NCBI GenBank assembly: GCA_030141605.1
Contig: JAQGDQ010002381.1
Location: forward strand, 1-64,000
Source: Tubiluchus corallicola
Lineage: Eukaryota > Priapulida > Priapulimorpha > Priapulimorphida > Tubiluchidae
Direction of reading: 5' to 3'
Length of the DNA stretch: 64,000 nt
A model generated the notes under the pieces. It was not told the DNA's origin and made no database searches. It saw only the letters and a list, made by a program, of their open reading frames with translations. This document shows, in pieces, positions 1 to 64,000 of this stretch. Position 1 is the first letter of the stretch; every line of letters starts with the position of its first letter. The translations under genes and the position numbers were made by a program.

Positions 1-2755
1 TTTGTAAATACACAATTAGTGCATAATTTACTGTATCAATTTCTTTACAAGTCTCCTTATTCATTACCTATTTGGCTTTTGTAAATACACAATTAGTGCT
101 TAATTTACTGTATTAACTTCTTTACAAGTCTCCTTTATTCATTACCTATTGGGCTTTTGTAAATACACAATTAGTGCTTAATTTACTGTATTAACTTCTT
201 TACAAGTCTCCTTTATTCATTACCTATTGGGCTTTTGTAAATACACAATTAGTGCTTAATTTACTGTATTAACTTCTTTACAAGTCTCCTTTATTCATTA
301 CCTATTGGGCTTTTGTAAATACACAATTAGTGCATAATTTACTGTATCAATTTCTTTACAAGTCTCCTTATTCATTACCTATTTGGCTTTTGTAAATACA
401 CAATTAAGCACTAATTGTGTATTTACAAAGCTTGTAGTAATAGAATAAAATTATAAGAAATTTAATACAAGCACTATTACAAAAGCTAATAAATAACCTA
501 GCGTAAAAATAATAGATAATGAATAAAAAATGATACAGTAAATTAAGCACTAATTGTATTTTACAAAAGCCAAATTAATGAATAAAGACACTTGTAAAAG
601 TTAATACAGTAAATTAAGCATATTGTGTACAAGCCTAATAGGTAATGAATAAAGCAGACCTGTAAAGAAGTTAATACAGTAAATTAAGCACTAATTGTGT
701 ATTTACAAAAGCCTAATAGGTCATGAATAAAGCAGACGTGCTAAGAAATTAATACAGTAAATTAAGCACTAATTGTGTATTTACAAAAGCCTAATAGGTA
801 ATGAATAAAGGAGACTTGTAAAGAAGTTAATACAGTAAATTAAGCACTAATTATGTATTCACAAAAGCCAAATAGGTAATGATTATGGAGACTTGTAAAC
901 AAATTGATACAGTAAATTATGCACTAATTGTGTATTTACAAAAGCCCAATAGGTAATGAATAAAGGAGACTTGTAAAGAAGTTAATACAGTAAATTAAGC
1001 ACTAATTATGTATTTACAAAAGCCAAATAGGTAATGAATAAAGGAGACTTGTAAAGAAGTTAATACAGTAAATTAAGCACTAATTATGTATTCACAAAAG
1101 CCAAATAGGTAATGATTATGGAGACTTGTAAACAAATTGATACAGTAAATTATGCACTAATTGTGTATTTACAAAAGCCCAATAGGTAATGAATAAAGGA
1201 GACCTGTAAAGAAGTTAATACAGTAAATTAAGCACTAATTGTGTATTTACAAAAGCCCAATAGGTAATGAATAAAGGAGACTTGTAAAGAAGTTAATACA
1301 GTAAATTAAGCACTAATTGTGTATTTACAAAAGCCAAATAGGTAATGAATAAGGAGACTTGTAAACAAATTGATACAGTAAATTATGCACTAATTGTGTA
1401 TTTACAAAAGCCCAATAGGTAATGAATAAAGGAGACTTGTAAAGAAGTTAATACAGTAAATTAAGCACTAATTGTGTATTTACAAAAGCCCAATAGGTAA
1501 TGAATAAAGGAGACTTGTAAAGAAGTTAATACAGTAAATTAAGCACTAATTGTGTATTTACAAAAGCCAAATAGGTAATGAATAAGGAGACTTGTAAACA
1601 AATTGATACAGTAAATTATGCACTAATTGTGTATTTACAAAAGCCCAATAGGTAATGAATAAAGGAGACTTGTAAAAAGTTAATACAGTAAATTAAGCAC
1701 TAATTGTGTATTTACAAAAGCCCAATAGGTAATGAATAAAGGAGACTTGTAAAGAAGTTAATACAGTAAATTAAGCACTAATTGTGTATTTACAAAAGCC
1801 AAATAGGTAATGAATAAGGAGACCAGTAAAGAAATTAATACAGTAAATTAAGCACTAATTGTGTATTTACAAAAGCCTAATAGGTAATGAATAAAGGAGA
1901 CCTGTAAAGAAGTTAATACAGTAAATTAAGCACTAATTGTGTATTTACAAAAGCCCAATAGGTAATGAATAAAGGAGACTTGTAAAGAAGTTAATACAGT
2001 AAATTAAGCACTAATTGTGTATTTACAAAAGCCCAATAGGTAATGAATAAAGGAGACTTGTAAAGAAGTTAATACAGTAAATTAAGCACTAATTGTGTAT
2101 TTACAAAAGCCAAATAGGTAATGATTAAGGAGACTTGTAAACAAATTGATACAGTAAATTATGCACTAATTGTGTATTTACAAAAGCCCAATAGGTAATG
2201 AATAAAGGAGACTTGTAAAGAAGTTAATACAGTAAATTAAGCACTAATTGTGTATTTACAAAAGCCCAATAGGTAATGAATAAAGGAGACTTGTAAAGAA
2301 GTTAATACAGTAAATTAAGCACTAATTGTGTATTTACAAAAGCCAAATAGGTAATGAATAAGGAGACTTGTAAACAAATTGATACAGTAAATTATGCACT
2401 AATTGTGTATTTACAAAAGCCCAATAGGTAATGAATAAAGGAGACTTGTAAAGAAGTTAATACAGTAAATTAAGCACTAATTGTGTATTTACAAAAGCCC
2501 AATAGGTAATGAATAAAGGAGACTTGTAAAGAAGTTAATACAGTAAATTAAGCACTAATTGTGTATTTACAAAAGCCAAATAGGTAATGAATAAGGAGAC
2601 TTGTAAACAAATTGATACAGTAAATTATGCACTAATTGTGTATTTACAAAAGCCCAATAGGTAATGAATAAAGGAGACTTGTAAAGAAGTTAATACAGTA
2701 AATTAAGCACTAATTATGTATTCACAAAAGCCAAATAGGTAATGAATAAGGAGAA
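1..2755. repeat. ~78-bp satellite array with 233-bp higher-order period and internal inversion
   Basis: The monomer is about 78 bp and contains the blocks CACTAATTGTGTATTTAC, AATAGGTAATGAATAAAGG and TTAATACAGTAAATTAAGC. Bases 1-405 carry it in reverse orientation and bases 406-2755 forward, with a perfect palindromic junction around 395-430. In the forward part a variant monomer (TGATACAGTAAATTATGC) recurs at about 909, 1138, 1371, 1604, 2147, 2380 and 2613, so three monomers form a 233-bp higher-order unit. Bases 440-650 are degenerate. No coding capacity was seen. Confidence 0.95.
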
Positions 2756-2879
2756 TTGAAGAAAAGAAATTGATACAGTAACAAATAGGTAAGTGTTTGA
2801 GAATAGAGTTAAATGACGTAAGCCTTCCGTTAATGTACAAAGCATTTCAGTTCCCTTAACTTTATACATGTTTTTATGT

Positions 2880-3080
2880 ACCTGTGATAAATTATTCACT
2901 GATTATGTATTTACAAAGACTTAAATAGGCAATGATTACTGGCTCCATGTAAAAAATTACCCCTAATGATGACAGCAGTAGCTCTGTCAAAACGATTTGC
3001 ATGGTTTTTTAGCTCTGTAAACTAAAAGTTTTAATAAAGTTGTGGTGTTGTTACTATAAAGGCAACTATAAATTTTAACT
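2880..3080 (+). repeat. Dispersed repeat copy: satellite-like head plus hammerhead-like tail
   Basis: The copy begins with a degenerate satellite monomer (GATTATGTATTTACAAAG, AATAGGCAATGA). It continues with TGATGACAGCAGTAGC, CTGTCAAAACG and ends AAAAGTTTTAATAAAGTTGT. The same order of blocks occurs at 38330-38470, and the tail half occurs in reverse at 37893-37990. This links the satellite monomer to a dispersed element. Function is unknown. Confidence 0.6.
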
Positions 3081-3181
3081 ATATTTTCCTAAGTTTAAGT
3101 GATGACGTTAGGTTAAACCCAACATACAGAGTGACTTGTTGTTTCCTTTAAAAACAGTAATAAACTTTGTTGACTACTCAC

Positions 3182-5492
<2,311 letters not shown>

Positions 5493-5575
5493 CTGAAAAG
5501 TATTGAACTTGATACATTTGTGAACTTCGTGAAAAATGATTGAGTTCTAAACAGATGCTTAGAGAATAAGGTTAA

Positions 5576-5810
5576 AGGAAGATAGGATGATCTTTCATAT
5601 ACTATTTTCAATTGTGATAAAAATGTATATATTTTAACAGAGTCAATACTGCAAAAGCGTTTCTGATTATTAAATAATAGATTAAAATCTAATTAACAGT
5701 GGGATAATTTCCAACCAATTCCTTTATTATATTATTCTAAGTTTAAGTGATGACAGTAAAATAAACCCAACACACTGAGTGACTTGTTGTTTGCTTAAAG
5801 CCTTATTATT

Positions 5811-5854
<44 letters not shown>

Positions 5855-6516
5855 CATTAAAGGCCTCTTTTTACTTCAAATTAATTTCATAATTCTTAAA
5901 GCAAAACCGGGCCAAATCTCAAACTGTAAGTCAAAATAATCTACTCTTTAAAATAATGAAAGGAAACATACTATTTTTTTCAAAAATGACTTACGCGAAA
6001 GAATTATTACCACACAAACACAATTTCACGTTCGCGGCACTAGTTCTTTGCTGTTACGTGCACTTCGCCATTTGCTAGTTAGACGGACGCTAGCGTCTGC
6101 GTTTCAGAAAGTGTTGTACAACAGGTGCTGTACCTCTCAGTTCAGATGTATTAGTTAGCGACGAACTACACATGTTCGACAGTTCGTGTGTGAGCAGAGC
6201 GGTAAATCTGATTCGAATTTTTATCTTAAAACTTGCCTAGTTTCAGTACAACACACTAAATATCTTACAGTAGCACTGTATTTCAATTTTCGTTTTCGCA
6301 AACACGTGCAGCACACTCACGGAATATTTTTGCTCCTGAAAATTATGTTAGTTTTTCATGTCATCAATAGTTGAGCTCGCCCCTATTAATTAAGTATTTA
6401 ATCTATTATTTAATTATCAGAAGTGGGTTTTGCAGTATCGATTGTATTAAAATGTATATTTTTATTGTATTAGAAAATGGAAGAGTATATGACATGGAGA
6501 ATCATCCTGTCTTCCT
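5576..6516. mobile_element. Nonautonomous TIR element flanked by TTAA (about 941 bp)
   Basis: The left end reads TTAA-AGGAAGATAGGATGAT (TTAA at 5572-5575). The right end reads ATCATCCTGTCTTCCT-TTAA (TTAA at 6517-6520). The two ends remain inverted copies of each other for roughly 150 bp, sharing for example the TAAATAATAGATTAAA block. A second copy with the body in opposite orientation starts at 45264. TTAA duplications are typical of piggyBac-type insertion, but no transposase is encoded, so the superfamily is inferred. Confidence 0.7.
5804..5854. repeat. (TTG)n microsatellite
   Basis: An ATT run passes into about 14 GTT/TTG triplets inside the TTAA element. Confidence 0.95.
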
Positions 6517-6520
6517 TTAA

Positions 6521-9500
6521 TGTTGATAACTCACTAATTATCATGTTTTGTTAAACAACAATCTCTTTAGTTTTGAACTACTATAACGAGGCATTTTTTC
6601 ATACGTTTGCTAAATACCTTAATATTGAGAAAAACCACGAAAACGTATTAAGCTGGTTGGTAGGAATAAATAACATCTGGTTATTTACCATACTGTTCTG
6701 TGTAATAAAATGTGACTGAAGATGCTAAAGAAAATTATGGCTGATACTTTCATCCTCTACATGAAGAATTTAAGTTTCTCTCACACAAAGTAAGATTAAA
6801 TTTACCCTTTCAAGAATTTTCACTTTAAATTCTCAGTTGTGAAAAGCAGCCATTTCAATCAAAACATTCAATGGTAGTTAAAACTCTGAACAATTTTTTA
6901 CTTTTTTTATTTTTTAAGCTTTATTTAAATTGTACCATTTAGATTTATTTTTATGTATTATTATATATAGATTGTTTGTATGTAAAGTTGAATTTATTTT
7001 ATAGTTGAAAATTTGTTGCTCTAATTGCTTTTTACTAATCTTACTTTTTACTATATCACCAATAAAGATGTCTATGTCTATATCTATGTTTATGAATAAT
7101 TTAGTATTATGTCATAACCTATGCATGCGCAAGTACTCCGGTCACTGCATTTTTGAGAGTGATAAAAAGGTTGTTACAAAATTATAGCTAACTTACCGGC
7201 TAGCAGCCCATTCAGTAGTGATAAAACAATAGAGCAAGATAAAACAACTTCTAAACACCACATATCTGCAGTAGTTTAGCTTTGATACAGTGTAAAACTT
7301 TGATATGTGAAGTTGAAGACATTCCACGTGTTTGGAATAGCGACCATAAACAGGGAAAACTAATGTGGTTGCTGTTCAAGTTACATACTGGCTTTTTGTC
7401 ACTCTGGGGTAAACGAACTGAAGTGCAATGACACATTTTGCCCGGCAGCATTTTAACGTGTTATGTCTTCTAAGTTGCTACTGATCTTGTTTACTGTCCC
7501 ATTGTAAAGAGTGTAGGTAGACTGTATATGTAACTGTAATCACTAATCAATTAACCATTGCGTGTTTTGTTAATTACAGAATTAACTACTACGTAAATTA
7601 TGTATGTATTACTGTATTTATAATGATAGTAGAAATAATAATAGTAGAGTAATAGTAATAGAAATCTTAAAAGTAATAGTAATGATAGTAATAGTGATAA
7701 TAATAATAACTAGCGAAACCCCGCAAAAGAATTTTGCGCATAAATGAACACACAAACTACACTACACCACCCACACCATACCACCCCACCGCACTATCCA
7801 CACTTGCCACACCACTCACACCACATCAGCTACACCATGCAGCTTTGTAAGTAAGGAACCTGAAGTGAGGCGTACAATTATTTCCAATCTTGTCACCTGT
7901 GGTCGTAGTGTTTCTGAGTTACTCAGGTCATCATGTAGTCCAGTTCCTCCTCTTTCTGAAAAGCTTTCCTATAAGAACTCCACTAATTATTGTTCGAAAC
8001 GTTATTTTCTGCAACAGTGCTTATAATGCCAGAGGGAGTGCTCACCTTTTGTCACGGCTTGCAACGTGCTAGATCTAAATGCAGTCAACAAAATATGCAT
8101 TTAGATCTAGGCAGGTTTACCCCCTGTGGCTCCTGTTTTTACTTACCGTTTTTCTCAAAGCAAAACGAACAGTATATCACTAACCCCAATAGATTAGTTT
8201 TCTATTATAGAGAATCGTGGCTATAGTATTTTTTCTAACATCCTATGAAATTATTCAAGATAAGTCACCAATTTCTGTGAAGAGCTTACTTCAGCCAGCA
8301 ATACAGGTTTTAATTTTGATTTACCAAATAAAGTAAACCATACCAACAGAGCAGCCAGGCAACGTCGAATAGCAACACTAGTTTTTATTTATTTGAATAG
8401 CTAGTTTGCATCTGTTGTTTGATGCTTTGTAACATTGTTCCAGTACTGCATTTTTCTAAACGTATTTGTCATGTTTTGCAACCTCGTCAGAATTTTTCTT
8501 TTTTTATGACATGCATTTTTGCAATTTTTGAGCAGATCTGAAGTGGATTGGTGCACGACAAATGCTCACTTCTGATCGAGTATTGTGGCATATTATTTTT
8601 TCATTTTTTTCTCTGTTCTTCCCGCCAACAGCACACCCCATCAGAGACAGATCCAGTTCCTAGACATTCCCATGAGAGGCTCACTTAATCATTAAAGGTT
8701 CTTCAACTAACTATTAACAACTCAAAGAGCACAAAGATCAGTCTGGCAAGATGCAATTGTTCAACTTCTTTTTATATTCCCATCATTTGAAAAGTTATGT
8801 TTCCATTTTTCATTTGACTGTTTAAACCTTTCCAGCCAATTTGTCGAATGGTTTTGTTTTTGTTTTTTTAAAGACGTTTTTTTAGAAATTCCGGGTAGGC
8901 ATGAAGCCGCTCATGGTGAAGTGGTACAGGATTTGCGCTTGACTCTGACAGAGAGCGGTGGCAAGCAATTGGATACCTGGAAATATTCCAAGAAATATTC
9001 TTCTCGCCAAGCTACACACCCAATCACAAGTTTCTCCATGCCTCCCTATGAGAAGTTCACTTTCGCAGCAGGGGCATTTTTAGCTGTACTTTTCAACTGA
9101 TCATGAACAACACCAACAGCTCAATGATCAGGCTACAAACAGCTATAATTGGTAGCTATAACAAAATTAAAATCACTAATATTAACCAGTATGACAACAT
9201 ACACACTAATTCAGAATTTATATATCAACGGCCATATTAATTAAATCACAATTTTTTAATATTAATGAATAGTTGTAATTAAGGCACAGTAGTTTAGATT
9301 GCACTGACGCATTTGCCTTTAGCAGTGTGAGCTTCTTATTAACTAACGCTGATTGATCATCTCTGTAAAGTCGTTATTCAGTGATTATCAATGTATTTTA
9401 AAAGCAAATAAAAATTATTATATGCATTGATCTGAATAAATTTTATTTAAATTTCTCCTGCTATTTCCTCAAGCAAATTCAGTAATTTAAAACTCATTAT

Positions 9501-11244
9501 GTCAATACAAACTTTTGACTCTTGATTTCATACCAATATAATAGTGTACAACAACGTACATGATGTACATAACTTTCGTATGTTTTGAAAAGTAGAACCC
9601 TTGTGCTACGTGATTTTTGCAAGGAAGAGGGTGAGCCGCTGCTAACGTGGAATCAGGGCTTGCAGGGGACCCTATTGTTATGAATTTATTTTAAAATAGG
9701 AAATTAATTGATGAGAATTTGGAATTAGATTAATTACAGCCGATTAAATCTTGAACGAAGATTGTACCGTTCAACCATGATGACTCGCTCAGCTTGTAGC
9801 TTGAATTTAATGCGTAAAGGGATCAGAGGTTGATAGATTGCAAAGATCTGAGATATTAAATAAATTCGGTACACCTGTAACGTTAAATGAACTTTGAGAG
9901 TCATGAAGAATCATTAGCCCACATTTGATAGGAGTACACTGGTACGACAAGAGAGCTAACTTCCGAATTCAATGGCTACTGGTCAAAAGCTCATTTGTAT
10001 AAGCCAAATTAGTGGTAGGCGACTGTCACCGTCCTATCAATAATTAGCCCAGAGATGCAGGCTATATGCTATCAGCACAAGTACAATAAATCGCTGTCCT
10101 CTTTGAATCAATGGGTACCATCTTGGATGAGTAGTAGTACACTCAGCCAAGTAGCTCTTAACGTGTCACTGACAAAATGTCATGTCAAGTGACCTTCGAT
10201 TCAAAAGACAGTGCAGAGAGCTTTTGAGTGGTTGTTGACGATTGGGCTGCAAGACGCAAGGAGCTGACGAGAGCTGCGAGGTCTATCAGAGAGACGTTCT
10301 TGGAGAAGAGACATTTTCTATAGCTCAGCGTGGAGGAGAAATCTACGTCGTTTGTCTATCAAACCTCTGATGCTTAGAGTCTCGATTAGGAGTCTGTATC
10401 TGGCCAATTACAGTTGTTAGATTGGCCAGGCCGCAAGTTAAGTAATCTTACGATTATCTTAGTTTCGATAACGGATCAACTTAATTGTAATAACATGTAT
10501 TTTGTGTACAAGAAGTACGAGCGTAACAGTTTAGTATTTTGAATTAATCGGTATATCATTGGCGATATATCTCTTCTAGTTGTAAGCACCCTCAAGCACA
10601 TAAGTTAAATATTTGTAAAAGTATTGATTCATCTCTTGTTAATCGTTTTGGTAATTGTATAATAAAAGCTGTTACTGATTTGTTGAATCATCACTGTTAC
10701 TGCTTTGTTGAATTACTTTACTGAATTAGAAGTAACTGTAAGTGCATTCTCGTTAAAGACGCTATCTGCTTTACGAACCTAGAGTATTCACATTGCGAGT
10801 TACTGTCCAGTGTGAATGGCACCGTGTGAACGAACTTTCCAGTTACTCTCAACACTTGTGGCTGTGAATTGACAAGGGAAGGTGTGCAGCAAGTTTTGAA
10901 CCCATTACCTGACAAGAAAACTCGCTTATCTGAACGCAGCTTTAGGCTATTATGAAGTTTTACACTATTCGGTTTTTGCTTTTAGCATGGAAACTGTTGT
11001 GTTTTGTTTCTCTCGGAAGGCTCGTAGAGAAAACCAGAAAACACGTGTCAAATTAAGCTAGTTTATTATGCGAGAATTCTACAACACAAAAGTATGAAGG
11101 AACGTGAAATGTTTACAGTAAATGTGATAATCTGGAAACGAGAAAGCGTATCTGAGAATACGAGGATACAAGAGAATGTGAGAGAATAAACATTAGCAGC
11201 CAGCTCCGCCTCATATATCAGTGCCAGGGAACAATCTAGAAATA
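6521..11244. other. Repeat-rich intergenic DNA without a recognisable gene
   Basis: At 7057-7092 an AATAAAGATG is followed by TATGTC-type hexamers, as in a LINE 3' tail. At 7620-7710 there are AATAGTA repeats, and at 7740-7840 a CCACACC-rich stretch. A similar CCACACC stretch lies at 12960-13080. Bases 8620-8760 and 8990-9130 look like diverged copies of each other. An LTR-like stretch might begin near TGTTATGAATTT (9675) and include AATAAAAGCTGTTACTG near 10660, but I could not define its ends. No convincing exon was seen. Confidence 0.4.
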
Positions 11245-11571
11245 TAGGTTTTACACGTCAAATGTAGACACAGGAAAGTTCAAATGTGTTTTGGTAACTC
11301 AAATGTGACTTAAGTAAGTCAAATCTAGACACAGGAATTTCGAATGTGTTTTGGTAACTCAAACGTGACTAGGTAAGTCAAATGTAGACATAGGACATTT
11401 GACTTGACATGTTTCTACATTTGACTTACCAAAAAACGCTTAAGATTTGTTGAAAAGCATTGTTAACACATTTGATATGCCTAAGTCTACATTCGAGTTA
11501 CCAAGACACATTTGAATTACCTAAATCTACATTTGACTTAACGTAGGTCTACATTTGACGTGTAAAACCTA
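11245..11571. mobile_element. Foldback/MITE element with perfect 25-bp terminal inverted repeats
   Basis: The left end starts TAGGTTTTACACGTCAAATG and the right end closes CATTTGACGTGTAAAACCTA. The outer 25 bp are perfectly complementary. Inside, the motif TCAAATGTAGAC / TTTGACTTACC recurs many times in both orientations, so much of the 327 bp can fold back. Flanks TAGAAATA and TAGAAAGT resemble a decayed 8-bp target duplication. No coding sequence was found. Confidence 0.75.
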
Positions 11572-13160
11572 TAGAAAGTTCTCGAAACTTCTACAAGATA
11601 AGAAGATTGTTCTACTATACTATAGAACATTCCACAATATTCTATTTAATTCTAGTGGATCTCCACAACAGAAACCTCGCATGTAATGACGTCACAAACA
11701 AACAAGTGTGCGTGAACAATACGAAAACTCTTGCAAACGAGAACCATTCTTGCATCCTTTGCACAGTATTCCAAAATCACTTTAGAACGTTACAAGTCAG
11801 TTTGACGGCTGGAATTTCACCATAATTTAAATTCCAGATCAGACGCCATAAAGGTTCATTTTCCTTAAATTAAGAATTTGTGAAGATTTTGTTACAGACA
11901 AGTTGAATTTTTTACGCAGCTAGTCAGATTGTAATAGCAATATAGTCAAATTTCATCAACTTTTTGACTCATTCCTAGAAATTCGTTTGACTACAACAGA
12001 CTGTTGGGTGATTTTCACATGGCTTTTACATACAGTATAAACGTATCCTGACCATCCTTCTTGTCACGATATTGTCGAGTTCGGACGCGTGTTCTTATAC
12101 AACCAAGAATGAGTACTTGTTTAAAAAAGAAATAGGTCGTTGTGCGAGGAGCACCCTCGTAGGGATACACTAGACGGAGAGATGCGTTCTGTGCGTAAAA
12201 GCAATCGTAGTGGACAGTAACGCAGGAGAAACGGTTTTTCACAAAAAAAAAATGGTATGAAAGTAGACGTGACGAGGTATGGGAAGAGTGTTGCACGGGG
12301 ACGCACTCTCTTAAATATTACAAGGATTTTTGGGAAGGAGCTGCTGCTAACGAAAGATGCCGTCGTGAACAAGAATAAGTACCCGTTGTTTGTTCATCAT
12401 CATTGTTTTACTCATTATTTGCTTTTTGTCATTTTTAAGAAATTGAACTACAACATTTTAACTTTCAGGTGTCTTTGATGAAACTACGTGATACAATCAT
12501 TATTTTTATTCATAAAAGAATAAAACAACCAATCAAATTTCACGATATCGCTATTTGTTTATCCATAATGTGAGTGTATTTAGATTATTATTTATTTACA
12601 CAGCTAAATCATAAATTACATCAAAATACACGCACAATTACAAGTACATTTACAATTATGAAATACAAAAAATTTTTAAAATACAATCGGTAAAATAAAT
12701 CAGAAAATGTTTATTAACAGAGAAGAAATCACTCTTCATAAATGAAGCGTAATAATTCACCTTGAAAGGTAGAAATTTTCCACCAGTTAGATGCTGTCTT
12801 GTTGCATACAGAGCTTGCGTTAGCAATATCGCTGTATATAATTTACAATTTTAAAGAAAACCGGACCCAATCTCAAACTTAGGTCAAAACAACCTAGTCC
12901 TTAAAATATTGAAAGAGAACATAATATTTTTTTCAAAAATGACTTACGTGAAAGAATTACATACCACCCCACCACACTATCCACATCACATCACATAACT
13001 CACACCACACCACACTGACCAGACTACACCACAACAACCACAGCACACCAACTGCACCACGCTACACCCACCTCACAAAATCCACAGATGATAATAGACT
13101 ATCAGACGATGATAGACTAAAAGAACTTAATTATAATGTACATTCTATTATACATGTAGA
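11572..13160. other. No recognisable gene; one dispersed-repeat fragment
   Basis: Bases 12850-12960 match, in the same orientation, the 5890-5995 segment of the TTAA element (AAACCGGACCCAATCTCAAAC). A CCACACC-rich stretch follows. Several short open frames around 12.0-12.5 kb lack splice or domain support. Confidence 0.4.
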
Positions 13161-13345
13161 AGACAGCTCCGAAACGACAAAGAACGCAATGCCTATCAAG
13201 GTACACCGTTCACATGTGCTCATTGCAGGAGGAGGTTCTCAGCAAGAATCGGGCTTATAAGCCACCTCCGTACCCATCCTACGAAGTCAAAATGAAGCCA
13301 TGATCCTCTTCGACTACGAAGGACGAACAACAACAACAACATTCT
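13161..13345 (+). mobile_element. LINE ORF2 C-terminal zinc-finger relic with (AAC)n tail
   Basis: The frame in phase with 13200 reads GTPFTCAHCRRRFSARIGL and then ISHLRTHP, ending at a TGA near 13292. A C2H2-like CxxC...HxxxH finger with RIGL-SH spacing is common at the C-terminus of animal LINE polyproteins. The sequence ends in an ACAACAAC run near 13330. Only the extreme 3' end is present. Confidence 0.6.
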
Positions 13346-14508
13346 ATAACGCTGTACAACAGTGGGTGAAGACAATGCCTGGAACAGCCACGAAAGTTTT
13401 CAAACTCAAAGACAATGGATGTTCCAAACAGCGTGCAGCACGGGGAGTTGAAAAAGAACTTCTAAATACACCTTTCCTGTTTCGTCCACTGGGCATCTCT
13501 TAAAGCAAAACCTTTATGAATTGTACACCACTTCGTCCTCTCTCGGGCTCCGGGACATGTGTATTGGTCCGAGAAACCATGGCCCTCCTGCGAATACTAA
13601 ATGATTATAACACCCAACGTTGAATTAACTGTTTATTCAAACATTATTGGTACCGTGCTTGGCATATTTCTGTTCTCCAGAAATAAGAGATGTAAGTTTA
13701 GCATTTTTTTGCGAAAAATGGGCAAAAGGCACCATTTTAGGAGGTTATTCGCTTCTCGTTCCTCCCTGTGGGCTTGATTCGAAAAATAAACCCCAATGGT
13801 AACTCTGTACCTTCCCTACAGTGGCGGCTCGTAGCTAAAATTAGTGGGGGTGCTGAAAATTTTTAAAAAAATAAGCCATTGTTTTAATGCTGTGTAAAAC
13901 GAAACAAACATATGTAATTTTAATGTTGTAATTTAAATTTTGAACAAACGAACAAATTTATACATAAATTTGATAAACTCCTAAACAAAACGTATTGTTT
14001 TCTTACGAATAGCCTAAATTGTCGCTGTTCAAGAACATGCCGATACGCGGCTTTTAGACACGTGACAACTGACAACACGTACTGCAGTGAACGACAGTAC
14101 TTTTTCTACCTAAACCACAGCGTGTTATCTCTGACATCTGCGCATGTAGACATGATGGAATGAAAAAATAGTAAGATCAGGGATAGGAAAAGGGAAGGAA
14201 GGGGAGGAAATGACTGCAGTGGGTGTTTTCATTTACATAGAGCTATATTACAATAATGATGTATATTACAAATAATGGGAGGTCATAGATTGCGACTGCA
14301 TGAGACATTTATTCATTGAACCTTCTAAAATGATATTGGTAAATGGATTTGCAAAGGAAGTGGAAAGTGGAAACAAGTTGTAGTATGTTGATACATAACT
14401 AAGTCTTTGAGAATTAAAATACCACATTCATTAAGTACGGACGTACCAACAGTGGTACATTTGGATAAATTGTATCATATAACCATATACTACTAAACTG
14501 CATTATCG
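13346..14508. other. Intergenic; possible hAT terminus at about 13820
   Basis: CAGTGGCGGCTCGTAGC at about 13820 looks like a hAT-type terminal repeat, but I found no matching inverted end. The rest contains no gene I can support. Confidence 0.3.
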
Positions 14509-15569
14509 TTAAACGAATGAATCTGATTCCGACTCGGGCTCTGATTCCGACTTGGGCTCTGATTCGGACTCGAACTCGTCCGATGAGGACTCAACTACTT
14601 CACTGTCAGTTTGTGGTTCAATTGTTCTTTTTCTTCTAATAATATATGCCCCCAGCCCTAACAGAGCAGCTACAGCGACTCCAACTACAATGCCAACTAT
14701 TACTAATTTGTGAAACTTGAAATCCGTTGTTGTTTTTGAAGTGGTGTCTTCCACTGTATTTATTTCGGTCACAGTTGTTGATGCTGCCGTCGATGTTGTA
14801 GATGCTGCCGTTGATGTTGTAGATGCTGCCGTCGATGTTGTTGATGCTGCCGTCGATGTTGTAGATGCTGCCGTTGATGTTATAGATGCTGCCGTCGATG
14901 TTGTTGATGCTGCCGTCGATGTTGTAGATGCTGCCGTCGATGTTATAGATGCTGCCGTCGATGTTGTAGATGCTGCCGTTGATGTTGTAAATGCTGCCGT
15001 CGATGTTGTTGATGCTGCCGTCGATGTTGTAGATGCTGCCGTCGATGTTGTAGATGCTGCCGTCGATGTTGTAGATGCTGCCGTCGATGTTGCTGATGCT
15101 GCCGTCGATGTTGTAGATGCTGCCGTCGATGTTGTAGATGCTGCTGTCGACGTTGTTGAAGCTGCCGTCAACGTTGTTGATGCTGCTGTCGATGTTGTTG
15201 ATGCTGCCGTCGACGTTGTGGATGCTGCCGTCGATGTTGTTGATGCTGCAATCGATGTTGTTGAAGCTGCCGTCGACGTTGTTGTTGCTGCTGTCGACGC
15301 TGTTGTTGCTGCTGTCGACGCTGTTGATGCAGCCGTCGACGTTGTTGAAGCTGCCGTCGACGTTGTTGATGCTGCTGTCGACGCTGTTGATGCTGCCGTC
15401 GATGTTGTTGATATTGTTGTCGTCGTTAACAGTTCATCACAGTCAAAATCATCAGCTGTTGCATCTTGAACATTTTTAGGCCACACACAATCAACACGAG
15501 TGAGATTATTGAGCGACCAGGGAGGTAGAACAATCCAGGTCAAGTTGCAGTCGCATCTCAATTGTCCAT
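14509..15569 (-). CDS. Last exon of an LRR, mucin-like single-pass membrane protein
   Basis: The exon begins at 15569 after TTCCTATTTTTTAG (phase 1) and ends at TAA 14509-14511. In order it encodes an LRR C-terminal cap (GQLRCDCNLTWIVLPPW, then DCVWP and DFDCDELL, with spaced cysteines), about 215 residues of Thr/Ser/Ala repeats (period 7, TSTAAST), a transmembrane helix (LVIVGIVVGVAVAALLGLGA) and an RRKR stop-transfer. A short acidic tail rich in SES/EPE ends SDSFV. Known family logic makes this an extracellular leucine-rich-repeat receptor-like or adhesion protein with an O-glycosylated stalk. The LRR exons lie upstream on the minus strand (beyond 15.6 kb) and are not visible here; the LINE at 16.2-21.2 kb may sit in an intron. 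The ligand is unknown. Confidence 0.8.
14776..15420 (-). repeat. 21-bp coding minisatellite (about 31 copies)
   Basis: The unit GATGCTGCCGTCGATGTTGTA encodes seven residues of the mucin stalk. The side nearest the transmembrane segment is almost homogeneous. The side near the LRR cap is diverged (GTCGAC variants, GTTGAAGCT). That pattern points to recent expansion on one side. A 250-codon frame on the other strand is a shadow. Confidence 0.95.
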
Positions 15570-15937
15570 CTAAAAAATAGGAAACCATTCAGAAGCCAAG
15601 ATTAGACTACCAGTCTACAGCAAAAGAATACTATTATTTGTCAGCCTACAATAGACACGCTAGAAATGTTCACTTTCATTTGACATGACCCAGGTACCGA
15701 AATCAGTTTTCTGCATTTTGATAAATACATTGTTTTAAGTACTTACCTTCTGAATACTTCAACAGTGGTAACAATACATTTTGAAGTGCACTCAGTTCAA
15801 TAGTAAGAATGCAGTGCTAAACAAATTTAGCCACACAGTAAATACAATTCACAGTGAAACGTTCGACTTGCATTAATTTGAAATCAGATTTCGCTTGCTA
15901 TTATTTAGCCCTATAAGTTCATGATTTGTGAGATGTT

Positions 15938-16156
15938 TTGAAATGTTTAGTAAAGTGCACGTACAATTTTGCCGTATCCGTATCCGTATAGTTTACAAAG
16001 ACAAATGTCATTACGTTGATGAAAGCACTGATACAAACCTGCGCACATTATGTATTCTTTTGAAATGTTTAGTAAAGTGCATGTACAATTTTGCCGTTTC
16101 CGCATCCGTATAGTTTTCAAAGACAAATGTCATTACGTTGATGAAAGCACTGATAC
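15938..16156 (+). repeat. 122-bp tandem repeat, left part (LINE target)
   Basis: Units start with AAATGTTTAGTAAAGTGCA at 15941 and 16063 and end with GAAAGCACTGATAC. The array resumes at 21183 beyond the LINE with GATACAAACCTG, so the LINE interrupts a unit. Confidence 0.9.
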
Positions 16157-16453
16157 TTACTGAGTAATTGGCGCTGCTGCAGTTCATGGCGCACGTAAAT
16201 TTGATAGTCTCTCGTACATTTTTGTACAAAAGTAGATTTTATATTCTGACAAAATAATTTTGGACCTCGTATGCAGTTGACATTTATAGTGTTAGATCGT
16301 CTGTGCACTGGCAAGCTGTTCATTTTACCGGCAGTCTGTATAATTTTGACAAATTGATGGTATTGCGGAGACTTCGTTCAAGTTTTCCCGCCATTTGGAG
16401 CTTCACAAAGGAATTCGGTTACCGGTAAACACAGACATACACGAGCGTACAGA

Positions 16454-17329
16454 ATGACTTCGACAAGCGATCACAACATTACCCTGGATGAGTTTCGACT
16501 GTTAAACCCAAAACAAAGAGAAAAAGTCAATAAAAGTGAATTACTGAGGCTACTATCAGAATCAGAAATGACACCGCAAGCAGAGTCAGGTCTCGAGGAC
16601 AGCAGTAAAGGCACTGAACTAGAAAGTCAAGCAGCTATGGAAACAAGGATTATTCAACAGGTTAGATTATTAATTTTTCCATTATCCAAGGAAATCTCTG
16701 AACTAAAGCAGCTCACAGATCAAGTTAAATCTAGCCAGGACTTTATAAGCAGCAAATTTGACCAATTTAAAATGGAGACAGATGCTTTAAAAAAGACCAC
16801 CAATGATCTTACTAAAAAATTAAACGAGCTAGAGAGAAAGCAGGATGATTTAGACCAGTATGGGCGACGGAACACCCTCATTATCTCCGGTATACCCCAA
16901 GCTAGTGATTATGAAAATACTGACGAAATTGTTTGTCAAGTAGGTCAAGCCCTCAAGGTGAACATCTGTAAAGAGGACATCTCGATCTCCCATCGATTGC
17001 CACGAAAAGAAAGTGCTACAAGACCACCTCAGATTATTGTGAAATTTATAAAACGGAAAGTAAGAGACTGTTTGTGGCAAAACAAACCCAAGAGAAATGG
17101 ATCTCTTAAGGCTAGTGATTTAGGGTATGTTTCACATAATCTTGTGTACATTAGTGAAAGTTTAACTAATCGTAGACGTGTATTACTTAACAAATGTCTC
17201 GAACTAAAAAGAAACAAAGTAATCTTGTATGTTTGGACTAAAAATGGCCAGATTTTCATCAGGAAAACTGAAACATCTGAACCCTTCCCTGTAAACAATT
17301 TTGATGATGTAGATAAATTAAAACACTAA
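16454..17329 (+). CDS. LINE ORF1 protein (coiled coil, L1/CR1-type)
   Basis: This intact 291-residue protein has a Ser/Glu-rich N-terminal part and a predicted coiled coil at about residues 60-135 (KEISELKQLTDQVK, then KLNELERKQDDLDQ). The block QYGRRNTLIISGIP then opens the nucleic-acid-binding domain found in many LINE ORF1 proteins. The C-terminal part is Lys/Arg-rich. The family role is RNA chaperone and particle formation with the element transcript. ORF2 begins a few bases after the TAA, so the two ORFs form one bicistronic unit. Confidence 0.85.
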   Translation: MTSTSDHNITLDEFRLLNPKQREKVNKSELLRLLSESEMTPQAESGLEDSSKGTELESQAAMETRIIQQVRLLIFPLSKEISELKQLTDQVKSSQDFISSKFDQFKMETDALKKTTNDLTKKLNELERKQDDLDQYGRRNTLIISGIPQASDYENTDEIVCQVGQALKVNICKEDISISHRLPRKESATRPPQIIVKFIKRKVRDCLWQNKPKRNGSLKASDLGYVSHNLVYISESLTNRRRVLLNKCLELKRNKVILYVWTKNGQIFIRKTETSEPFPVNNFDDVDKLKH

Positions 17330-17366
17330 TCCCTTCTTCACTCGTTTGAATCAATTTCTCATTGTA

Positions 17367-20300
17367 ATGGTTAGCTTTAATTGTACTAAGTGTAATAAAA
17401 CTTGCAAAGCAAATCAAAACTCAATTCAATGTGATGTGTGTTCCCTCTGGACACATCTAAAGTGTACAATGTTGTCTCATCATGAATTTGTAAATTTAGC
17501 AAATTCTAATGACAGTTACTTCTGCCAGCAATGCATTAATGATGTGCTTCCTTTGCAGTTCATTGATGATGATGAATTTATGGAAATGACTAATCACTAT
17601 CAATTTTCTAATTTTGTAAAAGATTTATCTTGCTTTTCATCAATTTATGACTCTTCTTCGCTAGTCCACTGTAATAGAGATGATACAGACATCGACAATT
17701 ATAGACTTCAGTATGACAGCAAATACATTAATCTTGCAAATCTGAGTAGTGATAAATCCACAGATAAAGCAAACAATGACACATTTATAATACACTTTAA
17801 CACATCAAGTTTGAGGAAATACTATTCAGACATGACTGATACATTAACACAATTTCAAAAAATGCCTGAGTTAATAGCGATCTCGGAAACCAGAATTCAC
17901 GAATCTGACACTTTTTTATGTAACATTCCAGGATATTCTTTCTTACACTATGATTCCAATACAGCTGCTGGTGGCGTAGGTGTGTATGTAAAATCTAGTC
18001 TCAATTTTAAAATTAAACCTGAATACAAAATAAGAACTTGTAAAAATGTTATTGTTAATGGGATTAGTACAACTAGTAGACTAGCACTTGAGGACCTGTG
18101 GCTCGAAATTGCTTCCACCGATAACAAAAAATCTTTCATATTTGGAGTAATATATAGGCATCCAAACACCCCAGTCGAGCATTTTCATGACGAATTAGAA
18201 TCAGTTCTTTGCACTATCAACTCCACAGGCAAACCAGCTTATATATGTGGAGACATTAATATAGATTTATATCAACATGATAACAAGCCATTTATTAATA
18301 AGTATCTCAACATGCTCTTCTCAAATCAATTTACACCAATTATCACGCGACCAACTAGAATTACTCCAACGTCACACACCTTAATTGATCATATTTATAC
18401 TAATAATCTTTCTACACCCATCACATCTGGCATCATTACTAACCCCATTGCGGACCACTTGCCAATATTTGCCATTATAAGAAATACTAATCTCCTGCAC
18501 AACAAGATTAAAAAATCAGTCAGATGTACGAGATCATTCAATCAAGGTAACTTTTTAAGCGAGCTTCAAGTTAATATAAGTAACCTAACACTGAATGATG
18601 GCGAAGCAGACATACACTCTTACTGCTCACAATTCATGGACTCGTTTAAAACATTACTTGATAAACATGCCCCACTCAAAACGTTATCAAGGAAAAACTC
18701 AAAACTATAGCTAAACCATGGATCACTCCCGGCATTCTTAATTCTATTAAAACAAGAAGCCGTATGTATACAACACACAAGTTATCCAACTCGCTGTATA
18801 AGCAAAATTTATATAAAACATATTCTAACAAACTTAATCACATCAAACATGCATCCAAAAAGAAGTATTACTCCCAGATCTTGGTTGCAAACAAAAATAA
18901 CATGAAACAAACTTGGAGCACTATCAATGAACTTCTCAAAATTAAAAAAAGGACAGCTAGTATAATGCCAACTAAAGTTCGTTACCAAGGCACAACCTCG
19001 TGTGACCCGCACCATAAAGCTAATGCTTTTAACAGTTTTTTTGCAAACATTGGTATATCACTGGCATCACGCATAACACAACCCCAAAACTGTAAGTATA
19101 CAGACTATTTAATGCATCCCCAAGAAAATTCTTTCTATATCACACCAGTTAGCGAAATCGAGATGTCCCAAGCTATTGATAGACTAGATCCCAATAAAGC
19201 AAAAGGCCCTTATGACATCCCAATTACATATTTTAAAATGTCTAAAAACATAATTTTAGCTCCGCTTACAAATCTGTTTAATGCGTCAATTCTGACTGGG
19301 ACATTCCCCGACACTTTAAAACTGGCAAAAGTAATCCCCATATATAAAAAAGATGATCCAAATGAGCTGAACAACTACCGACCTATCTCACTCATATCAC
19401 CCATTGCCAAAATTTTTGAGTCAATTTTATATAAACGTCTGATGACATATTTAATCAAAAATGATACAATATCATGTTTTCAATTCGGTTTCCGCAAAAA
19501 TCATTCCACAATATTAGCAACTGCTGAAATCATAGACAATCTTCTGACAAACCTAGACAATAAATTACTTACCTGCGGCATTTTTCTTGATTTAACAAAA
19601 GCTTTTGACACCGTTCAACACGACATTTTACTCAACAAAATGGACTATTATGGTATCCGTGGAATCACGCAAAAACTATTCCAGTCATATCTTACAAACA
19701 GACACCAGTTTACGGTTGTTGACAATTTTGCCTCTGACCGATGCTCAATTCAGTGTGGTGTACCCCAAGGATCCACCTTGGGTCCACTTCTTTTCCTGAT
19801 ATATATAAATGACCTCCCTCTTTGTACTAACATGCAAACACGACTTTTTGCTGATGACACTAACCTCTTCTTAGCAGACAACGATACGCAAAATCTTGAG
19901 CTTAGAAGTAATGAAGAATTGATCAAAATTAACACATGGATGCGTACAAATAAGTTAACAGTAAACTATAATAAAACAAAATTTATGATCATAAGAAATA
20001 AATTTGAAAACAATGAAAACTCCATTATAACAGTATCCATGCAAGACTGTTTATTAGAACAAGTATCAGACATAAAATATCTGGGCGTCTACATAGATGA
20101 CACCCTTAATTGGTCAACACACATAAAAATATTACCTACAAAGTAAGCAAAGTTACAGGTATATTTTTTAAATTGAGGCATTACTTGAGCACGGATATAC
20201 TAAAAATGATTTACTTTGCCATTGTGTACCCACACATTAACTATTGTATCTTATCGTGGGGCACAGCAAAAAAATCTGTTTTGAAACCTCTTACATCAGC

Positions 20301-20685
20301 ACATAACAAAATTATCAAAACAATGACTTTTGCTGGGTTCCGAGATCATGCTACCCCTTCCTATTATGCTTTGCAATTATTAAAAATTAATGAAATTTAT
20401 AAGCTTGAGTTAGCGAAATTCATGTTCAAGTATAAAAAGTGCATTCTACCTAAATTATATGGCAATTATTTCAAAAAGATTAGTGACGTTCACCAGTATT
20501 CTACGAGAGCAGCTACCAAACAAAACTATTTTCAGGAAAGATTTAACACAACAAAAGGTCTACAAACTTTAAAACATAATGGTACAATTCTATGGAATAC
20601 TCTTTCAGATGATCTTAAGCAATCGACTAGTATCTATCAGTTAAGTAAATTATATAAATGTCAACTCTTGCAAACTTATTATTGA
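17367..20685 (+). pseudogene. LINE ORF2: PHD finger, AP endonuclease, reverse transcriptase (two frameshifts)
   Basis: The first methionine next to the zinc finger is at 17367; an in-frame ATG at 17346 also exists. Domains in order: a PHD-type finger (CTKC...CDVCSLWTHLKC...CQQC, about residues 6-58), an AP-like endonuclease (HFNTSSLRKYY, ISETRI, GDINIDL, ADHLP) and a reverse transcriptase (NNYRPISLIS, LDLTKAFDTVQH, GVPQGSTLGPLLF and the FADD box). A C-terminal region with YPHINYCILSWG follows. The frame breaks near 18690 and near 20128. Each break is explained by one missing A in an A run. Otherwise the reading is intact, so the copy is either young or broken by sequencing error. Confidence 0.88.
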
Positions 20686-21047
20686 GATAAGCGTACAGTA
20701 TTTTGCCTATCTATCTGCCTCTTCATTTTACATCAGATCATCAAAACTCGCTCTGTATTTATTTATTTTTTTTTTTACATTATGCTTGTGTTATAAAGTA
20801 AATTTCAGTTACCATTGTTATTATGTTTCTGATGTCAGATTTTTATTTCAGTCCTTATTTCAGTTATGTTCAGTTTGATTTTTTTTTATTATTATTATGC
20901 ACTTATTATTACTGTGTATGAATTGTACTAACACATTATAAGCATATCATTATCAATTTTATGTCATTCGTAACACTTTATTTATTATAAGCAGTACTAA
21001 CACTAATACACTAGCATAGCGCCTATAAAAAATGTTCATCACTAACC

Positions 21048-21092
21048 AAAGGGCAGCTGACTAGATGACCAATTGGTCTTTCGCTGCCCTTT
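21048..21092 (+). other. 3'-UTR stem-loop of the LINE
   Basis: AAAGGGCAGC (21048-21057) pairs perfectly with GCTGCCCTTT (21083-21092). Inside, GACC-AATT-GGTC forms a second helix, separated by an asymmetric TGACTAGAT / TTTC loop. The same architecture with different stem sequence occurs at 48094-48135 and, on the minus strand, at 61571-61607. This suggests the structure recognised by the reverse transcriptase (inference). Confidence 0.75.
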
Positions 21093-21182
21093 CTTCACAT
21101 TTTTGTTGCTAAATTAATTGTATTGTGACTGTGCGTGTGTTAAAAGATAAATAAAAGATTATTATTATTATTATTATTATTA

Positions 21183-21345
21183 TGATACAAACCTGCACAC
21201 ATTATGTATTCTTTTGAAATGTTTAGTAAAGTGCATGTACAATTTTGCCGTATCCGTATCCGTATAGTTTACAAAGACAAATTTCATTACGTTCATGAAG
21301 GCACTGATACATACCTGCGCACATTATATATCCTTTGTTTTGGAA
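21183..21345 (+). repeat. 122-bp tandem repeat, right part
   Basis: Continuation of the array interrupted by the LINE: AAATGTTTAGTAAAGTGCA at 21217, then GGCACTGATAC and CTGCGCACATTATATATCC. It stops shortly before the left arm of the inverted-repeat element. Confidence 0.85.
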
Positions 21346-21638
21346 ACCACGGATGTGTAAAACTGGAAACCGTGTACGTCAGTAGGATAGATGTTACACC
21401 TCTGGCCGATTTCCCGGGGGGGGTGGGGATTTCCCCGGGGGGGTGGGGAAAAACACCCCTAAAAAAGTGCGAAAATCCACGAAAACCCCTAAAAAAGTGT
21501 GAAAACCCGTGTGAAAGTGTGCACGTGACCGAAATCGACGAAAAAGCGCGAAAAACAAAGAAAAACAAAGAAAAGGCGTGTGAAACGAGGTAAAAATTTT
21601 CCAGTTTTTCCCTCCCGCATGGCTTCATTTGGATCGAA

Positions 21639-21680
21639 TGACCTTGAACTCTAGGTCACGTGACCAAAGTTCATTGACCC
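21639..21680. promoter_or_regulatory. Nuclear-receptor / E-box motif cluster, left arm
   Basis: Reverse complement of the right-arm cluster: TGACCTTGAACT, palindromic GGTCACGTGACC and AGTTCATTGACCC within 42 bp. Motif identity is seen in the sequence; function is inferred. Confidence 0.4.
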
Positions 21681-21726
21681 CTGGCCCCTGGATGGCTTCT
21701 TTTTTTGACGCCCCATTTTAAACCGC

Positions 21727-21815
21727 GCGAAAGCGCTCGAAAGCGCGCGAAAGTGTGTGAAAGCGTGTGAAAGCGCGTGAAAGCATGTGAAAGTGTGTGA
21801 AAGTGTGTGAAACGA
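21727..21815. repeat. ~10-bp subterminal repeats, left arm
   Basis: About nine consecutive units of GAAAGYGYGY (for example GAAAGCGCGC, GAAAGTGTGT). The mirrored set is at 25756-25850. Related GTGCGAAAA/GTGTGAAAA units lie nearer the end at 21465-21560. Confidence 0.85.
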
Positions 21816-22421
21816 GGTAAAAAGCGCCTCAAACGAAGAAAAAGGGAGAAGTGGAGTTCCCGCCGTGGACTAATTAGTGCTAATTGGCGCTAATTGGCGC
21901 TAATTGGGGAGCCCCTGCCACCCCTCCGCCGCATACAAACGTCCGTCCCGGGGGTCGGGGACCCCCCCCCCCCTGCAACCCACCCCTCCGTCGCGTGGAA
22001 TCGTCCACTGCAGGCAATGAGGGAAATCTTTTTCCCGCCACTCGCGCAGTGCCGGCCCTTTTCCGCGACCACTTCTCTCTCTCTCGGGTGTCCTCCCTTT
22101 TCCGCGACCACTTCTCTCGCGGGTTTAGATGTGTGTGTGTGTGGAGATTTATTTCAAATGCCAAAGTTCGATAAATGCATTTTCACAAATCTTTTTTATT
22201 GATGGATTACAGGTGTGGAGATTTATTTCAAACGCCAAAGTTCGATAAATGCATTTTCACAAATCTTTTTTTATTGATGGATTACAAAAAATTTTTTTAC
22301 ATTTTTTATGCAAAATACATACGTGCTAAAACTAGATTATTATTATTATTATGGTGACATGATAGTTCTACATTTTACGTTTTTTTCGCAAATTACACAA
22401 ATTATGCAAATTACAGTAAAA

Positions 22422-23012
22422 CTACACTAATGACGACGAGCGAGTACATGGATTGTCGTCGCCGTCGTCGATGTGATACAGACAAACGTTATTGTTGTTA
22501 AAAACGAATTCGTTAAATTTGCGGAAAACGCGAGAGAAATCCTCGACCTTTGTCCCGCCCATCATTATTATGCTTCCGGTGTGAAAAATGTTCAGAGTAA
22601 TTTGCTCGCATTTGCAAGTTAGTTTGGGAAATAGTTCCACTTCGTAAAACACTTCTCTAAAAGAATGCGTCGAAGGACGAACGAGTTCTTCGTACAGTGC
22701 ACCCAGTTTCAATCTGCAGCGAATTTTGGCTCTGGCGGTGATGGTGCGAATTGCGATCCCGTCGGCGGGCGTCAGTCCGAGACCTTTCGAGAGTTCTTCG
22801 ATCGCATTGCGTAGTACTTTTTCCTCCGAAAAACCGTTGGCCACCACGGAGCCGGAGGCAAAAATCATCAGCGTCCTGCCCAGTCGCTTTAGCAGAAGCA
22901 TTTGCGGTTTTCTTTCGTAGCGTCTTCCGCCCGTTCTCCGCCGGAGTTCGTTCAGATCGAAGCGCTGCGAGAACGAAGCCGTGGCGACGATGTTGACCGT
23001 TTGGACTGACAC
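22422..23012 (-). CDS. TBP-like protein (left-arm copy)
   Basis: Second copy of the TBP-fold gene at 24637-25227, nearly identical. One visible difference is a Gly in the acidic C-terminal run (DDGDD here, DDDDD on the right). The upstream part adjoins gene B in another frame, as in the right arm. The region between ATG 23453 and this frame crosses an assembly gap, so an apparently continuous reading through it is not meaningful. Confidence 0.75.
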   Translation of the reverse strand: MSVQTVNIVATASFSQRFDLNELRRRTGGRRYERKPQMLLLKRLGRTLMIFASGSVVANGFSEEKVLRNAIEELSKGLGLTPADGIAIRTITARAKIRCRLKLGALYEELVRPSTHSFREVFYEVELFPKLTCKCEQITLNIFHTGSIIMMGGTKVEDFSRVFRKFNEFVFNNNNVCLYHIDDGDDNPCTRSSSLV

Positions 23013-23453
23013 GTTAGAACATAGTTGGCAATCGTTTCGGACGCCCGAACCGCTCTGCCTCGTCCGTTGCTCTGCCAACGTATGGCGGGCGGTGGGTGGT
23101 CGCTTTCCAGATCCTCTACGCGTATGACCACGCGATTTTTGGGGAGATGTTTTTTGACGAAATCGTACATCTCTGCTCCCTTGACGTAGNNNNNNNNNNN
23201 NNNNNNNNNNNNNNNNNNNNNNNNNNNNNNNNNNNNNNNNNNNNNNNNNNNNNNNNNNNNNNNNNNNNNNNNTTAGGTAGTTGTAGGTGGATCGCTTGTG
23301 CTGGGGAACGCGATTCCAGGGGTGGGGCGGTTTGAAGGTGTAGTTGTGATATATGCCGGTCTCTATTTCGCGAATTACCAAATTTTTGACCAGGTATTCT
23401 TCTTTTCCGCACTGGAAGGCATCTACGGTGAGAACTATGCTCGATTCAGACAT
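22952..23453 (-). CDS. Gene B, left-arm copy (interrupted by assembly gap)
   Basis: Starts at ATG 23451-23453, overlapping the end of gene A, with MSESSIVLTVDAFQ, and ends at the same stop as the right copy. Bases 23190-23272 are Ns; the intact right arm has 94 bp there. See 24185-24697 for the family description. Confidence 0.6.
23190..23272. other. Assembly gap (83 N)
   Basis: Lies inside gene B of the left arm. The matching right-arm segment (24366-24459) is 94 bp, so the N count is not the true size if the arms are identical. Confidence 0.99.
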
Positions 23454-23727
23454 CTGTGACGATGGGGGGTCCTTCTACGCCGTCGGCAACGAGTTTTCCT
23501 TCGATGACGATTTGCTTGTGATTGTTCACAAATTCCAGAGACTTGATTTTTTCGAAGGTGTATTTTTTTATGACCTTGTTGGGGGCACTCTTGCGTGCGT
23601 TGGCGCGCTTGCCGCCCCGCGTCCCCGCTTGTTGTTGTTGCTTGCGAGGAACGGTGGTTAGAGGTTGTTTGAAATCCTGCAAGAGAAGAAGAACAATAGT
23701 TATAGTATTGTTGTTCGCTAACGACAA
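23446..23727 (-). CDS. Gene A: small basic protein of the element (fuller copy)
   Basis: The open frame has a Gln/Arg/Lys-rich middle (KQQQQAGTRGGKRANARK) and a C-terminal part (KKYTFEKIKSLEF, IVIEGKLVADG). It ends IVTDV with its TGA overlapping the ATG of gene B by 8 nt. The first ATG is not obvious: the frame opens at a TTG right after the stop of gene D, and TTCTTCTTCTCTTGCAG at about 23695-23679 looks like a splice acceptor, so the true 5' end may be a missing exon. A nucleic-acid-binding role is suggested by composition only. The right arm has the 3' part (23990-24192). Confidence 0.5.
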   Translation of the reverse strand: MSLANNNTITIVLLLLQDFKQPLTTVPRKQQQQAGTRGGKRANARKSAPNKVIKKYTFEKIKSLEFVNNHKQIVIEGKLVADGVEGPPIVTDV

Positions 23728-23989
23728 CTAGGCATTTTTGATGAGCCATTCTTTCAGATTTCTAGGTTTTTTGGGGGCAGTGGGGGTGAGCACCATCGGC
23801 GGCGATGGAGGGGGCGTCGCGGAAATTACGAGTTTGTCTTCTTCTTTATCATCATCTTTCTCCTCTTCCTCCTCCTCCTCTCGAAAGATGTCCATTCGTG
23901 TCCCTCTCTCGCGTCTGCTTTTACACGGAGGGGCGGAGGTGCCGACGTCCGTGTCTGGCAGACTTCTTTCCGTCCAGTTTGTCCAGTTC
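23728..23989 (-). CDS. Gene D: 3' end of an acidic protein in the centre (truncated)
   Basis: This minus-strand frame ends at TAG 23728-23730. It includes a Glu/Asp run (about FREEEEEEEKDDDKEEDK), a Pro-rich stretch (ATPPPSPPMVLTPTAP) and the end KKPRNLKEWLIKNA. Its 5' part is replaced by the right arm at about 23990, so it is a truncated remnant of the unique core. I do not recognise it. Low-complexity content limits confidence. Confidence 0.4.
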
Positions 23990-24192
23990 CTCGCAAGCAA
24001 CAACAACAAGCGGGGACGCGGGGCGGCAAGCGCGCCAACGCACGCAAGAGTGCCCCCAACAAGGTCATAAAAAAATACACCTTCGAAAAAATCAAGTCTC
24101 TGGAATTTGTGAACAATCACAAGCAAATCGTCATCGAAGGAAAACTCGTTGCCGACGGCGTAGAAGGACCCCCCATCGTCACAGATGTCTGA
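23990..24192 (+). pseudogene. Gene A, right-arm 3' fragment
   Basis: Carries the basic segment and the C-terminal part of gene A through the TGA at 24190-24192. The arm begins inside the gene, so the 5' end is missing. The stop overlaps the ATG of gene B (ATGTCTGA). Confidence 0.55.
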
Positions 24193-24697
24193 ATCGAGCA
24201 TAGTTCTCACCGTAGATGCCTTCCAGTGCGGAAAAGAAGAATACCTGGTCAAAAATTTGGTAATTCGCGAAATAGAGACCGGCATATATCACAACTACAC
24301 CTTCAAACCGCCCCACCCCTGGAATCGTGTTCCCCAGCACAAGCGATCCACCTACAACTACCTAATCAGACACATACACGGCATCTCGTGGGAGGAGGGA
24401 ATGATCGAGTACGCAGAATTGGAAAACATTCTACGACAGACCACCAGAGGCAGGATCACCTACGTCAAGGGAGCAGAGATGTACGATTTCGTCAAAAAAC
24501 ATCTCCCCAAAAATCGCGTGGTCATACGCGTAGAGGATCTGGAAAGCGACCACCCGCCGCCCGCCATACGTTGGCAGAGCAACGGACGAGGCAGAGCGGT
24601 TCGGGCGTCCGAAACGATTGCCAACTATGTTCTAACGTGTCAGTCCAAACGGTCAACATCGTCGCCACGGCTTCGTTCTCGCAGCGCTTCGATCTGA
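24185..24697 (+). CDS. Gene B: uncharacterised protein of the element
   Basis: The 170-codon frame starts at ATG 24185 inside the end of gene A. Conserved-looking blocks are IVLTVDAFQ near the N-terminus, HNYTFKPPHPWNRVPQHKRS, HGISWEEGMIEYAELENIL, then ITYVKGAEMYDFVKKHLP and VIRVEDLES. I recall similar block patterns (a hydrophobic strand with VD, FKPP-PW, HG--W--G, YVKG, NLEDL) in proteins of invertebrate mobile elements that look like DEDDh exonuclease folds. That link is from memory and weak. The last ~35 residues become Arg/Ser-rich and overlap gene C in another frame, so the true C-terminus may continue into gene C by frameshifting or splicing. Confidence 0.55.
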   Translation: MSESSIVLTVDAFQCGKEEYLVKNLVIREIETGIYHNYTFKPPHPWNRVPQHKRSTYNYLIRHIHGISWEEGMIEYAELENILRQTTRGRITYVKGAEMYDFVKKHLPKNRVVIRVEDLESDHPPPAIRWQSNGRGRAVRASETIANYVLTCQSKRSTSSPRLRSRSASI

Positions 24698-25227
24698 ACG
24701 AACTCCGGCGGAGAACGGGCGGAAGACGCTACGAAAGAAAACCGCAAATGCTTCTGCTAAAGCGACTGGGCGGGACGCTGATGATTTTTGCCTCCGGCTC
24801 CGTGGTGGCCAACGGTTTTTCGGAGGAAAAAGTACTACGCAATGCGATCGAAGAACTCTCGAAAGGTCTCGGACTGACGCCCGCCGACGGGATCGCAATT
24901 CGCACCATCACCGCCAGAGCCAAAATTCGCTGCAGATTGAAACTGGGTGCACTGTACGAAGAACTCGTTCGTCCTTCGACGCATTCTTTTAGAGAAGTGT
25001 TTTACGAAGTGGAACTATTTCCCAAACTAACTTGCAAATGCGAGCAAATTACTCTGAACATTTTTCACACCGGAAGCATAATAATGATGGGCGGGACAAA
25101 GGTCGAGGATTTCTCTCACGTTTTCCGCAAATTTAACGAATTCGTTTTTAACAACAATAACGTTTGTCTGTATCACATCGACGACGACGACGACAATCCA
25201 TGTACTCGCTCGTCGTCATTAGTGTAG
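24637..25227 (+). CDS. Gene C: TATA-binding-protein-like protein
   Basis: The frame encodes two TBP-type repeats. Repeat 1 is VNIVATASFSQRFDLNELRR ... MIFASGSVVANGFSEE. Repeat 2 is IAIRTITARAKIRCRLKLGA ... YEVELFPKLTCKC ... NIFHTGSIIMMGGTK. The spacing matches the TBP saddle, including the ELFP and IF-SG positions that hold DNA-intercalating phenylalanines in cellular TBP. The first intercalating Phe of repeat 1 appears replaced (KPQMLLL). Total domain length is about 175 residues, as in TBP cores, followed by an acidic tail. No ATG precedes the domain in this frame. The frame is open back into gene B, so expression by frameshift, splicing or a non-AUG start must be assumed. Expected role: promoter recognition for the element's own genes. 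Confidence 0.8.
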   Translation: MSVQTVNIVATASFSQRFDLNELRRRTGGRRYERKPQMLLLKRLGGTLMIFASGSVVANGFSEEKVLRNAIEELSKGLGLTPADGIAIRTITARAKIRCRLKLGALYEELVRPSTHSFREVFYEVELFPKLTCKCEQITLNIFHTGSIIMMGGTKVEDFSHVFRKFNEFVFNNNNVCLYHIDDDDDNPCTRSSSLV

Positions 25228-25375
25228 TTTTACTGTAATTTGCATAATTTGTGTAATTTGCGAAAAAAACGTAAAATGTAGAACTATCACGTCACCATAA
25301 TAATAATAATAATCTAGTTTTAGCACGTATGTATTTTGCATAAAAAAATGTAAAAAAAATTTTTTGTAATCCATC

Positions 25376-25381
25376 AATAAA
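25376..25381 (+). terminator. Polyadenylation signal of gene C
   Basis: AATAAA about 150 nt after the gene C stop. The mirrored signal lies in the left arm near 22265-22270. Confidence 0.55.
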
Positions 25382-25755
25382 AAAGATTTGTGAAAATGCA
25401 TTTATCGAACTTTGGCGTTTGAAATAAATCTCCACACACACACACACACACACACATCTAAACCCGCGAGAGAAGTGGTCGCGGAAAAGGGAGGGCACCC
25501 GAGAGAGAGAAGTGGTCGCGGAAAAGGGCCGGCACTGCGCGAGTGGGGGGGGGGAAGATTTCCCTCATTGCCTGCAATGGACGATTCCACGTGACGGAGG
25601 GGTGGGTTGCAGGGGGGGTGTCCCCGACCCCCGGGACGGACGTTTGCACGCGGCGGAGGGGTGGCAGGGGCTCGCCAATTAGCGCCAATTAGCACTAATT
25701 AGTCCTCGGCGGGAACTCCACTTCTCCCTTTTTCTTCGTTTGAGGCGCTTTTTAC

Positions 25756-25850
25756 CTCGTTTCACACACTTTCACACGCTTTCGCGCACTTTCACACACT
25801 TTCACGCGCTTTCACACACTTTCACATGCTTTCGCGCGGTTTTGCGCGGT
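25756..25850. repeat. ~10-bp subterminal repeats, right arm
   Basis: Units of ACACACTTTC / ACGCGCTTTC type in tandem, mirroring 21727-21815. Confidence 0.85.
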
Positions 25851-25884
25851 TTAAAATGGGGTGTCAAAAAAAGAAGCCATCCAG

Positions 25885-25926
25885 GGGTCAATGAACTTTG
25901 GTCACGTGACCTAGAGTTCAAGGTCA
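25885..25926. promoter_or_regulatory. Nuclear-receptor / E-box motif cluster, right arm
   Basis: GGGTCAATGAACT at 25885-25897 is an inverted repeat with 1-bp spacer, as in ecdysone-receptor/RXR sites. GGTCACGTGACC at 25900-25911 is a palindromic E-box. AGTTCAAGGTCA at 25915-25926 is a spacer-less direct repeat containing the FTZ-F1/ERR extended half-site TCAAGGTCA. Three such motifs in 42 bp, kept in both arms, suggest host-hormone-linked control (inference). Confidence 0.4.
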
Positions 25927-26643
25927 TTCGATCCAAATGAAGCCATGCGGGAGGGAAAAACTGCAAAATTTTTACCTCGTTTCACACGCCTTTTCTTCGT
26001 TTTTCTTTGTTTTTCGCGCTTTTTCGTCGATTTCGGTCACGTGCGCACTTTCACACGGGTTTTCACACTTTTTTAGGGGTTTTCGCGGATTTTCGCACTT
26101 TTTTAGGGGTGTTTTTCCCCACCCCCCCGGGCAGCCAAAGGGGGGGTGGGGAAATCGGCCAGAGGCAAAACATCTATACTACTGAGGCCGAAATACCTGG
26201 GAAAGTTAAAGTTGTCCAAAAGTCCTGTAAGACCTTCACGACCTGGTAGAACCAGTACTTGACAATAATTATTGAAATTATCTCTTTTACTGCATTTGTC
26301 ACAGACTGGCAATGTTTAAAGCATGTGACGCAAATTGTGGCCTTCAACTATAGGTGACAGTAGGAAATTGTAATAAAACCCATCGACCTGTTTTTGTGAC
26401 TTGATTATAGCTTTTTAATATAAGGCTTAGTTCTAAAAATCCTAACGTTGATTGGGATAATATGTACAAAACATCCAGGTTACAGAATTCTTGAGATTCG
26501 AACACCAAACTATCACTGTCCGTTTGTTTTGGATTTTTTTTTGTAAAAAATAAACCAAAACAGGTACACCAGGGGAAAGTAATTTTTGTTATTATAATGG
26601 TTATTCTCGCGGTGATTTCCAAATAGTTGTTTTCTTTTTATAG

Positions 26644-40746
<14,103 letters not shown>

Positions 40747-40789
40747 ACAGATTAATTTTTGATGTAAACTGTCTGTGATGAGATATGTA

Positions 40790-40795
40790 AATAAA
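40790..40795 (+). terminator. Polyadenylation signal of the GEF gene
   Basis: AATAAA 44 nt after the stop codon, followed by TTTTATTGTT. Confidence 0.75.
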
Positions 40796-40799
40796 TTTT

Positions 40800-41539
40800 A
40801 TTGTTCAGTAAAACAGTAGCTTTTAATTGGCTTTTTTCCTTTTTAACTTATTGTTCAAACTAGCGATATTATAATCAATATTGCACATGCAAAAGCATTA
40901 AAAGAACCTTTCTAAGATGATTAGCACTATTGGCACTAATTGGGAACTCTTCGCTCTCCGTTTACTAAATGTAGTGTTCGGCTAACTTCGTTTATTTTTA
41001 GATACAAATTGTCTCAAACAAGGCCATTAGCTACTCAGGGAAAGAGTTACAATAGGAGTGGAAATATGAGTACATTTCCAGAACAAAAGTATTCTTGTAA
41101 GTTGAAAGGGAAACAATTTTATAGCAGGAGGTTTCACTGATAACTTGTGCATACACAGTCCATTTGAAGAGTTCCACTATTACCTGGTATAGACTGGAAA
41201 GCGAAGTTGACAAAGCACGCAGAAAAATATTATCATTGGTAGAGCATTCCAAGCTAACGGATATTCTTGAAAACTTTAGATTTCCTTGGAAATCAAATCT
41301 CACAGTTTTCCGTCATCTGCAGAAGCTGTATTCCTCATATCTGTATAACCTCAAAGGCCTGTCTCCAAGAGGTGGATCTCGTGGGACTCATCGATACTTA
41401 TAGCCCCTTTTTGCCCTTCATTCCAATGCAGAAATCGAAGTTTTAACAATGAGGAGATCATCCTTGTCAATGGCGGTTCCGATCTTTTAGAACTGGCGAC
41501 CATTTCAAATACACTTGTGGGAAAATCACCAGTGTTATG

Positions 41540-41590
<51 letters not shown>

Positions 41591-42840
41591 ATGCGTGTGT
41601 CCAAAATCTTTCAACCAAGAGCTGTGTGTGTGCGTGCGTACGTGCGTGCGTGTGTATGTCCAAAATCTTTCAACCAAGAGCCGTTGAATTTAACAAAATT
41701 CACTAACTGGAATAGTCAATAGAGTGATATAATTCACAAGTACTGCTGAGATGAACTAATAGATCATGCGACTACAATACTGCAAAACTATCCGCTTGTT
41801 ACAGAATAATTTTTTCGAAAGCTCACAATGACTTGGTCAAACCTAACATTAAAATTTCGTCTTCTGTCTGGATCCTCAGGACTTTTTCTTCTGTCTTTTT
41901 GAATTGTCTTTCACAAAGCCAGTTCAGTCAAATTCTGTAGATGTTTCATGAAATCGCGCGTTTGTGTTTGAAGCAACCCTTCCCTATTCAGAATATGCTG
42001 GCCGACAGTATGGCTTCAAACAGTTCCATAAGATCAGAGAGTTATTCAACGTGTTGGGTTTTGCAAGGTTACACGTGTATGATACAGATTTCTTGTGACG
42101 TATCAGCACGACGAATAGGCCACCAATACCAGGTAAGAATTAAACATTTTGTAAATTAATTTCTCCCAATTTTCATTTACAGAATTTTGTAGTTTGTAAA
42201 TTTTTGGAAAATTTGTTGATCGTGTTCACACTTATAAAAAAAGTTTTCATGAAATTATATATTCATTGCATTATAGCTACTGTAGTCTCAGTGTATTTCA
42301 AGAAATTAAGATTACGTGTATTTTAGAAGTGAACTAAGTTTTACACCTAAATGTTAGTGGATTCTCACCTAGCATTAACGATAACCTACCATTTCTCTAG
42401 TTAACGTGCATTGTAGAACAACTTTAAAAAACGTTTTTTATTTGCCATCTGACAAAAACGTTTTTAGTGTGCATGTCACGTTTAATTTTAGGTTATTGAG
42501 GCAAACATCACTTAGACTAGTACAGCAGTTTTTATTCGTTAATTTATAAAAGAGGTATATTTAAACTTTAGTCAATTATATTCAAAACATTAACGCAGTT
42601 ACGTACTTAAGGCCTAAACTAATTGTAAGAGAGAAATTTTTAGACGATGCCACTGCATACATAAACCATAGGGAATACAGTAATATCAAATTTAATTATC
42701 GTCTTTTTATTCAGATTTTCAATTTAGAATAAACACTTGGCACTCACGACCAAGTGGTCACTAAGCTAACTGTGTTAAACCAATGACACACGGCCGCCAA
42801 AACACACAAACCCGCCGACGTCGGCCATGATAACTCTCCT
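40800..42840. other. Intergenic between the GEF and 43-kb repeats
   Basis: An (GT)n/(GCGT)n microsatellite lies at 41540-41665, with the phrase CCAAAATCTTTCAACCAAGA duplicated inside it (41600 and 41660). An open frame at 41164-41403 (SEVDKARRKILSLVEHSK) shows no family I recognise. No other gene was seen. Confidence 0.4.
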
Positions 42841-42949
42841 TAACAGGGCTGTCTCTCCCATTAATGCAAACCAGGCAGTTGCGCAGGGCACCAAATTTTG
42901 GTTGGCGTCAAATTCTGGAAGTAATTATTTCATTTTGAAGTTTAGCTTA

Positions 42950-43585
42950 AGTAATAACATAGCGTATGTGTAATAACATAGCTTAAGTAATAACATTGTG
43001 TATGTGTAATAACATAGCTTAAGTAATAAAATTGTGTATGTGTAATACCATAGCTTAAGTAATAACATTGTGTATGTGTAACATAGATTAAGTAATAGCA
43101 TTGTGTATGTGTAGTAATATAGCTTAAGTAATAACATTGTGTATGTGTAATAACATAGCTTAAGTAATAACATTGTGTATGTGTAATAATATAGCTTAAG
43201 TAATAACATTGTGTATGTGTAATAACATAGCTTAAGTAATAACATTGTGTATGTGTAATAATATAGCTTAAGTAATAACATAGCGTATGTGTAATAACAT
43301 AGCTTAAGTAATAACATTGTGTATGTGTAATAATATAGCTTAAGTAATAACATAGCGTATGTGTAATAACATAGCTTAAGTAATAACATTGTGTATGTGT
43401 AATAATATAGTTTAAGTAATAACATTGTGTATGTGTAATAATATAGCTTAAGTAATAACATTGTGTATGTGTAATAACATAGATTAAGTAATAACATTGT
43501 GTATGTGTAATAACATAGATTAAGTAATAACATTGTGTATGTGTAATAACATAGCTTAAGTAACAACATAGCGTATGTGTAATTC
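42950..43585. repeat. 36-bp minisatellite (about 17 copies)
   Basis: Unit TAGCTTAAGTAATAACATTG plus TGTATGTGTAATAACA. Because 36 is a multiple of 3 the minus strand stays open (YYTYTMLLLKLC), but nothing suggests expression. Just before it, 42844-42900 (CAGGGCTGTCTCTCCC) resembles a hAT end. Confidence 0.93.
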
Positions 43586-44232
43586 TTTAAGTGCGCAACA
43601 CTAATCAAACGAAACGAACCATAATCTTTCTGTCGAAATGGATAATTCATCGATGCTAGGAAGTTAATTCCTACAGCAAAACACTTTCTAGTTTAGTTTT
43701 ATTTGTATTTCTAAGATTACATCATTCCACTCAGACATTTCTTGCGCGTGATTTTGCAAGCATTTTCTATTCTATGCATCGAGCAGCCTCGCTACGTAAG
43801 TGCTTATTGTAATGACCCTTACGTTAATAAACACTTCTTTCTATAGCATTTGTCTAATTATGCCAAATAAACTTACAAGAGTCGAAGTGTTTAGGAGCGG
43901 AATTATACAGGAAATGAAAAGCAAGAAAGCTAGCGGGTGACGGGTGGCGGGTGGCGACAATGAACAGCAGAAAGATTCGCCAGTGAAGCATTTGCAACAA
44001 AACCAGAGTTATGAAGCAGATGAAGCTAGTGAAATGGATGTACACGAAGAAAGAAGTTAAAGTTTCAAGGATTTCCTGACGAATAGCTGAGGGAAAATCT
44101 AAACAAGAAGAGCTGAAATCACAGAAATTTGATTGCTCCTGTAATAGGGTTATAAAGTCAGTTTCAAATTTAGTCAACACAATACAAGCTGTAGATAGGT
44201 AATTGACCACACTTAATTAGTTCACTATCACA

Positions 44233-44487
44233 CATGCATAAGTCTAACACACAGGTACCATTATACTTTATTATAATATCATACAAGAAAAATTCAAATT
44301 TGCTGATGCTGTGTGAACCGGGGTGGAAGGGGTTGACCGTTGTTCAAATTCCGTCAACACAGCACAAACTGTAGATCTATCACACATGCATAAGCCTAAC
44401 GCACAGGTAGCATTATACTTTACTATAATATTATACAAGAAAAATTCAATTTTGCGGGTGCTGTGTGGACCGTGGAAGGGGTTGACC
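44233..44487. repeat. Direct duplication, ~153-bp period
   Basis: CATGCATAAGTCTAACACAC (44233) and CATGCATAAGCCTAACGCAC (44386) start two diverged copies, each ending GGAAGGGGTTGACCGTT. Confidence 0.8.
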
Positions 44488-45263
44488 GTTGAAGAGGGGG
44501 CGCTAAAACTAATTTTCCCTAAGGCCTACTAAGGAAAATTGTGTTAGCCATGACCCCTTAGATCTGAATAAAAAGACGATACTTCAATTTGATATTACTG
44601 TACACCACATGGTTTATGTATGTATTTTAAATTTCTCTCATGCAATTAGCTTAGGTCTTAAGTACGTAATTGCGTTAATGTTTCGAACAGACATCAAAAA
44701 TAATTCACTAAGAGTTTAAATATACCTGTTTTATAAATTAATAAATAAATACTGCTGTACTAGTCCAAGTGATTTTTGCCTCTGTAATTTAAAATTAAAC
44801 GTGATATGCACACTCAGACTACCTAGAGCCCACCCTGCTCGTTAAATTATAGAAGCCATTGAAAAGATTCACACTTGTGAAACTACTAGCTGTTCGCGTC
44901 TGTAGTGTAATGTAACTACAAAAACTTATAAATTAAGTATCTTAGCGCATTATATCGTTGTATGTAAAAATGTCCTACCGAAGAGAGACACTGCCAGTTC
45001 AAGCATTTTTCGTTCTTTGATTTGATACAGTGAGTTATCATTGATAGACGGTGCTATACTTAATTTCTCTAAGGAAAAAGCCAGAAAGGCACTTAGTATA
45101 TATGCTAAACAGTCCGTTCATCGCTTATGTTTTCCTTTATTGCTATTTTGATGATTGCTGTTCATTGCTAGTTTTGCTGCTAGCTAAAATACTCGTGTTT
45201 ATCTAACTGTCTTTCATGTTTGGCATCAAAATTTCATCAATTGTTGGTTTTTTCCATCCTTAA

Positions 45264-45880
45264 AGGAAGACAGGGTGATTTTTTTATATACCAGCCCATT
45301 TCAAGTCCGATAAAAGGGATACATTTTAACACAATTAATACCGCAAAAGTAGTTCTCATAATTAAATAATAGATTAAAAATTTAATTAACGGCGGGCTAG
45401 CCCACCTATTGATGACATCACCAATTAACATAATTTTCAAAGGCAAAAATACTCCACTAGCTTGTTTGAACTGTTTGAAAAGTACAGTGGTATTCAGTGT
45501 GTTGTATCAAAGCAAGGCAAGTTTTAATATAAAAATTCAAATTTCAGAATAAGTGCTGTGCTCACGCATGAGCTGTCGAATGTTTGTAGTTCGTCGCAAA
45601 CTAACGCATCTGAACAGAGAGGCACAGCACCTGTTTTTTGTGCATTGCGTTTCTGAAATGCAGGCGCTAGTGCCCGTCTAGCTAACGAATGGCGAAATGC
45701 ATGTAACAGCGAAGAACTAGTGGCGCGAACGTGAAATTGTATTTCTGGGGTATTAATTATTTCACGTAAGTCATTTTTGAAAAAAAGAGTATGTTTCCTT
45801 TCAATATTTTAAAGAGTAGATTGTTTTGACCTACAGTTTAAGATTAGGCCTGGTTTTACTTTAATAATAATAATCTTGAT
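45264..45880. mobile_element. Second copy of the TTAA element (right end lost)
   Basis: TTAA at 45260-45263 precedes AGGAAGACAGGGTGATT. The body at 45540-45870 is the reverse complement of 5890-6210 (for example GCTAACGAATGGCGAAATGC). The far inverted repeat is not found. Confidence 0.65.
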
Positions 45881-46689
45881 TCTAGTTACTCAATTAAGTC
45901 ATTAATTTTCCACAGAAATTTCAGGATCAAAATTGATGTTAATTGTTAGATTCACTCCAGTGTAAGAGGTCTAACAGTGGAAATGCTGAAATTAGTTTAC
46001 CAAACAAAAAGAATGAACTTTGGGCTGCTTTAATCATTGGAAATAGGGAAATAGGGAGACAAAATCCAGGCTGTATCCCATCTATTTTCAAATTTCCTGT
46101 CTCTGGGCTTTAGTATCAAAATTTAATTTACTGTATCTTTGTTCCATCATTCATGTTCTGTCATTGTTTTAATTTTGTCGGAAAAATTTATTTGACCCAA
46201 CATCTTGGTCTGTGGATAGTTTTTTCCTAGAAACGGAGAAGGGTTTTTATGGGATATGAAAAAGGGTGGTTATATTTTCACTGTTTGTGACGTTTTTCTG
46301 CCTAGACCCGAAGTCTCATTTTCATTTTCTTTTCGGGACTGTGCAGTGATTGTAAAATGCTTAGCAAGAAAAACATTTTTACGTTTTAATTTGGTTTTCC
46401 CACAAAAATAAATCTGTGTATACGAGTTACGTGCCTATTCCGACAGAACTATAACTACAATGTATTACCGGTTTATTTCCTAAACGCTATTTCGCCAACT
46501 TAAACATCGAAATTTTAAGTTTCGAAGTTTTACAAACGACGAGTAAAATCATCAGCAATACAAGTGCACTAATTCTCAGATTATTTTCCCACTAAACTGT
46601 GAATTTTACTCTTGTTGTTGGAGTGTGTCCCATTCTTTTGTGCTTGCTAAACTATTTTGGGATAAATTGCGCTAAGCATTCTTTCATGT

Positions 46690-46950
46690 AAGTCATTTTT
46701 GAAAAAAAATAGTATGTGTCCTTTTAATATTTTAAAGAGTAGATTGTTTTGACCTACAGTTTAAGATTGGGTCCGGTTTTACTTTATATAGTATGTTTCC
46801 TTTCAATATTTTAAAGAGTAGATTGTTTTGACCTACAGTTTAAGATTGGGTCCGGTTTTACTTTATATAGTATGTTTCCTTTCAATATTTTAACGAGTAG
46901 ATTGTTTTGACCTACAGTTTAAGATTGGGTCCGGTTTTTACTTTATATTA
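46690..46950. repeat. ~79-bp tandem repeat derived from the TTAA element
   Basis: Three copies of TATGTTTCCTTTCAATATTT ... GACCTACAGTTTAAGATTGG ... CCGGTTTTACTTTATA, a segment also present once at 45790-45865 and in reverse at 5890-5970. Confidence 0.85.
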
Positions 46951-47077
46951 TACTTTATATATTTTACTTTAATTTATAACACGGAATTATATAGAATAAT
47001 TTTTGCTTGCATTACAATTTTTTTCTACTAATGATTGATAACTAACGATCATGAAAATACTCGATTATTTTTGCAGT

Positions 47078-48256
47078 ATGCAGGGGATAGGTGTTTGCCT
47101 GGTATTGGTATTACTGGCAGGACTATCATCTACTGAAACTCAGCCAGGTAAGTATTAATTTGGTTTCACATTTTAAATACAGTTTGACGTCGGTTAGTTA
47201 AATTATTTCGCCATTATTAGGTGTAAGACATTAAGAAAATGAACATATCTGTATCTCTATAAGTTCAGCAGTTGTTTCACTGATTGTTTGATTGGTTTTT
47301 TTCAACATGAAATTTTGACAGCAAATGTCTGGAGAATCTTAATTAACGCTGGCGCAATTTTTGGCAAATTCTTTTTTTCATTTACGGTTTGTGTGGGATT
47401 TTGATAAAAGTAAATCAAATGTTATTGATATGAACCTTTGTTTCCGTGCCTGTGCCGTTAATGAAACACCATTGTTTAGTAGCCAAATTAGCGATGTTAC
47501 TATGTTTTAAATGTGTTAATCAGAATTTAACAATCCATTGCGATTCCTTCCATCTACGATTAACAGCTATCTGTTGGTGAGCATAAACCGCAATCGTTTG
47601 TTAAATTCTTTGTTTTCACACTACAATCAAAGACTAATTATCCAAAACACCATATTATGGTTAGGTAATTAGTAATTACAGTAAACAGTTAAGTGTAAGT
47701 AAACTAACAGTTCCCTTGGTTGGTGACCTAATATTATGCAATAATGAACGCTAATCCTAAAGAATTTTAAGATACTTTTCTTTCAACTCTTTTTTTTCAT
47801 AACTAAACATACATGTTTATCCACTTTTGCTAGCTTCAAGCGGAAAATTAATTTTTTTTCTTCCTTTGACTCTAGGTCCTCATAATATTAATTTTAAATA
47901 CGTAAAGGTTAAATTATTATTAAAAGATAGGCACGTGTGTCTCTTCTTTCCCATTATTGAACATTATTTTATTATAAACTAACACATTCGTATAACGTTC
48001 AATTTTCATTCGTCTTAAATGCAAAATCTGATAATTTTTTATTATCTGATACATGCGCATTAACTAATTAATTATATTAGTAACAATTCTGAGAGGGTGG
48101 CTGACCTCGATGACTTATAGTTCTTTCGCCACCCTTTCACCACTAATCAATAATTACTTTTGCACTTTGTAATGTTGTATTATTGTATGTTGTATAGATT
48201 TATAAATCTGTTAGTTATGTATTTTGCTATTTTAAAAATGGTGATAAACTAATAAA

Positions 48257-48302
<46 letters not shown>

Positions 48303-51300
48303 TACTCATGGGATTGAATTAAGAACGCCCGCGTTCACACGTGTCTGTGTTGTCTAGTCATTGGTTTGAATTCCAAAGGTTTCTGGTTCAAATATATTGT
48401 GTTCACTTTACCAATAACTGATAATCTCGAATTTAAACTTATAACTAATTAGCTAATTATTTTATTTAATTACTTTCCAGAAGTTCCAAGTCATCTTCAT
48501 GACTACGATTCCTACGTGCGGTTCTGCTTTTACCCGGGGGAGGCAGCTCGACGTCCCGCGCCAGCCACGTTCTTACCAGAAGACATCGACCCCTCAACTT
48601 GCACGCACATCGTGTTTGGATACGCCACAATATTGGATAATGAGCTGACGGCCAAGTCAGAGTCAGATTTAGGTAAGTTGCTTGTTGCAAAGTGCTTTTG
48701 CCAATATGGTGTTATTGTTTACCATCCAAAGAAATTTCTGTGCTCATTGCGATGATGATGATGATTATGGCGACGACGACAACGATGATGATTCAGCTTT
48801 AAGTAGAACAGACAAACAAAGCTGCAATGAGATTTTTTATTGCCCACGATAAATTACGAATTACAACTACATAACAGAGATTAGTCACACAGGGCAACTA
48901 CACGTAGCATTTTTTAATTTTTTTATATGACTGTCTTTCGTATCGAACACGCAACCTCCTGTACGGAGCTCGGACGTTTTACCTATCAGGCTACGCAGCC
49001 ACTGTATTTGCCTAAGTGTTTGAAGAGAGACAGTACGACGTGACTATTAAACGAATACACAACATTGTCGTTCTGGCTATTGAGATTGCAAGCTGAGGTA
49101 AAAAGGTATCGAGGTTTAGGGACTGAAGTCGTGGACACTGGGTAGTGGGTTTTGAGTTTAAACAGGTACTGTGGGTAGAAATACCAAAAAACGTCAGGTC
49201 TATTTTATACACTCCCGAAATACTTTTCAGATTGCACGCAAAGTGTTAAAATTACTTGAAGATCACCAGTCGAATATTCATTCACGAAAAAAGGTTTATA
49301 AATAGAAGTAAATAAGTATAATCATTTTACTAGTTTTACAATCTGTTCACAAACCTACTAAATTGACAATATGATAAAAATCATGGTTTTTTGGTTCTTT
49401 TCTTAGAGAAGCGGTACGAAATCTCGACTTCACACTTAATCGCATTTAGATATAGATCTAGTAACTAATTTAATCTACAGCCAAAGGGAAGAAATAAAAT
49501 GAGGTCTGCAACATCTTGATGGCTCTGCTTGTTAAATGGTTTCAGCTTATCGTAGCCCCGAATGCACCACTCATATTTTACGCCTAGCACACGAACGCAG
49601 CGCACCCTGTGCTTAACTCCCCAGCCTGTGGTATCATTGATGACTTTCTTTTCTGGCTAATTATCACATTGGACACAATTCAATTCAATTCAATAATTTT
49701 TTATTTGGCTGATTTGCAACACAAAACATTAAACTATATACGTAATGATAGCAACAATGCGATAACAAAAACAGGTATGGTTTGAAAATTCTACAGAGTA
49801 GGATCGTGAACTTTCCAGACTCACCCCGAGACATGTCTTCTGTTCCTGAAATGGTAACTCGCGTAATTTCGTAACTTTGAAGCTCGTAGCTCTAATTTTA
49901 AATGCTTTTACTCACTTTCTGCATATAGTATTTTTTAGCACTTCTAGTTTTAGTCTAGGTAAATTTTAATTGTATGTTTTTGTGGCTTTTATGCTGAAAT
50001 AAATAGTACAATGAATGGATCAATCATAAATCAATCATTCTGACATGCTCTTCTCCTCACTTCTTAGCTTAACAAACCCAAATGAGGTTCAGTTTTAGTT
50101 ATTTCAATGGCAAATAAAAAAAATTGATTTAATTTTGCTTTAATTTTGTTGCGTTTTTCCAACTTTTTTGTTAAATGATAAAGCACATAAAAATTGACGA
50201 TATAAAACACATTGAAAAATCCCTGGTAAAGACCTACTTAACAATAACCAAGGTACACGGTGCAAGAAAGCAACAAACTGAACAAAGACCTGATCAAGTA
50301 AAAGTGCATTCAAAGCTGTGGTACAAGGAAAAAACCTAATGAAGCAATGAGTATTGAAGTAACTTTCCACAAATTTTATATTTTGTCAGAATTTCAAGAG
50401 GCCATTTATGCACTTTAACCCATGTCACAAAAATGATGTGTCGCATTCATTGTTAAACCAAATTTTGAGCTAAACGTTTTTTAAAACATCGTTATTGCAT
50501 TGTTTAAGACGCTGGTTGGGCTTTAAATTGCTATTTGCAGTAATACCTAACTAAAAAATCCGTTTGCACTAACTGTTTCTGTCGAAGCATTTAATAAAAT
50601 TCTTTTTTAGAATTGTTTCAGAGAATCCTGGCCCTAAAAAACCAAAATCCAGATCTGAAGGTACTGCTAGCAGTAGGCGGTTGGGCAGAAGGTTCACAGC
50701 GTTTCAGCAATATGGCGTGGTCTCTCAACTCACGTCTTACCTTTGTTAATTCTGTACTTCATTTCCTGAGACAATATGGTTTCGATGGACTAAATGTCGA
50801 CTGGGAGTTTCCGGGCTACGAACGAAGAGGTGGACATCCTTCAGATAGAGACAATTTACCACTGCTCTTAGAGGTATTGATATAAAAATATTAGTAGTAT
50901 TTGACAGGCTATAACACTCTAACTGCTTTGCTCTTGAAATTCATCTTTTCAAGCATTTTAAAGCAGGTTGTTAGTTCTGCTAGTTGACCGTCGGTTCTTC
51001 GTGTCTATATGGTGTAGTTTTGGCTTGAACAAATTAATGCAAAGTGAGGACTCTTCTTACCCAATATCTCTGTGTCAATTTTAAATTTATGTACAATTGT
51101 GTGTTTAATTTTTAGGAGCTTCACAAGATCTTTACGATGGAAGCCAAGTTTTCCGGCAACAATCAACTAATCTTGGCCACCACGATACCGGGCGCTAAAT
51201 ACTGGATAGATTTGGGTTACGACATCCCGAAAATCTCTTCGTGCGTTTATAAATACGTTTCTTATTTTTGATGAAAATAATTGGTACTAATAACGCTATT

Positions 51301-54300
51301 TAAAAGTTGAATTATCAGTGAATGATAAATTATTATGTAGAAGATAACCGCCCTGCAGGTCAAGTGACTAACCTCAAAATTGTCCTTGAAATCTATCATC
51401 TACTACCATTAATCCTTGCAAAGCGCCTTGTGTAAAAAACATCTCTGGTTATTTGTGCTCAAAGAGAAAAAGCTTCTCATAATATTCTTGATTTCTAAAT
51501 GCAGGTTTAGTGATTATTTACCAATGATGACTTATCACCTTAATGGAATATGGAACAAACACGCTGGTCATGGAAGTCCTTTGCATCCTCACTCCTACGA
51601 TGTGGACAAAACTGCGAATATTGTAAGTGAAGAGGTCGCCTTTGAAATATCTTTGTTTTTAGTAATTTCAGTTAAGTGTAAGACAACTTGGAAAATCACA
51701 CACAAGCAAGGGCAGCATTTTTGTGTCATGTGTGTGAAAGGGATAAATTATTGGAAAATCACGGAAGCACTTTTGAGACTAATAGCTATGAAGATGCGGT
51801 ATGATCGTTTTCCTTAGATAACCTAGTAATCTTCCATGCCATATAGTGTTCCTTGGTTTTTAGGGTACTTGGATAACCTAATAATCTTCCATGCCATGTA
51901 GTGTTCCTTAGTTTTTAGTGTACTTGGATAACCTAATAATCTTCCATGCCATGTAGTGTTCCTTAGTTTTTAGTGTACTTAGATAATCTAATAATCTTCC
52001 ATGCCATATAATGTTCCTTAGTTTTTAGTGTACTTAGATAACCTAATAATCTTCCATGCCATGTAGTGTTCCTTAGTTTTTAGGGTACTTAAATAACCTA
52101 GTAATCTTTCATGTCATATAGCGTTCCTTAGTTTTTAGTGTACTTAGATAATCTAATAATCTTCCATGCCATGTAATGTTCCTTAGTTTTTAGTGTACTT
52201 AGATAATCTAATAATCTTCCATGCCATGTAATGTTCCTTAGTTTTTAGCGTACTTAGATAATCTAATAATCTTCCATGCCATATAATGTTCTTTAGTTTT
52301 TAGTGTACTTAGATAATCTAATAATCTTCCATGCCATGTAGTGTTCCTTAGTTTTTAGTGTACTTAGATAATCTATTAATCTTCCATGCCATGTAGTGTT
52401 GCTTAGTTTTTAGTGTACTTAGATAATCTAATAATCTTCCATGCCATGTAGTGTTCCTTAGTTTTTAGTGTATTTAGATAATCTAATAATCTTCCATGCC
52501 ATATAACGTTCCTTAGTTTTTAGTGTACTTAGACAATCTAATAATCTTCCATGCCATATAGCGTTCCTTAGTTTTTAGTGTACTTAGATAATTTAATAAT
52601 CTTCCATGCCATATAGCGTTCCTTAGTTTTTAGTGTACTTAGATAACCTAAATCCTATTATCGTTGCTTTTTTTTAAGGAATTCATCGTCCAATATTGGA
52701 TAAACCATGGAACGGATCCAAAGAAATTGCTGCTGGGAATTCCTCTTTTTGGACAGACTTACACTCTCCAAGACCCATCTGACCACATGTTAAATGCACC
52801 TATTGTAGGAAGTGGCAAGGCTGGACACATGTATCAACAGGAAGGAATGATGCCGTACTACGAGGTTTGTGCCCACAAAACTTTGCTTGAGCTTATTCTT
52901 ATTAAGATTTTCGGCTTCTTGTGGATTGGTAAACACCAATCTTATTACTGCTTAAGTGATAGATTTAGCCAACTGAACAACTGATAATGCTTCTTGCGAA
53001 TATTTTTTGAATGACTTACAGATCTACGTCTTCACTCATAATAAATGAATAAATTACGACAAAATTTGCAGATTATAAAGATTCGCAAATCTGTTTCGGA
53101 AAATTCACAAACATTTTAATGGTACCAATGTGCGGCATTTGTCACATTTGCAAATAAATAAAAATTGTGGTTTATTTCTATTAATTTTAATGACTTGCAT
53201 TACTTAAATCTTTTGTAGGTGTGTTCTGAAGTGATGCCAAGCTATGAAAGCTTTTGGGTTGAAGATCAGCTTGTTCCATTTGCTTACAAAAATGACCAAT
53301 GGATTGGCTACGAGGATTCAAGGAGTATTAGTGAAAAGGTAACAATCCTTTGCAGTATATTTGGACAAGTTCTAGAACTTCCATCACCAAACTTTCACTA
53401 ATTTTTTTGTACGTATTGTTGACCACAGTTAGCATTCAACTGGTTACTGATCACCAACTTTTGTAATTTTTGCAACGCATTTGCATGTTATCAACGGGCC
53501 TCATTTTTCCCTGACTGACAATAGGGTTCGTCTAACTAGTTTTTGTTTGTAGGTCAAGTATGTGATCGACAATCACCTTGGAGGCGTTATGGTCTGGGCA
53601 TTAGGTTTTGATGATTTTAAAGGTCATTGTAATCATGGAAGGAATCCTCTGTTGACCACAATAAAAACAGAATTGCTGGAAGTGACACAGGTGACCTATG
53701 TAATCCACACAAAATCTTCAAATGTTTTACAGCAGTTGCCGCACAAGTATGAAACGGGTGCAGTAGAACCACATTATGCAACATCACATCACGGTGAGAC
53801 GTACAGGCGTCATACTGTGCAACATCGGCGACACTACGTACAACATGTATCCCATCAGCAAGAAGGACAACACCCTGTTCATGGATATGATGAGCACCAT
53901 GCCTACCATGGGCACAGTCGCAGTCGCAGAGTGGAGTCATCATATTCACGGCACGGGAATTATCACGATGCGTATCCTCATCAAACACAAGGAAGTTACA
54001 TACCATATCAAGAACACGAAATGATTCCCCACGAAACGTACAATTACGAAACATATCCACACAGAGATGCATATGAAGTCTACCCTAGCAACAGCTATCC
54101 TTATGACGCTCACAATTATGTAATATATCTGCCGGAGCAGTATGACGTGCACCCTCATCAAACACATGAGAATTACGGTGCATATTCAGCACATGGACAG
54201 TATGATGATTTCGAAGTACATCCTCGTGAAAGTTCTGAAATATATCCAGTAAACGAGCCGCATGCGTACCCTTATGAAAAAAGCAATTATTACGATACTT

Positions 54301-56705
54301 ACCCTGGGTCTGAACTCTATGAAGTTCATCCTTATGAAAGTTATGGTTATGAAACACACCCTGATGAACTGTATGCTGAACATGGACATTATGAAGGGCA
54401 TCCTCGTGAAACATACCCTGAACATGGACATTATGAAGGGCATCCTCGTGAAACATATCCTGAACATGGACATTATGAAGGGCATCCTCGTGAAACATAC
54501 CCTGAACATGGACATTATGAAGTGCATCCTCGTGAAACATACCCTGAACATGGACATTATGAAGTGCATCCTCGTGAAACATACCCTGAACATGGACATT
54601 ATGAAGTGCATCCTCATGAAACATACCCTGAACATGGACATTATGAAGTGCATCCTCGTGAAACATACCCTGAACATGGACACTATGAAGTGCATCCTCA
54701 TGAAACATACCCTGAACATGGACATTATGAAGTGCATCCTCGTGAAACATACCCTGAACATGGACATTATGAAGTGCTTCCTCATGAAACATACCCTGAA
54801 CATGGACACTATGAAGTGCTTCCTCATGAAACATACCCTGAACATGGACACTATGAAGTGCATCCTCATGAAACATACCCTGAACATGGACACTATGAAG
54901 TGCATCCTCGTGAAACATACCCTGAACATGGACATTATGAAGTGCATCCTCGTGAAACATACCCTGAACATGGACATTATGAAGTGCATCCTCATGAAAC
55001 ATACCCTGAACATGGACATTATGAAGTGCATCCTCATGAAACATACCCTGAACATGGACATTATGAAGTGCTTCCTCATGAAACATACCCTGAACATGGA
55101 CACTATGAAGTGCATCCTCATGAAGCGTACCCTGAACATGGACACTATGAAGTGCTTCCTCATGAAACATACCCTGAACATGGACACTATGAAGTGCATC
55201 CTCATGAAACATACCCTGAACATGGACACTATGAAGTGCATCCTCGTGAAACATACCCTGAACATGGACATTATGAAGTGCATCCTCGTGAAACATACCC
55301 TGAACATGGACATTATGAAGTGCATCCTCATGAAACATACCCTGAACATGGACATTATGAAGTGCATCCTCATGAAACATACCCTGAACATGGACATTAT
55401 GAAGTGCTTCCTCATGAAACATACCCTGAACATGGACACTATGAAGTGCATCCTCATGAAACATACCCTGAACATGGACATTATGAAGTGCTTCCTCATG
55501 AAACATACCCTGAACATGGACACTATGAAGTGCATCCTCATGAAACATACCCTGAACATGGACACTATGAAGTGCATCCTCATGAAACGTACCCTGAACA
55601 TGGACACTATGAAGTTCATCCTAATGAATTATATCCTCATGAAGAGTATCCTGAACATGGACACTATGAAGTGCATCCTCATGAAACGTATCCTGAACAT
55701 GGACACTATGAAGTGCATCCTCATGAAGAGTATCCTGAACATGGACACTATGAAGTGCATCCTCATGAAACGTATCCTGAACATGGACACTATGAAGTGC
55801 ATCCTCATGAAACGTACCCTGAACATGGACACTATGAAGTGCATCCTCATGAAACGTATCCTGAATATGGACACTATGAAGTGCATCCTCATGAAACGTA
55901 CCCTGAATATGGACACTATGAAGTGCATCCTCATGAAACGTACCCTGAACATGGACACTATGAAGTGCATCCTCATGAAACGTACCCTGAACATGGACAC
56001 TATGAAGTGCATCCTCATGAAACGTACCCTGAACATGGACACTATGAAGTGCATCCTCATGAAACGTACCCTGAACATGGACACTATGAAGTGCATCCTC
56101 ATGAAACATACCCTGAACATGGACACGATGCATATGAAAGCTATCCAGGCCACTATGATACGTATCCATCACATGTTTCCACAGTTGGTATTCCATTTCC
56201 ACACCATACAGCTTATTCTTATGAAGGGTATCCTACAAATCAATCCTATGAACAATATCCACGTAATACTTACAACGATTATGAATTACCTGGTACTGTT
56301 GGACACGAGACATATCCCAGTAATACTCATGGGGGCGAAAGCCTTGGCCCAGTAGTTGCCCAGGAAGAGCAGAGGCCATATAATCCAGAATTGGAGGAAA
56401 CAAAACTTTCGGATTCCGGTTCATCTGCTTCTGGAAGAAACGGCGCTGTGGGAATGGCTACAGAAAGTACGCAATGTGAGGTGAAAGGACCAGGTCCCTC
56501 TTGCTCCGGACATTCGCACATGGTAATGGCAAATCCAATAAACTGTCGCAAGTACTATCTATGTCTGTGGCAGAACACACCCAATGAAATGCGTGTTCCA
56601 ATGAACTGCCCGGAGGGAACAGTCTTTCATCCATTCAAATACATGTGTGATGATAAGGAAAATGTTGATACATCCGTAATATGTAAATGTGGAGAAGAGT
56701 CGTGA
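47078..56705 (+). CDS. Chitinase-like GH18 protein with His/Tyr repeat array and chitin-binding domain
   Basis: Exons: 47078-47147, 48481-48672, 50611-50873, 51116-51240, 51505-51622, 52679-52864, 53219-53338 and 53553-56705. All are GT-AG with consistent phases, giving 1408 residues. A signal peptide (GVCLVLVLLAGLSS) is followed by a complete GH18 domain (~35-425; LLAVGGWAEGSQRF, FDGLNVDWEFPGY, PMMTYHLNG, LLLGIPLFGQTY, GGVMVWALGFDDFKG). A Tyr/His-rich linker, ~42 copies of a 14-residue repeat (~633-1218) and a six-cysteine type-2 chitin-binding domain (~1333-1405) follow. Catalytic Glu153 and Asp151 are kept. The second Asp of DxxDxDxE is Asn149, and the Asp of MxYD is His228, so hydrolysis is probably weak or lost. 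An in-frame ATG at 47051 is an alternative start, but TTATTTTTGCAG just before 47078 could be an acceptor of a 5'-UTR intron. AATAAA follows at 56846. Confidence 0.9.
48060..48306 (+). mobile_element. LINE 3' end with conserved stem-loop and (CTTG)n tail
   Basis: AGGGTGGC (48094-48101) pairs with GCCACCCT (48128-48135). The loop has CTGACC...GATGAC and TTCTTTC as in the LINE at 21048. Downstream are AATAAAC-type sequence and about a dozen CTTG units. Coding sequence is absent (5'-truncated copy), inside intron 1 of the chitinase-like gene. Confidence 0.7.
49676..49770 (-). mobile_element. LINE-type 3' tail, (TTGAA)n
   Basis: On the minus strand an AAATAAAAAATTATT is followed by TGAATTGAATTGAATTG, a microsatellite-like tail of a short 5'-truncated insertion. 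Its other boundary is unclear. Confidence 0.45.
51795..52655. repeat. 55-bp intronic minisatellite (about 15 copies)
   Basis: Unit AATAATCTTCCATGCCATGT plus AGTGTTCCTTAGTTTTTAGT plus GTACTTAGATAATCT in the intron between exons 5 and 6 of the chitinase-like gene. Small variants only. Confidence 0.95.
54370..56125 (+). repeat. 42-bp coding minisatellite: 14-residue His/Tyr/Glu/Pro repeats
   Basis: The consensus peptide is HGHYEVHPHETYPE. The N-terminal units have EGHPRE, the middle mixes HPRE, HPHE and LPHE, and the C-terminal units are HPHE with some YPEYGH. One unit is altered (HPNELYPHEEYPE). An eight-unit block (336 bp) is duplicated in tandem at about 54847-55520. His plus Tyr make up roughly 40 percent of each unit, with two or three Glu. 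All other long frames over this region are shadows. Confidence 0.97.
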
Positions 56706-56845
56706 TATGTAGCAGTAGACTAATTTGTTTTTGTGTGCCAGTCCTTGCTGTTTACCTGTGACCATGTTTAATCCCTTTTCAAAAGTGGGAGGAATAGTGT
56801 CCTAGTAATGCTTAGCAGTATCTTTTTATTACCTAGATCATTGGA

Positions 56846-56851
56846 AATAAA
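56846..56851 (+). terminator. Polyadenylation signal of the chitinase-like gene
   Basis: AATAAA 141 nt after the TGA. Confidence 0.65.
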
Positions 56852-56859
56852 TGTAATTG

Positions 56860-57906
56860 ACTAAAGCAGCAACCGAATTGCAACAGCGGAAAACTGATAA
56901 TTTCATTTCTGCCTTTTTGAACATCATCGATCAGGTTTTATTACTTGAGGTAATATTTTTTTTAAAAGGAAACACTTGTTTTGTAGCTGAGCAGAACTTC
57001 CTTAGCCTTTCGTTTAAGACTTTGGTGCTCGGTACTCTTGCTGCTTATGCCCAAAACAACTAGACCTGCTACTGCCGGCAAAAGTATATTTTTTCCAAAG
57101 TTACTAGTAGAAGCTTTAGTGTAGTTCTATAGCTTTATTTACAGTATGTTTTAGTGATAGTATTTATGTTGCTAGTAGTTGATTTAGGCCAAAGCTACAG
57201 AGCTATAATCTGGTTTTTTTCCTTCATTAGCTGGTTCTGTTTCGATTACTTTATTCCTCAAACTGATTTTAAAAACAAGTGATTTTCTCAACATTATTAT
57301 CTGTATATTCGTGCCAAAATTTGGGCATCGTTAACTTATTGATTATAATGATTTCAGTTTATAATTCCTAATACAATTTAAATTACGCGTAAGTTCAAAA
57401 TTTAAATAAAAAGAATTTTTGTGCATGAAATTAATGTTATGTTGTTATAGCAACGTTCACTTTGTTGTTGATGTTTTGTCGTTTATTGTTAAGACAGAAT
57501 GCATCTTTTGCATACCGTTGTTGTTATCCTTGTTAATAGTATTGTTATTATTTTTGCATAAAATTGATTTTGAATTATGCACATTCTAAAGCGAGCAAAA
57601 TGACATTAAGATTGGAGTACACTGTAAAAATGAATAAAAATTATGCCCAATAGCGTAATTTTTGTAATTCAGTTTTATTAATAAAGCTATAATGCAAAAT
57701 CGTTGAGTATTATGATAATTTTTATTATTTGTACAAAAACTACATGTTGTTATCGCAATTGTGACATTTTAAGGCCGTTTTTATATATTTGTAATAAATC
57801 TATATACAAAACTAATTCTAAGGACTTAATCCAACAGTAAAATTTAACATTGCAATTTTTTGATAACCGGAAGTAAGTAATGCTTCATGCATGCCCTGAA
57901 TTTAAC
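56860..57906. other. Convergent intergenic region
   Basis: Lies between the two 3' ends. AATAAA-like sequences occur on both strands (for example ACAAATATATAAAAACGG on the minus side near 57780). No gene was seen. Confidence 0.4.
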
Positions 57907-60238
57907 TTAATAACAATAACATCGTTGGCCACCTACTGGACGATGTAAAGTGTTATCATGGCGAATCGGACTCGTTGAATATCCATGCTGTCGGTATTTA
58001 CTGGGATGGCCGTAGCTGTAATCGTCGTTAGCATATCCGCCATTGTGATAAGTTTTCGTTGATGGATAATCGTAGCCGTAGCCGTCGTAAGAATGGCTTA
58101 ATATTGGTCGAACTATGTCGTACTTGTATAACGTTTCTGGTTGATAATATTCATGGCCTTCCCTAGGACAAGAAGCAAAGCATTTAATTATGTTCATCGA
58201 CTTGTTAATTAAACTATATTAACCCCGATGTATATACTCGGTGTAGCAATAGATGCATTTCAAAAAAAGAGTTAAAATTCAAGCGAGACCACGTGACTAA
58301 AATACACATGCAATCGCTGCAGTTGGGTGTTTAAATAAACTTGTTATTCTTTATAGTAAAATATTTCGTTAAAATATTTTTATAGTAAAAGAGAAATAAA
58401 AAGCGGTTTCTACTGAAAAATTTTCGTATGTCTACGATTTAACTTCTAATAAAGTCATAACTTACTTTACTGATATTTTGGTAATTGGTTAAAAATATAT
58501 TAACATAGCTTCTGTTTTAATAAATTTAATAATTTTACGAAGTGCACTGTAGTGACATCTATTAACGAATAAGTTAATTAATCAGTGTTCTGTGCCCACT
58601 GCGAACCTTACAAACTGGTTTTAGGCATGATTGCGTTATCCATCGTTAAACAAGAAATTTAATAATCACGATCAAGTGAATTTAAACAAGTGAACAGCTG
58701 TTTTAAAAGCAAACAAACTAAGTATGATTTCAGTAACACTTGATTTCAGACAATGTTGTTCATATAATTTGCCAGATAATTACTATCAAAACAATTTGTT
58801 ACTTTTTGGCGCTTGTTAAATTGCAAAACAATATAATAAGTTTCAGCCGTTTTGAATTATAACTTTAGTTTAGTTTTGTTTAGTTTTGTCTGTATGCTTA
58901 CTTGTAATCGTAGTCGTAACCTCTAGATTTTGCTGAGGTCTCCTTCGCGTAGGATTTATCTTGACTAGTCAAAGTTCCGTGAGCCCGACCAGAGCGAGAA
59001 AATGAGGTTTCGCTACTTTTCTGCCCATCTCCTTCCAACTTGCCTTTGCTCACCGGTCCGTACGTTGTGGTGTGAAAATAAGTTTTTGGAGCTGGTGCTA
59101 CTTTGTGATAGGCTGCTGTGTTGCCCTTATAGCCGTGTGGAACAGCACCTCCGGGAGCAAACGCCACATCGTTCCGGTACGATGGCCCACTGGCGCTTAC
59201 CATGCTAAGTACAGCAACGGCTAGAACGGCAACAAGAATCGTATCCCTGCAACGAAAATTTGCATTAGCCTTGTGTTAAGTGCACAGGTAAGAAGTGTAT
59301 CATCATCATGATCATCGCCGTCGTCTTCATCGTAGTTGCATTCATCATTCGTCATTATCATCATCAAAACAGCAGCAGCAGCAACAGCAATAGCAACAAC
59401 GACAACAACAACAACAATTACTTCTACAACTACATTACTATTACTGCTACTGCTACTAAAACTACAACAATAATTACAACAACAGTAGCATGATTAACAG
59501 TAACAACGACGGTAGCATCAGCAACAAGCAACATCAACATTATAACTACCCGGAACTGGTATTTGCCAGATGATAAAGTTCCCAACTCTTACAAGCATGG
59601 GTCTAAATTCAACTTAAAATTTGAAACAAAAACTTTTGCAAAATTTAGATTTACAGTTTAAGAACGTGGTCCTAATTCTGAATTTTCGCATCTTTTTAAC
59701 ATGTTTATTTAAAAAATCAATTAATTGAATAAGCTTTGAAATCAGTAATGAGCATAAGTATCCACTTTTTTAAAGAAAATTGCACAAACGTGGATGTAAA
59801 AATACGTCAAAAGCTTGTTGTGCGCTTCAGTACTAAGTTCGCACTATAATTTGCAAATTTTACAAATAAATTTACATTTCATTATTAACAAGAAGATAAT
59901 ATTATTAGATAACATTATTGTAATCCTTTTATAGAATATTTCAATTACAAGCTGTTATTTCGATACTATTTTTGTAGTTTTAAACTTCAAATCAAACGTT
60001 TGCACATTTTTTTTTAAATTGATTATTTATGCTGACTGCTGAATTGAGCAAATTAGACTAGACTGCTGATCAAAAATTTTAAACTTGCTAATAAAAAACA
60101 TTTTCAGAAAATGAATAGGACTCTGTGCATCGTTAATTTATAAAGCTAGCAACTAAATGACTTTTTACAGATTTATCAAAATCATTCAAACGTTTACATC
60201 AAGTTTTGAAATAAAAAAACAGTTACTCGCACTTACAT
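57907..60238 (-). CDS. Secreted Tyr/Gly/Ser/His-rich structural-type protein (200 aa)
   Basis: Exon 1 contributes only AT of the start codon (60238-60237, donor GTAAGT). Exon 2 is 59246-58902 (after CGTTGCAG) and starts with the G. Exon 3 is 58162-57907 (after CTTCTTGTCCTAG). Phases match and give 200 residues. The N-terminus (MDTILVAVLAVAVLSMVSAS) is a signal peptide. The mature part has a Lys/Ser/Thr-rich first half (APAPKTYFHTTTYG, SRSGRAHGTL) and a second half with GYDYDYK, YDGYGYDYPS, HNGGYANDDYSYGHPSKY and a C-terminal CYCY. No catalytic domain is recognisable. Composition fits an extracellular matrix, cuticle, adhesive or tube protein with oxidisable tyrosines (inference). It is convergent with the chitinase-like gene 1.2 kb away. 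Confidence 0.8.
59290..59520. repeat. Degenerate ATC / CAA / ACA trinucleotide tract
   Basis: Low-complexity CATCAT, AGCAAC and ACAACA triplets in intron 1 of the small secreted gene; open on the plus strand by composition only. Confidence 0.8.
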
Positions 60239-60320
60239 TTTGAAGTTTTGCTCTCTGACCGTAGGCCTGCGATTGTGGAACAATTTGACAACTGTGGCAG
60301 TCGGGAAAATGTGGAAAGCA

Positions 60321-60327
60321 TTTATAG
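60321..60327 (-). promoter_or_regulatory. TATA box of the secreted Tyr-rich gene
   Basis: The minus strand reads GGCCTCTATAAATGCTTT, with CTATAAA about 83 nt upstream of the split start codon and ATTGG (inverted CCAAT) just upstream. A 5' UTR of roughly 55 nt would result. Confidence 0.6.
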
Positions 60328-60419
60328 AGGCCAATTAGAAACGTCCTCCAAATGATAGCGGTCATGGCGTAAAAACTGGGTGCCAATTTCAGGAAAATGC
60401 ACTAGTTTCTGGGCGGAAA

Positions 60420-61370
60420 ATTACCATCGTTAGCGTATATACAGGATATTAAGCCCTACATTTATAGACAATAACGCTGTGTTAATGTTTAAAGGTTTCC
60501 AGCAAGAAACACGGGTTAGTTGTTCGTTTTTTTCTATTTTTATGTGTTAGGCAAACGTGGACACCAAAACTTTAGTATAAATTATCGAAACTTCAGTATA
60601 ATGACGAATTGGTTTATGACAATTTATAAGTGACTCCTCAATTAGACATATTACGTACGTTGTGTTTCAGGAAATGATAATTCGTTGTATTTTCTAAAAA
60701 ATAATCATATGTATCTGTAAACTTAATAAAGATTTAAATTGTTTATTACAGAAAAATATCCGTTTCATAGACAGATCATTGTATAACAAGTTTCAATAAA
60801 TTTTTATTAGAAAAATGCAGTGTTTCTACTACATCATTTCCGGCCACCCGTCTTACTTGAATACACAGTTACTTTGCAAACCTTTCAATTATTATGTCTT
60901 TTTTCGCTATATTACATCAACCCATATACATTTGTACCTCTAATGATATCGAAAAAGCAAAATATTTAATGACGACTACGTGTTTTAACAAGCTCGGTTA
61001 TACGTGTTAGCAACTTGTGCAACTTAGCAACAACGAACATGATAGCAACTTTTTGACATTTGTTTTAAACTTACGAATTCTAATTAATATTACTCTAATT
61101 AATAGCAGTTGTGAATTGAGTTCGATTCCTCCAATGTTCACTGTTTAAATAAGTACTTGACTGTGGTTACGTTGTGCTGATGCTTTGCTGCTGTTATTCA
61201 CTATGAGATTTTGCAGTATTATTTGTTCACTTAACATGCTTCATTCAATAGGACTTTCTGGACAACCCAATGCCCATTCTTAAAAGTTACGTCTCTTTGC
61301 GGTGTAGAAGGTATTGGGTTCGACTCTTCAGTCCCTTATAAGCATCTCGTTGACAAAACTAATGTCTAAT
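60420..61370. other. Upstream intergenic region, nothing recognised
   Basis: AT-rich sequence without exons, repeats or RNA genes that I can support. Confidence 0.4.
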
Positions 61371-61375
61371 GTGTC

Positions 61376-61620
61376 TAGACATAGACATAGACATAGACAT
61401 AGACATAGACATAGACATAGACATAGACATAGACATAGACATAGACATAGACATAGACATAGACATAGACATAGACATAGACATAGACATAGACATAGAA
61501 CATTTATTTTCTCCAATTAGTTTAACATCAAACGTTTTTTAAATATTAAGTAATTATAATCATGGAGCAGGGCAGGGAAGGACCGTAGGGTCTTCTAGTC
61601 TCCTGCCATTTCTTATAAAT
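61376..61620 (-). mobile_element. LINE 3' end with conserved stem-loop and (TATGTC)n tail
   Basis: On the minus strand GGCAGG (61607-61602) pairs with CCTGCC (61576-61571), and GACC-CTAC-GGTC forms the inner helix. The bulge reads GACTAGAA, as in the 21-kb LINE (GACTAGAT). Then come AAAATAAATGTTC and about 20 TATGTC hexamers (61376-61498). The element body to the right (to about 62.1 kb) has no clear coding sequence. Confidence 0.7.
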
Positions 61621-62456
61621 AGATTAAGACATTAAAAATTAACGGTGATGCTGCAGATAACAAAAACAAAAACAAATAAGAAAAAAATAATAATAAAAAC
61701 AGTATAAATGATACAAATTATTCAAAAAGAACTGAAAACAAAAAATAATAAAGTTAGATCTAAACAAAACAATACAATTATTCAGTAATTAGGATTATTA
61801 TATGTAGTAGTTTCAAATGGGGTCTTATTAACAGGGGAATTTGGCCAAGGTTAGTGAGTAAAGTTAAAAACTGAGAGTACGGAAAGAAAAAAATAAGCAT
61901 AAAAAGTGTAATATAGAAAAATTTATGAGAAAAAGTAACTATGAGAAAGAGCAACAATTACTTAGGAGATGAGTTTACTCTAGGTAAACTAATGTGTGGA
62001 ATTATAGTACTAGTTACAAATTAGTCAGTGCGTGCCCTTGAGATGTATGCAACTAAGCAGAGTAGGACTAAACCCAATAATTATTTGTAAACCTGTAAAT
62101 TGGTGAGCAAGCTTCGCAGTAAACCGTTTGCCGTAAAAATAGATGCGCATATTATGAACAATACCAAGTTTTAAATACGAATACAGAATTTGGAGATTCT
62201 AATGTGAATTAAACGAAAAATTCAAATTTTCAAAAAATATCTTTTATCCATTAAGTTAAATCATTACTGACTTTAAAAAACTGTTCGATACCTTTCTGAC
62301 ACTTTAAATCGTTTTCTCTTGATTGGAAGTTGAAGTGGTGAGAGCGAGTATCTGTGCACTATCCTGATTTTTTTGTATTTTTAATTTCAATGCCAAAAAT
62401 GTTTGCTTGTTCATGTACATCATATCTATGTTAACTCGTCTTAAGAAACTGCTAAT
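61621..62456. other. AT-rich DNA up to the 5S array
   Basis: The first half may be the 3' UTR of the minus-strand LINE remnant. Bases 62290-62450 are 5S-array spacer (GGAAGTTGAAGTGGTGA motif shared with 62650 and 63480). Confidence 0.45.
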
Positions 62457-62574
62457 GTCTACGGCCATATCACATTGAATACACCGGTTCTCGTCTGATC
62501 ACCGAAGTTAAGCAATGTAGAGCGTGGTTAGTACTTGGATGGGGGACCGCCTAGGAATACCACGTGCTGTAGAC
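62457..62574 (+). rRNA. 5S rRNA: 5S ribosomal RNA, copy 1
   Basis: 118-nt gene starting GTCTACGGCCATATCACATT and ending GTGCTGTAGAC, followed by TTTTT as RNA polymerase III terminator. Helix I pairs fully (GTCTACGG with CTGTAGAC). Internal promoter: A box AGTTAAGCAA and C box GGTTAGTACTTGGATGGG. The C-box region has GGGGGACC where copy 2 has GGGTGACC. Confidence 0.95.
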
Positions 62575-62912
62575 TTTTTAGCTAGTGACTATTAACTATC
62601 AAAGTGTGTGCACAACACGACCGTTTCATTTTGACAGTATTGTTTTTGATTTTTGGAAGTTGAAGTGGTGAAAATAAATGTCTGTCTCGACATTATGTTG
62701 ATTTTTTTTGCATTTTAATGTGAAAGACTATCTACTTGTTGCATTTCTCCAATATTATACAAAGTAAGGAAAAATGAAAATAAAACTAGAAAATCAGCCA
62801 CTGTCCTTCAAAAATGATTTTTGATTTTCATAAAAAATCAAAACAGATACTTTGTTACTACGTTCACCTTCATCTATCTATTATTTCTATATTATCTGTC
62901 TATAACAAAATG

Positions 62913-62970
62913 CAGAAGTTAAGCAACCTCAAACCTGGTTTTGCGTTTGAATGGGTGACTGCCCGGTACT
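62913..62970 (+). pseudogene. Partial 5S rRNA-like fragment
   Basis: Contains GAAGTTAAGCAACCTC, AACCTGGTT and GAATGGGTGACTGCCCGG in 5S order with deletions. Both ends are missing. Its AACCTGG differs from the neighbours' AGCGTGG, so it may derive from another 5S variant or a 5S-derived SINE. Confidence 0.6.
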
Positions 62971-63279
62971 TACATTTTTCTAAATGATCAGGAAGGGTGA
63001 TGACAAATGCTGTAAGATCTTTTTCACCACTCAAAAATGGATTTTTGTTCTGACAAATATTTTTAAATGAAGAATCTTTTTGCTTGTTCATGCTTGATCA
63101 TTCCCATGTTTAATTATGTCATATCTAGAAGGTAATATACTTAAGCACGGTATTCAACCTCCCTGACATTTTATAATTTCATGTGATATTTCTGTTTATA
63201 CTTTGCATTAAAATGCTAAAAAGGTTTACTTGTTCATGTACATCATTTCTATGTTAACTCATCTTAAGAAACTGTTAAT

Positions 63280-63397
63280 GTCTACTGCCATATCACATTG
63301 AAAACACCGGTTCTCGTCTGATCACCGAAGTTAAGCAATGTAAAGCGTGGTTAGTACTTGGATGGGTGACCGCCTAGGAATACCACGTGCTGTAGAC
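63280..63397 (+). rRNA. 5S rRNA: 5S ribosomal RNA, copy 2
   Basis: Starts GTCTACTGCCATATCACATT and ends TGCTGTAGAC with TTTTT. The spacing to copy 1 is 823 bp and the spacer is shared, so these are units of a tandem 5S array. One helix-I base is changed (G to T at position 7), and TTGAAAACACC replaces TTGAATACACC. Confidence 0.93.
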
Positions 63398-63563
63398 TTT
63401 TTAGCTAGTGACTATTATCTATCGAAGTGTGTGCACAACACGACCGTTTCATTTTAACAGTATTGTTTTTGATTTTTGGAAGTCGAAGTGGTGGGAATAA
63501 GTGTCTGTCTCGACATTATGTTGATTTTTATTTGCTTTGCATTTTAATGTCTAAAACTATCTA

Positions 63564-63811
63564 GTAGTAGTAGTAGTAGTAGTAGTAAAATCTTTATTCG
63601 CCATTATAAAACATTGACCATCATATTAAAAGACAGACAATCAGTGTTAGTCCATATAAAAAACATACACTGTTCTAGGCAAATGCGTCTGGTGCAAGCT
63701 AAACTATAAGTGCAACTAGAAATTCAAAAAATAAAATATAAACTAGTTTAGTAAGGTCTAGGAAAAATGAAATTATGATTTGAGTAAGTATCATCGTGTT
63801 CGTATGTCGGA
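63564..63811 (-). mobile_element. 5'-truncated retroposon in the 5S spacer with ~19-bp TSD
   Basis: The insertion is bounded by TAATGTCTAAAACTATCTA (63545-63563) and TAATGTCAAAAACTATCTA (63812-63830). On the minus strand it ends AATAAAGATTTT followed by TAC triplets, a LINE/SINE-type tail. Unit 1 of the array (near 62715) shows the empty site. The body (about 248 bp) has no coding sequence. Confidence 0.85.
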
Positions 63812-64000
63812 TAATGTCAAAAACTATCTATTTGCTACGTTTCTCGAATATTACACAATGTGAAGAAAAATGAAAATAAAACTAGAAAATCAGCCACTGC
63901 CCTTCAAAAATTATTTTTGATTTTCATAAAAAATCAAAACAGATACTTTGTTCCTACGTTCACCTTAATCTATCTATTATTTCTATATTATCTCTTTTCA

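What the first reader, a model, noticed from the sequence alone, without database searches (positions are those of the whole stretch)
21379..26185. Undescribed-looking palindromic element with paired copies of a TBP-like gene
Two ~2.2-kb arms each carry the same outward-facing compact gene set, including a protein with both repeats of the TATA-binding-protein saddle. TBP homologues are known in some large DNA viruses but are not a usual part of transposons. The arms are GC-rich against an AT-rich host and nearly identical, so arrival or gene conversion was recent. The 337-bp centre holds only the 3' end of another gene, as if the unique core of a larger element had been deleted between its terminal repeats.
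Basis: partly seen in the sequence, partly recalled or inferred. Interest (0 to 1): 0.88.

Follow-up and report, generated by a model that had tools for sequence, protein, structure and literature searches.

The report
TBP-carrying Maverick end, mis-joined palindrome
This looks like the left end of a Maverick/Polinton (a virus-like giant transposon) in a eukaryote, probably animal, genome that carries its own TATA-binding-protein gene; the mirror-image layout in this window was largely made by genome assembly, although real mirror-image offcuts of such elements seem to occur in the same genome.

Summary
The sequence facts are real: two inverted arms, each with genes C and A and a TATA-binding protein (TBP) homologue (Pfam E 4.7e-22; saddle model pLDDT 83). 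The context changes the reading. The same genome holds at least two dozen such ends. The centre, right arm and (by lengths and sampled sequence) a 341.6-kb tail to the right recur in 12 other scaffolds, behind different left sides where these are readable. So the 2 x 2.2-kb palindrome joins two different copies around a shorter contiguous inverted junction (380-bp stub, 333-bp centre, right arm).

Two copies with longer cores indicate the left end of a Maverick/Polinton: rve integrase with chromodomain, ATPase-, capsid-, protease- and PolB-like genes, (AGT)2-type termini. The one PolB-side end read in full shares only ~86 bp with the arm and lacks TBP, so the arms are probably not native terminal repeats. 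Junctions with 8-10 bp microhomology suggest snap-back duplication of one end.

New: a largely intact TBP gene in a Maverick (59% identical relative elsewhere); no such report in the papers searched. Weak points: no 6-bp target duplication in 4 of 4 palindromes tested; no complete element on one contig.

The parts
21381..23189 (-). outer part of a left-end arm (b-type terminus AGTAGGATAGATGTTACACC), copy 1, with its own left flank
22422..23033 (-). TBP-like gene, left copy (no stop inside)
22952..23453 (-). gene A, left copy, interrupted by the N gap
23190..23272 (.). 83-N gap; sequence right of it belongs to the shared scaffold
23273..23652 (-). 380-bp inner arm stub (start of gene A; gene C from 23446, its frame continuing into the centre)
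23653..23985 (-). centre: 3' end of gene D (stop at 23728-23730, minus strand), truncated at the inverted junction
23986..23994 (.). 9-bp microhomology GTTCCTCGC at the inverted junction
23986..26183 (+). right arm, a-type terminus (AGTAGTATAGATGTTTTGCC read inward)
23986..24192 (+). gene C, right copy (5' end missing)
24185..24697 (+). gene A, right copy, 170 aa, function unknown
24616..25227 (+). TBP-like gene, right copy; start codon not identified (first in-frame ATG is residue 45 of this segment)

Best explanation
The arms are copies of the left terminal 2.2 kb of a Maverick/Polinton-type provirus of roughly 16 kb. Shown: on copy C1626 the order from the left end is TBP, A, C, D (all towards the left end), then ATPase-like, basic, unnamed ORF, integrase with chromodomain, two ORFs, a capsid-like ORF, an adenain-like protease, then a PolB-like frame on the other strand; on copy C2073 PolB is followed by an accessory ORF and an a-type terminus. 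Shown: the window joins the outer left arm of one copy to a scaffold carrying a shorter inverted junction. Inferred: such junctions form when a strand of one end folds back at an 8-10-nt inverted microhomology and is copied to its own terminus (snap-back), giving end-duplicated derivatives, as protein-primed linear genomes can do. Inferred: the TBP acts as the element's own promoter-binding factor, directing host RNA polymerase II to the element's genes.
For: rve E 1.8e-17 and Chromo 8.4e-6, both above cut-off; ends resemble the (AGT)2//(ACT)2 motif of vertebrate Mavericks (passages of PMC8097293); gene D continues from the centre into a longer core in C1626 and an internally deleted one in C2033. 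The PolB-side end of C2073 shares 86 bp with the a-type arm (two ~30-bp pieces with the window's b-type arm) and has no TBP or gene A match better than E 0.60; its DNA is a separate multi-copy set. Microhomology of 9, 10 and 8 bp at the window, C229 and C197 junctions; about 9 bp at C47 by eye. Inverted right-end DNA also occurs in C1714 (arms 96.4%). TBP: 25 of 27 distinct sequences without internal stop; pN/pS 0.62 for TBP (21 copies), 0.18 for gene A (11 copies); a 59% relative, P0001.
Against: No 6-bp target duplication in 4 of 4 palindromes tested (window, C229, C47 by eye; C1714). C47 has an a-type left and a b-type right end, which a simple snap-back does not give. C1714's centre holds a further partial right-end copy, so it is not a clean fold-back. 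TBP-bearing arms with a-type termini exist (6 of the 23 ends). Only one PolB-side end was read in full; the second one fetched (C88) is rearranged. Capsid, protease, ATPase and PolB names rest on weak or no profile matches and on recalled motifs and gene order. TBP pN/pS of 0.62 is only mild constraint. At C47 the script's exact-word rule found no microhomology.
Confidence: 0.7

Rival explanations
1. One reading: the element natively has 2.2-kb terminal inverted repeats with TBP at both ends, and the core between them was deleted.
For: TBP-bearing arms exist with both terminus types, and 5 of 6 a-type and 15 of 17 b-type ends form two separate groups, as left and right repeats would. C47 has an a-end and a b-end around a ~33-bp centre.
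Against: The PolB-side a-type end of C2073 has only 86 bp in common with the arm and no TBP; right-end DNA of that kind gives 151 matches.
Confidence: 0.13
2. All palindromes are assembly artefacts; in the genome only single left ends exist, each joined to a full core.
For: The window join is made of re-used sequence; contig ends or gaps recur at arm positions 1726-1729 and 1849-1855; no target duplications found.
Against: The junctions at C2228, C229, C197 and C47 are free of N, differ from each other and, in 3 of 4 by script, sit on 8-10-bp microhomologies; C1714 is free of N with arms 96.4%, not 100%, identical.
Confidence: 0.15
3. The TBP gene is a decaying capture of a host gene without function in the element.
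For: TBP pN/pS 0.62 among 21 copies; no ATG-initiated frame covers the first 44 residues used here.
Against: 25 of 27 distinct sequences without internal stop; 59% identity to P0001 with long conserved blocks; confident saddle model.
Confidence: 0.1

Closest known systems
Maverick/Polinton elements of animals
   Same: rve integrase with chromodomain, (AGT)2-type ends, adenain-like protease, P-loop ATPase and PolB-like frame in one element; several copies in the host genome
   Different: carries a TBP homologue plus genes A, C and D at the left end. Term look-ups in the main texts of PMC8097293, PMC10328495, PMC10120064 and PMC11071308 found neither TATA nor TBP; no target duplication could be shown
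Adintoviruses
   Same: integrase with C-terminal chromodomain, as in the definition in PMC11071296 (passages)
   Different: the OTU-like domain of PolB and hexon BLASTp reciprocity were not tested; neither TATA nor TBP in that main text
TBPs of giant viruses and mirus-like elements
   Same: virus-encoded TBP: CpV-BQ1 (PMC12085832, passages) and sporadically mirus-like elements of Cymbomonas (PMC10675990, passages)
   Different: CpV-BQ1 also encodes TFIIB proteins and many other transcription genes; here TBP sits in a ~16-kb element. None of the ORFs read looked like an RNA polymerase, but no search for one was made
Snap-back (inverted end-duplicated) defective genomes of linear DNA viruses
   Same: one end duplicated in inverted orientation around a short single-copy loop (comparison recalled, no call)
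   Different: here found as chromosomal copies; replication was not observed

Membership tests
Maverick/Polinton | rve-type integrase | tested here: met
   PF00665 E 1.8e-17, PF00385 Chromo 8.4e-6, L029 ORF 4019-5116
Maverick/Polinton | (AGT)2 / (ACT)2-type ends with inverted repeats | tested here: met
   a-type ends AGTAGT, b-type ends mostly AGTAGG; 86-bp repeat at 85% between a-type arm and PolB-side end, weaker with the window's b-type arm: 30 bp at 87% and 31 bp at 81%; motif from PMC8097293
Maverick/Polinton | 6-bp target-site duplication | tested here: inconclusive
   absent in 4 of 4 palindromes, but the flanks of the window scaffold come from different loci, and no complete element was found on one contig
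Maverick/Polinton | protein-primed PolB | tested here: inconclusive
   long open frame on C1626/C2073 with recalled polB motifs; no Pfam match of the C-terminal fragment; N-terminal part not scanned
Maverick/Polinton | double jelly-roll major capsid and minor capsid proteins | tested here: inconclusive
   ORFs at the expected place, no significant Pfam match, no PDB sequence match for the capsid-like ORF; structure not predicted
Maverick/Polinton | adenain-like protease | tested here: inconclusive
   PF00770 E 0.0071, below cut-off
Maverick/Polinton | FtsK-type packaging ATPase | tested here: inconclusive
   P-loop ORF, AAA_14 E 0.0056, FtsK_SpoIIIE E 0.0097, both below cut-off
Adintovirus | PolB with N-terminal OTU-like domain | not tested
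   no search made
TBP | two TBP repeats forming a saddle | tested here: met
   PF00352 two stretches, E 4.7e-22; model pLDDT 83.3, pTM 0.76 with duplicated strand-helix pattern; fold-library comparison not run

The most novel reading that the evidence does not exclude
A lineage of Mavericks encodes its own promoter-recognition factor, a diverged TBP conserved between element lineages, and so steers host RNA polymerase II to its genes. Its TBP-bearing end is also multiplied as snap-back palindromes that may spread as non-autonomous elements.
Probability: 0.4. Interest if true: 0.75.

Novelty: new variant of a known kind. Interest (0 to 1): 0.55.

Why it matters
Mavericks are thought to depend on host transcription (recalled). 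A TBP of their own would mean that a small element of this kind can take over core promoter recognition, which I found described only in larger viruses. The end-derived palindromes, if confirmed by long reads, would be a genomic record of copy-back replication in a protein-primed element. The case also warns that multi-copy inverted ends can make an assembly draw palindromes and duplicate hundreds of kilobases.

Tried and rejected
Rejected: 'new transposon class' (integrase and Maverick-type ends found); 'two native 2.2-kb terminal repeats' (the PolB-side end read lacks TBP); 'one intact palindrome in the window' (shared tail).

Led nowhere: IMG/VR scans with TBP, gene A, the TBP alignment A1, PolB and the capsid-like ORF (no relatives confirmed); gene A homologue search (none of 52 candidates at E <= 1) and gene A fold (pLDDT 38, not interpreted); Rfam and tRNA scans of the window (5S rRNA only); TBP against viral and PDB fold libraries (not completed); comparing the flanking 6-mers of the ends listed by eye for a target duplication (no exact pair). 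The chance test for the open TBP frame across gene A does not answer the question: the observed frame holds one stop (gene C's TGA) and shuffles with one stop were not counted. C59 was dropped as a clean palindrome because its inverted match runs past the terminus. One search picked the wrong record; repeated. Literature: 9 of 10 searches used; of 13 papers holding both 'polinton' and 'TATA', passages of 2 were read. Absence in print is claimed only for these searches and the five main texts. Rows dropped: BLAST pieces under 60 bp and 50 bp; one partial TBP match; 6 of 27 distinct TBP sequences not full-length, in frame or stop-free; ends C229 right, C47 right, C2003 and those without a readable terminus were left out of the tree.
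Full report
Observation. The window holds inverted arms at about 21381-23652 and 23986-26183 around a 333-bp centre. Gene segments are 99.5-100% identical; differences concentrate in the terminal noncoding, repeat-rich part. Each arm encodes, towards its own terminus, gene C (stop overlapping the next start by 8 nt), gene A (170 aa in the right arm) and a TBP homologue. The TBP frame matches PF00352 over two stretches (E 4.7e-22) and solved TBPs by sequence (best E 2.6e-9); a three-sequence model has mean pLDDT 83.3 with the duplicated saddle pattern. Three of the four phenylalanines that kink DNA in cellular TBPs are present (residues 58, 135 and 150 of the segment); the first is replaced (KPQ, residues 42-44); which residues these are is recalled, the positions are. 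Arms are GC-richer (0.47-0.51) than the rest of the window (0.35).

The palindrome is not what it seems. The left arm is interrupted by 83 N (23190-23272). A search of the window's own genome (343.5 Mb, 2344 contigs) gave 104 matches, with only the best 40 of 127 candidates scored. In 12 other scaffolds (C2185, C2, C2066, C1781, C457, C2200, C2159, C1850, C2271, C2254, C628, C2228) the right arm (2,200 bp) and centre are 100% identical to the window's. The adjoining flank is identical over about 1 kb in 10 of 10 compared. For 10 scaffolds, the window's included, contig length minus right terminus is exactly 341,600; in the other three the arm begins at 341,601 in the opposite orientation; the far 1,785 bp are identical in 6 of 6 scaffolds compared with C2228. 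The tail was sampled, not compared base by base. Nine of the 13 scaffolds have a readable other terminus, each with a different flank. So one 344.5-kb scaffold (C2228) was re-used, and what lies left of the N gap in this window is another copy. C2228 itself begins with a 380-bp inner stub of a left arm, then the centre and the right arm (L025), so a short inverted junction is contiguous there.

What the element is. In C1626 and C2033 the arm runs into the centre and on into more core, internally deleted in C2033. On C1626 the order from the left terminus is TBP, A, C, D (leftward), then a P-loop ATPase-like ORF, a basic ORF, an unnamed ORF, integrase with chromodomain (rve E 1.8e-17, Chromo 8.4e-6), two ORFs in the place of minor capsid proteins, a capsid-like ORF, and an ORF with a weak match to adenovirus protease (PF00770 E 0.0071, below cut-off). 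A PolB-like frame follows on the other strand; its fragment has no Pfam match and it is named by recalled motifs. Capsid names are by position and recall. The ends found read AGTAGT or AGTAGG; the commonest vertebrate Maverick end motif is (AGT)2//(ACT)2 (passages of PMC8097293). This fits a Maverick/Polinton-type element.

Where TBP sits. PolB gave 34 matches (33 of 33 candidates scored); eight at 99-100% lie on C1626, C88, C1972, C1994, C2034, C2113, C2284 and C2073. On C2073 PolB is followed by an accessory ORF and an a-type terminus 3,467 bp beyond the matched fragment; 86 bp at 85% match the a-type TBP arm (two ~30-bp pieces with the window's b-type arm), and no TBP or gene A is found there (one TBP hit at E 0.60). 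C88, also fetched, is rearranged and could not serve as a second end. DNA of that right end has its own large set of copies (151 matches, best 40 of 100 candidates scored). So, on one complete example, TBP is a left-end gene and the native inverted repeat is short.

Against this reading: six of the 23 TBP-bearing ends compared have a-type termini. Five of these six group together, apart from 15 of the 17 b-type ends; C2005 (a), C457 and C2033 (b) fall outside both groups. Terminus exchange or subfamilies may explain it; two native long repeats would also.

Palindromes. Inverted junctions in C2228/window, C229 and C197 carry 9, 10 and 8 bp of microhomology between the core side and the inverted arm; at C47 about 9 bp can be read by eye, though the script found none by its exact-word rule. 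A mirror-image arrangement of right-end DNA without N, with a-type termini on both sides and 96.4% identical arms, lies in C1714; its centre holds another partial right-end copy. This fits fold-back copying of either end. Against it: no 6-bp target duplication in the window, C229, C47 or C1714, and mixed termini in C47. Mis-joining may account for these, but that is shown only for the scaffolds that share the tail.

Is TBP a working gene? In 25 loci examined, 36 full or nearly full matches gave 27 distinct sequences (one further partial match dropped); 25 have no internal stop; the two that do have indels. Among 21 full-length copies pN/pS is 0.62; gene A gives 0.18 in 11 copies, part of which share the re-used inner segment and are not independent. 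A 145-aa relative (P0001, 59% identity, 1,855-nt contig) and a distant one (P0002, 27%, 7,805-nt contig) come from another source; organism and genomic setting are unknown. The TBP frame has no ATG before residue 45 of the segment used; P0001 starts at the equivalent methionine. How translation begins is open.

Mechanism proposed. The TBP would act in the nucleus as an element-specific promoter factor for host RNA polymerase II, made from a leftward gene cluster at the left end. This is inference from fold and conservation; no promoter test was made. Gene A has no relative found and no usable model.

Literature. Term look-ups for TATA and TBP in the main texts of five Maverick/adintovirus papers gave none. 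Of 13 papers holding both 'polinton' and 'TATA', passages of two were read: TBP in a giant algal virus and sporadically in mirus-like elements. Within these searches a TBP in a Maverick is not described.

Noticed in passing
   Followed up: yes
C88, C1972, C1994, C2034, C2113, C2284: Same-scoring PolB matches and right-end matches at constant distance suggest a second re-used scaffold in the same assembly.
   Followed up: no
L057 (C1714) 129-5716: Mirror-image arrangement of Maverick right-end DNA, arms 96.4%, 1.8-kb centre with a further partial right-end copy, no target duplication.
   Followed up: partly
window 24193-24697: The TBP frame stays open across the whole of gene A after gene C's TGA; possible overlapping coding or frameshift, not resolved.
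   Followed up: partly
window 23660-23720 (minus strand): 3' splice-site-like sequence (TACTATAAC, pyrimidine tract, CAG) just before gene C, which has no ATG of its own in the window (judged by eye).
   Followed up: no
window 62457-63398: Two 5S rRNA genes 823 bp apart with a degenerate 5S-like stretch between them (by eye).
   Followed up: no
window 16358-20685: Non-LTR retrotransposon in pieces just left of the element (reverse transcriptase and endonuclease-like ORFs, named by eye).
   Followed up: no
window 53553-56705: 1050-aa open frame with many copies of an HGHYEVHPHETYPE-like repeat and a cysteine-containing C-terminus.
   Followed up: no
window 27602-27660 and 29899-29957: 59-nt inverted repeats, 92% complementary, 2.2 kb apart; perhaps another transposon.
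   Followed up: no
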